Source: Deltaproteobacteria bacterium (GTDB taxonomy: Bacteria > Myxococcota_A > JAADFL01). Taken from it: a DNA stretch of 51,986 nt. Below the pieces are notes generated by a model. It was not told the origin of the DNA. It searched no databases and saw only the letters and a list, made by a program, of their open reading frames with translations. The first letter of the stretch is position 1; each line of letters begins with the position of its first letter. Both the position numbers and the translations under genes were made by a program. The stretch covers positions 1 through 51,986 of the forward strand of contig JAADFL010000080.1 in assembly GCA_013152945.1 (NCBI GenBank), in the 5' to 3' direction. Shown piece after piece: positions 1 to 51,986 of this stretch.

Positions 1-117
1 CGGATTAAAGGCGGCGTAGGACCATTGATGCCGCTCTTTAGGGCCATGGGGCTGGTGCACGTGGGAAAGGGGACTGCCTTTGGAATGGGAAAGGTGGAGA
101 TGGGTGTGCCCGGTTAG
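1..117 (+). CDS. cas6: Cas6-like pre-crRNA endoribonuclease, C-terminal end only
   Basis: Reading frame 1 is open from the first base to a TAG at 115-117 and gives 38 residues. They contain the glycine-rich signature VGKGTAFGMGKVEM, which matches the C-terminal G-loop of Cas6/RAMP proteins (GxGxxxxxGxG) that process CRISPR transcripts into crRNAs. The rest of the gene lies outside the window, so the catalytic residues cannot be checked. The position just upstream of the type III effector operon fits this role. A gap of about 146 bp separates it from the Cas10 start; it holds only a small hairpin (175-194). Another RAMP with the same loop cannot be excluded. Confidence 0.68.
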   Translation, partial: RIKGGVGPLMPLFRAMGLVHVGKGTAFGMGKVEMGVPG

Positions 118-263
118 GGCAATGGGAATATTTTGGAGATTTGTTTTTGTAATGTGTCATATTTGGAGCTTTTTCTGCGTCAGTTTAAACGCAGGCGGCA
201 TTGCAGGTCTGTCGACGAACGAACTGCATGCTGTATGAGCGAGGTTTTGGCAAGGAGGAGGCT

Positions 264-1796
264 ATGTCAGGTACATGGTTGTATAGGTACGAGGTCAAGG
301 GAATACAGAAGTTTATCCTGGCGACCAACAAGCTCAAGGAAATCAGGGGCGCGTCCAGTCTTATCGAGGACATAGGGAGTCTGTTCAGCAATGCCTTGGC
401 TGGATGTGGGCTGGACGATACTATGTTCAAGACCCTCGAACCTCCTGCAGCAGGTGGAGCCACCATTGAGGTAGGCTCTGAACATCTGGAGAAACTGGAA
501 GAATTCATGGCGGCATGGCCCATGATAGTTCACCTGCACGCGCCAGGCATACAGGTAGTGCAAGCAAAGGTTGAGAAGCAAAAGGATAGTGTATCACTCT
601 ACCGCAAGCTGGCATCTGAGCGGTCAAGGCAATCGGTCGAGCTGCCCGAGGCTGGTCCGCTCGTAATGCGCGCTCCGCGTACAGGTCTTCCTGCATCGGA
701 GCTCGGAGATGAACCAGTGGACAAGGGGACCGTTAAGGTCGCTCTGGATCCCGGCTCCAAACGCAAACGCGATGTAAAAGAGCAAGACTTGCTCGGGGAA
801 AGGATAGGTCAGGAGTACAGATGGCTGGAGAACTTGGAAGAGCTTTCACATTCTTATGTAGGAGTTGTCCACGCCGACGCCAATGATCTCGGTATGCACA
901 AGATAGAGCTTGCAAAGGAACAAGGAATTGAGGCGCTAAGAGATTTTTCCGAAAAGGTGGGCGATGCCACCATTGAAGCCGTAAGACAGGCTGTTAAGGA
1001 TGTGTTGGAGGCAAAGCAGAGAAAAGATGGAAAGCTGCCTGCAAGGCCAATAGTGGTGGGCGGCGACGATGTGACCTTTATCATACGGGCTGACTTGGCC
1101 TTTGATTTCGCAGTCAAGTACCTGAAGGCTTTCAGGGAGCAAAGCAGGGACAGGGGGCTCGATCTCGAGGCTGCTGCAGGTGTGGCGCTGGTTCACAAGA
1201 GCCATCCTTTCCATATGGCGTACGCTCTTTCAGAGGAACTATGTAGCTTTTCGAAAAAGACCTTGAGAGGCCGCCTGAATGGAAGAACGCCTTCATCCAT
1301 CTCTTTCCTGCGGCTCACCACCTCGTTGTCTGGAAGCTACGAGGATGAAATACGAAATATATGGCTGAGGACATCGGAAGATGTCATAGGCGGCGAAACT
1401 GACAGGGAGGCGGCGAAGCTGCTCACCATGTGCCCGTACACGCTTGATGAGGTGGATGGTTTTATCACGATCAGCAGGCTGGAAAGTTTGGCCAAGTTGG
1501 TTTCTAAAGAGGAGGGGGGAGAAGATGACAAAGTCCTGCCTGCAGGGGTCATTAGAGATATAGTCGGGCTGCTTCAGGCAGATCCAAAACGGGCGAAAAA
1601 GCGCTGGCAAAGGTTCGGCCAGGTCGCCAAAGACAAATACGGTGATGCCTGGAAGAGCTGTGCCACATGGTTCAAAGAAGCAGGTGGTGAACCGGGGAAT
1701 GGCCCTTGGGTGCCTTTCAAACTCAAGGACGAAAATGCAATCACAGCGACTCCATGGTTGGACGTGCTGACCCTGGTCCACGTGGACGAGGACTGA
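264..1796 (+). CDS. cas10: Short Cas10-like type III CRISPR polymerase/cyclase without HD domain
   Basis: This is the large-subunit homologue of a type III CRISPR effector complex, 510 residues from the ATG at 264. The AAGGAGGAGG just upstream decides this start over 201. The N-terminus (YEVKGIQKFILATNKLKEI) is the first palm domain. The second palm carries a metal-binding stretch HADANDLG and the cyclase motif GGDD at residues 266-269. Known Cas10 proteins use this palm to make cyclic oligoadenylates from ATP when target RNA is bound. No HD nuclease domain precedes the first palm, and the protein is far shorter than typical Cas10 (about 700-1000 residues), so DNA cleavage by this subunit is unlikely. 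It heads an operon of RAMP genes. An intact GGDD fits the nearby CARF-HEPN effector. Confidence 0.85.
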   Translation: MSGTWLYRYEVKGIQKFILATNKLKEIRGASSLIEDIGSLFSNALAGCGLDDTMFKTLEPPAAGGATIEVGSEHLEKLEEFMAAWPMIVHLHAPGIQVVQAKVEKQKDSVSLYRKLASERSRQSVELPEAGPLVMRAPRTGLPASELGDEPVDKGTVKVALDPGSKRKRDVKEQDLLGERIGQEYRWLENLEELSHSYVGVVHADANDLGMHKIELAKEQGIEALRDFSEKVGDATIEAVRQAVKDVLEAKQRKDGKLPARPIVVGGDDVTFIIRADLAFDFAVKYLKAFREQSRDRGLDLEAAAGVALVHKSHPFHMAYALSEELCSFSKKTLRGRLNGRTPSSISFLRLTTSLSGSYEDEIRNIWLRTSEDVIGGETDREAAKLLTMCPYTLDEVDGFITISRLESLAKLVSKEEGGEDDKVLPAGVIRDIVGLLQADPKRAKKRWQRFGQVAKDKYGDAWKSCATWFKEAGGEPGNGPWVPFKLKDENAITATPWLDVLTLVHVDED

Positions 1797-1815
1797 ATAT
1801 TCGGAGGTGACGCGC

Positions 1816-2454
1816 ATGGCTGTACTGAAGATAGATATCCATTCATACTGGCACGCAGGCTCAGGGCGTGGCAGGGGAGCAGAGGCCGACGCAGTGGTGA
1901 TGAAGACCAGGTCGGGATTGCCGTACTTGCCTGGCAGGACCATCAAAGGCCTGGTCAGGGAGTCGATGAGGCTGGCTGAAAGTTCGGGGGTATACCCAGG
2001 GCTCAAGGGCAGGACGGATGAGCTTTTCGGCCAGCGAGATAGTGTGGTTGATTCCGAGCACGACAAGGGAGCGGGGCGATTCAATGTAAGGTCAGGAGCC
2101 CTTCGCTTCTCTGACGCGCGGTTGGGCAGGACCCAAGAGGAGCATGAGAAGTGGGAGTCATTCGCCTCGACCAACAAAGGCAAGGAGCTTGAAGCGAACC
2201 TATTCTCTATCCTCTCTTCCACTGCCATGGATGAGAAGGGGCTTGCAAAGAACAAGACGCTGCGTAGCGTTGAGGTTGCGGTTCCATTGACATTGTATGC
2301 ATTTGTCGAACCTGTGGACGGTACGGATCCTGCTGAATGGCTGAATGACTTGGAAAAAGCCCTACCGCTGTTGCGAGCCTTGGGCTCCAAACGGACTCGC
2401 GGATTCGGCCGGTGCACGGTCACCCTTTTGCGTGAAATGGGGGTGGAAGGATGA
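1816..2454 (+). CDS. Cas7-like (Csm3-type) RAMP protein
   Basis: A 212-residue RAMP-superfamily protein that probably forms part of the crRNA-binding backbone. The ATG at 1816 is preceded by GGAGG (1803-1807) at suitable spacing and is preferred over the GTG at 1807. Visible hallmarks are an early aspartate, D25, in ADAVV, where Csm3 carries its target-RNA-cleaving Asp. The conserved PYLPGRTIKGLVRE follows at 36-49, and a glycine-rich loop RGFGR near 195-199 lies at the end. It sits 19 bp after cas10, and its stop overlaps the next start (ATGA), so translation is probably coupled. Assignment to the RAMP superfamily is firm; the exact Cas7 subfamily is inferred from length and order. Confidence 0.82.
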   Translation: MAVLKIDIHSYWHAGSGRGRGAEADAVVMKTRSGLPYLPGRTIKGLVRESMRLAESSGVYPGLKGRTDELFGQRDSVVDSEHDKGAGRFNVRSGALRFSDARLGRTQEEHEKWESFASTNKGKELEANLFSILSSTAMDEKGLAKNKTLRSVEVAVPLTLYAFVEPVDGTDPAEWLNDLEKALPLLRALGSKRTRGFGRCTVTLLREMGVEG

Positions 2455-3947
2455 GAAGGCTCTTTTTCGAGGTGGAGTTGCTATCGGACACCGTGCTGCC
2501 GGTGAATGCAGCGACCGAGGGGCCGAGACAGTGCTTGAGCTACATTCCCGGGAGCGTGATGCTCGGTGTTGCAGCGGCCAGGATGTACTCCAGCTCCGAT
2601 GTGGATCCGTTCATGCTTTTCCATTCCGGGAAGGTACGTTTCCTGCCGGCATACCCCATCGGGGCAGACAGGGGCCACAGCCTGCCGGTACCGCTTTCAT
2701 ACCATCATGAGAAGGACTGGAAAGACAGTGAGCTGAAGAAGGTGGCGCTACCCAAGGAGCCCACTGCCGAGTTCAGAAATTTCGCCATGGGAGGAAGTCT
2801 TAACAGGCCAAAGAACCTTGAGGGCAAGTTCTTTACAGCCAATGGGTTGCTGTTCGACCCGGAGAAGGTCATGTCATTGAAGACCGCCATAGACCCTTCC
2901 ACCGGCAGGGTAGACGAGAGCAAGCTGTTTGCATACGAGGCATTAAGGGCTGGCACCAAGTTCCTGGCGCGCATTCATTTGGATGACGACGTCCCTACAA
3001 CAGTAGATCAGGCCCTGGTGGACGAACTTACAGGTGGCGTGGTCTCCTTGGGGCGTTCGCGGTCGGCAGAGTTCGGCAGGGCCAACATTAGCCAGGTTGA
3101 CAGAGTGCAGGACTGGCCCGAGTCCGGATACAATGATGGGCTGCTCATATACGCCTACAGCGATCTCGCGCTGTATGAGCCGGAATCCGGGGCGCCGACA
3201 TTGGAGCCGAAACCAGAGCATTTCGGCCTGGACATGGAGGTAGACTGGGATCGCACGTTCATCAGGACCAGGCGATACTCAACAATAAATGCCAAGAGGA
3301 AAAAGCCTGACTTGGAGCGGCAGGTCGTGTGTGCCGGGTCTGTGATTGCATTCAAGGGCAACGGCGCTGGCATGGACCCGGCTTCCATGCGTGCATCCAT
3401 GGAGCGTGGGGTGGGTGCTTACCTGGCTGAAGGTCTCGGTCAAGTAATGGTGCAGCCTGGCTTCCTCGAGCAGGAGTTGCCTTTCTTTCCTGAAAGACCG
3501 GACGAGGACGAGCTTGAGGGTGCTGCAGAGCCTCCAAGGGATGAACTCGTGACCTGGCTCGAGGACCGTGTCAAGCTGAACAGGAAAAAGGAACATGCCT
3601 GGGATCTTGCCAATGAGTGGCTTGCCAATATCAAGGGGCATGTAAATAAATCCGGCGGCCCCAGCAAGTCTGCATGGAGCTTCGTGGCCCAAGCTGCTGC
3701 AACCGCCAAGGACGGGAAGACCTTGGTGCAGGAACTCCTGGAATCCGGGAGGAAGGACGGCAAGGCGCTACTAAGAAAGGGAGTGAGGCAGGAGCCGTGG
3801 AAGGTAAAGCACAAGGGTGCCACCCTGGTCGACCGGCTTGAGAAGCTGGTCGGAAACGGTGTGAAGAATCGGCCCGACATTGTCCTGGCCGCGGTGCAGA
3901 TCCTGGCTAGACAAGCCATTAAAGAGCTTTCCCCCAAGGGACAATGA
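2451..3947 (+). CDS. csx10: Csx10-like (Cas5-type) RAMP protein with helical C-terminal extension
   Basis: A 498-residue RAMP protein starting in an ATGA overlap with the upstream gene. The N-terminus (FFEVELLSDTVLP) and the segment YIPGSVMLG are RAMP-like. LGRSRSAEFGRANI at about residues 200-213 is the signature of Csx10, which takes the Cas5 position capping the crRNA 5' handle in type III-D complexes. A second glycine-rich loop, GLGQVMVQP, lies near 328-336. From about residue 355 to the end the sequence is charged, helical and without glycine loops, so the RAMP core ends early and about 140 residues form an extra domain. No separate small subunit (Cas11) gene is seen in the operon. The tail could fill that role, but this is inference. 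Confidence 0.78.
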   Translation: MRRLFFEVELLSDTVLPVNAATEGPRQCLSYIPGSVMLGVAAARMYSSSDVDPFMLFHSGKVRFLPAYPIGADRGHSLPVPLSYHHEKDWKDSELKKVALPKEPTAEFRNFAMGGSLNRPKNLEGKFFTANGLLFDPEKVMSLKTAIDPSTGRVDESKLFAYEALRAGTKFLARIHLDDDVPTTVDQALVDELTGGVVSLGRSRSAEFGRANISQVDRVQDWPESGYNDGLLIYAYSDLALYEPESGAPTLEPKPEHFGLDMEVDWDRTFIRTRRYSTINAKRKKPDLERQVVCAGSVIAFKGNGAGMDPASMRASMERGVGAYLAEGLGQVMVQPGFLEQELPFFPERPDEDELEGAAEPPRDELVTWLEDRVKLNRKKEHAWDLANEWLANIKGHVNKSGGPSKSAWSFVAQAAATAKDGKTLVQELLESGRKDGKALLRKGVRQEPWKVKHKGATLVDRLEKLVGNGVKNRPDIVLAAVQILARQAIKELSPKGQ

Positions 3948-3962
3948 CAGGAGGGAGATGAC

Positions 3963-5444
3963 ATGGACGATCTGAAAAGAGATGTTGCAAGGATCACGGT
4001 GGAGCTTGTAAGCCCAATAAACATAGGCTCCGGAGGAATCGATGACTTCGTTGACTCGGTTTTCATTACCGATGCCAATGACCTGCCTTGTCTTCCAGGT
4101 ACGTCAATAGCAGGCGTGCTGCGAGCTGCATGGAGAGCGTTCAAGGGCGAGGATGGTGCAAAGGACCTGTTCGGTTTTCAAGATGAAAAGGACGGCGCCC
4201 GTTCAAGGATAGAGATTAGCTTCGGGATCATCCATGATTCGAACGACATGCCTGTTCCACCAAGGCTGCCCGAGGAAGAGATTGAAAGGGATTTGGTGCT
4301 AAAGGCCGCCAGGCAGCAGCAGGTCAGGCAGCACGTCAAGCTCACCCATCACGGTGTGGCCGCTGACAAGGCCCTGTTCGACGAGGCAGTGGTCCCAGCG
4401 GGCAACAGGTTCACCTTCGAAGTGTGTGTGCTGGGCGGCGACGACAGCGTGCTTGACGAGATCATAGGCCTGTTTGGCTCGGGCATGGTAAGGCTGGGAG
4501 CAAAGACCCGGTCGGGCTTGGGAGAGCTCAAGCTGATCAGGGTCAATCGACGCAGGTTCGACTTGACCAAGCCGGAGGATATGAAGGCGTACTCCTCTTT
4601 ACCTGTTGGGTTACACGTGAATGTAGACGAGAGCCTGTTACCTCCTTACGAGCCGCGTGAAGTAAGCGATAGCGGTGCATTCGAGGTCGTGGCAAACGTC
4701 ATGCTGGATCCCGAGGGGTTCTGGATGGTTGGAGGAGGAGACCCGGGCGAGGCCGAGGAAGGCCTGCCAGGCGACAGGAACAAGGCTCCTGACATGGTGC
4801 CTTACCGTGAAGGTCGGGTGAGGTGGCAGGAGCAGGGTGGGAAGTTTAGAGGTGACTTCATGTTCGAGAAGCAGGATGTGGTGGTCCCTGCATCGTCTAT
4901 TAAGGGCGCATTGAGGCATAGGACTGCATATCATTACAACTTTTTCACAGGGGTGTTCTCGGACAAGCTTGGTAAGGAGGATAAGCTCGATGATCATGAT
5001 GGGCTAAGTTGTCCAGGCACCAAAATCCTATTCGGAGAGATGCTGCATCACAAGAAGCATACGGGACGGGCAGGGCTGGTGACCATAAGCGACGTTGTTG
5101 CAGGCAGACCAAAGCAGAAGAGGATGATGCATGTAAGCCTCGACAGGTTCACCGGCGGTCCCATTGACGGAGCATTGTTCGAGGAGGCCCCTTGTTACAA
5201 GGGGCGCCGCCCCTGGAACCTGCGTATCGGAATAAGGCGATTACCTGGAGATGGGAAAACCAACGATGAGAAAGATGTTTACGCAGTGGCTTGCAAGGCC
5301 CTGGGCAGGGCCATAGAGGACCTCGTTGAGGGCAGGCTCCAGATCGGAGCAGGCAGCGGCCGGGGCCATGGCTTTTTCAGAGGAAAGGTCTCGTGGAGCG
5401 ACGATGGCAAGCTGGCAAAGGGAGAGAACGGAGGTGAGTCATGA
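3963..5444 (+). CDS. Double-Cas7 RAMP protein (Cas7-2x type)
   Basis: A 493-residue protein with two consecutive RAMP units, started by an ATG behind GGAGGGAG. Unit 1 (about 1-205) has SPINIGSGG, an Asp at residue 31 in VDSVF at the Csm3 catalytic position, and CLPGTSIAGVLRAAW at about 44-58. Unit 2 (about 235-490) has VPASSIKGALRHR near 308-320 and the terminal glycine loop GAGSGRGHGFFRG near 462-474. Tandem Cas7 fusions are known from type III-D and are related to the multi-RAMP III-E effectors. It probably supplies two backbone subunits and at least one target-RNA cleavage site. Its stop overlaps the start of the following gene. Confidence 0.8.
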   Translation: MDDLKRDVARITVELVSPINIGSGGIDDFVDSVFITDANDLPCLPGTSIAGVLRAAWRAFKGEDGAKDLFGFQDEKDGARSRIEISFGIIHDSNDMPVPPRLPEEEIERDLVLKAARQQQVRQHVKLTHHGVAADKALFDEAVVPAGNRFTFEVCVLGGDDSVLDEIIGLFGSGMVRLGAKTRSGLGELKLIRVNRRRFDLTKPEDMKAYSSLPVGLHVNVDESLLPPYEPREVSDSGAFEVVANVMLDPEGFWMVGGGDPGEAEEGLPGDRNKAPDMVPYREGRVRWQEQGGKFRGDFMFEKQDVVVPASSIKGALRHRTAYHYNFFTGVFSDKLGKEDKLDDHDGLSCPGTKILFGEMLHHKKHTGRAGLVTISDVVAGRPKQKRMMHVSLDRFTGGPIDGALFEEAPCYKGRRPWNLRIGIRRLPGDGKTNDEKDVYAVACKALGRAIEDLVEGRLQIGAGSGRGHGFFRGKVSWSDDGKLAKGENGGES

Positions 5445-5893
5445 ACGGCGTGGATCGCTTGGGCTGGGCCAAGGAGCTTATCGAGATGAAGGGGCTCGCA
5501 AGCCTAGAGCGGGGTAGAATGGAGGTCCAGGAGCAGGTGCTGGATGATGGTATAAAAGTGCTCGAGAGCATCAAGGATTTTGGCGGACAGGGTTGGATCT
5601 GCTTTACGGACAGGGTGGACATAGTAGACGCCAGCGGCCAGATTGGTGACGGCAATGTGCTCTCTGCAGAGCTGTGCAAGGGCGATGTGAGCCTGCACGT
5701 AAGGTATATCGGGGACAAGTGGCACGTGTACAAGATACAGGAAGGCCAAGGAACCGAGCACCTGGTCTTGGATGAGGAGAGGCTCCGCATTGGAGGAGGT
5801 TCTCTCCATTACAGGGTGGCCTGGGGCTTCAACAATGACAGGACTGAGTTGCAGCCGGTGATGTTCAGGTTCACCGGCTTTGGGAGGGCCTGA
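5441..5893 (+). CDS. csx19: Csx19-like type III-D accessory protein
   Basis: A 150-residue protein whose ATG overlaps the upstream stop and follows GGAGGTGAG. It is beta-rich with no recognised catalytic motif. The C-terminal half (HYRVAWGFNNDRTELQPV and a closing FTGFG) resembles the small Csx19/TIGR03984 proteins found only with Csx10-containing type III-D loci. Its location between the double-Cas7 gene and the TIGR03986-type gene matches the usual order. The molecular role of Csx19 is a structural complex subunit in described systems. The assignment rests mainly on size, context and C-terminal similarity, so it is moderate. Confidence 0.55.
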   Translation: MNGVDRLGWAKELIEMKGLASLERGRMEVQEQVLDDGIKVLESIKDFGGQGWICFTDRVDIVDASGQIGDGNVLSAELCKGDVSLHVRYIGDKWHVYKIQEGQGTEHLVLDEERLRIGGGSLHYRVAWGFNNDRTELQPVMFRFTGFGRA

Positions 5894-5894
5894 T

Positions 5895-8246
5895 ATGGGA
5901 TACGATGCGCGAAACTACAGAGGAAGGGGCGGCAGAGGATACGGAAGGGGCCATGGAGGAGGAGGCCGTGGCAACCGGACCTACCCGGACAAGGTTCGGG
6001 CGCCTTATAACTTCGTGCCTCTCTCATCAAAGGTGGTGTTCCCTGAATGGGCGGATATGGTGAGCCATGACGTGCCTTTCTCGGATGGTGTGAGCGGCAC
6101 CCTGGATGTGCGGATAACGGCGGAGACGCCCATATTCGTGCGCGGAACCGAGAGCAAGCAGGAGTTTTTCAAGCTGCCTAACGGAATATACGCAATACCA
6201 GGCACCTCCATAAGGGGAATGCTGCGTAATGTCGTGGAGATCGCCACCTTCAGCAAGATGTCCAGGGTGAACGAACACAGGTTCGGCGTACGTGATCTCC
6301 ACAACCGCCAAGTTTACGGCAAGCACATGGCTGCGATAGTCCAAGGTAAGCCTGTTCCCCTGGTGTGTGCAGGATGGCTTTCACTGGATGGAGGCAAACC
6401 GTACGACGAAGACGACGAGAAAAGGTGGAAGATCACTCCCTGTCACTTCGCAAAGATTGAGTACAAGCTGCTTAAGGACATTGCCAGGAAGAAAGGTATA
6501 TCCGGGTTCAACCCTGGAAGGAAGCAGAGCGCGCCGGACAAGTACAGGAAATGGGGAGATGACCTTTCAATCGAGTGCAATGTGCATGAGTATCCTAGAG
6601 CAGTGGCAGGCGTTCACTTTCATGGAAACTACGGGGTGGTTAATGAAAAGGGAGGCAACAGGGTAAAGGGGACCATAGTCTTTACAGGCCAACCGAGCAA
6701 CTATGACCCTGGAAAGTTAAGGAACAAGGGGCGTGGCGCAGGCAACCCAAAGCACCATGACTTCGTGTTCTACGGTGGAGCAGGCAATCCGCTCGATGTG
6801 CCATGGAGCATCAGGAAGGACTTCTCGTTTGTCCACTCGGCAGGCGGTGAGCAGCACAGGCTGGACTCCGACCCCAACACAGAGTGGAAGTTCATGCTGA
6901 AGAGGTTGAAAGCAGGCAAGGAGGTTCCTGTGTTCTACCTGCTCAACAGCAATGGCAAGCTGCGTTCTTTTGGCCTGGCCATGATGTTCAGATTGGCTTA
7001 CAAGAAGACCACCAAGGATACCGTGCTGAAGGCGCAGCCGAATGCAGACAGCTTCAGGCTGGACATGGCAGAGCTGTTATTCGGCAGGGTTCGGGATAGC
7101 GAAGACGATAAAAAGAATAGAGGGCTTCCCGCTTCACTACGTGGAAGGGTCAGCATAGAGCCTGCTGTTTGCGAGGGCAGCCCGAACAAGGCCAAGAAGG
7201 TAACCGGTGTGCTCGGCGCTCCAAAGGCCAGCTACTATCCGAGCTACCTGGTACAGGGCAGGGCTCCTGGCGACAACCCTTTCCGTGGGAGCGACGGAAA
7301 GCCCAGCTACATAACCTACCAGGATGACAGCGCCAAGGCCCGCGGCTGGAAGCGTTATCCCCAGAGGACCAATGTCGTGAAGCCGCCTCCTCCTCCGAAG
7401 AAGGGCGATGGCAGCATCAACTACGATGTTGCAACCACGTTCGTACCACTTGCGAGCGGCACGACCTTCTTTACCCGGATTCACGTCCATAATCTACGGC
7501 CGGTCGAGCTAGGCTCCTTGCTGTGGGCTATAGACTTTGGTGGCCGAAAGGAGTGCAGGCATGGCCTGGGCCTTGCAAAGGCTTTTGGCTATGGTGGTGT
7601 CAAGCTCGAAATCATGGAGGGAAAGCTTTACACTAACAACAACAGGTCCGGTGCCGACCTGCCGATGATTGTTGATGATTCATTGGAGAAGTTCAAATCG
7701 TACATGGAAGCCAAGCTTGAATTGGGATGGGAGAAGTCGATCCAGATCCACCAGCTAGTTAGCATGGCAATACCGGTTGACGCAAAAGACGACAAGGACC
7801 TGCGGCACATGCTAATAAGCCATCCCGAGTACAGGAACGAATTTCAAGGGGTAAAGTCAGTTGGCTTGGCCTTGAAGCTATGGGATAAGCCCAAGTCATA
7901 CAGTCAATGGAAGAACGAGGTTAAGCCGGCCGAACCTGGCAATTATGCTCCGGCTTCCGCGTCAGGGAGTAGTGGCCGCGTATCCACCGCAACCCAAAGC
8001 CCAAATATGGGACATAGTGACGGTGAAGACGTAGTCGAAAATGATGAGCCAGACGATCCCATCCTGGCAGAGGCAAAGAAGGCCCACTCAGAGAGCCAGC
8101 ACCTTAAACTATTCAGGGCGTGGATGGATGAGAAAGGCCCATTGGAGAAGGATAGGCGGAAGGCAGCGATCAAGGTGGTGGGAAACCCGAGCAGGAAGTG
8201 GCGGGCAAGGAACAAGGACATTTGGGATTGGATGAAGGGAGAGTAG
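5895..8246 (+). CDS. Large TIGR03986-family CRISPR RAMP protein with RG-rich N-terminus
   Basis: A 783-residue type III RAMP protein started by the ATG at 5895 behind GGGAGG, rather than by the upstream TTG. APYNFVPL, VVFPEWADMVSHDVPFSDG and SPIFVRG-like ETPIFVRG followed by IPGTSIRGMLRN (101-112) are the recognisable beginning of the TIGR03986 family found in III-D loci. A second RAMP-like core ends in HGLGLAKAFGYGG near residues 555-567. The catalytic-Asp position is not evident in the first core. Two features are odd. An RG/RGG-rich stretch at about residues 8-28 could bind RNA. A long charged helical tail lies beyond residue 690. It is the last high-GC gene of the operon. Confidence 0.83.
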   Translation: MGYDARNYRGRGGRGYGRGHGGGGRGNRTYPDKVRAPYNFVPLSSKVVFPEWADMVSHDVPFSDGVSGTLDVRITAETPIFVRGTESKQEFFKLPNGIYAIPGTSIRGMLRNVVEIATFSKMSRVNEHRFGVRDLHNRQVYGKHMAAIVQGKPVPLVCAGWLSLDGGKPYDEDDEKRWKITPCHFAKIEYKLLKDIARKKGISGFNPGRKQSAPDKYRKWGDDLSIECNVHEYPRAVAGVHFHGNYGVVNEKGGNRVKGTIVFTGQPSNYDPGKLRNKGRGAGNPKHHDFVFYGGAGNPLDVPWSIRKDFSFVHSAGGEQHRLDSDPNTEWKFMLKRLKAGKEVPVFYLLNSNGKLRSFGLAMMFRLAYKKTTKDTVLKAQPNADSFRLDMAELLFGRVRDSEDDKKNRGLPASLRGRVSIEPAVCEGSPNKAKKVTGVLGAPKASYYPSYLVQGRAPGDNPFRGSDGKPSYITYQDDSAKARGWKRYPQRTNVVKPPPPPKKGDGSINYDVATTFVPLASGTTFFTRIHVHNLRPVELGSLLWAIDFGGRKECRHGLGLAKAFGYGGVKLEIMEGKLYTNNNRSGADLPMIVDDSLEKFKSYMEAKLELGWEKSIQIHQLVSMAIPVDAKDDKDLRHMLISHPEYRNEFQGVKSVGLALKLWDKPKSYSQWKNEVKPAEPGNYAPASASGSSGRVSTATQSPNMGHSDGEDVVENDEPDDPILAEAKKAHSESQHLKLFRAWMDEKGPLEKDRRKAAIKVVGNPSRKWRARNKDIWDWMKGE

Positions 8247-8252
8247 TCGAGG

Positions 8253-9959
8253 ATGATAACGGCCTTGTTTCTGGGAAATTTCAAGCCATTTGATGGGAGG
8301 TTACACAGGATCCCCCTTCGACCGCTCACGCTCATTTACGGCCAGAACAGCTCTGGCAAGAGTTCGATATTGCAGGCTCTCTTATTGATGAAGCAGTCGT
8401 TTGAAATGTCGAATTCATATCCTCCTGATCTAATTACCAATGGCATGCACGTAAAATTAGGAGATTACAGAACACTTGTACACAATCACAGGCAAGACGA
8501 GTCTGTTACGTTCGGGTTCAGTTTTTTTGGAGATGACAGTGATAAGCCAATTTTATTAATGGAATATTCACCGATCTCTTATGAGCCTGATAAAATAACA
8601 CCAATCACTTGTGATACTATCCAGGTCAAAAGGTGGGGGGACGAACTGCCTATTATACTTACAAATGTTCTGGGAGTTCAGGGGCATAACGAGTGGAGCC
8701 ATGAGTTTGGCTATGAGCTTGATTACGATAATGGCGATTGGTTTTGTTTTTCAGGTACAGATCCCAAGTGGCTAGAGAGTGTTATCAAGAGAGTGCCCGA
8801 GGAGGAATTAAAAGGAATTGACGATCTGGATCTTCTATGTTCGGCCCTTTGCGAGGGTAGTAAAATCAAGCTTGATAGTAAGGTCTTTGACAGCGACTGT
8901 TTATATAAAAAAGAAATGGATAGAAAAGATACAGTGTCTTCAGATACTATGGCCTTCGATGACTTTGATGACCTACTGGATAACAGCTTCGTAATTGCGC
9001 CGAATGATAATTATGGCTTCACAAGTTACAGGTTTCTCTCACAGGAGGGGGGATGGGATATTGAGGTAACGGGTAAGCGCCAGCTTTTTTGGGATCTTGC
9101 AAAAAGAATTATTGAACGGCGAAAAAATGCTTCTGTTGAAAAAAAATGCAAAAAAGCTATTGAGTTGATTCTCGAGAGCATCGATCTTGCCGAAAAGGAA
9201 GTAGATCGATTTCTCGCTTTAACAATAGATTTAATCAAGAAGTATCATTTGAAGCAGCTTAACCAATTAGAAGTTGAGCTTAGCAAGATCAATTATCTTG
9301 GAGCGTTCAGGAAACAACCCGAGAGGTTTATGGATCCATCTGTCAGGGGTAGCGACTACGTAGGGGGTGATGGCAAATATACTTCTGCAATCTTGCGTGA
9401 CGCATCGAAGCGCGAGATAGTAAACGAATGGTTGAAGAAGATGGAAATACATTATGAGCTTGGGATAGGACAGCAGATAATACCTGACTTTGGTTTCGTA
9501 GAATGGTTGAGGCTATCTGAGAAGTCAGGAGACTACTCGATCCCGTTGACGATTAGAGACGTTGGATTTGGTATATCGCAGGTTCTGCCGGTCGTGGTGC
9601 AGGCTGTCGCTGGTATGGAGCAGCTATTGTGCATAGAGGAGCCGGAGATTCATGTCCATCCTAAATTGCAGGCGGAGATAGGAGAGCTTTTGGCCCATGT
9701 TGTCTATGATTTCGATGCATCGGAAGTGAAACCCGAGCAACAGGTCATTGTGGAAACACATAGTGAGAACCTGACTTTGCGTATTAATAGGCGGATACGT
9801 GAAGGGAAGTTACCGAATGATATATTTCAAATAATATATGTTGATCACGAAAATGGTCGAGCAATTATTCATCCGATAACAGTCGGCCCAGATGGCGAAT
9901 TTGATAATGAATGGCCTGATGGATTCTTTGAGGAGGATGCTCATGAGCTCCTCGATTGA
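8253..9959 (+). CDS. AAA/OLD-like ATPase with DUF3696-type C-terminus
   Basis: A 568-residue ABC/SMC-like ATPase starting 6 bp after the RAMP gene. The Walker A motif GQNSSGKSS is at residues 30-38. The Walker B region LLCIEEPEIHVHP has acidic residues at 462-463, followed by the D-loop/H-loop segment ETHSENL at 501-507. The C-terminus (DGEFDNEWPDGFFEED) matches DUF3696, which accompanies RecF/OLD-like ATPases in defence loci. After about the first 130 bases the gene is visibly more AT-rich than the cas genes, with codon use typical of recently acquired DNA. It overlaps the next gene by 17 bp. It probably acts with that partner as a nucleotide-dependent sensor or loader. The link to cyclic oligoadenylate signalling is untested. 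Confidence 0.82.
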   Translation: MITALFLGNFKPFDGRLHRIPLRPLTLIYGQNSSGKSSILQALLLMKQSFEMSNSYPPDLITNGMHVKLGDYRTLVHNHRQDESVTFGFSFFGDDSDKPILLMEYSPISYEPDKITPITCDTIQVKRWGDELPIILTNVLGVQGHNEWSHEFGYELDYDNGDWFCFSGTDPKWLESVIKRVPEEELKGIDDLDLLCSALCEGSKIKLDSKVFDSDCLYKKEMDRKDTVSSDTMAFDDFDDLLDNSFVIAPNDNYGFTSYRFLSQEGGWDIEVTGKRQLFWDLAKRIIERRKNASVEKKCKKAIELILESIDLAEKEVDRFLALTIDLIKKYHLKQLNQLEVELSKINYLGAFRKQPERFMDPSVRGSDYVGGDGKYTSAILRDASKREIVNEWLKKMEIHYELGIGQQIIPDFGFVEWLRLSEKSGDYSIPLTIRDVGFGISQVLPVVVQAVAGMEQLLCIEEPEIHVHPKLQAEIGELLAHVVYDFDASEVKPEQQVIVETHSENLTLRINRRIREGKLPNDIFQIIYVDHENGRAIIHPITVGPDGEFDNEWPDGFFEEDAHELLD

Positions 9960-10932
9960 TGAATCTGTTTCGGTGGTGCCATTTTCTCTTGATATCGCAG
10001 GAAGTGAAGCTTCAAAGAAAAAAGAATATTCTGATGAAATACTAAACTGTTCTACGGGTTGGTTGAGGAAATTTTGGAAAAGATCTGGAGTACTTTTGTA
10101 CGACAGGGAAAAGATAGAGCGCCTTAGGCAACTTCTACCTATGCGTGCAAAGAAAATTTTAATAGATTCATTAAGCAATTTGCCAAAAATAGATAAAAAT
10201 ATGATTGGGGAAAGCCTTCCACATAGTGTTAAAAAAGAAAAAATACATATTATTACATCCAGAAATGAACGCGGTGAAAAACACTTTCCAATAGAAGAGA
10301 TACTTGGAAGTACGCTTGCAGAAGCGGCTACAAATATCTATGGGTGGCATTTCCCGATAAAACATCCTATAAGTAAGGTGGCATCATTACTTGAGCTGCC
10401 TTTTAGGCTTTTCCTTTTGGGTGCCCTAAAAGAGCTTGTAATATTTGATAGATTTATTGGAGTTCAAATTTTAAGGAAGGAAAATGATGGATTCCAATAC
10501 CTATTGAGGGCACTGGCAGAGATAATCGGAACGGCACCTAATAATATAAGAGAAGAAAGGACGAACTTGAAGATATATACCTGTTATAATACCCCGATAG
10601 ATAATGAGACACATAGACGATGTGAAAAAGATAAGGTAGTGGAGGCACTAACTGAAATGGTGGACCTTTTAAGGAAGGAAAATAAATTATTTGAGAGAAT
10701 GACCATAAAATGCTTTTTAACCAAGGATGACTGGAACCTAAGGAAATTTTCGCACCATCGATATATCAGGATTGGTGCTTTTGCATGGCTTATAGATCCG
10801 GGATTCCAGGCATTTGGTGATAAGGGCAAGATAATTAAGGAAACTTATTGCCTTAGGTATAGAACAGAGGATGCCAAGAAGTGTGAAAAGGATTTCAAGG
10901 CCAAGTCTGAATGTCAACAGATTGCATTGTGA
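9943..10932 (+). CDS. Unrecognised partner of the DUF3696 ATPase (possible nuclease)
   Basis: A 329-residue protein. The ATG at 9943 has AGGAGG six bases upstream, whereas the ATG at 9937 would have none at proper spacing. It lies inside the end of the ATPase gene, a strong sign of coupled translation. I do not recognise the family. The N-terminal third is helical with WLRKFWKRSGVLLY. The middle has alternating beta/alpha character (IHIITSRNERGEK, LLELPFRLFLLGALKELVIFDRFIG). A polar motif SHHRYIRIG at 270-278 is followed by WLIDPGFQAFGDKG, loosely like the histidine motif of PLD-type effectors. It is the most AT-rich gene in the window. A toxin or nuclease role is guessed from its position behind an OLD-like ATPase. 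Confidence 0.6.
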   Translation: MSSSIDESVSVVPFSLDIAGSEASKKKEYSDEILNCSTGWLRKFWKRSGVLLYDREKIERLRQLLPMRAKKILIDSLSNLPKIDKNMIGESLPHSVKKEKIHIITSRNERGEKHFPIEEILGSTLAEAATNIYGWHFPIKHPISKVASLLELPFRLFLLGALKELVIFDRFIGVQILRKENDGFQYLLRALAEIIGTAPNNIREERTNLKIYTCYNTPIDNETHRRCEKDKVVEALTEMVDLLRKENKLFERMTIKCFLTKDDWNLRKFSHHRYIRIGAFAWLIDPGFQAFGDKGKIIKETYCLRYRTEDAKKCEKDFKAKSECQQIAL

Positions 10933-10976
10933 AGGTATGTTTAATGTAACCGGGGACTAGATAAGAGCCTCAAAAA

Positions 10977-12719
10977 CTACTCTCCAAGCCAAAAGGCCTC
11001 CCCTTCTTTTAAAGGCTCTTTTTCTTGTTCACTGGGTATTCTCTTATCAACGAGGCCGAAGCGGCTAACGGGTATAGCCAGCCTTTTCGCCTCATCAGCT
11101 ATTTTCTCGGCGGCAATACCCATTAGAGTGGTGCCGCCGGTGATATTAACAAAAACATGTTCAACACCAAGCAGTTCTTTTCGAACACTCTTGATCAGCT
11201 TTTCCAAGCTTTCTATGTCTGAATAAGGATCAGTCATAACCAACGGGAAGACTTTTCCTTTGTAATTGGCTTTGCCAATAGCTTCGTCGATAAATCCTTT
11301 TGTATCTTTCGAGCAAATAACGAATGTTTTGGTTATGGGGTGGTCGCTAGCCTTTTCGGCTGTTTTTATTGCGCTGAAGAGTACGCCGGGCTGCATTCCA
11401 ATGGGGCTTACCAATACTGTAGCATTTGCAGATGAGCCGATAGACAGGGCAATTTCATTAAAATCATGTAAGTAGTCATGCCAATACGAAAGAGCTCTCT
11501 TTAGATTAGCAATGAACTGTCTGTCTGATAGTGATTGTGGCCTCATACCATGGTGGTGATAGGAATTGCGTAGCTCGGAAAGTAGCCCCCAGAATTCCCC
11601 AAGCTGTACCTGATCTTTTGTCAAGGCAGATTTGAGGTCTTCATCTTTTGAGATAGCGGCGATGGCACCTAGCCAACTTGCTGCTCGTATACGAACATTA
11701 TAGTAATCTAGCCAATTGCATTTCGGATCCATTAACCAAGTTATCCACGTTACTATGTATTCATCCATTAGGCCCAATGCTGTCGCAACGCTTCCGTGCT
11801 CAAGCAGGTCATCTATTAGGCGGGCCTGGCGTTCAAGCTCTTCTCTCGATAGTGAGAGCTTGCTCTTCCATCCTGATCCAGATAGATTGTCTAGCACCTC
11901 AAAGGGCTCCATGGTTTCTAATAACAAGTCTACAAGCTCACCAGAAAGCGGTAGATGGCATCTGTTTTGTAGCAGCCTCTTGAAAGGCTTGGAGCTTTTA
12001 TCGCGGAAACGTTTAATTATTTGACCAAGCTCGATAGGTAACCCAGATAGGTACATCTCTGATATTATCTTTAGGTTCTTTGCGATATCGTAGGAGGCAG
12101 GTTCTTGTGGCCCGTTTTCTAGTAGATTTGCTATTGCATGGGCACTACCTATTTCTCGGAGAACCTGTATGGCATGAAACCATTTGGGCAGCAACAGCAA
12201 GGGTGTAAGATCAAAAAATGGGCTTGGTTTGTTTCGTTGCAGCAAGCCATAATATGCTCCACGTATGCGAACATTTCGCAATGCAGCAAGGTAAAGAACG
12301 GCCGTATATGTCAAAAATGAGAAATGGCGCAACCCGTGAGTAATGTCTACGGTCAGTTCAATCCCTCCTTTGGCAGAAATGGCTTTTGAAACCTTTGTCA
12401 GGAATTCATCGATACTTCTTGGCTCATGGCTTGAGGACACATCGATTGAACCAACCTTATAGTGCTTGGAGAGGGCATCCCATAAAAGGGGATAGCTTTC
12501 CTCTTTTGCATCTGGTGTGCATATTGCCAATATCGTATCAGGTCTTTCTGGCTTGTCCAGTAAATTTAGCAGCGCAATTGGAGCGAGCTTGGCAGCCGAT
12601 GTCTTTCCTCCAAAGGAGTAATAGGCCTCTTGTGGGGCTTTCCCTAGAACGGTTAGAAGGACATGGTTTGATGTTGGTTCCCTATGGCTGGCAGCTTTCA
12701 CCTGATTCGGATCGAACAT
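10977..12719 (-). CDS. Double-CARF HEPN ribonuclease (Csx1/TM1812-like)
   Basis: A 580-residue protein on the strand opposite the effector operon. The N-terminal CARF domain (about 20-200) has the DxTHG signature DITHGLRHF at 125-133, typical of TM1812/Csx1-type sensors of cyclic oligoadenylates. A central helical part contains RNSYHH, a HEPN RNase motif (Rx4H, R384 and H389). The C-terminal 140 residues form a second CARF-like Rossmann domain, with LVSPIGMQPGVLFSAIK near 436-452 and VNITGGTTLMGIAA at 524-537. When Cas10 makes the messenger, such proteins cut RNA non-specifically. Two CARF domains flanking one HEPN in a single chain is unusual. It is convergent with the ATPase pair. A 247-bp gap upstream leaves room for its own promoter. 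Confidence 0.85.
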   Translation of the reverse strand: MFDPNQVKAASHREPTSNHVLLTVLGKAPQEAYYSFGGKTSAAKLAPIALLNLLDKPERPDTILAICTPDAKEESYPLLWDALSKHYKVGSIDVSSSHEPRSIDEFLTKVSKAISAKGGIELTVDITHGLRHFSFLTYTAVLYLAALRNVRIRGAYYGLLQRNKPSPFFDLTPLLLLPKWFHAIQVLREIGSAHAIANLLENGPQEPASYDIAKNLKIISEMYLSGLPIELGQIIKRFRDKSSKPFKRLLQNRCHLPLSGELVDLLLETMEPFEVLDNLSGSGWKSKLSLSREELERQARLIDDLLEHGSVATALGLMDEYIVTWITWLMDPKCNWLDYYNVRIRAASWLGAIAAISKDEDLKSALTKDQVQLGEFWGLLSELRNSYHHHGMRPQSLSDRQFIANLKRALSYWHDYLHDFNEIALSIGSSANATVLVSPIGMQPGVLFSAIKTAEKASDHPITKTFVICSKDTKGFIDEAIGKANYKGKVFPLVMTDPYSDIESLEKLIKSVRKELLGVEHVFVNITGGTTLMGIAAEKIADEAKRLAIPVSRFGLVDKRIPSEQEKEPLKEGEAFWLGE

Positions 12720-12966
12720 CTTTAAGCACCCACCTTCTTTATTGATAAGGAGTTAAGAGCTAAAGCCTCCCAAAATATTTACGCTTCTTGTGCTTTTTTA
12801 AAGTATGCCAAATAAAGCAATGCTTGATTTTTATATGTTTGTCAATAGTTGGCCGGTGATTACTGATTGATGCCGGGTATGGAAGAATCAATCAAAACCA
12901 AGGGACCCTCATTGGAGTGTCAGATTACAGTGGCCTGTAATGTCATCTATTACGGAGGGAAAGGCC

Positions 12967-13263
12967 ATGGGTACGAGTGACCTTGTAAGTGGCCTCATGG
13001 CCCTCCTCGACTCGGGTGACGAGGAGAGCGCAAGGGCATTACTCAAGAATCGTGATACGTCCGCCATAGTTGACTCTGGCTTCCACCTGGGCCTGGCAAA
13101 GGTCGCCGAGGAACTCGGCGAGGCATCCAGGGCTGCCACGGAGTACAACTACTCACTTCGGGATGATCCAAAGAACGTCGATGCAATGCTAGGCTTGGCA
13201 AGGCTTCGTGCCGACATGGGCCAGGTGGACAAGGCTCTCACCAGCCCTCCCTACCCAGGTTGA
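12967..13263 (+). pseudogene. Truncated tetratricopeptide-repeat protein
   Basis: An ATG behind GGAGGG opens a frame of about 98 residues. It begins MGTSDLVSGLMALLDSG and carries TPR-like helices (FHLGLAKVAEELGEASRAA and VDAMLGLARLRADMGQVDKA). After VDKAL the sequence changes abruptly to LTSPPYPG and stops in repeat-rich DNA at 13264 onward, so the protein breaks off in the middle of a TPR helix. This suggests the 3' part was lost when the repeat and decayed CRISPR DNA were joined. The base composition of the surviving part resembles the cas genes. Its original role is unknown. It might still be translated as a short peptide. Confidence 0.6.
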
Positions 13264-13300
13264 TTTTCTGGGTACCTAAAATATGCTGTTATTTCACGAA

Positions 13301-13328
13301 GTAGGGGCGGTTCGCGAACCACCCCTAC
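13301..13328. repeat. Inverted repeat centred on GGTTCGCGAACC
   Basis: Two 14-nt arms (GTAGGGGCGGTTCG / CGAACCACCCCTAC) are complementary except for one position and have no loop. No T-run follows, so it is more like a dispersed palindromic element than a terminator. A related but shorter palindrome occurs at 13841-13860. The two flank the decayed CRISPR array and the 42-residue peptide gene. Confidence 0.7.
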
Positions 13329-13377
13329 GAGATCCAATCCTAATAATTTGCATTTTTTCACCTGGACCAGGCCGGCT

Positions 13378-13470
13378 TTCCACGCCCTCACCTCTTTTTG
13401 TCCACCTCTCCCGCAGAGCAGGCTAGGGGGATTGTTTGGTGCCAACGATTCCAGGGGCAACGGGAATTTT
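13378..13470 (-). repeat. Dispersed composite repeat, family B (inverted copy)
   Basis: This stretch reads, on the reverse strand, like 36563-36655: CCCTGGAATCG, TTGGTRCCA-like spacer, then CCCTCG/CCTAG, CTCTGCGGGAGAGG and a GGTGAGGGCG tail. The window end (51940-51986) carries the start of a third copy. This copy has diverged and lost part of the TCCCCCTCGCCC segment. It lies between the truncated TPR gene and the decayed CRISPR repeats and so marks a rearranged junction. Confidence 0.6.
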
Positions 13471-13481
13471 TGACATTTTAA

Positions 13482-13664
13482 TTCGGCTATCGCACCCGGT
13501 TAAGAGGGGATTGAGACTACACCTTTGAAGAAACTGCTTTTGAGAACTCTTTCAGTTCGAATATCTTCTCCAATTAGGAGGAGATCGAGACTCCATGTCA
13601 GATTAGTGTCAGTATCCGCGTCTATGTATTCGAAGACCTCCCCTGGTCGAGAGGGGAATGAGAC
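13482..13664 (+). CRISPR. Decayed CRISPR array, three 36-bp repeats
   Basis: Three segments of exactly 36 bp begin with TTCG and end with GAGAC: 13482-13517, 13556-13591 and 13629-13664. Their cores are GGTTAAGAGGGGATTGAGAC, AATTAGGAGGAGATCGAGAC and GGTCGAGAGGGGAATGAGAC. They agree pairwise at about 23-26 of 36 positions. The intervening unique segments are 38 and 37 bp, the normal spacer size. Copies two and three can each form a 6-7 bp hairpin upstream of the 3' tag, as type III repeats do; copy one cannot. The constant period and conserved ends point to an old array. The sequence divergence says it is not under active acquisition. No other array is visible in the window. Confidence 0.6.
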
Positions 13665-13697
13665 TAATAGCTCGGTTAGAGCAAAAGGAGTTTAGAT

Positions 13698-13826
13698 ATG
13701 AAAGTTGCAATTATTCTGATTTTGATCGCCGGAGCATTTTTAGGCGCAACTGGCCCGGCCGAGGCGGTTCGACTCGTAGCTGATGGGCTGGCGCAGCTAG
13801 TGCTAGCCCTCATTTCGATTCTCTAA
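13698..13826 (+). CDS. 42-residue hydrophobic peptide
   Basis: An ATG eight bases after AAAAGGAG encodes 42 residues starting MKVAIILILIAGAFLGA, a single membrane-spanning or signal-like helix. A short polar turn (PAEAVRLVADG) and a second hydrophobic segment LAQLVLALISIL follow, ending in TAA. No family is recognised. Good ribosome binding and an entirely apolar composition argue for a real membrane microprotein rather than a chance frame. It opens the plus-strand cassette that ends with a similar 38-residue peptide at 16976. It lies directly after the last clear degenerate CRISPR repeat. Candidates are a holin-like toxin, a small subunit of a membrane complex, or a secreted peptide. Confidence 0.5.
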   Translation: MKVAIILILIAGAFLGATGPAEAVRLVADGLAQLVLALISIL

Positions 13827-13840
13827 AGGAGAAGCTGCCT

Positions 13841-13860
13841 GGGCGGTTCACGAACCGCCC
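13841..13860. repeat. Palindrome GGGCGGTTC-AC-GAACCGCCC
   Basis: Perfect 9-bp arms are separated by two bases. This is the same palindrome family as 13301-13328. No U-tract follows, so a rho-independent terminator is unlikely although a hairpin would form in RNA after the 42-residue peptide gene. Confidence 0.65.
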
Positions 13861-13867
13861 TATCGGG

Positions 13868-13903
13868 TGAGGGAAAATATTGTCTTTAGGAGGAGATTAA
13901 GAC
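13868..13903 (+). repeat. Possible fourth, half-conserved CRISPR-like repeat
   Basis: The 3' sixteen bases (AGGAGGAGATTAAGAC) match the second repeat of the decayed array at 14 of 16 positions, while the 5' half does not match. It lies 203 bp beyond the third repeat, with the 42-residue peptide gene and a palindrome between them. It could be a terminal repeat separated from the array by an insertion, or a chance match to a purine-rich motif. Confidence 0.35.
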
Positions 13904-13968
13904 GATACGCCGATGCACCAGGTCTTATCTTCCGCGGATCCGGCAAGAATTGGAAGGAGGCAAAACCC

Positions 13969-14397
13969 ATGAACAAAAAAGAAGGAGAACTTCTCCTGCT
14001 CGCGGTGATCACGTACTTGGGCACCGGCGCCGGGATACTGGCGCTTGTAATAGGTTGGAGCCTCGACCGCGCAGGGGCCTTCCACAGCTCGCCTGTTACG
14101 CCCATAGCCATAGGCGTGTGGTCGTTCTTTGCGCTCTTGTACCCACTCGTGCATGATGCAAAAAAGGAAGAAGAAACTGCGAAAAAGGCGGTCTCTGAAG
14201 AGGACTTGTTTGCAGAGCTGATGAAAAGGGCAAAGAAATACCAAGCGAAAGCTCCGGATCTGGAAGAGCAAGCAGTCATTAAGCCTTTGAGAAAGAAACC
14301 GGAATACAAGCGCAATGTCAGTGGTCTCAAGATAGGCTTGAACAAGTCGGCCAAGGTTACGAAGAAAGAAATACCTGAAGCCAATAACAAGAGATAA
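13969..14397 (+). CDS. Two-TM membrane protein with charged cytoplasmic tail
   Basis: The ATG at 13969 follows GGAAGGAGG and is preferred to the upstream in-frame codon at 13867, giving 142 residues. Two hydrophobic helices are evident: about residues 8-29 (LLLLAVITYLGTGAGILALV) and about 44-62 (VTPIAIGVWSFFALLYPLV). About 75 residues of Lys/Glu-rich, probably cytoplasmic, helical tail follow. No family is recognised. It lies in the plus-strand cassette between the 42-residue peptide and the YdjM-like gene, each with its own strong Shine-Dalgarno sequence. A further 183 bp separate it from the next gene; they contain an imperfect inverted repeat around 14500-14545 and perhaps a promoter. Confidence 0.6.
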   Translation: MNKKEGELLLLAVITYLGTGAGILALVIGWSLDRAGAFHSSPVTPIAIGVWSFFALLYPLVHDAKKEEETAKKAVSEEDLFAELMKRAKKYQAKAPDLEEQAVIKPLRKKPEYKRNVSGLKIGLNKSAKVTKKEIPEANNKR

Positions 14398-14580
14398 TAC
14401 CATAAACCAGGGCCACCCGGAAAACGGCTGCAGAAAAGAATAAAGCAATGGGAGTATGGGGTGTTCCTGACATTATTTTATGGGTAAGCGGACATCCATG
14501 GTCAGACGGACAAAAATATTCATTTCTTTTTTGTCAGACCAGGTCATATTCCGTCGTCCTCTTTCCCAGGAGGTAAAAGC

Positions 14581-15510
14581 ATGACTGTAAAGATACCCGT
14601 AATTGAAACCTATGTGCCGGCACTACAATCATTGCCGCCCGACAGGGCAGGGGCATGGAGCACATTCTTTGACGAGTTTGCCTATGCAATAAGGAACACC
14701 AAGGGCGATTTGCTTAAACAATGGGCCAAGGACAGTCTTGCAATTGCGATAAAAACCTCTGCGAACCGGGCAAGCAGTTTTATCGGTATGCTTTCAGCGG
14801 TTGCAAGAGGCGCATACAACGAGTTCAAGAGGTTTTTAGGTGCACTTTTCAGGTGGGAATTAGGAGCATATTTCAACGATTTGTGCCACAGGCTGTGGAC
14901 AGGACTTAGCGATCTTTGGCACAGGATGCGTACGTTTGTCGGATATGCAAAAGGCTCGGTCATCAATATCTGGAACGCGCCCAGAGAAGTGCTGGTAGAA
15001 CAAGCCGCAGCCCTGCTTGGCGGAGTCCTGGGTTTCATGTTCATGGGAGGTATGGGCGACGGCGGCCTTATCGACGATGATTGGAAGGTGCTGGAAACAC
15101 ACAGGAGCATATTCTTTCATTCAATGTTGATAGCCCTCGGGTTCGAGGTGTGCGTACGAAGCGCGTTTCGGCTCGTCGAGCTCGTGTACCAAGGGCTGCC
15201 AAAGGAACACGGCAGGATTTGGGAGCGTATTTTATCCGTTGGAAACAGGTTCTCCGGAGCACTTGCCAGGGGCGGATGGGTCGGCGTAGCCACGCACCTG
15301 ACAATGGATTCGCATATACAGGGGTGGACCCCGTACAAGGACCTGCCTATCGCGCTTCCGAACTGGGCTCATCATCTTGTCATGGATGTAAATGCGGCTG
15401 GTGCGGGCTGGATTGGCTGGCATTGGCATGACAAAATCAAGAGGCACCTGCGAGTAAACAAGCTGGTTCCGCCACTGGTGGACGGTAAGGCGGTCAAATG
15501 TTTCGATTAG
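14581..15510 (+). CDS. YdjM-like putative metal-dependent membrane protein
   Basis: 309 residues from an ATG behind CCCAGGAGG. The N-terminal half is helical. The C-terminal half has a metal-ligand pattern like that of YdjM/DUF457 membrane hydrolase-like proteins. This consists of GGLIDDDW with acidic residues 165-167, THRSIFFHS with H174 and H180, and, after further hydrophobic helices, ATHLTMDS with H239 and D243. In YdjM relatives these D/H residues line a membrane-embedded metal site, but no substrate is established in general. The protein ends with GWIGWHWHDKIKRHL. Similarity is by motif and spacing only. It is the largest member of the plus-strand cassette and probably sits in the inner membrane. 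Confidence 0.5.
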   Translation: MTVKIPVIETYVPALQSLPPDRAGAWSTFFDEFAYAIRNTKGDLLKQWAKDSLAIAIKTSANRASSFIGMLSAVARGAYNEFKRFLGALFRWELGAYFNDLCHRLWTGLSDLWHRMRTFVGYAKGSVINIWNAPREVLVEQAAALLGGVLGFMFMGGMGDGGLIDDDWKVLETHRSIFFHSMLIALGFEVCVRSAFRLVELVYQGLPKEHGRIWERILSVGNRFSGALARGGWVGVATHLTMDSHIQGWTPYKDLPIALPNWAHHLVMDVNAAGAGWIGWHWHDKIKRHLRVNKLVPPLVDGKAVKCFD

Positions 15511-15617
15511 GCTGCGTAAAGGGAAGAAGGCATGAAATTTTTTAAAGAAATCGTTCCCGGCATCGCGGTTCCGGGAACAGTATTCCCGGGATCGATTACA
15601 GGAACAAGGAGGTAAAA

Positions 15618-16028
15618 ATGTCAGGCGCAACAATGACACAAGGGATAACAGGCAACTTGTTGTACTGGACTTCAAATCTTGCAAGGTTGACCATAGGCAT
15701 TTTGCGTGATCCAAATGTGCCTTCCAGGGCAAAATGGCGGCTTGCTTTTGCAGGTGTATACCTTGTTATCCCAATCGATCTCGTGCCTGAAAAATGGTTC
15801 ACCCACATCGGTTACATCGACGATGCCCTGGTGTTACTCACTGCCTTGAGAAGCCTGCTGGCCGATACCGACGAGGAGATCGCACAAAGGCACTGGGACG
15901 GCAGGCCAAGAGACTTGCAAAGACTGCGTTCGGCGCTCATCCGCTGGGATGACAAGGTCAGGCTGACGCTTCGAAACCTTATCGCAAGGCTGATCGGCAA
16001 CGGGTCCGGGGAAATGAGTACTGCCTGA
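15618..16028 (+). CDS. DUF1232 (YkvA-like) membrane protein
   Basis: 136 residues started by an ATG behind CAAGGAGG. The core AFAGVYLVIPIDLVPEKWFT followed by GYIDDALVLLTALRSLL is the DUF1232 signature (Y..sPiDliPd.ip..GylDD). It forms a short amphipathic/transmembrane hairpin in a large family of unknown biochemical function. The C-terminal 50 residues are charged and helical. The 107-bp gap before it contains GC-rich inverted segments (TTCCCGG / CCGGGAA) near 15553-15592 that could form hairpins. It belongs to the same strand-uniform cassette as its neighbours. Membrane localisation is likely. Confidence 0.75.
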   Translation: MSGATMTQGITGNLLYWTSNLARLTIGILRDPNVPSRAKWRLAFAGVYLVIPIDLVPEKWFTHIGYIDDALVLLTALRSLLADTDEEIAQRHWDGRPRDLQRLRSALIRWDDKVRLTLRNLIARLIGNGSGEMSTA

Positions 16029-16204
16029 CAATAAAAACCTTGCATAATAGTTTTCCTGAAGCTCTGCTTACCTAACGAAAAGAAACAACTTTTTGCCAAA
16101 GGTTTCTGCTCCAGGTGTCGCTACAGGAGCCGTCCGAATGATCGCCCCGGCTTTCAAACCCGGGTGCTGCGATTCCATGTCAGGAACCCTGGTTTTTGCC
16201 TGTC

Positions 16205-16912
16205 ATGATCTACAGGCAGGCAACAACCAACAGGCTTGCATGGAGGCCGGCTTTGGGGTCGCTTTTTACAAAGTTTTTCAAATGGGTGGTTCGCGTAACC
16301 GTAATCGGCTTGCTGTTTTCAGCATTTGTAATGCCTGAACTGGTTCATTACCTTGGGTTCGACCCTGCGGCGGCCCTGGCTACGTTTGTGAAAAACCTTT
16401 TGCCGATGCATGTACAATCAATACCTGTCATGCTTGTGAGACCAAGACTCGTGTATCCCTTGTCCTTTGATTCATCCGGGAATATGCCCGACCTCGGTTC
16501 ATGCAACAGGCCGGGGTGCAGGCTTGCAAAGCTTGCCCTTGAACGCCTCGGCACTCCGTACAGGTTCGGCGCAAAAGGACCTTATGCCCTTGATTGTTCC
16601 GGTCTTGTTTACCAGGTCCTTTCCGAAGCCGGCATGAGCAATCCGCCGAGAAGCGCAAGGGCACAGTACAGACTTGGAAGCAGTGTGCCGAAGAAAAAAC
16701 TTGCGCCGGGAGACATGGTCTTTTTCCAGACCTGGAGGCCGGGGCCGTCACATGTCGGAGTTTATATTGGCCGGGGACTGTTCGTGAATGCCTCGTCTTC
16801 GCAAGGAATGGTGGTCGTGGAGCACCTGGACTCCAGGTACTACAGGATGAGGTACATCGGCGCAAGGAGAGTCGCGACAAACAGGTTAGGACCAAGAAAT
16901 CGTTCATTATGA
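16205..16912 (+). CDS. Membrane-anchored NlpC/P60 cysteine peptidase
   Basis: 236 residues from the ATG at 16205; a TTG at 16196 is the alternative, and neither has an ideal ribosome binding site. An N-terminal hydrophobic segment (VTVIGLLFSAFVMPELV) anchors or exports the protein. The C-terminal 130 residues are an NlpC/P60 domain. The catalytic Cys131 lies in DCSGLVYQV and His183 in PSHVGVYIG. The third polar position, usually His, is Asn195 in FVNASSSQG. Enzymes of this fold cleave peptidoglycan stem peptides in the periplasm or the wall of a competitor. Context with small membrane peptides suggests a lytic or envelope-remodelling module rather than housekeeping. A frame change upstream of 16205 cannot be ruled out. 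Confidence 0.72.
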   Translation: MIYRQATTNRLAWRPALGSLFTKFFKWVVRVTVIGLLFSAFVMPELVHYLGFDPAAALATFVKNLLPMHVQSIPVMLVRPRLVYPLSFDSSGNMPDLGSCNRPGCRLAKLALERLGTPYRFGAKGPYALDCSGLVYQVLSEAGMSNPPRSARAQYRLGSSVPKKKLAPGDMVFFQTWRPGPSHVGVYIGRGLFVNASSSQGMVVVEHLDSRYYRMRYIGARRVATNRLGPRNRSL

Positions 16913-16975
16913 TAAAAAAACCGGTCAGAATTCGTGGTCAATTGCAGTCGACAAAGTAAAGAAGGAGGTGGCGCT

Positions 16976-17092
16976 ATGGTAAAAGGTTTTCTTATTATGC
17001 TGGGTTTAATAGGTGTGCTGGCAGGCTTTGGCGGTGGGGGCTTAATGGCCTCAATCGCAGGAGGGGTGAAATTTTTGCTACATCTCTTGTAA
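16976..17092 (+). CDS. 38-residue glycine-rich hydrophobic peptide
   Basis: GAAGGAGGTGG lies just upstream of an ATG encoding 38 residues (MVKGFLIMLGLIGVLAGFGG, then GGLMASIAGG and VKFLLHLL) before TAA. The Shine-Dalgarno match is among the best in the region, and the product is almost wholly apolar with a GGGG turn. It lies 63 bp after the NlpC/P60 gene and is the last plus-strand gene of the cassette. It mirrors the 42-residue peptide at its start in size and character, not in sequence. A pore-forming or holin-like peptide is plausible. No family is recognised. Confidence 0.5.
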   Translation: MVKGFLIMLGLIGVLAGFGGGGLMASIAGGVKFLLHLL

Positions 17093-17151
17093 AGCATGAA
17101 ACGACGTTTGAAAAAACATGATTCTTATTTTCGTGGGGAGACGATGTAATA

Positions 17152-18741
17152 TCACCCCGGGACCATTAGCCGGCCCGCCTTTTCCAGGTCACGCAGGAAA
17201 CGCTGCACCATTCTCTTCCTCTTGCCTGCGGACATGACAGCCACCTGGTGCATTCTGTGAGTGAACATGTCACGCCTGGCCTTTAGGCTCCGTAGGTCCG
17301 AGACGCCGGACTCGTCGAGCAGGTTCCTTGTTTCCAGAACATATAGAAACCTGCTGTTGTGGTGAGAAGTTTTGAAATCAAAGCCGAGGGACATCGTCCT
17401 GTTCATGTCCCTTAAGAGTTGCTCGAACACCAGGGAGCCGTACATGGCGGCTGCAAGCTCATCATCCGCTTCGAGCATGCTGCGGGCGCGATCCAGCCAT
17501 ACCGAGTGCGACGGACCGCTTCGATCCCCGGTAGACCTTGACACAGCCCAGATTTCCTCTGTGACCTCCTCCAGGTTCTGTATCAATTCGTTCAGCAGCG
17601 CCATGTCAAAGGAACCCACGATTATCCTGAATATGTTGGTCTTTACCTGTTGCGCTTCCATGGCATTCAGGTTTTCCAGTTCAAACCTCAGCTTGTAGTC
17701 GGCGTACTCATTTTCGATGGTGATGAAGATGTCTTTTTGCTTGTTCAATTCTTCCTTTATTGTGTTAAGCGTGCTTTCCTCGTTTTTCTTGGCTGCAAGC
17801 GCCGAGGCGCCTGCAACCACCGGGAGCAAGGGCAGGAAAAGGTTGGTAAGGGCCCATTGCATCGTGTGCCAGCCGGCGGCGAGCATCAGTGTGCTGACTG
17901 CACTTGTCCCAATGCCCCTGATAATCCATTTCATGCCCGGATCATCCATGTAGCTGATGAACTTTAGTGGCTCCTCGTACGTGGAACCTGCAGCCCACTG
18001 TCCTTTTGTAACATGCCCTATTTGCAACTCTTTATTGATTGATTGTACCTTGTCCTGCCATCTTTGCGCCAAATCTCTTTCCAAGTCTTTTGAAAGAGTC
18101 TCTTTGAACCCACGTATAATCTCTTCTGAAAAGTGGCGTTTGAATATCTGTTCCAGCAAGGTGTTGCCACCCTTGTTAGAGCCATGCAGGTCGGTCGCAA
18201 GACCTTTGAGCCTGTCGGAGCCGGTCTTTTGAGCCGTTTTTTCGATAATATGCGCCAAACCGTTGGAAAATGTGCTGCTGATAATGTAGTAAGAATCCTT
18301 GAACCCGGTATACCACTTGTGGTCGTTTTCAAGATCGATAACTATTTTCTTGAACGCGTCGGCTATGAACCTGGTAACCATTTCCTTGTATATCTTTGCT
18401 GTTTCCGATGAAAGGTTGCCGGCGAACTTGTCGAGATTATCAACCTTTCGCATGTATTGTTCGCGGAGGCTGTAGCACAGCAACAGGGCTTCACCGATTC
18501 GCTCGGCAGCAGCCTCGCCGTCAATATCGAGATCGGCATCCAAATCAGCATCCAAATCAATGTCATGGACGGACCCTACAATATGACCCGGGTCATATCC
18601 GTTGAATGCAGCCGAAGAACCCAACAGTGAGTAAATCCTGCCTGCAAAGCCTGGATCGGCCTGCCGGATTTCATTGAGTATTCTACCGGTCTTTCCGATT
18701 GCAGGACACCTGTTCTCAAGGGTGCTGTCCATCCGCAGCAT
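17152..18741 (-). CDS. Membrane protein with coiled coil and C-terminal HEPN-like domain
   Basis: 529 residues; the ATG at 18741 has GGGAGG upstream on the minus strand. Near residue 65 lies an Asp-repeat (DIDLDADLDADLDID). A long helical region follows, then a hydrophobic hairpin at about 285-325 (IGTSAVSTLMLAAGWHTM, LFLPLLPVVAGASALAA) and a coiled coil. The last 120 residues look like a HEPN domain. A helix with ARSMLEADDELAAAMYGSLV and another with FLYVLETRNLLDE precede RRDMFTHRMHQ, where R490 and H495 give the Rx4H RNase motif. HEPN domains are ribonucleases in many defence systems. It is divergent from the sigma-like operon and its end faces the 38-residue peptide. The whole-protein family is not recognised. 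The HEPN call is by motif only. Confidence 0.55.
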   Translation of the reverse strand: MLRMDSTLENRCPAIGKTGRILNEIRQADPGFAGRIYSLLGSSAAFNGYDPGHIVGSVHDIDLDADLDADLDIDGEAAAERIGEALLLCYSLREQYMRKVDNLDKFAGNLSSETAKIYKEMVTRFIADAFKKIVIDLENDHKWYTGFKDSYYIISSTFSNGLAHIIEKTAQKTGSDRLKGLATDLHGSNKGGNTLLEQIFKRHFSEEIIRGFKETLSKDLERDLAQRWQDKVQSINKELQIGHVTKGQWAAGSTYEEPLKFISYMDDPGMKWIIRGIGTSAVSTLMLAAGWHTMQWALTNLFLPLLPVVAGASALAAKKNEESTLNTIKEELNKQKDIFITIENEYADYKLRFELENLNAMEAQQVKTNIFRIIVGSFDMALLNELIQNLEEVTEEIWAVSRSTGDRSGPSHSVWLDRARSMLEADDELAAAMYGSLVFEQLLRDMNRTMSLGFDFKTSHHNSRFLYVLETRNLLDESGVSDLRSLKARRDMFTHRMHQVAVMSAGKRKRMVQRFLRDLEKAGRLMVPG

Positions 18742-18889
18742 AGCAAACCTCCCCGGTTTCGAAAAAGCATATCAAAAGGAATGCAACATAGTCCATACGG
18801 ATTCGTTTCTACTTGACCGTGAGCGGATATTCTTGCATTTATTCCATATATCATTCGGCGGCGGCAGGTCGAGGAAGGAGTGTTTCAAT
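18742..18889. promoter_or_regulatory. Divergent intergenic control region
   Basis: These 148 bp separate the start codons of the HEPN-like membrane protein and the sigma-like operon, so promoters for both must lie here or just inside. On the plus strand TTGACC (18813-18818) is followed after about 17-18 bases by an AT-rich CATTTATT, a weak candidate housekeeping promoter. Ribosome binding sites are clear on both sides (GGGAGG on the minus strand, AGGAAGGAG on the plus strand). No operator repeat is obvious. Confidence 0.35.
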
Positions 18890-19981
18890 ATGACGCCCGG
18901 GGACAGGATGAAGAAAATAATCCAGGCCGCAAAAGACCTGTTGATATCTGATGATGAAAGGAAAATACAGCAAAAATACCTGGAGGTACTCTTGCCGCTG
19001 GTGGATATCCTGGCAAAAAAAATAGTTTGCAGTATGGTCATGAACTCCCGGCAATTCAGAAAGGAGCAAGGAGAAGGCTTGTTGCCGGACGAGGTGTACC
19101 TGGATTTCCTGGAAAACAAGGCTGTCACCCGGAATTTTGTTGAACGCCTCGTGAGTGCAGAAAACCCGCTTGGGTTCCTGTACAGGACGATTCACAACCT
19201 GGTAGTGGACCACTTAAGTAAACTTGGGCCCTCGATAGTCGACCGGCACGGCCGTGACGCGGGACAAGAACCGGATCCGGTCGAGAACATGGCGGCGCCT
19301 GAAACCTTCGACATGCAGGCCCAATTGGAAAGAGCCGAGTTGTCACTGGAGCTTAAACAGCTTTTCGAGAGTTTGCCGGACAAGGACAGGTTTCTCATCA
19401 TGGTAGTGCACGTGGACAAGCTCTATCCACCCGCAGTTCAACTGGTGAGGGCGCTTTCAGAAAAACGCGGGGTTGACCCGGAACGAGTCATGCAGGACCT
19501 CGATGCCAGGGCCGAAAGGTATTGGAACAAGAGCGCCGACCTTGGAAAACTAGTAGAAATGAGGTCGAACAGGGTATCCACTGCCTGGGAAATGATTGCT
19601 CGAATAGAAGCCGAAATATCGTCAAGACACGGGGAGTTGGAAACACAGCCGGAGTCTGCACCTGGTTTGGATGACGAACAGCTTAAAAAATTAATGCCGG
19701 TAACAAGGGCCGGACTGGAGAAACTGGGCATAGGTGATCTCAATGCATTGTTGAGAATAATATATGGGAAGTTACAGCGCAGGATCGAATTGCTCGAAGA
19801 AGCCAAGAAGGGGCTGCAATCCGGGATGCCCGGAGGTTATGCTTGGGACGAGGTGGCCTCGATACTCGGAGAATTGAAACCAGGCATGGACGAACGCGAG
19901 AAGGAGAGAATAGTCAACACCTTGACCAAGCGCAGCATAAGACTTTCAAAGAAGTTGAACGAGATGAGGAAATCCGGATGA
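18890..19981 (+). CDS. Sigma-70-family-like protein with extended C-terminus
   Basis: 363 residues from the ATG at 18890 behind AGGAAGGAG. The longer upstream frame from 18674 runs through the divergent promoter and is rejected. GFLYRTIHNLVVDHLSKL at 95-112 matches region 2 of ECF-type sigma factors (W-LYRIARN--ID-LR). LKQLFESLPDKDRFLIMVV, further on, resembles the start of region 4. The expected helix-turn-helix then diverges. A further 170 residues end in YAWDEVASILGELK and RSIRLSKKLNEM, which again look like a sigma region 4 recognition segment. It may direct RNA polymerase to specific promoters or be a degenerate regulator. It overlaps the next gene by 4 bp (ATGA). DNA binding is inferred. 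Confidence 0.55.
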   Translation: MTPGDRMKKIIQAAKDLLISDDERKIQQKYLEVLLPLVDILAKKIVCSMVMNSRQFRKEQGEGLLPDEVYLDFLENKAVTRNFVERLVSAENPLGFLYRTIHNLVVDHLSKLGPSIVDRHGRDAGQEPDPVENMAAPETFDMQAQLERAELSLELKQLFESLPDKDRFLIMVVHVDKLYPPAVQLVRALSEKRGVDPERVMQDLDARAERYWNKSADLGKLVEMRSNRVSTAWEMIARIEAEISSRHGELETQPESAPGLDDEQLKKLMPVTRAGLEKLGIGDLNALLRIIYGKLQRRIELLEEAKKGLQSGMPGGYAWDEVASILGELKPGMDEREKERIVNTLTKRSIRLSKKLNEMRKSG

Positions 19982-20532
19982 TTTCAACGAACATTCCCAG
20001 GTGGAAGGTTAAGCACCCTGACTTGGGTGCTAATGAATTGGTTCTCACGGGTTTCAGCAAGAAATTGAAAGCCAGGCACCACGCATGGAAACATTTCCTG
20101 AATCTGTCCGAGGCCTGGGATCAATGCAAGCCCGTCGAGCATCCAACCAGGTTGATCAAGAAACTAACCGGGGGAAACCTTTTTCTTTTTAACGAAAGAA
20201 TGCCGGAACTCTCCGAGCCGGATAAAAAAGTGCTGGAAGATGCTGTTTCCGCGTACCAGGATGCTATCATGAAAGTTAATTCATCGAGTCATATATTCGT
20301 CGGAGCACGTCAGAAAGACAATAAGAGACTGTTGACTTATATAGTATCCGATTTCGGAGTTTTCAGCGTATTCGGTAGAAATTTGTATCCTGTAGGACAA
20401 AAAGACGTGTCAGAAATCCTGACTTCGTACCGTCCTTCAACTCGTGAGGGGGCAGGGAATGTGAAAAAGAGTCATTATTTACGTTCTGCTGTGCGAAAGC
20501 TGGTCAGGAAGCTGAATAAGAGCGCGCGCTAA
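19978..20532 (+). CDS. Unrecognised 184-residue basic protein
   Basis: The start codon overlaps the stop of the sigma-like gene. The N-terminal third is polar and helical. The C-terminal half has a beta-strand-rich pattern (SSHIFVGARQKDNKRLLTYI, VSDFGVFSVFG), then EILTSYRPSTREGAG and a very basic helix (RSAVRKLVRKLNKSAR). The order beta sheet, TSYRPS-like turn, then basic tail recalls small RNase toxins of the BECR/RelE type, but no catalytic set can be identified and this is only a suggestion. Its place between a sigma-like protein and a Lon-like peptidase would equally suit a regulator or peptidase substrate. Confidence 0.55.
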   Translation: MISTNIPRWKVKHPDLGANELVLTGFSKKLKARHHAWKHFLNLSEAWDQCKPVEHPTRLIKKLTGGNLFLFNERMPELSEPDKKVLEDAVSAYQDAIMKVNSSSHIFVGARQKDNKRLLTYIVSDFGVFSVFGRNLYPVGQKDVSEILTSYRPSTREGAGNVKKSHYLRSAVRKLVRKLNKSAR

Positions 20533-20554
20533 AAAAGCGCCTAGAAGGTTTGAC

Positions 20555-21601
20555 ATGAAAAAAGATATTGAAGTATTGGCTGGATTACTCGTACGGATAA
20601 TGGACGAGGGTATACAGGACGACACGGACTTCTTCGACCTGGCGGCGACAGGCGAGTTGATTCGCAGAATAACGGCCCTTGAAACCGATCAGGTGCCGGA
20701 TGAGGCAATTGAGGCGATCAGGAAGTATGAGCAAGCCCTTGATAAGGGCTTCGACATCGAGGTCGGCACGTCACCGATCCTCCAGGCAAGCCTGGACAGG
20801 CTCGAGAAGTTTTCCAAAAGAGACATAATGGAGCGCAGAGGCGAGGAGTATGAAGATCTTCTTGATGCAGTGGAAGACTCGCTCGCCTACACGGTCGCAG
20901 CATACAAGGCAGGCGTTATCGAGGCCCCAGAGGTAAGAAGATCCGGGCAACAGGCATATCAAAGGATATATGCGCTGGCCCACCGGGTACCCGAACTCTG
21001 GGATTATGCAGAAGAAAGGTACCTGGGCGCGGCAGATGACCCGGATTTCCCGGGACTTTACGCGTTTTTCGAGCCTTTGAGGCTCTATTCAAGCTTCAAC
21101 CTTGCATTGGAAGATTCGTTTTATCTGATGTCCGGGTCAAAACGAAAAGAGTTGATAGAAAAGGCGCTGGATAATGTTTCAAAGAAAAAGACTTCACCTC
21201 GGGAAACCGTGGTTGAAAAGTTGCGAGAAAAATTTTCCAGGCTCGAGCAATTAATACCTGTGAACACTGTACGGTTGGACCCGGTTGCATTATTCAAGGG
21301 GGATAAAAAGGAACCCCCGAGGATGAAGATACTCCGGGACTTCACGTCACTCCAGCTTATACAAGATGAAAAGGGGCTTTGTCTTACTGTCGAACGGGGG
21401 CACTCCCTTGAGGTCAAGCATGCTTCACTTGACAAAGTCATACTATCCCCGAAAAGAGTTAGCAATCATACCACAAGGCTCAAAAGCGGCATCGGGCCGT
21501 TTTCCGGCCGATTGGAACTTGCTGTTTTGATAGACGGTGAAACTATCGAACTTCCTGGATTTCTCCTGCAACCCGGGAATAACGGGGTTGATCGTGGGTA
21601 A
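20555..21601 (+). CDS. Unrecognised 348-residue helical protein
   Basis: An ATG 22 bp after the previous gene (weak AAGG upstream) encodes a mainly helical, acidic protein without signal peptide or membrane segment. Residues 1-220 look like a helical bundle (LDAVEDSLAYTVAAYKAGVI, LAHRVPELWDYAEERYLG). The last 90 residues turn beta-rich (LCLTVERGHSLEVKHASLDK, GRLELAVLIDGETIELPGF). The stop overlaps the GTG start of the following gene. No family is recognised. Tight coupling suggests it works in a complex with the neighbouring sigma-like and peptidase proteins. Confidence 0.6.
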   Translation: MKKDIEVLAGLLVRIMDEGIQDDTDFFDLAATGELIRRITALETDQVPDEAIEAIRKYEQALDKGFDIEVGTSPILQASLDRLEKFSKRDIMERRGEEYEDLLDAVEDSLAYTVAAYKAGVIEAPEVRRSGQQAYQRIYALAHRVPELWDYAEERYLGAADDPDFPGLYAFFEPLRLYSSFNLALEDSFYLMSGSKRKELIEKALDNVSKKKTSPRETVVEKLREKFSRLEQLIPVNTVRLDPVALFKGDKKEPPRMKILRDFTSLQLIQDEKGLCLTVERGHSLEVKHASLDKVILSPKRVSNHTTRLKSGIGPFSGRLELAVLIDGETIELPGFLLQPGNNGVDRG

Positions 21602-23507
21602 AGGAAAAAACAGGGAACATGATAATTCCGTGAATCAATTGCTTAAAGAGCACGGTGTAAATACAGACCCTGTTGCCAAGGCCCTGGAGATGGGATGCCC
21701 GGTGATTGCCGCCAGAAAGGTGCTGAACGACCCGAACCCGAGCGCAGTGCGCAGGCTGGAGCAACTTAAGGCCGGAGAGTTCGACATTGCGCTTCCAAAA
21801 TCTTGTCGCGAGAGGTCGGTACTCGAGCAAGCCATTGAAAGAGAGCTTCCTGCAATAGCTGAGAAACCCGGTGTGTTGGCGCTGGCCCTTTTGCAAAACG
21901 GTGAGGAAACGTGTTTTGCCGCACCGTACAGGCTGGACGCAATGTCCAGGAAATTTGCCGATCTTGATGCCTTGGGAGCAATTGCAGGAAGGGCGGTCGA
22001 AGCGGCCATGCAGTTGTTGCAGGACAGGTACGGCCCGTTGCAATTGGATGCCGCATGGAATTTCGAATTCTTCCTTCTGAACGGTAAGGCCATGCAGGTC
22101 GAATTAAGGGACACGTCAAGCGCCGGACTTGCAGCAGCATTGGCATTTGTGCACAAGGCAGCAGGATTGGATGGTAAGATTGCCGCAATGGGTCGTGTGG
22201 ACGCTGACGGCCGTGTAAGAGGGGTCGAGGGAGTAGAAAAAAAGCTTTCTGCTCTGAAGCGGGAGGCCCCGTTTGTTAACAAGGTATACCTGCCCGGCAG
22301 CAATCGCCTTTTGCCTGGGCAAGAGAAAGATTTGGGCCTGGAACTGGTGTATGTAGATACTGTTGCAGAGGCAATCGATGATTTAATCGGGGACCATGGT
22401 GAAAAATTATTTTCAAGGTTGGACCCGCCTGGGGCTGTAAAAAAGGCAGAGGAATTCGAGATAATGGGGATGCATGGGCCTGCCGAAACCTTGGCGATAA
22501 AAGCCTTGGAGGCTGCCAACGAATTACCCGACCTGGGAGATTATGACAGGCTCAAGGTACAGGTGTTGGCAAATGCAACAAGGGCAATAAACCTTGTGCA
22601 CAAGGGAGAGGCATACCAGGCCCTGGAAGTATTCAGGGAAATGGACTCCCTGATTGAGAAAGCAGATACAAAACTCAAAAACGACGTGATATTACCCGGG
22701 ACCATGACACTGGCGACCTGCCAAAGGGCAAGCGCGTTAATAGACATAATCGAACCGCAAAAGGCTGTCGAAACACTGGAAAAAATCGATGATTCGTACA
22801 GGTCCGGAGGTATCTTCCACGTGCTTGCTTACTGGGGGACTCTTTCAAGGGCTTTTTGTGCATGCGACAGGTTGGAAGATGCTGAAAGAGCTGCAAGGCA
22901 CCAGAACGAAACTAAAATTCCTGGAAATCTTTTATACCAGAGGCCCAGGAACCTATGCAATCTGGCTGATGTGTTTTACAAGAAGGCCAGGAAGGGTTAC
23001 CAGGGTGCCATTGACGAATTGAAAGATGTCCTGGAAAGGGCAAAAGATTATAACAGTAAAATTGCTGATGATGTTCAGAGGCAGGGCAATGAGAATTATC
23101 TCAAACTGTATTGGTGCCGATTGTACAGCCTGACCGGTGAATATGAAAAAGCACTGGACCTTGCCGGGGAAATAGAAAACTCGGACAGTGGATTTCCTGC
23201 ACACCTGATGTTCAGATACGCCGGCCTGGCACTTGCAAGGGCAGGGCGAACAGACCAAGGTTACAAGCTTCTTTGCATGGCTTCGGACAAGGTTGAGGAA
23301 GATATTGGTCCTTTTGTAAGACTTGTCCTGCTGACATCGGCAGGTGAGGCATGCCTACTGGCCCTGGAAAATGAATTCAGCGGCGGTGAGTATTATGGCA
23401 CGATGTTCCTTGATGCATTCATGGAATACAAACCGGGCTTGTTGAAAGGCGATTATTCAGACTTGAAAACAACAGTGAAAAAGGTCCTTGATCTGATACC
23501 TTACTAG
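21594..23507 (+). CDS. Lon-type (S16) peptidase domain fused to TPR-like repeats, no ATPase
   Basis: 637 residues from a GTG at 21594 that overlaps the upstream stop. An ATG at 21537 in the same frame has no ribosome binding site. Residues about 80-270 resemble the proteolytic domain of Lon. RDTSSAGLAAALAFVHKAAG gives the nucleophile Ser176 in SSAG. AAMGRVDADGRVRGVEGV then EKKLSALKRE gives Lys217 of the Ser/Lys dyad, 41 residues later (43 in E. coli Lon). The AAA+ module and Lon N-domain are missing. From about 290 to the end the protein is made of TPR-like helical pairs, suited to binding a partner. It closes the operon begun by the sigma-like gene and may process one of its neighbours. Confidence 0.68.
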   Translation: MGKGKNREHDNSVNQLLKEHGVNTDPVAKALEMGCPVIAARKVLNDPNPSAVRRLEQLKAGEFDIALPKSCRERSVLEQAIERELPAIAEKPGVLALALLQNGEETCFAAPYRLDAMSRKFADLDALGAIAGRAVEAAMQLLQDRYGPLQLDAAWNFEFFLLNGKAMQVELRDTSSAGLAAALAFVHKAAGLDGKIAAMGRVDADGRVRGVEGVEKKLSALKREAPFVNKVYLPGSNRLLPGQEKDLGLELVYVDTVAEAIDDLIGDHGEKLFSRLDPPGAVKKAEEFEIMGMHGPAETLAIKALEAANELPDLGDYDRLKVQVLANATRAINLVHKGEAYQALEVFREMDSLIEKADTKLKNDVILPGTMTLATCQRASALIDIIEPQKAVETLEKIDDSYRSGGIFHVLAYWGTLSRAFCACDRLEDAERAARHQNETKIPGNLLYQRPRNLCNLADVFYKKARKGYQGAIDELKDVLERAKDYNSKIADDVQRQGNENYLKLYWCRLYSLTGEYEKALDLAGEIENSDSGFPAHLMFRYAGLALARAGRTDQGYKLLCMASDKVEEDIGPFVRLVLLTSAGEACLLALENEFSGGEYYGTMFLDAFMEYKPGLLKGDYSDLKTTVKKVLDLIPY

Positions 23508-23582
23508 GCAATAATACCAGGTGCGTTGCTAACAATGATATTGGTGCCATGGATACACCCTGCATCCGGATGACGTTATTCC

Positions 23583-23650
23583 AATTGAATAATTTCCAAT
23601 TAAATCAAATAAAACCAATTCCCCAGAAGCCCCAAAGGGGCGAAATAAAA
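23583..23650 (+). repeat. Copy of the AT-rich plus CCCCAAAGGGG repeat
   Basis: The block from AATTGAATAATTTCCAATTA through CCAGAAGCCCCAAAGGGGCG and GAAATAAAA is present here. It recurs almost unchanged inside the MITE-like elements at 23793-23860 and 51852-51919. Here the rest of the element is missing on the right, where the sequence continues with ACCCTCACAAACCGC. It lies in the 467-bp gene-free stretch 23508-23974, which otherwise holds only the element at 23685-23886 and a C/T-rich tail. Confidence 0.75.
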
Positions 23651-23684
23651 ACCCTCACAAACCGCACATAACCCGCATATCCAT

Positions 23685-23886
23685 AATTCCTGGGGCGTTG
23701 CCCCAGGCTAACATATTGCGCCCCTTCAGGGCTTAATTGGTGCCGGACATTCGAAGCATCCGTACATCCCGCATCATAGGGACATTGTCCTTAATTGAAT
23801 AATTTCCAATTAAATCAAATAAAATCAATTCCCCAGAAGCCCCAAAGGGGCGAAATAAAATAGCCTGGGGCAACGCCCCAGGAATT
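23685..23886. mobile_element. 202-bp MITE-like element with 26-bp perfect terminal inverted repeats
   Basis: The left end 23685-23710 (AATTCCTGGGGCGTTGCCCC and six more bases) is the exact reverse complement of the right end 23861-23886. Each end is itself partly palindromic (TGGGGCGTTGCCCCA). Inside, GCGCCCCTTCAGGGC near the left is mirrored by GCCCCAAAGGGGCG near the right, so the whole element could fold on itself. There is no open reading frame of note. A related 205-bp copy lies at 51741-51945. Features match a non-autonomous, palindromic intergenic repeat; no transposase is visible. Confidence 0.75.
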
Positions 23887-23974
23887 GTAAGGGTGTGAGG
23901 GCGAAATAAAACCAATTCCCCTGGCTGTTGAGGAATAACTCCCGGCAATGCCGGAGCCTTTGACTTTTTGCTTT

Positions 23975-24583
23975 CTAACCCCTTTTCTTTTTTTGTCTAA
24001 CCCCTTTTCTTTTTGCCAAATTGATGACCTTGGCCTTTTTTTGCTTCCCGGTTTTACTGTCTTGGGGCATTCCGCCGTCCGGGGGCTTGTACCCGAAAAT
24101 TGCCTGCAGGTTGCTCTTGGTCTCTGGACTGTGGGGATCTGCAAGGGCCACCTTTTGAATCAGCTTGGCAGCCTTGATCTTGTCTCCCTTTCTCCAGTAT
24201 ATCGAGGCAAGGCTGTTCAAAGTTGCCTTGTGACTCGGGTCGATGCTCAATGCCCGGCGGTAGTATGGCTCGGCAGCAAGATCTCCGTCCATTACCTCGC
24301 ATATATAACCCAGCCTGTACCACAGCGAAGGTGACGTAGGATCTCTTCTCAATGCCTTTCTCGCAACCTTTTCCGCCAGTTCGAAATTGGCTGCCTCCAT
24401 GAGGGCCTCGACCAGCGCCACCTGGATGTCCTTGCGTTCGGGATCGAGCGAAAGCGCTTGCTGCAAGAATTCTACAGCATCCTCGAACAGGCCGCTCCTC
24501 ATGGCTTCCAGTCCGCGGATACAGAGGTTGCGTGCCCTTTCCATGTTCTGGCCGGAGTCGGTATGGTCCTTTGTTTTCTCCAT
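23975..24583 (-). CDS. Tetratricopeptide-repeat protein
   Basis: 202 residues, ATG preceded by CTTCTCCTTCC on the minus strand. Four to five TPR units fill residues 14-160, for example GLFEDAVEFLQQALSLDP and LAAEPYYRRALSIDPSHKAT, with the usual G, A and P positions. The last 40 residues are Lys-rich and probably disordered (GKQKKAKVINLAKRKGVRQK). There is no signal peptide, so it is probably a cytoplasmic scaffold with an unknown partner. It lies between repeat DNA and a membrane protein gene on the same strand. Confidence 0.8.
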   Translation of the reverse strand: MEKTKDHTDSGQNMERARNLCIRGLEAMRSGLFEDAVEFLQQALSLDPERKDIQVALVEALMEAANFELAEKVARKALRRDPTSPSLWYRLGYICEVMDGDLAAEPYYRRALSIDPSHKATLNSLASIYWRKGDKIKAAKLIQKVALADPHSPETKSNLQAIFGYKPPDGGMPQDSKTGKQKKAKVINLAKRKGVRQKKKRG

Positions 24584-24618
24584 GGAAGGAGAAGTTTAAC
24601 CGCTCATGCCCTGTCCAG

Positions 24619-25323
24619 TCAATTTTTTGCATCCACGGCTTGCCTGTATCGCTTGTTCAAGATCCAAATTATGGCCAGGATAAGAACGGATCCCCCTGCC
24701 ACGGCCACCCCTGGATCTATGAAGCCGATCACCAGTTTACCGAAGATTACCACCAGGCCTGTAAAGGCGAAACCGCCGATGAAACCGCCTAGACTGATTG
24801 CAAGAAAAGCACGCCAGGGAGACAGACCCAGCAGTCTTGAAAAAATCGAACCGCCTATTGCGCCGGTGCCGCTCAACGGAAAAACCACGAAAGCCACCAT
24901 TCCAATGAATGTCATCCTTCCGATCCAGGGCTGAATTTTCAGTATTTCAACGCTCTTCTTTTCAATCGTCTCCAGTACAGGCCCAAGCTTGGGAATGGAA
25001 TATGCCAGGTCGAGGTTGTGGGTAAGCAGGAAAGCCATGCACATATCACCCAAGCCGACAATGGCTCCTATCTCCCATGGTGAGAAGTCGAAACTCGGAT
25101 CGAGCCAGGTGAACAGGCCGGGGTCCAGTGCTACAATGGGGGCGAACTTGCCCAATATCGGCACTATGGTGAAATTGACCATGTAAAGGGCTAAAAAGCG
25201 TTTTCCAAAGATTAGAGTGCAGGCGACAAAAAAGATTGCCAGCACCGAGATGACAACAAGGGCCTTGATAAGTCTTTGAGACAGCCGGCCATTGCTTCGT
25301 GACCCGGTTATGGGAATATTCAT
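24619..25323 (-). CDS. Small multidrug-export family membrane protein (PF06695-like)
   Basis: 234 residues from the ATG at 25323, which has AGGAAAG upstream. A TTG at 25377 would add 18 polar residues. About six hydrophobic segments are visible. The central signature FPLSGTGAIGGSIFSRLLGL followed by SPWRAFLAISLGG is typical of the COG2426/PF06695 putative small multidrug export family, whose transport activity is not well established. It probably resides in the inner membrane. It shares strand with the TPR gene downstream, 35 bp apart, and with the secreted protein gene upstream. Confidence 0.75.
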   Translation of the reverse strand: MNIPITGSRSNGRLSQRLIKALVVISVLAIFFVACTLIFGKRFLALYMVNFTIVPILGKFAPIVALDPGLFTWLDPSFDFSPWEIGAIVGLGDMCMAFLLTHNLDLAYSIPKLGPVLETIEKKSVEILKIQPWIGRMTFIGMVAFVVFPLSGTGAIGGSIFSRLLGLSPWRAFLAISLGGFIGGFAFTGLVVIFGKLVIGFIDPGVAVAGGSVLILAIIWILNKRYRQAVDAKN

Positions 25324-25394
25324 CCGGTTGTTCGCTTTCCTATTGTTCACGGGGACGAGGTTTGCAAGATCCGGCAAGTATGAAGCGCTGCATT

Positions 25395-26561
25395 CTATTC
25401 AAAGGTAAGCTCACTGATGCATGTTTCATCTATTCTTGCGGAAAAGATTTGTTGTATCCAGAGCCTGATCCACCTGGTCTTGACCGGTCTCAGGAGATCA
25501 ATGGACTGGAGTTCGCGTTCGGATTGCGGAAAGGTGTAACCGAATTTTTTCTTGGACTCACTCTCCACCATGAATGTCTTGACCTGGTTGTGTGAAAGGA
25601 ATGTGCCCGGGCTCTTTCCCCACCCCGGAAGCATATCCAATGTCGTAATTTTTCTCTTGTCCGGGAACTCCACCTTGATGAATTCGGCAATGCCGTATTG
25701 CTTGGTGCCTTCGCACCATGCAGTTGATTTTTCGCTGTCGAACATCATGACAGGAGCGTGGATCCACGTTCTTCCCCGTTCGTCCTTTAAGGCGGTCGAG
25801 CACTCGATTGTCATGTCCTGTACGTATTTGAAATCGTTCTTGTCGAAAGTGAATACCTGGTCCATGACTGATCCCTTGTCTCCGCCGTACGGATCCAGGA
25901 TGGCCTTGCGATCGGCATGGTACACGAGTTCGTTTATGCCGTCCTTGTCCAGGTCCAGCATCTTGATCTTGCCCTGGCGTTTTGAATCTTCCGGATCCGC
26001 GGTCACGACAAGGGCGACCCTTTTCAATGTGACCGGTTCCCCGGGTTTCAGCATCACGGCTGCTGTAATAGTCTTGATGGGAGCAGCACCCGACAAAAAT
26101 TCCACCAGGCCGATCTTTCCGGCAATGGCCTTGCCCGGTTTCGCATCTTCCACATTGACCACCCTGCCTTCGTCGAACAATGTAATGGGTTGGGCGACGG
26201 CTTGGCATTTCATGTGCCTGCACGAAAGAACCGCGACGTAAGGTACTGCCATTTCAAAGTTGTCTGATGCAGGATCATAGTTTGACAATATGGAGTAAGC
26301 AGCTATGACCTCCTTGCCGGGTTTGCCGTCCATGTCTGTGCGGAGCAAGCTGATGTTCTTCTCGGAAATGGCTTTCTTGGAGCCGAGATCCCAGTATGCC
26401 TGGCCGAGTCCGCCGGATTCCAGTTTTCCGTTCGGGTAAAGGCAGGAAAGGCAGGCCGAATCCAGAGAATCGAAACCCGCCCATGCGGCGGGCGGGCAAA
26501 ATAATACAAGACATGCAATTGAAAAAAGCATGCGCCTTTTTATCGGTAACGGCTCAAACAT
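25395..26561 (-). CDS. Secreted protein with discoidin/NADase-type glycan-binding-like C-terminus
   Basis: 388 residues from the ATG at 26561, which has AGGGGG upstream. Longer frames run into the divergent EF-G promoter. Residues 1-28 (RRMLFSIACLVLFCPPAAWA) form a signal peptide. The middle contains a repeated-looking beta region with DLDKDGINELVYHADRK, an EF-hand-like calcium loop as in FG-GAP proteins. The last 120 residues (TTLDMLPGWGKSPGTFLSHN, VKTRWIRLWIQQIFSARIDE, then TCISELTF) resemble the galactose-binding-fold domain seen in bacterial NADase-linked glycan-binding proteins. The protein is probably periplasmic or surface exposed; no catalytic residues are seen. Confidence 0.65.
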   Translation of the reverse strand: MFEPLPIKRRMLFSIACLVLFCPPAAWAGFDSLDSACLSCLYPNGKLESGGLGQAYWDLGSKKAISEKNISLLRTDMDGKPGKEVIAAYSILSNYDPASDNFEMAVPYVAVLSCRHMKCQAVAQPITLFDEGRVVNVEDAKPGKAIAGKIGLVEFLSGAAPIKTITAAVMLKPGEPVTLKRVALVVTADPEDSKRQGKIKMLDLDKDGINELVYHADRKAILDPYGGDKGSVMDQVFTFDKNDFKYVQDMTIECSTALKDERGRTWIHAPVMMFDSEKSTAWCEGTKQYGIAEFIKVEFPDKRKITTLDMLPGWGKSPGTFLSHNQVKTFMVESESKKKFGYTFPQSERELQSIDLLRPVKTRWIRLWIQQIFSARIDETCISELTFE

Positions 26562-26777
26562 GACTGACCCCCTTTTTGTTAAGACAACCGGAATCATTCG
26601 GCAGCGTAGTATGCAACTTGTGACATATCGCGTCAACTGAATGTGACGGGTGCTCGAAAAACTTTCCATTGACAACACCAAAGACCGGGAAGTAATATCC
26701 GCGCCTTGATCCTGCGTGTGGGCTAATGACCAGGCGCGAATAACCTGTTGGTTTTCAGCTTCGATGGGAGAGTGGAA

Positions 26778-28811
26778 ATGGCAAAGATGGAGCCAGAAAA
26801 CATTAGAAACATTGCATTGGTGGGTCATTCCGGTTCAGGAAAGACCATGCTTTCCGAGGCCTTGCTTTTCGAGACCAAGAAAATTCCCAAGATGGGCTCA
26901 GTCATGGCCGGAACCACGGTGTCTGATTTCGATGATGACGAAAAGGACCTGAAATACTCGGTGGAGACCACTGTTCTTCGGACCAATTTCAAGGGCAGGG
27001 AGTTACAGGTACTGGACACACCGGGTTCGGTCGATTTTATCGGCGGCGTGATAGCTGCATTGGGCTGTGTCGAGGCTGCAGTAATCACGGTGTGCGCCAC
27101 AAAGGGAATAGAGGTAGTTACGAGAAAGGTTTTCGAGCTCACTGAAAGAATGAATATTCCCAGGATATTCGTAATAACCAAGATAGACGGTGAAAACGCC
27201 AGGTTCCAGGAAACATTGGCGGCGATAAAGGATGTTTTTGCACCTACTGCCACTTGCCTGAGCGTTCCGGATGTCCAGTCGGGACCTGCAACAAAGGTAT
27301 TCGACCTTCTATCCCTGGACCAGAATGCATCGGATGAATTAAAGGCAGAGGCCGAATCCCTGCGAGAATCGATAATAAGCGCGGACGACGCCCTGCTGGA
27401 GAAATTCTTCGAGGGTGAGGAAATATCGGAAGCCGAATTGCAACAGGTATACCAGAAGGCCTTGCTGACCGGTTCACTGGTGCCTGTCCTTGCAACGAGC
27501 GCGGAGAAGGGCTTGGGAATCGATGCCTTGGCCGGCGTGATTACGAACTTTGTTCCTGATCCCCTGTCAACCACCAGGCAGGCGATTAATCCTCAAGGCG
27601 AAGAAGAGTCATGGTCCCCGAAACCGGACGGCCCCTTGACAGCCCAGGTCTTTAGGGTTGCAAGCGATCCTTTCGTAGGCAAGGTGTCGTACTTCAGGGT
27701 ATACCAGGGAACGTTGACTTCGGGGTCAAGTGTCAAGCTGCGTGGCAGTCAGGGTGCCAAAAATGAAAAGTTGGGACATATTGCGCTTCCACATGGCAAG
27801 GAACAAATTGAAACGCAGGAGATAACGGCCGGACAGATAGGCGTGGTTTCCAAGGTAGAGAGCTTGTCCGTCGGAGACACCCTGGGTGACGGGCCGATCT
27901 TGAAACCGTCCGAATATCCAAAACCAATGGTCGAGTTGGCGGTTTTCCCGACAAAACAGGGCGATGAAACCAAGTTGGGCGCCAATATCAGGAAAATTGC
28001 CGATACGGATCCCACTTTCCAGTTCATGCACCGCAAGGAGACAAACGAGTTCGTTATAAGCGGAATGGGCGATCAGCAGCTACGGGTCATATTGGGCAGG
28101 TTGAAAAAGAGATTCAACTTGGAAGTCGGCACCAAGCTGCCGACAATACCTTACCTGGAAACCATAACGGCAAAGGCACAAGGCCATTATCGTCACAAGA
28201 AGCAAACAGGTGGCGCAGGCCAATTCGGCGAAGTCTATATCGAAATTTGGCCCCTTGAACGCGGAACCGGCTATGAGTTCGAAGACGCCATTGTCGGCGG
28301 CGTTATTCCCGGCCAGTTTCTTCCTTCTGTGGACAAGGGTGTGCAGGCGGCAATGCAAAAAGGGCCTGTTGCCGGGTTCCCTGTGGTCGATGTGCACGTC
28401 AAGGTGTACGATGGAAAGAGCCATCCGGTTGACTCCAAAGATATAGCCTTTCAACTGGCCGGCAGGGGAGCGCTGTACGATGCAATGGAAAAGGCCAAAC
28501 CCGTGTTGCTCGAACCATGGGTCGAGATGGAGATAGTAGTGCCTCCCAAGTTCATGGGAGATATCACGGGTGACCTGAACTCCAGGCGCGGGCGCATCCA
28601 GGGCATGGATATAAAGGGCGGAATGCAGGTTCTTCACGCAATGGCTCCGCTTGGCGAGGTATTGAGCTATTCCTCCCAGTTGAAGGCGATTACCGGAGGG
28701 GAGGGTATGTACAGCCTGAAAAGCAGGGTATACGAAATAATGCCCCAGAACGAGGCAGCCAAGGTCATACAAAAGGTTTCCCAGGCAAAGGAAGAAAAGG
28801 AAAAGAAATAA
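26778..28811 (+). CDS. fusA: Elongation factor G-like translational GTPase (EF-G paralogue)
   Basis: 677 residues from the ATG at 26778. A codon at 26748 is possible but lacks a ribosome site. GTPase motifs are G1 GHSGSGKT (16-23), G3 DTPG (80-83) and G4 TKID (134-137). All later EF-G domains follow, including GGVIPGQFLPSVDKG (domain IV) and SRRGRIQGMD (domain V). The effector loop (GTTVSDFDDDE) and TKID instead of NKMD differ from canonical EF-G. This places it with the second EF-G-like group, which may act in ribosome recycling or stress rather than bulk translocation. It stands alone, not in a str operon, and is divergent from the secreted protein gene. Confidence 0.88.
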   Translation: MAKMEPENIRNIALVGHSGSGKTMLSEALLFETKKIPKMGSVMAGTTVSDFDDDEKDLKYSVETTVLRTNFKGRELQVLDTPGSVDFIGGVIAALGCVEAAVITVCATKGIEVVTRKVFELTERMNIPRIFVITKIDGENARFQETLAAIKDVFAPTATCLSVPDVQSGPATKVFDLLSLDQNASDELKAEAESLRESIISADDALLEKFFEGEEISEAELQQVYQKALLTGSLVPVLATSAEKGLGIDALAGVITNFVPDPLSTTRQAINPQGEEESWSPKPDGPLTAQVFRVASDPFVGKVSYFRVYQGTLTSGSSVKLRGSQGAKNEKLGHIALPHGKEQIETQEITAGQIGVVSKVESLSVGDTLGDGPILKPSEYPKPMVELAVFPTKQGDETKLGANIRKIADTDPTFQFMHRKETNEFVISGMGDQQLRVILGRLKKRFNLEVGTKLPTIPYLETITAKAQGHYRHKKQTGGAGQFGEVYIEIWPLERGTGYEFEDAIVGGVIPGQFLPSVDKGVQAAMQKGPVAGFPVVDVHVKVYDGKSHPVDSKDIAFQLAGRGALYDAMEKAKPVLLEPWVEMEIVVPPKFMGDITGDLNSRRGRIQGMDIKGGMQVLHAMAPLGEVLSYSSQLKAITGGEGMYSLKSRVYEIMPQNEAAKVIQKVSQAKEEKEKK

Positions 28812-28987
28812 ATCCGAAAAATAAAGCCGGATACTGGCATCCTGTTGGTGCGATTCACGGATTGCAGCACTTCTGGAAATTTCTTGCATTATCAAAATTT
28901 CATGCTAATTATATTGGCCGATGAGGAAAGTGCTTGAGCCGAGAAGTCTTGGAGGTAAACCAAGAATAAAGGGGAAGGGGAAACAAG

Positions 28988-29392
28988 ATGGCTTATAGTG
29001 TTTTATCCGGAGGCGGTAAGCCGGCCAAGCCGATGATAATAGTTGCAGATGATGATGCCCAAGTCAGAAAGGTGGCTGCAAGACTGGTGCAGGTTCTTGG
29101 TTATGATGTGCTGGAAGCCGGGAATGGATTCGAGGCTGTGGAATCTTACAAGAGCAACCGTGACAATGTGTCGGCCCTTTTGTTGGACGTGAGAATGCCG
29201 ATAATGGACGGCGTACAGGCTTTCGAAGAACTAAAGCGCGTAAATCCCAAGGTAAGGGTATTGTTTTATTCAGGTGATACGGGAAGAGCCAGGGCGGACG
29301 AACTCCTGAAAGCCGGTGCTGTCCAGTTCATAGACAAGCCTTTCAATCTGGACACATTATCCAAGGCCTTGTCAAAGGCCGTCAACGGCTAG
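28988..29392 (+). CDS. Single-domain response regulator
   Basis: 134 residues behind GGGGAAGGGG. It is a CheY-like receiver only. Acidic pocket residues lie in VADDDAQ. The phospho-acceptor is D67 in LLLDVRMP, the Thr/Ser position is in FYSGDTG, and K117 is in DKPF. There is no output domain. The partner histidine kinase is not in the window, so it probably relays or sequesters phosphate from a distant kinase. Its 3' end overlaps the convergent AONS-like gene by 11 bp. Confidence 0.92.
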   Translation: MAYSVLSGGGKPAKPMIIVADDDAQVRKVAARLVQVLGYDVLEAGNGFEAVESYKSNRDNVSALLLDVRMPIMDGVQAFEELKRVNPKVRVLFYSGDTGRARADELLKAGAVQFIDKPFNLDTLSKALSKAVNG

Positions 29393-30515
29393 GCGGCAGG
29401 TTCATACCCATTTTTCTTCCAACCACGATAAAGGCGTTGATGGCTGTTTCGAGTTGATCCTCGTCATGGCCGGCTGTTACGGTCAGCCGCAACCCGTACT
29501 TATTGTCAGCCAATACAGGAGACCGGACAACCTGTACAATTATTCCCATGTCAAGCAGCCTGCCTGCAAAATCGAGTGATTCCCGGAGTCCGCCGATCAC
29601 AACAGGCGTTATTGGACTGTGCGTGTCGCCCGTATCGAACCAGAAAGCATTCAAACCCTCCCGCAGGTACCTGGTGGCCTCCCAGACCTGCTCGATAGGC
29701 TCTGCGTCTTTGGATAGCTTTTCGAGCCTGGAGACGAGCAAGGCTGCCTCGTGCTTGTCGGCCGGGGCCTGGTCTGCGCGATCATGGTCTTGCTGCCGAG
29801 CCGGGCCTGGTTCGAAAAAGGCGGTATAAGCGATGTTGCATCCCAGGGCTCCCCCGGCGTACCCGATCTCGGCAGCCACGTTTTCGTAACCGGAATAGTG
29901 CCTTATCGTGCCGGCTCCGTGAGGCCCGAGCAATCCGAATCCAAAGGTGTCATCCACGACAACGGCTGCGCCGTTTGCCGATGCCGTGTCCGCCAGTCCG
30001 GTGAGCTCTGCAATCCTGCCGTCACCGCCGAAAACCGCTTCCGTTATCACCAACAGCCGGCTGTTATGGCTTTCATGATCGTTTTTGCCCAATTCCTTGA
30101 TACGAAGCGCCAAATCCGCATTGTCCAGGTGATTGAATGTGAAAAGGTGTTCAGCCTTTTGGGCACAAAGGCCCATGAGTTCCGATCGTATTGCATTGTC
30201 CGCAAGGATAATGCATGGCTTTCCATGGAAAAGCGAATTGATTGCCGAATCCAGCGCCCGGCCGATATCGGGCTGTACAGTTGCGCATATGCATCCTGGC
30301 TTCATTTCTTTTATCAACCTGTTTGCAACCGTGATGTTATCGCGGTTATTAAAAAGCCCCGGGTCTTCAGGGCCGATACAGAGAAAACTTTCCGCGCAAA
30401 GATTGATGAAATGCCTTCCTTCAAAATCCACGAGCGGGGCTTGTGAAATACCCGGTCCGGCCTCGATGGACAAAGTCGCCCAGTTCGTTCCCGCCTTGCT
30501 TGTTCCCGTGTTCAC
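29382..30515 (-). CDS. AONS/KBL-like aminotransferase-fold protein lacking the PLP lysine
   Basis: 377 residues from a GTG behind a purine-rich AAGGAAAAAG. The fold is that of alpha-oxoamine synthases (8-amino-7-oxononanoate synthase, KBL). TEAVFGGDGRIAELTGLAD and VVVDDTFGFGLLGPHGAGT match the family, including the Asp that contacts the cofactor. The segment that should read T-[FL]-[SG]-K-A-L-G is YAGGALG at 219-225, so the Schiff-base lysine is replaced by Gly222. The DNA codon is GGA and no nearby Lys can take its place. The protein is therefore probably not a PLP enzyme of the usual mechanism. It may be a structural or regulatory relative. It is not in a biotin operon. Confidence 0.7.
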   Translation of the reverse strand: MNTGTSKAGTNWATLSIEAGPGISQAPLVDFEGRHFINLCAESFLCIGPEDPGLFNNRDNITVANRLIKEMKPGCICATVQPDIGRALDSAINSLFHGKPCIILADNAIRSELMGLCAQKAEHLFTFNHLDNADLALRIKELGKNDHESHNSRLLVITEAVFGGDGRIAELTGLADTASANGAAVVVDDTFGFGLLGPHGAGTIRHYSGYENVAAEIGYAGGALGCNIAYTAFFEPGPARQQDHDRADQAPADKHEAALLVSRLEKLSKDAEPIEQVWEATRYLREGLNAFWFDTGDTHSPITPVVIGGLRESLDFAGRLLDMGIIVQVVRSPVLADNKYGLRLTVTAGHDEDQLETAINAFIVVGRKMGMNLPPSR

Positions 30516-30615
30516 CTTTTCTTTTTCCTTTTTTTCAGCATGGAGAATCTCGGGATGATCTTGAAACAGGCCATGGCAGGAAATGTCTACTCCAAAAAAA
30601 CGTCATGGGAAAGTT

Positions 30616-30644
30616 TTGGCCGCCTCTTCAAAGAGGATTGGCCA
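30616..30644 (-). terminator. Hairpin overlapping a stop codon, possible terminator
   Basis: On the minus strand TGGCC-AAT-CCTCTT-TG-AAGAGG-C-GGCCA forms a stem around the TGA of the lipoprotein gene that ends at 30628. A run of eight T lies about 15 bases further, not directly at the stem, so it is not a canonical rho-independent terminator. It could end or stabilise the two-gene lipoprotein transcript. Confidence 0.3.
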
Positions 30645-31362
30645 TGACCGTGATCTCGATGCGTACATCGAAAGAGAGCACTCCATCAGGCAACTCGGAA
30701 TCCTTCTGCAACGTGCCTGTCCAAACCGCCTTTAGTCCCACCAGGAATTTATCCAGGTCGATAAATGTGCCGATTACCTTTTTTTGATGTTCGTTGAGCG
30801 GTATTTGGTCATAGGAATCCGGGGTCGTATAACCTTTCTCGATGCCGTCCGGCATGGAAGCGATTTCCACCAGGTCGTCGGCGGTCGATCCCTCTTCACC
30901 GGCAAGTATGGTCAGCGGACCGGTATCATAGTTGAGAGTATTTTCTCTTATCTTGATCAGCAACTTTTTGATGACCATACTCCTTATATTGTTCCTGTAT
31001 TTTTTGAAGTCCGGGCCTCCTTCCTCTGCTCCTGCAAGGTCTACCAGCTTGGGATCGGACACAATTGAAAGCGGGTTGTTATCATCGAATTCGATTGTTG
31101 TGCCTTCAGGCCACTCGCTCGTATCCGTTGAGGGTATGGCTCCCTGGTCCACAAGGTTATTCAGTGCCGTTTGCACGACCTGGCCCACATCGAGATTAAT
31201 GGGGCCGATTATTGTACTGACATTGATCTCCACCGTGGCGATGTTGCTGCAAGAGAGGCCCAACAAGCATAAAACGGCCACGGCCGGGAGCTTCGATGCA
31301 TTTCTTAATGAAGCTCTCAATATTGTTTCCGTATCAAATGGCTTCGGCCGTAACCTCGACAA
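30628..31362 (-). CDS. Putative lipoprotein, paralogue of the upstream gene
   Basis: Up to 244 residues. The frame opens with a TTG at 31362, overlapping the upstream gene by 29 bp; a TTG at 31320 is the alternative. A hydrophobic segment AVAVLCLLGLSC ends in a cysteine suited to lipid attachment. The mature part contains INLDVGQVVQTALNNLVDQG and a C-terminal strand FDVRIEITVMANPL. The same layout occurs in the 218-residue protein encoded just upstream (TIDLDQALADAVNAG... and a C-terminal MVVEVTA strand), so the pair look like duplicated periplasmic proteins. Function is unknown. Confidence 0.65.
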   Translation of the reverse strand: MSRLRPKPFDTETILRASLRNASKLPAVAVLCLLGLSCSNIATVEINVSTIIGPINLDVGQVVQTALNNLVDQGAIPSTDTSEWPEGTTIEFDDNNPLSIVSDPKLVDLAGAEEGGPDFKKYRNNIRSMVIKKLLIKIRENTLNYDTGPLTILAGEEGSTADDLVEIASMPDGIEKGYTTPDSYDQIPLNEHQKKVIGTFIDLDKFLVGLKAVWTGTLQKDSELPDGVLSFDVRIEITVMANPL

Positions 31363-31990
31363 CCATCTTGGCCTTGAGCGTCAAACTTCCGAGTTGTTGG
31401 CCCTTGCAGATGTCTCCCTTGTAAGTCACCTTGAAAGTGTAGGAGAACTTCATGTCGTTCTTTATTATTCCGCCAAGTATGTTTTGAAGGTCGTTCGTCA
31501 CTTGTATCGGGTAGTCGCCGGTATCCCCTGCCTTGACCTCCGGGGCGCTGGCAACCCATTGCAGTGCGTCTTTATCGGCGCCGAAATCACCTACGAACAA
31601 GTCGACGCCGGGAATGTCGATGGTGGCACTGTTCTCGGTAACGGTGTATTTCAATTCATTGATCTGGATGGACTTGATATGTCCCCTGTACTTCATTACG
31701 GTCGGTCCCTCTTTGGAGTTGTTCTGCAGGTCGATGTCCATTGCGTCCGGGTACACCACCAGCCCGTTCTTCATCTTGATGCACTGTTGGGCCGGTAATT
31801 GGTCCCATCCTTCGATGAGTCCGGCATTAACGGCGTCTGCAAGGGCCTGGTCCAGGTCGATCGTGATTTCATCGGTCTCCTGGTCTATGGTGAAGGTCAC
31901 CTGGCCGAGATCTTCGCAAAGGCCGCCTGTCAGGAAAACTGCAAAAGAGAGCACTGCCACAAGCTCCAACCAAACTCTTACCTTCTTCAT
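31334..31990 (-). CDS. Secreted or lipid-anchored protein, first of a paralogous pair
   Basis: 218 residues from the ATG at 31990 with AGGAGG upstream on the minus strand; the frame extends to 32032 but lacks a start signal. The N-terminus VRVWLELVAVLSFAVFLTGG followed by LC could be a signal peptide with a lipobox-like cysteine. The mature part is beta-rich with TFTIDQETDEITIDLDQALA and ends FKVTYKGDICKGQQLGSLTL. No known domain is recognised. It shares design with the next gene downstream. The two are probably co-transcribed. Confidence 0.7.
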   Translation of the reverse strand: MKKVRVWLELVAVLSFAVFLTGGLCEDLGQVTFTIDQETDEITIDLDQALADAVNAGLIEGWDQLPAQQCIKMKNGLVVYPDAMDIDLQNNSKEGPTVMKYRGHIKSIQINELKYTVTENSATIDIPGVDLFVGDFGADKDALQWVASAPEVKAGDTGDYPIQVTNDLQNILGGIIKNDMKFSYTFKVTYKGDICKGQQLGSLTLKAKMVVEVTAEAI

Positions 31991-32080
31991 TTCATTCCTC
32001 CTCTTTTGGATTCCGGCCCAAGCCGGCCTCAATTTTCAATTAACATAGCACATCACGCGGGCAACTGGAAGTGATGGCGC

Positions 32081-33919
32081 TCACTTTTTGCGAACTTGTA
32101 TCACGGCCCCTGAAGGCAGTTTTTTCTCCAATTCTTTTGTCCACACTTCAACCCGGTTCTTGCCTTCGCTCTTTGCCTTGTACAGTGCAAGGTCTGCTTT
32201 CCTGAATATGTCTTCCGTGGTGTCATCCATGCCGGCCTCGGGGAATCCGGCGATACCGAATGATGCGGTCAGCGCCAAGCTTGTCCCCTTGAAATTGATC
32301 CGCATGGCGGCTACTGCTATGCGAAGACGCTCGGCCACGCCGACAGCGTCCTTTGTGTTGGCCCTGGGCAGGAGCATTGCAAATTCCTCTCCTCCGTACC
32401 TTGCCGCTATGTCGTTGGCCCTCATTGATTCGATTACCTGTTGGCTGAAATTTTTCAGAACCAGGTCTCCGGCCTGGTGCCCGTATTGATCGTTGATCTC
32501 CTTGAAGTCGTCCAGGTCCGATAGTATGACCGTAAACCTGGAACCGTACCGCCTGGCCCTGTGCCATTCCTCTTCCAGCCTTTGGTCGAAGTAACGCCTG
32601 ACGAAAAGTTCGGTCAGGCCGTCCTGTGTCGCCATCTCGAACAGCCTTGCATTCTGCACGGCCACCGCGGCCTGGTTGGCTATCGATACCAGCAGCCTCT
32701 TTGTTCCCTGGTCGAATTGACCCATTTCTCCGGATATAACGGCCAGCACCCCGATACATTCATCGCCGAGTACCATGGGTACGCCCACGAAGGCCCTGGC
32801 GTCTTCCAGTTGTTCGATACTCTCTTTTCCAAACCTTGCCCCTTGTGCTCTTGCGTCCTTTAGAAGCAGGGGTTCCTTCCTGGAAGAGATGTATCCCAAC
32901 AATCCGTCCGGCCTTGACATGTTCGTCTCGCGGAACCTGGCGGCGTACCTCTCCAGCATGAATATCGTGAACCCGGAATCTCTTTGTCCCCCCGGCGCCA
33001 GGGCGTTCAGGGCGAGGAGGGAAATCCGGGCATTGGGAACAAGGTGCAGTGTCTCGGACATTACGGTTTCCAGCACCTGGTCGAGTTGGAGCGAGGAACC
33101 GACAGCGGTTCCCACTGCGTTCAGGGATTTGAGTTCATTCACCCGCTCTTGTAACTGCGCGCGTGTGCTGACCACCTTCTTGACCACGAGGTTGAACAAC
33201 AGGAAGGTCACTCCCATCAATACGAATAAGAATGGATTGGCTTCATCGTAGATTGCCGTCAGCACGACTGAAAGCGGGATGAGCATCAGTTCCACGCCCA
33301 TACTCGGGAGTACTACTTTGTAAAAAGTCCTAAAGAGCCTGTTGCCCTGTGTCCAAAGTGAGCCAATGGCCGCCGCGTAGTTGGTCGATAAGAATATCGC
33401 GGTCAACAATGGAAGCTTGGTTACAAGGGGCCAGGGCTCCTTCAGCCAACTCGTATCAACACCGCATCCGCTTGGAGGGATCAGGGCAGCGGCGATAAGC
33501 ACGGTCATGATCGCTGTTCCGCTGTTGTAGATCAATGCCGCCGCCTCGTGGCGAAGCGGCCGCACAGGATCTCCGGGCTTGCCTATCCTGCGCTCCACTG
33601 CCTGCCTGAAGGTGTCTACCAGCGTGGCCACGGCCGCTATCCAGGCGGTCTGCACGGGCCCTGCGAGAACGATTGCAGCCACGTAGAACGCGGAATCCAG
33701 GCTGACTTGCAGGTTCGCGCCCGCATTGAAGGACAATAATTGTGCGGTCATGCCGAGCGCCAGGAAGCTTAAGACGACATCGATGTGATGAGCGAACAGG
33801 GATGCGAACCCTGCTTCGCCCATTTCCGAGGATGTAGCAAGGTATAGGGCGACCCATCCCGAGATTCCGAGAAATACGAGGTACGCGATATGCAGATGTC
33901 CGAAACGAACCCTTTTCAA
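32081..33919 (-). CDS. Membrane GAF-GGDEF diguanylate cyclase
   Basis: 612 residues, starting with a TTG (MKRVRF) 6 bp after the upstream gene; no better start is seen. The N-terminal about 230 residues hold several transmembrane helices (HIAYLVFLGISGWVALYLAT, LPLLTAIFLSTNYAAAIGSL). A GAF domain follows at about 270-430 and then a GGDEF domain with the active-site motif GGEEF at 509-513 in RYGGEEFAMLLP. An intact GGEEF predicts synthesis of c-di-GMP. No EAL domain is present. The RxxD product-inhibition site is not obvious before the motif. The membrane part probably senses an unknown signal. Confidence 0.88.
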   Translation of the reverse strand: MKRVRFGHLHIAYLVFLGISGWVALYLATSSEMGEAGFASLFAHHIDVVLSFLALGMTAQLLSFNAGANLQVSLDSAFYVAAIVLAGPVQTAWIAAVATLVDTFRQAVERRIGKPGDPVRPLRHEAAALIYNSGTAIMTVLIAAALIPPSGCGVDTSWLKEPWPLVTKLPLLTAIFLSTNYAAAIGSLWTQGNRLFRTFYKVVLPSMGVELMLIPLSVVLTAIYDEANPFLFVLMGVTFLLFNLVVKKVVSTRAQLQERVNELKSLNAVGTAVGSSLQLDQVLETVMSETLHLVPNARISLLALNALAPGGQRDSGFTIFMLERYAARFRETNMSRPDGLLGYISSRKEPLLLKDARAQGARFGKESIEQLEDARAFVGVPMVLGDECIGVLAVISGEMGQFDQGTKRLLVSIANQAAVAVQNARLFEMATQDGLTELFVRRYFDQRLEEEWHRARRYGSRFTVILSDLDDFKEINDQYGHQAGDLVLKNFSQQVIESMRANDIAARYGGEEFAMLLPRANTKDAVGVAERLRIAVAAMRINFKGTSLALTASFGIAGFPEAGMDDTTEDIFRKADLALYKAKSEGKNRVEVWTKELEKKLPSGAVIQVRKK

Positions 33920-33925
33920 AACTTG

Positions 33926-34900
33926 TTATCCGAAGGGCAGGGCGCGGTGTATCTCCAAGGCCTGCTCCACCATTTCATGCAGGATTTCCCTCACCGGTTT
34001 GATCTCCCTGATGAGTCCGATCCCTTGTGAAAGGGAGATGGAGCCTGCCTCGGTGTCACCGGTATCGAACATCTTTTTCGCGGACTCCCCGGATACATAG
34101 GGATAGATTTTAGGAAGAATGTCATCGCCTCCCTGTGCTTCTATTTCAACTACCTTCCTGGCAGGCCCGTTCAACCAGACTCTATGGGCAAAACCCACTG
34201 AACGCATTATGACCGCAGTATCAGTCTCGGTGGCCTCGAGCAGTTTCTCCTTCAAACTTCTATGAATCGGGCATTCTTCGGACATGAGCAATCTCGTTCC
34301 GACGATGGCGCCCGAGGCGCCAAGGCTCAGTACCGCGAGCAGCGATGCGCCGTCCACGATGCCTCCGCCGCCGATTACCGGCATGGACACGGCATGTACA
34401 GTGCTCGGCACGAGGACCATCGTGGTTACGTTGAGATTGCCCGTGGCTCCCCCGTTTTCGTAACCTACCACTGTTACCGCGTCAGCGCCCAGGGCCTCGG
34501 CCTTCCTGGCATACCGGACGCCCACGCACTTGTGGATCCACGTCATGCCGTAGGACTTGACCTTGGATACGAGTTCTTCCGGGGGCGCGAATCCCGACAT
34601 CTCCACGATGTTTACTCCCTCTTCTTTCATGATTTCCAAGTACTTGTTGTTGTCCAGCTTGTTCATCATGGGGAACAGGTTGATGTTGACTGCAAAAGGC
34701 TTGTCGGTCTTGTCCTTGACAGCCTTGATGTCGTCCCTGAACTCGCCGTAGTCCTTGTAGATTGCAGAGGCCAGCACTCCAAGCGCCCCGGCATCGCTTA
34801 TGGCGGCGACGAAATCGGCCTTGGATATGTCCATCATGGCGCCGCCCACGATTGGGAGTTCCGTGTCGACCAGCTTGGTGAACCTTGTTTCAATCTTCAT
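33926..34900 (-). CDS. Nitronate monooxygenase-like FMN enzyme (2-nitropropane dioxygenase family)
   Basis: 324 residues, ATG behind GGAGCGAGG. The TIM-barrel FMN enzyme family is recognised by ELPIVGGAMMDISKADFVAA, VTVVGYENGGATG, VIGGGGIVDGASLLAVLSLG and ASGAIVGTRLL. Members oxidise alkyl nitronates or act as enoyl-reductase-like flavoproteins. The family catalytic His position (GHEAGGH-type motif) reads GYENGGATG here, so the true substrate may not be a nitronate. Neighbours (epimerase/HSD and SCP-2) hint at lipid or secondary metabolism. Confidence 0.82.
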   Translation of the reverse strand: MKIETRFTKLVDTELPIVGGAMMDISKADFVAAISDAGALGVLASAIYKDYGEFRDDIKAVKDKTDKPFAVNINLFPMMNKLDNNKYLEIMKEEGVNIVEMSGFAPPEELVSKVKSYGMTWIHKCVGVRYARKAEALGADAVTVVGYENGGATGNLNVTTMVLVPSTVHAVSMPVIGGGGIVDGASLLAVLSLGASGAIVGTRLLMSEECPIHRSLKEKLLEATETDTAVIMRSVGFAHRVWLNGPARKVVEIEAQGGDDILPKIYPYVSGESAKKMFDTGDTEAGSISLSQGIGLIREIKPVREILHEMVEQALEIHRALPFG

Positions 34901-34969
34901 GCCTCGCTCCTTGCCTGTTCCCCTGTATTATCATGTGGGTTTGAGTGACATGATATCAGGGGAGCCGTA

Positions 34970-36043
34970 TTATGGAATCCAATGGTTATCCTTGTACCAA
35001 GAGATGACGTTTTTCAAGCCATATCTTGTATATGGAAATGCAGGTTCGAACCCCAGGGCCTTTATCTTCCTGGTATCGTACACGTGGTGTCCGGCCAGGT
35101 ACGGGAAAAAGCCCGGATCTATTCCCGGTACCAACATGGGTTGGAGAAGTAACTCTTTTACAGCCTTCTCCCACTTGTTCCCGCACCACTCGTTGAAGAT
35201 ATCCACCGGGCGTCTCGGAATGCGTACCAGGGCGCCGAAGATCAATTTCGCCAGCCCATCGTACCATGGAATCATTTTATAGGTGATACCAAGGTGTTGC
35301 GCCACCCACTGCAGCCAAAGGCCCCAATCCACGGGCGTGTCATCTCCGCAGTTGAACACCTCGCCCACGGCTTCATCCTTGTTCAGCAGCAATTCCACTG
35401 CCCGTGCCACGTCCTGTACATGCACATGGTGCATTTGGGGACCGCCTTCATAAAGGTAGAGCCTCTTGAACTCCAAGTGCTTCAGCAAAGCCAAGGCCGC
35501 TATCATGGGAGCCTGGCCGTACCTTCCCCTTGGGCCGTATATGAGGGCCGGCCGCAGAACAGTCACAGGCAGGCCTTTTTCCCTGAAATAATGAAGCGCA
35601 ACGTCTTCGCCAAGCTTCTTGGTAATCTCGTAATCGTTCCTGGGCCTCTTCATGGAATGTTCGGCTGCCCGGTAGTTTACCGGCAGGCCGTACACGCCGA
35701 TGCTGGAGATATGGACAAAGCGTCCGACACCGGCCTTCAGGGATGCCTCGCACATGTTTTCCGTGCACCTGACGTTTGCATCGAACAGAGTGTCATAGTC
35801 TGCAGAGAGGGAAAAATATCCGGCCACGTTGACGACGGCGTCCACGCCGCCGTGAATTTCATCGAGGCCCTTTGTCTCGAGCAGGTCATGGAAAACCGTT
35901 TCAGCGCCGCAGTCCCGGGCATGATCGAGCGATGTGCCGGGCCGATCAGTGGCCCTGACCTTGTAACCTGATTTACAGAGAAGTTCGACAACGGTCGTTC
36001 CCAGAAATCCAGCCGCTCCGTTGACCAGAATTCGATTGCCCAT
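34970..36043 (-). CDS. NAD-dependent epimerase/dehydratase, 3-beta-HSD-like
   Basis: 357 residues from the ATG at 36043, with AAGG upstream; a GTG at 36049 adds two residues. An extended SDR enzyme: the nucleotide-binding motif GAAGFLG is at about 9-15, SSIGVYG marks the catalytic Ser region, and YEITK is the YxxxK catalytic pair. RPALIYGPRG follows. The substrate region resembles sterol dehydrogenase/isomerase and sugar epimerases. Adjacent SCP-2 and nitronate monooxygenase-like genes make a hydrophobic or sterol-like substrate plausible. No membrane segments are seen. Confidence 0.83.
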   Translation of the reverse strand: MGNRILVNGAAGFLGTTVVELLCKSGYKVRATDRPGTSLDHARDCGAETVFHDLLETKGLDEIHGGVDAVVNVAGYFSLSADYDTLFDANVRCTENMCEASLKAGVGRFVHISSIGVYGLPVNYRAAEHSMKRPRNDYEITKKLGEDVALHYFREKGLPVTVLRPALIYGPRGRYGQAPMIAALALLKHLEFKRLYLYEGGPQMHHVHVQDVARAVELLLNKDEAVGEVFNCGDDTPVDWGLWLQWVAQHLGITYKMIPWYDGLAKLIFGALVRIPRRPVDIFNEWCGNKWEKAVKELLLQPMLVPGIDPGFFPYLAGHHVYDTRKIKALGFEPAFPYTRYGLKNVISWYKDNHWIP

Positions 36044-36119
36044 CAACACCTTGCAAATCCCTCGAGTTTCCTATTTCTAATGTTCAGCGGTCCTTGGGTA
36101 AGCAATCAGGATAAAGGCA

Positions 36120-36449
36120 TCAATCTCCCATAATATTCTGAAGCTTGAGTGCAAGGCCGATGTTTCCGGCCACCTTCAATTTGCCGGTCATGAAGGCCAT
36201 CTGACCGTTGAGCTTGCCTGTGTACAAATCCACGAAATTCTGGTCCGAAATCGTCAGGGTGCACTGGGCTGCATCGTCTTTGCCTTCTCTCACTTCGCCA
36301 CCGTCCGGCTTTGTGAGATCGACTACCCATTCACCGCCTTGGTCTCCGGTTATTATGAATTGGTACATGGCATTGATGCCGCTGAGTTTCTCGGCATTCT
36401 TGGTAAGGTTTTCAGGTATATTCTTTTCGAATATTTCCTTAGCGGTCAT
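36120..36449 (-). CDS. SCP-2 sterol-transfer family protein
   Basis: 109 residues, ATG behind GAGGAGG on the minus strand. The full length is an SCP-2 fold, with YQFIITGDQGGEWVVDLT, CTLTISDQNFVDLYTGKLNG and the closing KLKVAGNIGLALKLQNIM. Such small proteins bind lipids or acyl-CoA in a hydrophobic cavity and often accompany fatty-acid or sterol enzymes. It fits the neighbouring SDR and flavoprotein genes. It is probably cytoplasmic. Confidence 0.88.
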   Translation of the reverse strand: MTAKEIFEKNIPENLTKNAEKLSGINAMYQFIITGDQGGEWVVDLTKPDGGEVREGKDDAAQCTLTISDQNFVDLYTGKLNGQMAFMTGKLKVAGNIGLALKLQNIMGD

Positions 36450-36562
36450 TTTCCTCCTCCTCTCTTTCTCTAATTTCCCACAATCATAAATGATTGCCTG
36501 CCAAGCTACAGGATGCTGGTAACACTATGCGTAAATACTGTCAAGCAAAGAGGCGCTCGATT

Positions 36563-36700
36563 CAGGGATCCCGGCCCCTGGAATCGGCGGTACCAAAGGC
36601 TCCCCCTCGCCCGCTCTGCGGGAGAGGGGGACCAAGGGGGTGAGGGCGGTGGAAAGCCCCAAAGGGGCGAAATATAACAGCCGGGCAACGCCCTTGGTAC
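36563..36700 (+). repeat. Dispersed repeat family B plus a partial MITE end
   Basis: From GATCCCGGCCCCTGGAATCG through CTCCCCCTCGCCCGCTCTGC, GGGAGAGGGGGACC and GGGGTGAGGGCGG this copy aligns with the inverted copy at 13378-13470 and with the window end. It then runs into AAAGCCCCAAAGGGGCGAAA and CAACGCCC, the right part of the MITE-like element, without its outer terminus. CCCGCTCTGCGGG can form a hairpin. It fills most of the gap 36450-36704. Confidence 0.7.
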
Positions 36701-36704
36701 TATA

Positions 36705-37775
36705 TCAGGGTTTTTCCGTACTTATTTTTTCAGCCAGTTTCTTGTGCTCATCACATCCAAGAACTGCCTCTATCTCGGCCTGATTCGGCACAAAGTTCTC
36801 CAGCCTGAATCTCTGCTTGAAGCCTTCCACCCGCTCTTTCGCCTTATTCAGCATCTTTTTGAAGGCAGCACTTTTTTCCGCCTCCTTTCGCAGGGCCGAC
36901 TGTGCCCTGTAGGCCTCTTGCACATCCCAACATGCAATGAAAAGGTCCACCCCTGCTTCGAGCCCCTGGATCACAAGGTCTTCCACCTCGTGGAAATCCG
37001 AAACAGCAGCCATGTTCAATGCATCCGACACCAGCATTCCCTTGAACCCCAAGCGGTCCCTCAACAGATCCCGCATTATTTTCAAAGACAACGTGGCCGG
37101 CACGGACGGGTCCAGTCCCTCGAACACGACATGTGCCGTCATCAGGGCCGGTATATCGTTTTCTATTGCTTCCCGGAACGGGACCAGTTCACGCGCCTCC
37201 AGCACTTCCACCGGGCTTTCCACCTTGGGCAGCGCCTTGTGGCTGTCCAGGCCGGTATGACCGTGACCCGGGAAATGCTTGCCGCACGGGCCGATCCCCT
37301 GCTCCTCAAGGCCTTTGAAAAAGGCTGTTCCTATTCTTGCAACTGTTTTTGGATCGTCCGAGAACGAGCGGTCTTTGATGATCGGGTTGTCCGGGTTGGA
37401 ATCCACGTCAAGGACCGGCGCAAGATCCCAGTTGAAACCAAGGACCAGGAGTTCCCTTGCCATGGCAACCGCTGTTTTCCGCGCCAGGTTAGGGTCGTTC
37501 AGCGAGCCCAGTTTTCTCATGGCCGGCCAAACGGTTGCAGGCGGCTCAAGCCTTGCTACCTTGCCGCCTTCCTGGTCTACCGCCCTCAAAGGGTTATGGC
37601 CGGGCGATGCTTCGCAGATCCTGGAAAGCAACTCGGCAATTTGTGCCGGCCCCTCCATGTTCCTTGAAAACAGGATTACCCCTGCAAGCCCGTCTTCCAG
37701 GAGCTCCTTGATTTCAGGCGAAACCTGTTTTCCGTTGAAACCGCCCAGGACCAGGGATGCTCCTATCGATATCAT
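36705..37775 (-). CDS. nagZ: Beta-N-acetylhexosaminidase NagZ (GH3)
   Basis: 356 residues, ATG behind GGAGAATG. A family 3 glycoside hydrolase for peptidoglycan recycling: it removes N-acetylglucosamine from anhydro-muropeptides in the cytoplasm. The NagZ signature KHFPGHGHTGLDSHK is at 166-180 and contains the catalytic His-Asp pair region. LVSDALNMAAVS carries the nucleophile Asp. No signal peptide is present, as expected for NagZ. It is transcribed away from the AsmA-like gene. Confidence 0.9.
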   Translation of the reverse strand: MISIGASLVLGGFNGKQVSPEIKELLEDGLAGVILFSRNMEGPAQIAELLSRICEASPGHNPLRAVDQEGGKVARLEPPATVWPAMRKLGSLNDPNLARKTAVAMARELLVLGFNWDLAPVLDVDSNPDNPIIKDRSFSDDPKTVARIGTAFFKGLEEQGIGPCGKHFPGHGHTGLDSHKALPKVESPVEVLEARELVPFREAIENDIPALMTAHVVFEGLDPSVPATLSLKIMRDLLRDRLGFKGMLVSDALNMAAVSDFHEVEDLVIQGLEAGVDLFIACWDVQEAYRAQSALRKEAEKSAAFKKMLNKAKERVEGFKQRFRLENFVPNQAEIEAVLGCDEHKKLAEKISTEKP

Positions 37776-37895
37776 TTCATTCTCCTTGCCTTTTTCAATT
37801 ACCGGACAAGTTCAATAGCTCTGTCAAAAGTACAGGTCAACAAACTTCACGTCAACCATGTTGCCCGCGCTATTGAGGCAAGGTAGTATCTGCCG

Positions 37896-40800
37896 ATGAT
37901 GTCCGGGAAACAGGAAAAAGAGAAAAATCCGAAACAGCCCGGGGCCAGGCTAAAAAGGGCTTTGAAAAAGGCGTTGTCGGTGATTGCAATCACCTTGGCT
38001 TTGCTGCTTTGTGCATCCTTGCTGCTGGTCTTGTTTTTTCCCTGGAATTGGGCCTTGCAAAGGGCGGCATCCCGGCTGGAGCAGGAGAGAGGCATATCCG
38101 TCACCTTTGAAAATGCGGATGTCACGGGCCTATCCGTGCTGAAAATAACCGGGCTCTCGGTGGGCCCGGCCCATGGTCGGAAAAACAGGCTTTTAAAGGT
38201 GAAAGAACTCGATGTGCAGGTGGATACGTGGTCCCTTGTGAAGAGCGGGCGGCTGTATGTGCGACACGTGAACGTGGAATCGCCGGTAATCCAAATCGTG
38301 AAGAGGGACCATGCATGGAACATCGAAGAATTTGTGAATCGCCTTTTGCAACCGGGCGGACAAAAGGAAGCCACCCGGGAGGAAGCGCCGGGCTTGGAGA
38401 AAAGACAGGCCGGGGCTGCCATTGACGTGGAAAATGTCAGGGTCTCGAACCTTTGTGTGAGCGTGGAGCAACCCGAAGAAAGGCTCGCTCTCGAGCACGT
38501 GGACCTTACCGGCTCTTTGAAGTCAAAGGGAGGAGAAAGCCTTGTAACCGCAAATCTGAAAATCGGGCGACAGGGCAGGCTCGAGGTACGCGGCACAAGG
38601 GCAGGGGGCCGGGGTGTTTCAGCCTCGATTTCCGCGAATATCTCGGCAAGGATGAAAAATTTCGATTCATTGAAAGCAGATGTCATCATGAGAATAACGC
38701 CGGGGCCTGTTCCTGCGGCAAAAATCGAAATGCCGAAGGTATTGTTGCTGAAAGCCTTTTCAACGGCAAGGCTCGGCCGGGAACAGGTGGAGGTCCGGGA
38801 TTTTGTTCTATCCGCAGGCTTTGACAACACGAACGATGCGGACAAGGTGATTATAAAGGCTGATGCCGGCCTTGCAGGTGGCAAACACGATCGAAGGTTC
38901 GAACTCGACCTCGATGAATTGAACCTGGATCTTTCATGGATCGGGCGGGCCGTGGGACCCTTGCTCGGCCTGAAGGGACTCGAGGGCACGGTCAGAGCAA
39001 GGACATTGCATGCGGATATTAAACTTTCCGATTTCGGCGAACTCATGAAAGGGAAAATCGGGAGTTCACGTATTACAGGTGGTTTCGAATTCAAGGGCAT
39101 CTCGCTTGAGCAACAAAGATACGGCCTGAAACTGAAGCGCGTCGGCGGCGATGCGCGCGTATCCGTTGGTACACCGAAAGGCGATACAAAAGGGAGCATA
39201 CTCAAGGGCTCGTGGAAGATTGGAGCCGGCCGTGTGTCCGTCAGGGAACTGTCTATTCCGAATGCAAGGAGCGCCGGGTCGATTAATGTCCTTCCTTCCG
39301 GCGTGTCGGACTTGACTTTCAAAGCCTCTGCAAGGAGCGTGGAGACAGGCCTTGGGAAAAAGACAAGGCGCCTGGACAATCCCGGAATTCAGGGGCGGGT
39401 GAAGATCAATCCCCGGAATAACCTACTGGTATTCGATCATATCCGCGCCGATTTGGGTGGTTCCGTACTGGCAAGGGCTTCGGGCGGAATCGATCTTGTT
39501 TCCAGGCGCTTGACTGCAAGGACATGGATTGAACACCTCAAACTTGATAGGTTGCGGCAAATCCTGTCGGCCCTGAAATTGGGGCAAGCCCTGTCCCTGT
39601 TGCGAACCGATGAAACGCATGTTTCCGGCACCTTGTCCCTGGATATCGGTTTGCGTTTAAACCTGAACGAGCTTTCAAAACCCTTAACGCTTGCCTGGTT
39701 GAAGAAGAGCAAGGCGGTTGTGGATATAAAGACAGGGGTGAATGGATTCGAGCTTCGAACCGGTGAGATCGACATCAGGCATGCCGGCATTACAGCAGGC
39801 ATAAAAGGCCCCCTGTCTTGTCCCAAAACAACGGTCAGTGTGTTTGCGGCACGGGTAAAAACCCGGGAATTCACCCTGCTGGGCCTGAAAGGGGTTGCAA
39901 CAAGCCTGGAATCATCGGGCCGGATGAACCTCGAGGTCGATGTCAGTGCAAGCAAGTCGAATTTCATCGGAGGGGACATCCTTGCAGCAGGCGCACATGC
40001 TCATGTGAGCACGAACCTGTCCTTTTGGCCCGGTAAATCCGAGATCGAGAACTCGAAGGGAAACCTGGAGCTTGGAGTTTTAAAACTCGTGTTCAAGAAA
40101 CAGGGGGTGGCAACCGGCCGTGTACATATGGGTGTCGGATACGAGCTTCACGGCCCTGATATGCCGGGTGTGAACCTGGCTCTCGAAGTGAAGTCGATTG
40201 ATGCTACCGGGCCTTTGAAACTAAACATGGCATTCATGAAATTGGATGCGCTTTTTTCAGGTGCGGATAATGGTTCGGGTTTATCCATGGATTCACATGC
40301 TTCCTTTTCAGGTGTGGATTCGCCATGGCTCGACACCGGCAAGATCGAACAGGCCAACCTGGATCTTGACGGCCGCGTGTCCAAAGATCTCTCGCATATC
40401 ACGGTGAGGAGGCTGTCTCTTTCCATTCCGGGAAAGGGATTGAGTGCACTGGCCAGTGGCGCAGCGGCCAGGAACGGTTCAAAACTGAACTTGTTGAACA
40501 TGTCTTTTTCAGCCGGCCTCGATTCCGTGAAAAGGGTGAAGCTTTTCAAAGATCTGTCTTACAAGGGCAAGGCCGGACTTTCGGTGAATGTCACGCCCCT
40601 GGGGCGGCGCGAATTAGCGGTGAAAGGGAATTTCGAGGCCGGGGACTTTGATTTTTTCATGGACCGGTATGTAAGGCTCACGCGGCTTTGCGGTAAAGTG
40701 CCGGTGGAGCAGCGGATAAGGATAAACCCGGGTTTCGAGTTCGAGGTAAAGAGAGGACACGTTGGACATGGACCGGGCAGGGTCCTGGAGCGGCTTTCCG

Positions 40801-41468
40801 ATTACGAGACCAAGCACCTGCGATTCGATTCGCTGTACTTGGCCGGCCTTGAATTCGGGCAATCCGAGTTGGACCTCAATATAACGGATGGCGCTCTGAA
40901 TGTGGACAGCATGCAGACCTCCCTGCTCGGCGGATTCGCTGCGGGTTCGCTGAGCATGGCCTTTTTCCCGCGCCGGCATGATTTGCTCATGGATTTGTAC
41001 GTGCAGGCCACGGGATTGAACATCGGGGATGTACAGGGCCTGAAAGCAGGCGAGAAAAAACAGTCTTCAAGCCGGGGATCGAAAATTTCGTTTGCCGTGT
41101 CCATGGCCCTGGGGCTCAAAGACAGGATGCTGGACACAAAGGTGCAGTTGACCAGGATTGGACCGGAAATGCTGGACCGGGCACTCGGTTTGGCGAACCG
41201 GGACGGCACCAATCTCGGCGTCGAACAGGTGCGCGAGAAACTTGAATCCTATAATTTGAAGCCGAAGCTCGTGTCCGCAAGGATTAAACATGGAAACCTG
41301 GCTTTGACCATAAAAATGGAAAAGGCCGGCACGTATGGGCTCGGAAGGATAGCGGCTGAACAAATAGAAGAGATTTCCAGGGAACAGTTGCGACGCGTTC
41401 CCGTGTCACTGATCTTTGAAGAAAAGCTTTTCAAGCCGTTGGAACGGCTGTTGTTTTCCAGCCCATAG
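37896..41468 (+). CDS. AsmA-like envelope protein, 1190 residues
   Basis: ATG at 37896, or 37899, behind an AAGG-containing leader. An N-terminal transmembrane anchor (ALSVIAITLALLLCASLLLV) at about 28-50 is followed by a very long beta-rich periplasmic region. Its opening (ISVTFENADVTGLSVLKITG, YVRHVNVESPVIQIVK) is typical of AsmA/TamB-like proteins. These form extended hydrophobic grooves thought to move phospholipids between membranes. The C-terminus has further LKRVPVSLIFE-like strands and no second membrane segment. It stands alone between NagZ (divergent) and the convergent bat operon. The long antisense frame inside it is a shadow. Confidence 0.8.
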   Translation: MMSGKQEKEKNPKQPGARLKRALKKALSVIAITLALLLCASLLLVLFFPWNWALQRAASRLEQERGISVTFENADVTGLSVLKITGLSVGPAHGRKNRLLKVKELDVQVDTWSLVKSGRLYVRHVNVESPVIQIVKRDHAWNIEEFVNRLLQPGGQKEATREEAPGLEKRQAGAAIDVENVRVSNLCVSVEQPEERLALEHVDLTGSLKSKGGESLVTANLKIGRQGRLEVRGTRAGGRGVSASISANISARMKNFDSLKADVIMRITPGPVPAAKIEMPKVLLLKAFSTARLGREQVEVRDFVLSAGFDNTNDADKVIIKADAGLAGGKHDRRFELDLDELNLDLSWIGRAVGPLLGLKGLEGTVRARTLHADIKLSDFGELMKGKIGSSRITGGFEFKGISLEQQRYGLKLKRVGGDARVSVGTPKGDTKGSILKGSWKIGAGRVSVRELSIPNARSAGSINVLPSGVSDLTFKASARSVETGLGKKTRRLDNPGIQGRVKINPRNNLLVFDHIRADLGGSVLARASGGIDLVSRRLTARTWIEHLKLDRLRQILSALKLGQALSLLRTDETHVSGTLSLDIGLRLNLNELSKPLTLAWLKKSKAVVDIKTGVNGFELRTGEIDIRHAGITAGIKGPLSCPKTTVSVFAARVKTREFTLLGLKGVATSLESSGRMNLEVDVSASKSNFIGGDILAAGAHAHVSTNLSFWPGKSEIENSKGNLELGVLKLVFKKQGVATGRVHMGVGYELHGPDMPGVNLALEVKSIDATGPLKLNMAFMKLDALFSGADNGSGLSMDSHASFSGVDSPWLDTGKIEQANLDLDGRVSKDLSHITVRRLSLSIPGKGLSALASGAAARNGSKLNLLNMSFSAGLDSVKRVKLFKDLSYKGKAGLSVNVTPLGRRELAVKGNFEAGDFDFFMDRYVRLTRLCGKVPVEQRIRINPGFEFEVKRGHVGHGPGRVLERLSDYETKHLRFDSLYLAGLEFGQSELDLNITDGALNVDSMQTSLLGGFAAGSLSMAFFPRRHDLLMDLYVQATGLNIGDVQGLKAGEKKQSSSRGSKISFAVSMALGLKDRMLDTKVQLTRIGPEMLDRALGLANRDGTNLGVEQVREKLESYNLKPKLVSARIKHGNLALTIKMEKAGTYGLGRIAAEQIEEISREQLRRVPVSLIFEEKLFKPLERLLFSSP

Positions 41469-41536
41469 AGTCACGGTTTTCCTATGCCCCCCTGGTTTCC
41501 GCGATCAAGGGAAGGATTGTAAGAATGATCATTGCA

Positions 41537-43198
41537 TCAGAACGACGATGAAAGAGCCTTGTTCGCCCGTTCGAGGTTTTTTCTGAAGGCCCTGCTTTCA
41601 GGCTCGAGCTTTTCGGCCTTTTGAAATAAACCGAGTGCCTTCTTGTAGTCCTTCCTCGCAAAGGCGCAGAGTCCAAGCCCGTTGAACGCACGGGCCAGTT
41701 CCAAGTCGTTACGGGCGGTTTTACGGGCCATCCTGTATTCATTTTCAGCCTTGTCGATTTTCGACAATGCATGAAATGCATCGCCCAGGGAATTATGAAC
41801 AATCGAGTTGCCCGGAGCAAGCCGTGCAGCTTCTTCGAAGTAGGGAAGGGCCTTTTGCACCTGTCCCTGTCCAAAATACAACATTCCAAGTTGATGGTGG
41901 GCCCCGAAGAAACCCGGGCTGCAGTCGAGAACCGCAGTCCAAAGGGCTTCGGATGATCTCCATGTTCTTACATTGGCAAAGGTCAAGGCAATAAACACCG
42001 CAAGCAGGGCGCCCATTGATAATTGAAGAACTTTTTTCGAGATCATTCCTGAAGAGTTCAAACGATCGGCAAGCAAACCGATGCCGATTCCCATGGCTGC
42101 CGCAGGAACGTACAGGTAACGGTCCGCCATTATCACCGTGCTGGGAAAAAGGTTCAGGGTAGGAACCAGGTAGCTCGTGCCGAGCAAGAACAGGAAGAGG
42201 AATCTCCCCCTTGCCTTGACGGACCAGGCAAGAACGCCGATGCCTGCTGAAATCGTCAATATTCCGAGCCAAAATCCAATATCGAAGAATCCAAGCACCG
42301 GCTCGATGGTTTGTCTCGGGCAAAGGCTCACGGGAAGGGCCAGATTGAGCACATAGAGAGGCAGGCTCTTTATCGTTCTGCCTGCTGTTGCTTCGAATGT
42401 TCCTGCAGGCCAGGTGGAGAAAACGCCGGCGACAGCCCTGATCTTCAAGTGAAATGCAAGGGCTGCAAGTGATAATGCTCCAAAGGCGGCCCAGGCGGCA
42501 ATCCTTCTTTGGTTGAAAAACTTGTTTTCCCCGGCCCGCCTCGTTTGCCTTGTCGAAGGCCGTATGGCCACGTCGAACAGCAAGACCCAGAAGCCCACAA
42601 GCACCCCGTACTGGCTCGAAAGACATGACAGGGTTGCCAGGGCAAGAGAAGCAAGCAGGTTGGTTATGTAGGCGCGGCCGGTCGTTTCCACGGCTTTCAT
42701 GTAGAGAAAGAGCGACGACAATCCGAAGCCTACTCCCATGGCGGTCTTCAGCTCGGCCGCCCAGGCCGTTACTTCCACCCCGGCCGGATGGATACCGAAG
42801 AACAGGGCTGCAAACGAGGCCGCCGGGACGCTGGAAGAAAGCCTTATTGCAATCAGAAACACCATGGCCGTGCTGATGAGATGAAACAAGAGTTCCAGGC
42901 CGTGGATTGCCTGGCCCTTAAGTCCAACCGTCCTGCCGAGCAAATATGCTGCAACATCTCTCAATGGGATCCAGTCCACCACCTTTCCGGCAAAGGCAGG
43001 CCCGGGATTGATTACTTCGAGCAGACCCTGCACGGGACTCATTGAAAAAGCATGTTGCAGCCTCTGGTTTTCATAGAAAAAGTAGGGATCATCCCAGTTC
43101 GTGAAGCCATATGTCAAAATGGGTGAGTACGTTGCGGCAACCAGGAGCATGACGGCTGCAAGATGAAGGCGCTTTTTTCCCGGTACTTTCATTTCCAT
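41537..43198 (-). CDS. Multi-spanning membrane protein with C-terminal TPR repeats
   Basis: 553 residues from the ATG at 43198; a GTG at 43273 would overlap the upstream gene, and neither start has a clear Shine-Dalgarno sequence. About ten hydrophobic helices cover residues 10-390, and FTNWDDPYFFYENQRLQ in the first loop is typical of PMT/TMTC-like (GT-C fold) proteins, whose loop carries WDD. Three TPR units follow (FGAHHQLGMLYFGQGQVQKA, NSIVHNSLGDAFHALSKIDK). TMTC-type proteins are O-mannosyltransferases in animals; bacterial relatives are uncharacterised. It closes the bat operon. Confidence 0.7.
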   Translation of the reverse strand: MEMKVPGKKRLHLAAVMLLVAATYSPILTYGFTNWDDPYFFYENQRLQHAFSMSPVQGLLEVINPGPAFAGKVVDWIPLRDVAAYLLGRTVGLKGQAIHGLELLFHLISTAMVFLIAIRLSSSVPAASFAALFFGIHPAGVEVTAWAAELKTAMGVGFGLSSLFLYMKAVETTGRAYITNLLASLALATLSCLSSQYGVLVGFWVLLFDVAIRPSTRQTRRAGENKFFNQRRIAAWAAFGALSLAALAFHLKIRAVAGVFSTWPAGTFEATAGRTIKSLPLYVLNLALPVSLCPRQTIEPVLGFFDIGFWLGILTISAGIGVLAWSVKARGRFLFLFLLGTSYLVPTLNLFPSTVIMADRYLYVPAAAMGIGIGLLADRLNSSGMISKKVLQLSMGALLAVFIALTFANVRTWRSSEALWTAVLDCSPGFFGAHHQLGMLYFGQGQVQKALPYFEEAARLAPGNSIVHNSLGDAFHALSKIDKAENEYRMARKTARNDLELARAFNGLGLCAFARKDYKKALGLFQKAEKLEPESRAFRKNLERANKALSSSF

Positions 43199-43248
43199 GG
43201 TGCAGGTCGACTCCAATGGATTTTCGGCATTTGTAAGATCATTTTTTG

Positions 43249-44022
43249 TTATTTCCGGCCGTCTTGAGGCCACGTGGGGACTGGAAAAACTTTTTCGACC
43301 ATGGTCTTTTTTACATAGCCCGAAGGCCCGCCCGGAACGGAAACTTTCAGGAAGTCATCCTTTTCCCCTATGATCTCCAGTTCTTCTCCTTGAACAAGAT
43401 TCAATATCTTCCCGGAGTCATCAACAGGCTCGCTTTGCAGCATTGTGCGCCTTTCCATGACCACTCCGGTTACCACGCCGTGTTTTGCATACACGGTTGC
43501 GAAAAGGAGCGCCGTGTTGAATACAAGCGCCGGGACCAGGCCGAGGCATAATGATTTGAATATCGAACCGGCTATCTTTTTTTTGAAATCGATTGCATGT
43601 GCAAGGCCTGCAATCAGTGAAAAGAGCCATGCAAGGCAAAGCATGGATATGCACAACTTGTCGGAAGACACCTCTCTCAAATCCTGGTACCATGTTTTGT
43701 TTCCACTCCGCCCCGGGCCGAGCACCCGGCTCCTGGCAACAGCCAGGTTGGTGGCCGTGTCCCGGTCTCCGTCGAAGAGTAGGGTAGCCCTTAACAGGTG
43801 CAAGACGGCTTTGCCCCGGTCTCCTTGTTTCAGGTAAGCCGTCCCAAGGTTGTACTCGGCCAGGGGGCTGCAAACATCTTTCTTTGCAACCATGCGTTCC
43901 CATTGTTCCATTGCCTCCTGCCTGCGTCCCTGGAGGTAGAGCCGGTCGGCCCTGTCCAGGACCTGTGCAGGCGTCGCGGCCGTGGCGGAAAACATGCAGG
44001 ACAGCAGTATAACCCGGAACAT
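43249..44022 (-). CDS. batE: BatE-like TPR and SH3-domain protein
   Basis: 257 residues from the ATG at 44022, with AAGGA ten bases upstream; a TTG at 44028 overlaps the previous stop. A signal peptide (FRVILLSCMFSATAATPA) leads to TPR-like helices (RADRLYLQGRRQEAMEQWER, SPLAEYNLGTAYLKQGDRGK), two transmembrane helices and a C-terminal bacterial SH3 domain (LNLVQGEELEIIGEKDDFLK, GYVKKTMVEKV). This is the layout of BatE proteins in aerotolerance operons. It is probably anchored in the inner membrane with a periplasmic SH3. Confidence 0.78.
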   Translation of the reverse strand: MFRVILLSCMFSATAATPAQVLDRADRLYLQGRRQEAMEQWERMVAKKDVCSPLAEYNLGTAYLKQGDRGKAVLHLLRATLLFDGDRDTATNLAVARSRVLGPGRSGNKTWYQDLREVSSDKLCISMLCLAWLFSLIAGLAHAIDFKKKIAGSIFKSLCLGLVPALVFNTALLFATVYAKHGVVTGVVMERRTMLQSEPVDDSGKILNLVQGEELEIIGEKDDFLKVSVPGGPSGYVKKTMVEKVFPVPTWPQDGRK

Positions 44023-44024
44023 TA

Positions 44025-45899
44025 TCAATTGTCCTTTACTTCATTGTTTTTATTGTGATTCTTCTTTCCGGCGGAAAGCAGGAATTCTCTTACCAATTCC
44101 GCCCTTGATCGGAGTTCCGCCGGGTCGTAGGCGAATGACGGATCGCATATTGCCTGTTCGCAGTCGGCCATGAGACGGTAAAGTTCTTGTACGCGGTCAT
44201 CTTCAAGACCGGCCTCTTGGGCCAGTTTTGAAACTTCTTCCCTGGTTAGGCCCCTGGCCGGGATGGAGAGTGATTCCTCGAGCGTGTCCAGGATGAGCTT
44301 CCTTATCGCTCTCGGATTGACATTCTCATCGTGCCTCGTGCCCCTGTCTGAAAGCCGCCGGTGAGCAACATCTTTTATGGATCCGGGCGATCGCCCGCCG
44401 GCCCGGGTGACATATTTATTTTTTTCTTTGTTTTTTTTATCGCCTTTTATTTTCGGTCTCCTCGATATTATGAGCGATAAGATAAAGGGTAACGGCGCCA
44501 GAAACAACAGTATCCAGAACCATGGCCTGCCGTACAACCTCGAAGAACATTCGGCTTGGCCCGAACCCTCCGTAAGCCTCAAAGGCGCAGTATGTTTCAT
44601 CCCGGTTGCAGGTTCTGTGTTTTCGGTCCGGTCCCTAATATCCAGGTCCAGACACGGCGCCACGGATGTGTCGTAAGCGCCTTCCCTCGGGTCGAAATAA
44701 TCCACCTTGATATTGCAGATTTCAGCATGTCCCGTTGCCTTGGGAAGCACGTTGTATTCCCATGTCTTGGAGCCCATTGCCGTGAGCCCGATAAATGCAA
44801 TCTTTTTCTCCGAGATGGGGGACAGGAGCTTCAGGCCCCTGGATAAACGTGGCTCGGGAATCCTTACCAGGGAAATGTTTCCCCTCCCCTTGACTATTAT
44901 TCGGAGTTTGACGGGTTCTCCAAGAGTGGCATCCTGCTTGGACAGGGATGCGCCGACCTCGAACCTGCCCACGTTGTACTCGAAGAATCCCTTGGGCTTG
45001 CCCTGGTCCGGCAACGGTTTGACATGCAGTTCCACCGGTCTCGATGATCGTCTGACTCTTTCCACGTTGCCGGTCGAATCGAAATCAGGGGCCACCTCGA
45101 AAGTATAACTCAAAACCGGGATCCGCAGGTTTCCGTCCTGCAATGGAAACAATGTGAACCTGGCCAGGGGCTTGGCCATGTATTCCGACTTTGCTATCAC
45201 GATGTGGCTCCAATCGAGTTCGGATTGGGCGATCTTCATGGGTAATGCAGTGAAACCCTCGAACCTGGGCATGTCCGATGCATTTCCTCTCAAGACCGCG
45301 GGCTTGGAATAGACCCTGTACTCGGCCACCACTTGCTCGCCCACGAAAGGCTCAAGGTTGTCTGTAACCGCCAGTAAGAAAATCCTGTCGTCAAGGCCTG
45401 CTTCAGACGGCACAAACCCCTTGGAAAGGGCCAGGGGTTCTCCCCCCTCCACTGAAAGCATGGGTATGGGCGGCAGAACCGTGAGTGGCAGGGGCTTCGA
45501 AGTGTATTGCTTGCCGCCCGCCCTAAGGCCGAAGCCGGGAACAGTGATCTCACCTGTAAGCAATGGTTGAAGCTGGAAAAAATATTCCGGATGAAGCCTA
45601 TCGCCGCCCGGTTTGATGCCCTGGTCCACGATCTTGAACCTGCCTGCAAGGTCGGGCACGACTATTGCTCCAACAGACTTTGATTTTTCCCCTGAAATTC
45701 GAACCAGCACGTTTACCGCTTCACCAAGCCTTATCCTGTGCCTGTCCAAGTGCGCGTCAAGGACGGGCTGAGAGGCATCGGAAACAATGGATGGCGACAG
45801 GCAGAGGAGAAACACGGGTAAAAAGACCATGCCGCGCATTGAACGGCATGGGTACTTGCCGGTAACAGGGCGGACGTTATGCGACAACAGGCTCACCAC
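44025..45899 (-). CDS. batD: BatD-like protein
   Basis: 624 residues. The GTG at 45899 overlaps the end of the batB-like gene and follows AGGAGG. A hydrophobic signal segment (MVFLPVFLLCLSPSIVSDAS) lies near residues 24-43. Several immunoglobulin-like beta domains of the BatD/oxygen-tolerance family follow, including GDRLHPEYFFQLQPLLTGEI and LGEPVKLRIIVKGRGNISLV. One transmembrane helix (WILLFLAPLPFILSLIIS) is present near residue 470, then a charged cytoplasmic tail. BatD is thought to act with BatA/BatB on the periplasmic side. Confidence 0.85.
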   Translation of the reverse strand: MVSLLSHNVRPVTGKYPCRSMRGMVFLPVFLLCLSPSIVSDASQPVLDAHLDRHRIRLGEAVNVLVRISGEKSKSVGAIVVPDLAGRFKIVDQGIKPGGDRLHPEYFFQLQPLLTGEITVPGFGLRAGGKQYTSKPLPLTVLPPIPMLSVEGGEPLALSKGFVPSEAGLDDRIFLLAVTDNLEPFVGEQVVAEYRVYSKPAVLRGNASDMPRFEGFTALPMKIAQSELDWSHIVIAKSEYMAKPLARFTLFPLQDGNLRIPVLSYTFEVAPDFDSTGNVERVRRSSRPVELHVKPLPDQGKPKGFFEYNVGRFEVGASLSKQDATLGEPVKLRIIVKGRGNISLVRIPEPRLSRGLKLLSPISEKKIAFIGLTAMGSKTWEYNVLPKATGHAEICNIKVDYFDPREGAYDTSVAPCLDLDIRDRTENTEPATGMKHTAPLRLTEGSGQAECSSRLYGRPWFWILLFLAPLPFILSLIISRRPKIKGDKKNKEKNKYVTRAGGRSPGSIKDVAHRRLSDRGTRHDENVNPRAIRKLILDTLEESLSIPARGLTREEVSKLAQEAGLEDDRVQELYRLMADCEQAICDPSFAYDPAELRSRAELVREFLLSAGKKNHNKNNEVKDN

Positions 45900-47734
45900 G
45901 GCTTGTCGGTCCTCCTGGGCCTGAATTTCATTGGAAGAAGCCTCAAGGCCCCGAGTGCGTTCTTCCGGCCTTCTATGGAACGGATTATCTGCATAATCAT
46001 GCGCTTGTCCATCTTGTGCGCGGCACGGGCATTGGTTTTCCTGCCTGGAACAGGAGCTTCTTTTTTCATGTTTTGTTGATCCCTTGGTTTCACGCGTTTG
46101 CGTTCGCCTGCTGCATCTTTCCGCCCGCCCTTGTTGTTTTCCTGCTTGTTCTCCGTGTTCCTGCGCTTGTTTTCGTGTTTCTTTTCTTTTGATTGTCCAT
46201 GGTTCGCAGAGCTTGAAGCCTGCTTTTTCTTTTTTTCATCGAGCCTCTTTAGAGCGAGTTCGAGATTGATCTTGGCATCCCGGTCGTCCTTGTCGTAAAG
46301 CAGGGCAAGGCGGAAATGTTGAACCGCTTCTCCGGGATCTCCTGTCTTAAGGGCCGTGTTCCCGAGGTTGTACTGTGACCTTGAAATCAAGCTTTTGTCA
46401 CCTGCCGCCTTTGCCGTTGAATATGCCCTCGTAAAGGCCTGCCGAGCCCTGTCGAAACGTCCCCGGCCGAACAGCAATACGCCCATGTCGAAATAAGGGA
46501 CCGGTGACTCTTTATGTCTTTTTACAGCCTTTTTCAAAAGCGCAAGCGCCCTTGCCGAATCATTCATCTTAACGGCATCGATCGCCCGGTCGATGTCCGT
46601 ATCATGACCCTTGAACAAGTCAAAGCCTGTTGTGGAAAAGAGCAGGAGCGATAAAACCGCGATTGTTGTCACGTGTCCGTGACGTAACAGGCCGCCGGCC
46701 GCGCGCCTTCTTCTTTCCGGAATGGTGAACGATACGAGAAACAGGAGCAGGGAGAGGAACAGCGGCACCTGGAACAGTTCCAGCCTGTTGGCTTTGAGTC
46801 TCTTTTGGTAATCGTCTCTCTTCAGCCCGGAGAAAAACGTCGTTACCCGTTCCAGGCCGAGCATGTCGTCGATCTTTACTGAAATCCCGCCCGTGTCTTC
46901 GGCCAGGGCGTTCATGAAATCGTCCTGCAACCTGCTGATCACGATATTGCCGAAGATGTCCTTCATGTATGAGCCGCCCGGCCTGTTCGTGTACAAGGGG
47001 ACCGGCGCTCCCCCGGTGGTGCCGGTTTCAACGGTTACGATTCTGATGCCGGCCTGTTTCAGCACGGCTGCCGCGGCAAGAGGATCGCCTTCGTGGCCTT
47101 CACCATCAGAGAAGAGAACAATGACCTTGTCCCCGGAACCAGGCGCCCTTTTCAACATGTCCATGGATTGTTCAAGGCCGTCCTCGATGTTGGTTCCGGC
47201 CACTGCCGGTCCAAGGGAAGCGGCATGAAGCGACAACAGGCGCTCCTTGATTATTCTCGTGGATGTCGTAGGCGGACATTGCGGAAGGCCCAAGCCTGCA
47301 AAACCGACAAGGCCGATCCTGTCGCCCTCCAGTCTGTGCACCAGTTCCACGGCCATGGAGACGGCCCTGGTAAAACGGTCGGGCCTGATGTCCCGGGCAA
47401 GCATGCTCCGCGACATGTCGATACAAAGAACTACATCCATACCCGCGCCTTTCACCACCCCTCCCTGCCTTTGAAAACCGGGCCGTGCAAGCGAAAGCGC
47501 CGCCAGGGCGATCCCAAGCAGGAAAAGTATTTCTTTAAGAATCTTCCTTGTCCGGCTCGATGACCCTGCGGCCGCCAGGATCAGGTTCGTATCACCCGCC
47601 GCCTCGATCCTTTTAACGGCCCTGGATGTCGACCAGGCACAAAGGAACCATAGAACAAGACAAAGCAGCAACAAAAAGAGCCAGTAGGGACATTCGAACC
47701 ATGGCGCAAGCATGTCCGTAACCGCCCGGCCCAT
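45893..47734 (-). CDS. batB: BatB-BatC fusion: VWA domain plus TPR
   Basis: 613 residues. Two N-terminal transmembrane helices precede a von Willebrand A domain with MIDAS motif DMSRS (106-110), and a further helix follows near 330. The second half begins with another hydrophobic segment and contains TPR units (ARALLKKAVKRHKESPVPYF, GNTALKTGDPGEAVQHFRLA), then a Lys/Glu/Asn-rich linker. BatB and BatC are separate in many genomes. Here they share one chain. Its 3' end overlaps the batD start. Confidence 0.85.
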   Translation of the reverse strand: MGRAVTDMLAPWFECPYWLFLLLLCLVLWFLCAWSTSRAVKRIEAAGDTNLILAAAGSSSRTRKILKEILFLLGIALAALSLARPGFQRQGGVVKGAGMDVVLCIDMSRSMLARDIRPDRFTRAVSMAVELVHRLEGDRIGLVGFAGLGLPQCPPTTSTRIIKERLLSLHAASLGPAVAGTNIEDGLEQSMDMLKRAPGSGDKVIVLFSDGEGHEGDPLAAAAVLKQAGIRIVTVETGTTGGAPVPLYTNRPGGSYMKDIFGNIVISRLQDDFMNALAEDTGGISVKIDDMLGLERVTTFFSGLKRDDYQKRLKANRLELFQVPLFLSLLLFLVSFTIPERRRRAAGGLLRHGHVTTIAVLSLLLFSTTGFDLFKGHDTDIDRAIDAVKMNDSARALALLKKAVKRHKESPVPYFDMGVLLFGRGRFDRARQAFTRAYSTAKAAGDKSLISRSQYNLGNTALKTGDPGEAVQHFRLALLYDKDDRDAKINLELALKRLDEKKKKQASSSANHGQSKEKKHENKRRNTENKQENNKGGRKDAAGERKRVKPRDQQNMKKEAPVPGRKTNARAAHKMDKRMIMQIIRSIEGRKNALGALRLLPMKFRPRRTDKPW

Positions 47735-47760
47735 CTAGCTTCTCCTTTGAATCGAACCGT

Positions 47761-48798
47761 TCATGGAAACCGCCTGAACCTGGTCTGTTCCAGGATGAAT
47801 CCTATCACGAGCAGGCCGAGGCCCGGGACCAGGAAGAATTGGAAGAGTTCCCTGTGTTCGATGGTCTTGCCGGGAAGGCGGGTCTTTTCCATGGAATCTA
47901 TCCGGGTAAACAGGCTCTTGAGTACATTCACGTCACCGGCCCTGCCTGCCAGGCCACCGGTGAGCCTTGCCATCTTTTCGAGCAGGCCCGCGTCCGCCGG
48001 AACTTTTGCCCTGGCGACAGGTCCAGGTCCTGCGGTCGTATAAAAAGGAACGGGGCCCTGTTTTTCACTGCCTATGAGAATCGTATGAATCCGCACGCCC
48101 AGCGTTTTTGCCATTTTTGCGCTGAACAGCGGCGGTACCTCGCTGCGGTTGTCCCTGCCGTCCGTCAGCAGGATTATCGCCTTGCCCTTTGCCGGTGAGT
48201 CTTTCAACTGTGCCAGGGCCAGGGTTACCGCATCGCCGACGGCTGTTCCGTCCTCGAGCATGCCTGTGTAAACATAATCAAGGTATTCGAGCAAAGCCTT
48301 CCTGTCGAATGTGAGGGGACAGGCCACCATCGGAATGCCTGCGAACACGATTAGGGCCAACCTGTCGCTGGTCCTGGCCCGGACGAACTTGTCCATGACT
48401 CTCTTGGCTGCGTCTATTCTCGAAAGGGCGGAGTAAGGCCCCCCCAAGTTCGAGCCGGTTCCCATGTCCGCCGCCCTCATGCTCGTGGAAGTGTCCAGCA
48501 CCAGAACCAGGTCAGTGCCGTTCGTGTCGTCCACGATTTCACCGGCCGTCGCCCTGGGCCGGGCAAGGGCCGCCACCAGGAGAACGACACCTGTTATCTC
48601 CAGCATTCTCGGTACAAAGCTCCACCTTGCGGCCCAACCATGCTTTACCTCGAGATGCTTTAGAGGGGATGCAAACAAAAGGGAACCGTCCCGCTTGCCC
48701 GCCCATGGACCTGATACATAGATGAGCAAGGGTAATGCTATGGCCAGTATGAGGAAGCTTGCGGGCTGCTCGAATCCCGGCCATGTTTGCAGGTTCAT
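47761..48798 (-). CDS. batA: BatA-like VWA membrane protein
   Basis: 345 residues, start overlapping the upstream stop (ATGA). The N-terminal helix FLILAIALPLLIYVSG and a second helix near 65-80 flank a short cytoplasmic stretch. The VWA domain carries MIDAS DTSTS (102-106) in VLVLDTSTSM and further VWA strands (LALIVFAGIPMVACPLTFDR, IILLTDGRDN). A C-terminal helix (FFLVPGLGLLVIGFILE) closes it. It is the BatA member, which with BatB forms a metal-ion-dependent adhesion pair and is proposed to cooperate with the MoxR ATPase as a chaperone. Confidence 0.88.
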   Translation of the reverse strand: MNLQTWPGFEQPASFLILAIALPLLIYVSGPWAGKRDGSLLFASPLKHLEVKHGWAARWSFVPRMLEITGVVLLVAALARPRATAGEIVDDTNGTDLVLVLDTSTSMRAADMGTGSNLGGPYSALSRIDAAKRVMDKFVRARTSDRLALIVFAGIPMVACPLTFDRKALLEYLDYVYTGMLEDGTAVGDAVTLALAQLKDSPAKGKAIILLTDGRDNRSEVPPLFSAKMAKTLGVRIHTILIGSEKQGPVPFYTTAGPGPVARAKVPADAGLLEKMARLTGGLAGRAGDVNVLKSLFTRIDSMEKTRLPGKTIEHRELFQFFLVPGLGLLVIGFILEQTRFRRFP

Positions 48799-49721
48799 GC
48801 GGCGGTCCTCTTATGTCCGAAAGATGCGGCATCACCATGGTCTTGTACTATCTTTTCGAGTCCGTGCAGCAAATCAATCGCCTTTTGGATCCATTCTCGC
48901 GTGCTGTGTTCTTCCATGATTATGCCGGCGAACCTTACCCGGTCGCAGGTGAACAGCAAGTCGGCGAGATTGGTCACCGTGCTTTGGTCAAGCCCGCGCC
49001 GTTGCAGCAAATCTTTGATCTCCCTCCTCGTGCTTTGCAATGCCCCCCGGCCCGTCGGTTGCCGTGTGCCCGGAAGGCGCCTGTCCAGGAAATCCCGAAC
49101 CAGCCATGCAATCTCGTTGAACAACTTCTTCTGGCTTACTCGAGACATGCCGGGGTTCAACAACTCGTTCAGCCTGGTGAAGGCCCTGTCCTCGCCGTAC
49201 GCGCCTCTGCTCCCCGCTGAAAACCGTTTTCCCGCGTAATAGGTTGCCGCAACCAGCAGTGCCAGCACGCACAGGCCGAGCAGTATGCCGGGCCAGAGCC
49301 TGGTCTCTTCGAGCCTTTCAAGGCCCTTGATCGGCCTTGGTGTGTCCATGCCCTTTTCGAGCACCGATTCAACGTGGATTTCAAATGCCGGTATCAACAA
49401 GGGTTTCACCTTGGCGCCGCCGGCATCGGCCGTCTTGATCAAAAGGCCCTCGGCTTTCAGGTTGCCGGTTTCAAAAGGTGCAAGCGTGCATGTAAGATGG
49501 GCGCGGCCCCGGGGATCCGGTTTATTTGTCTTACATCCGAAAATCCGGAACGGTCCCAGGTCCTGATCCTCCAATGGAACCAATCTCCGCCCGTTTTCGA
49601 GCAGCGCGCTCACATCCAGTTTGCACCAATCTCCTACCGTAAGGTGTTTCGGGCAATCCATGTTCACGGTTACCTGCCCGGCAATGAGCAGTGCAGCCAA
49701 GGCTGTTGTTATGCAGCCCAT
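48795..49721 (-). CDS. Bat-operon membrane protein (DUF4381/BatD-like, short)
   Basis: 308 residues, start inside the end of the DUF58 gene. A signal segment (CITTALAALLIAGQVTV) leads to a periplasmic beta domain of about 120 residues with PVNM-like DCPKHLTVGDWCKLDVSALL. One transmembrane helix (LWPGILLGLCVLALLVAATY) near 143-163 and a cytoplasmic helical part (KLFNEIAWLVRDFLDRRLPG) follow. A protein of this design usually sits between DUF58 and batA. Its role is unknown. Confidence 0.72.
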   Translation of the reverse strand: MGCITTALAALLIAGQVTVNMDCPKHLTVGDWCKLDVSALLENGRRLVPLEDQDLGPFRIFGCKTNKPDPRGRAHLTCTLAPFETGNLKAEGLLIKTADAGGAKVKPLLIPAFEIHVESVLEKGMDTPRPIKGLERLEETRLWPGILLGLCVLALLVAATYYAGKRFSAGSRGAYGEDRAFTRLNELLNPGMSRVSQKKLFNEIAWLVRDFLDRRLPGTRQPTGRGALQSTRREIKDLLQRRGLDQSTVTNLADLLFTCDRVRFAGIIMEEHSTREWIQKAIDLLHGLEKIVQDHGDAASFGHKRTAA

Positions 49722-50629
49722 TGTCTCTTCCCGATAACGCCTGCAAGAGTTGATATGTAGTCACTGTCGGTCCAGAGAACCGCGTGTCTCAAACCAAGGG
49801 ATGTAAAGAAGTCGCAAAGCCCCTCGATTCTAGCCAGGCTTTTTTCAGAGTACTCTTGTCTCGTGGTCTTGTCGCTCGTATCGATTAAAGCGCCTGCTTT
49901 GAAGCCGGGAGCGCCGAACCGGACGAGTCCAAGGTCCGGTAATTCACGTTCCCACGGATCAAGCACGAGAATGGGTATTATCTCGTGCCTCATGGACATG
50001 CGTTTCATCACCGGCTCGAATCCGGGTTTGCTGAAATCGGAAAACACGAAGATCATGGAACGCCGGTGCGTCGTCCTATCCAGGAAGTTCAACCCGTCCT
50101 TGGTGTCGTATTCCTGTTTCCGCGTAACACCGGTCTCTGGGAATGAAAGCATGTCTTCCACGGCCGATGCTGTTTCCAGGGCCTTGGCGGATAGCCGCAG
50201 GGCATGGAGCCTGCCCTTCTTGGGCGGCAGGTAATGCCTTTGGAACGGCGCCTGGGCCAGCATCGACACCTTGTCGGAATTGAAGACGGCGCTGAACGCG
50301 ATAACGGATGCAGCCTGTACCACGGTTTCGAGCCTGGTCGGGTGCCTGCTGGAAAATGCAAGCGACATTGAATAATCGAGAAGGAGTATTGCATTGAGTT
50401 CTCTTTCCTCGAGGTATTCCTTTACGTGCAGGTCTCCCGTCCTGGCAGTGACGTTCCAGTCGATACTGCGGATGTCGTCGCCGTCTACGTACTTTCTGAC
50501 CGAGTCGAATTCCAGGCCTCTTCCACGGAATGCTGAACGGTACGACCCTCCCATGGCCTCTGACACGGCCCTGGATGCCTTGATCTCTATTCTCCGGATG
50601 CGCCGAAGAAGCTCTTCCCTGGAAAACAT
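49709..50629 (-). CDS. DUF58 protein (VWA-like)
   Basis: 306 residues; its start shares one base with the moxR stop. GRGLEFDSVRKYVDGDDIRS and IDWNVTARTGDLHVKEYLEE are the DUF58 signature. AILLLDYSMSLAF is the VWA-like strand with a DxSxS-type motif. Such proteins always accompany MoxR ATPases and are their presumed substrates or adaptors. It is cytoplasmic, with no signal peptide. Confidence 0.9.
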   Translation of the reverse strand: MFSREELLRRIRRIEIKASRAVSEAMGGSYRSAFRGRGLEFDSVRKYVDGDDIRSIDWNVTARTGDLHVKEYLEERELNAILLLDYSMSLAFSSRHPTRLETVVQAASVIAFSAVFNSDKVSMLAQAPFQRHYLPPKKGRLHALRLSAKALETASAVEDMLSFPETGVTRKQEYDTKDGLNFLDRTTHRRSMIFVFSDFSKPGFEPVMKRMSMRHEIIPILVLDPWERELPDLGLVRFGAPGFKAGALIDTSDKTTRQEYSEKSLARIEGLCDFFTSLGLRHAVLWTDSDYISTLAGVIGKRQWAA

Positions 50630-51615
50630 CAGATGAGCACCGTTTCGTCGACCCTGGCCAATATGCGTGCCACGATGTCGTCCGAAGTCATACCCTCGGC
50701 CTCCGCCTCGTACGAGAGTAGTATCCTGTGCCTCAGGACATCTCTCGCCACTGCCTTGACGTCGTCGGTTTCCACGTAGTCGCGGCCCCGGACATAGGCC
50801 CTGGCCCTGGAGGCCAGGTTCAGGTACAGCGTTGCCCTTGGACTCGCCCCGAGGCGAATCATCGGGGCCAACTTCGATAGCCCGAATTGCTTGGGATGCC
50901 TTGTAGCCTGCACAAGGTCGATGATGTACCTTCCGGCCGTGTCCTTGTCCAGTTTCGTTTTCCTTACCGCCTTTCTGGCCTCGAGCACCTCTTGTGTCCC
51001 GATGACCGGATCGGCCTTCGGTTGATCGGATACGGAGGTCATTCTCTCCATCATGGCCTCTTCCTCCATCCTCGTGGGATAATCCACCTTGACCATGAGC
51101 ATGAACCTGTCCATTTGTGCCTCCGGAAGGGGATAGGTTCCCTCCTGCTCGATGGGATTCTGTGTTGCCATGACCATGAACAGGGGATCAAGCTCGTAGG
51201 TGGTACCGCCGATGCTTACGGTTCGTTCTTCCATTGCCTCGAGCAGTGCGGATTGTACCTTGGCCGGGGCCCGGTTGATTTCGTCGGCCAGGACAAGGTT
51301 GGTGAAGATCGGGCCGAGCTTGGGCGAAAAGGTTCCCGCCTCGCGGTCGAATACCATGGTGCCGGTAAGGTCGGCCGGGAGAAGGTCCGGTGTGAACTGG
51401 ATCCTGCGGAACCCGGCTTTCATTGAAGAGGCAAGGCTTCGGACCATCAGTGTCTTGGCGAGTCCGGGCACGCCCTGGAGCAGTACGTGGCCGTTTGCAA
51501 GGAGCGCCACCAGGAGTTTTTCCAATACGAATTTCTGGCCTACTATTACCCTGCCGACTTCGGAAAGTATTTTTTCAGCCAGTTGCTTTCCCGGGCCTGC
51601 CTCGAATTGTTCCAT
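50629..51615 (-). CDS. moxR: MoxR-family AAA+ ATPase
   Basis: 328 residues, first gene of the minus-strand operon. Walker A GVPGLAKT at 48-55, Walker B LVLADEINR with D111 E112, sensor 1 in MVMATQNPIEQEG and the arginine-rich lid SPRATLYLNLASRARAYV. MoxR AAA+ proteins act as chaperones that remodel VWA proteins, here DUF58, BatA and BatB. Upstream lies repeat DNA, so the operon promoter should be in 51616-51740, where no clear box was seen. Confidence 0.93.
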   Translation of the reverse strand: MEQFEAGPGKQLAEKILSEVGRVIVGQKFVLEKLLVALLANGHVLLQGVPGLAKTLMVRSLASSMKAGFRRIQFTPDLLPADLTGTMVFDREAGTFSPKLGPIFTNLVLADEINRAPAKVQSALLEAMEERTVSIGGTTYELDPLFMVMATQNPIEQEGTYPLPEAQMDRFMLMVKVDYPTRMEEEAMMERMTSVSDQPKADPVIGTQEVLEARKAVRKTKLDKDTAGRYIIDLVQATRHPKQFGLSKLAPMIRLGASPRATLYLNLASRARAYVRGRDYVETDDVKAVARDVLRHRILLSYEAEAEGMTSDDIVARILARVDETVLI

Positions 51616-51740
51616 GCTTTACCCCGTTTTCATTTCGTTTAGGACCATTCAAGCTGCGTTTCGTCAATAGTATGTCAAGGTCCGAAGGATTGGCAATAAC
51701 GAATGACCGTTCCGTGGTAGCCGAATTAAATGTCAGCAAC

Positions 51741-51945
51741 AATTCCAGGGCGTTGCCCCTGTCTGACATGTTACGCCCCTTCAGGGCTTGATTGGTGCCG
51801 GGCATTCGAAGCATCCGGCCATACATCCCGCATCATAGGGACATCGTCCTTAATTGAATAATTTCCAATTGAATCAAATAAAACCAATTCCCCAGAAGCC
51901 CCAAAGGGGCGAAATAAAATAGCCTGGGGCAACGCCCCAGGAATT
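51741..51945. mobile_element. Second MITE-like element copy
   Basis: The sequence from AATTCCAGGGCGTTGCCCCT through GGTGCCGGGCATTCGAAGCA and TAGGGACATCGTCCTTAATT to the right end CTGGGGCAACGCCCCAGG matches the element at 23685-23886 over its whole length. The left end has diverged (CAGGG for CTGGGG). The right terminus is intact. Confidence 0.75.
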
Positions 51946-51986
51946 ATTGGCACCAAACGATCCCCCTCGCCCGCTCTGCGGGAGAG
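51940..51986 (+). repeat. Start of a further family B repeat, cut by the window end
   Basis: Directly after the MITE right end, TTGGCACCAAACGATCCCCC and TCGCCCGCTCTGCGGGAGAG match 36590-36625 and, inverted, 13400-13445. The two repeat families are therefore often joined. Confidence 0.7.

Follow-up and report, generated by a model that had tools for sequence, protein, structure and literature searches.

The sequence analysed here (the window) is a single contig of 51,986 bases, one of the 218 contigs of a 4.8-Mb genome, and the relatives with which it is compared belong to the same phylum. Five open reading frames, designated A to E, lie side by side in one part of the window (Table 1). Genes B, C, D and E form a four-gene operon on the forward strand (18890-23507), and gene A is divergent from B, with exactly 148 bp between the two; this intergenic region is the probable promoter region common to A and B. 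Genes B and C overlap at an ATGA sequence, C and D are separated by a gap of 22 nt, and the overlap between D and E is 8 nt or 65 nt long, depending on whether the GTG codon at 21594 or that at 21537 initiates gene E. The GTG at 21594 is the most likely start, because it is preceded by GGGG and because the resulting numbering yields the S176 residue named in an earlier note on this DNA. That note had described five reading frames, a divergent pair flanking 148 bp, and operon genes that overlap or nearly touch, and the coordinates and junctions found here agree with its description. In 200 shuffles of the region the longest stop-free run was 254 codons; the reading frames of A, B, D and E are far longer, and gene C, judged by length alone, falls within the range expected by chance.

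Table 1. Features of the locus in the window and of the corresponding loci in two related genomes (coordinates are those of the respective contig).
Feature	Coordinates	Strand	Length	Description
Gene A	17152-18741	-	529 aa	Hydrophobic hairpin and putative HEPN-like C-terminal domain (from ORF, hydropathy, motif and model)
Intergenic region	18742-18889		148 bp	A and B start from it in opposite directions
Gene B	18890-19981	+	363 aa	Probable sigma-70/ECF-like protein
Gene C	19978-20532	+	184 aa	No family match; 4-nt overlap with B
Gene D	20555-21601	+	348 aa	No family match
Gene E	21594-23507	+	637 aa (656 aa from GTG at 21537)	S16 peptidase with TPR/PPR-like repeats
G158 (L071) sigma-like gene	10090-10677 or 10788	-		TIGR02937, E-value 7e-7
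G158 (L071) C-position gene	9338-10093	-	251 aa	
G158 (L071) D-position gene	8262-9341	-	359 aa	
G158 (L071) E homologue	6529 to 8259/8265	-		
G377 (L073) ECF sigma gene	1844-2428			TIGR02937, E-value 7e-10; Pfam Sigma70_r4_2, 7e-6, over cut-off
G377 (L073) middle gene	1234-1836		200 aa	Between sigma gene and E homologue (sigma-D-E)

The product of gene E consists of an N-terminal part of about 100 amino acids, an S16 domain (residues ~100-290), and a C-terminal series of helical repeats resembling TPR or PPR units. The earlier note had read the S16 domain as a Lon-type Ser/Lys peptidase, and this reading is borne out. The protein aligns with the canonical Lon of another genome at 33% identity over 189 aa (E-value 8e-12), and residues S195 and K236 of the 656-aa form, which are S176 and K217 in the 637-aa numbering, fall on the catalytic serine and lysine, leaving the Ser/Lys dyad intact. 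When a profile of four members of the E family was compared with the PDB, Lon chains were matched with an E-value of 4e-7. The TPR-like repeats that had also been proposed are clear in a homologue from the related genome G324 (TPR_12, 1e-12), and for the window protein the evidence of repeats is a weak PPR match only. No AAA+, CARF or SAVED domain in E was matched by the Pfam, NCBIfam and PADLOC models, in line with the previous description of a peptidase that has neither CARF nor SAVED.

All six NCBIfam matches of gene B are to models of the sigma-70 family, the best being TIGR02937 (E-value 0.0013), with SigW at 0.0019. The TIGR02937 score of 18.4 bits lies below the curated cut-off of 42.9; residues ~80-204 of B align to sigma region 2.3/2.4, the linker and region 4, and are followed by a C-terminal extension of ~160 aa to which no role is assigned. 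Searches with tblastn returned RpoE-like sigma factors in two genomes and a sigma-70 gene on a Novosphingobium plasmid, all in the same register, which is also the register of SigW, the second-ranked PDB entry (E-value 0.68). In a scan of B's own genome Sigma70_r2 matches the protein at 12 bits, and 6 of 1000 shuffled sequences reach the score of B on an ECF profile built from that genome. An hhalign comparison of an ECF profile with B gave no match, and a single-sequence AF2 model of B (pLDDT 42) was unusable. Taken together, the evidence is weaker than that for the counterparts of B in genomes G158 and G377 but is one-sided, and it points to a sigma-70/ECF-like protein, as the earlier note had supposed.

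Genes C and D match no known family in Pfam or NCBIfam, D has no match in the PDB, and neither contains a recognisable substrate motif or anti-sigma motif. Comparison of D and C with the genes that occupy the same positions in G158 and G324, by hhalign and MAFFT, detected no sequence similarity. Judged from its sequence, D has a helical N-terminal part and an apparently beta-rich C-terminal end, and hydropathy shows no membrane segment in either protein. Gene D is a candidate for a cytosolic anti-sigma factor or protease substrate and gene C a candidate accessory or anti-sigma protein; the case for both is positional, drawing on similar size, overlap with E and freedom from membrane segments.

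Gene A encodes a helical protein with a hydrophobic hairpin at residues ~296-319, as indicated by hydropathy, and a C-terminal motif, R490-x4-H495, that conforms to the HEPN pattern R-x4-6-H. An AF2 model of its last 125 residues, predicted from the single sequence, has a pLDDT of 60. When this model was compared with known structures by VIA-align, the HEPN domain of Csm6 (Z 9.0), HEPN TM0613 (Z 8.0) and HEPN AF_0298 (Z 7.7) were at the top and many further HEPN chains followed; Foldseek, applied to the same low-confidence model, returned no significant match (E-values above 0.8), although HEPN chains recur among its results. Since Z-scores of this size can come from common helical bundles, a HEPN domain at the C-terminus of A is plausible rather than established. 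The hairpin and the Rx4H motif that had been noted earlier are thus present in the protein, and for the HEPN fold the models are no more than suggestive. The further proposal that A forms part of a system with the operon finds no support. No homologue of A was found in 377 genomes of the phylum, nor any clear counterpart of A at the loci that carry homologues of E. Membrane proteins encoded downstream of the G158 and G324 operons were considered as HEPN counterparts and rejected, as they are alike in the C-terminal half only and R-x4-H is present in just one of them. The link of A to the operon is the common intergenic region alone, and A may simply lie beside the operon without being one of its components.

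Homologues of E were sought first in six-frame translations of 377 genomes from the phylum and then with a two-sequence profile. Four true homologues, all from the same phylum, were found. The one in G334, recovered by the six-frame search, is full-length (31% identity, E-value 5e-41), and those in G158, G324 and G377 were retrieved by the profile, with pairwise BLAST in agreement (window against G377, E-value 6e-10; window against G158, 9e-7). The G158 and G324 proteins are 84% identical to each other. Beyond these, no close relative of E emerged from viral and plasmid searches or from motif scans across 85,000 genomes; exact-peptide and motif scans of viral and genome contigs, and plasmid DNA and tblastn searches, likewise gave none. 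Most of the weak S16 matches encountered in the searches are canonical Lon or RadA.

The gene order of the window operon is reproduced exactly in G158 (sigma-C-D-E), where each junction overlaps by ~4 nt. In G324 (L072) the E homologue and a 360-aa gene share a 4-nt overlap, and upstream of the latter the contig runs out; in G377 the E homologue is frame-broken and is cut by the contig end. The G334 contig extends no further than the start of E, and C and D were not found in that genome at an E-value of 10. A sigma-factor gene lies upstream in both of the contigs that reach that far (G158 and G377), with one or two genes between it and E. Between G158 and G324 the dN/dS ratio is 0.22 for E and 0.32 for D, indicating purifying selection and therefore a functional operon in two genera. 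The S16-TPR gene and an upstream sigma gene thus recur in the independent genomes G158 and G377, and genes in the C and D positions accompany E in part (both in G158, one each in G324 and G377). These comparisons support the protease-partner-sigma logic as a conserved architecture. A chance juxtaposition of five unrelated genes would fit the absence of relatives of A and the lack of recognisable conservation in C and D, but it is scarcely credible, as the sigma and S16-TPR genes recur, with overlapping genes, in distant genomes, and for B and E it is contradicted.

The catalytic residues of the S16 domain vary among the homologues. The equivalents of the dyad, S149 and K192, are kept in G158 and G324. 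In G334 the serine is replaced by alanine and the lysine by arginine, with other parts of the domain such as REAPFV conserved, and in G377 the nucleophile position reads glycine, within a frame-broken stretch. The S16 domain would therefore seem to be an enzyme in some members of the family, with at least one apparent exception. These substitutions are also what would be expected of a non-proteolytic partner switch, in which the S16 fold serves for binding or as a scaffold and the TPR protein sequesters the sigma factor, the dyad being a remnant in some members or used only there. TPR proteins often act by binding. Such a switch is nonetheless on the unlikely side, given that the window protein retains an intact dyad and that the dyad is invariant in the G158/G324 pair.

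The combination of genes resembles several systems that have been described. In the CRISPR-Lon systems of type III loci, a Lon peptidase (CalpL), its partner (CalpT) and an ECF sigma factor (CalpS) are encoded in one operon (PMC11417357, PMC12751052). The operon in the window likewise encodes a Lon-type Ser/Lys peptidase, one or two candidate partners, which would be soluble and not membrane-bound, and a sigma factor, so that the similarity of parts remarked on in the earlier note stands. It differs in that E has TPR-like repeats where CalpL has SAVED, in having four genes rather than three, in lying outside the type III operon, in having no recognisable CalpT (C and D match no family, and D nothing in the PDB), and in that E is closer in sequence to housekeeping Lon. 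In the type III-E module of Csx29 (TPR-CHAT), Csx30, Csx31 and CASP-sigma, an activated protease cuts a sigma inhibitor (PMC10028731). There too a TPR-containing protease is found with two extra genes and an ECF-like sigma factor, but the peptidase in the window is S16 (Ser/Lys) and not CHAT, Cas7-11 is missing, and the middle genes match no known family by sequence. With no SAVED, CHAT or Cas7-11 and a position outside the type III operon, the operon belongs to neither the CalpL/T/S nor the type III-E CASP group. Predicted conflict systems (PMC8195603) combine EACC, caspase or trypsin domains with genes for ECF sigma factors and TPR proteins; these share with the operon the combination of peptidase, TPR and ECF sigma, and differ in peptidase class, gene order and domains, S16 not being among those described in the portion of that source available. 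The ATP-dependent Lon proteases (LonA/LonB) share the S16 fold and the Ser/Lys dyad with E, which unlike them has no AAA+ ATPase domain, is fused to helical repeats, and is encoded in an operon with a sigma factor. No published description of an S16-TPR/sigma operon was found in the part of the literature covered.

The four-gene operon can be interpreted as a proteolysis-gated sigma switch. Under this interpretation B would be co-produced with a cytosolic partner (D, perhaps together with C) that keeps it inactive in the manner of an anti-sigma factor. The TPR repeats of E would respond to a cue, perhaps a stress protein or one from a phage, whereupon the S16 Ser/Lys site would be activated and the partner cut. 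Once free, B would steer RNA polymerase towards a small regulon, of which A and the operon's own genes could be members. The prospects of this proteolytic model are placed at about even, mainly because the dyad is absent in at least one member of the family.

The window also contains, upstream of the operon, a III-D-like locus whose Cas10 retains GGDD, together with a CARF protein and separate III-D-like Cas7 proteins, to which gRAMP models match in part only. Between this locus and gene A lie 4.4 kb of unrelated genes, with the cas genes 4-8 kb away, and no type III genes lie beside the other copies of the operon in the stretches read, so that the tie to type III CRISPR drawn in the earlier note is not sustained. 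With a GGDD-bearing Cas10 upstream, and Calp showing the same Lon-partner-sigma logic (PMC11417357), the operon might be a Calp-type ancillary effector activated by cyclic oligoadenylate from that Cas10. This is very improbable, as CARF and SAVED models match none of A, B, C, D and E, the type III locus already has a CARF protein of its own, and in the stretches read no homologous operon adjoins type III genes.

The G158 copy of the operon adjoins a complete Pycsar system (cyclase, E2 and cNMP-TIR effector; PycC E-value 2e-148, PycTIR 3e-71) and type I RM genes. In the stretches read, no clear defence system flanks the G334, G324 or G377 copies. The designation of the operon as a candidate defence system is favoured by its surroundings in G158 and finds nothing comparable in G334 and G324; on balance, a role in defence appears likelier. 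Circuits that couple ECF factors to proteases are frequent in stress responses, and the operon could instead be one of general stress or developmental signalling, without a role in defence and near defence genes only incidentally. With recognisable defence genes directly adjoining only the G158 copy, the window copy 4-8 kb from cas genes, and the G334 and G324 flanks as described, this alternative is a real possibility, if somewhat less than probable; the sparse and patchy distribution over five genomes, which is typical of accessory defence genes, and the full Pycsar and type I RM neighbourhood in G158 speak against it. The fuller proposal, that CRISPR-independent Lon-TPR sigma switches sense infection through their TPR repeats and release a sigma factor for defence genes, here including a divergent membrane-anchored HEPN RNase, is an unlikely one as a whole.

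In two CRISPR types, represented by the CalpL/T/S and type III-E CASP systems, sigma factors released by a protease are known to act as the transcriptional arm. That the same parts occur here in a conserved operon, with a putative TPR sensor where those systems have a CRISPR input, suggests such a switch outside CRISPR, and a Lon-TPR switch could be the source from which CRISPR recruited its sigma-release module. The operon provides a concrete gene set for testing these ideas, and the protease-sigma switch may be a general bacterial way to turn on immunity genes.

Cas10 of the type III-D-like cas operon retains GGDD (residue 287). The operon ends with an AAA_15/OLD-like ATPase gene and an overlapping gene for a 346-aa protein of no assigned family, where G+C falls markedly, to about 41%. 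The 580-aa protein begins with a cas_TM1812/DxTHG-type CARF domain (TIGR02221, E 2e-16), carries the HEPN-like motif RNSYHHH in its middle part and has a Card1-like CARF domain at the C-terminus; it is apparently a CARF-HEPN-CARF effector for the type III-D locus. A short way downstream of a truncated TPR gene, four imperfect, unevenly spaced copies of a CRISPR-repeat-like 3′ end of the GGGGATTGAGAC type look like a decayed CRISPR array; two identical copies of the 20-nt palindrome GGGCGGTTCRCGAACCRCCC, 516 nt apart, lie on either side of these repeats.

Coordinates of features in the window and in loci with homologues of the operon or of E, its S16 peptidase-TPR protein
Locus	Feature	Positions	Strand
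Window	Type III-D-like cas operon	201-10932	
Window	AAA_15/OLD-like ATPase	8253-9959	
Window	346-aa protein	9892-10932	
Window	580-aa protein	10977-12719	-
Window	TPR gene, truncated	12940-13263	
Window	Palindrome copies	13305-13324, 13841-13860	
Window	Repeat-like copies	13498-13911	
L067	E homologue	8052-9920	-
L071	Single-pass membrane protein	278-1909	
L071	Pycsar and type I RM genes	12067-19901	
L072	Single-pass membrane protein	2811-4673	

The Ser/Lys dyad is degenerate in the L067 E homologue (S to A, K to R) despite a well-conserved fold, and this protein is apparently a natural pseudo-protease. In L071, the sigma-C-D-E operon homologous to that of the window lies divergently to type I RM genes and a complete Pycsar system (PycC, E2 with a SEC-C motif, cNMP-TIR effector). 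Both L071 and L072 encode, downstream of E, a single-pass membrane protein; the two (36% identity overall) have a common, conserved C-terminal domain and unrelated N-termini, possibly representing a variable-effector arrangement.
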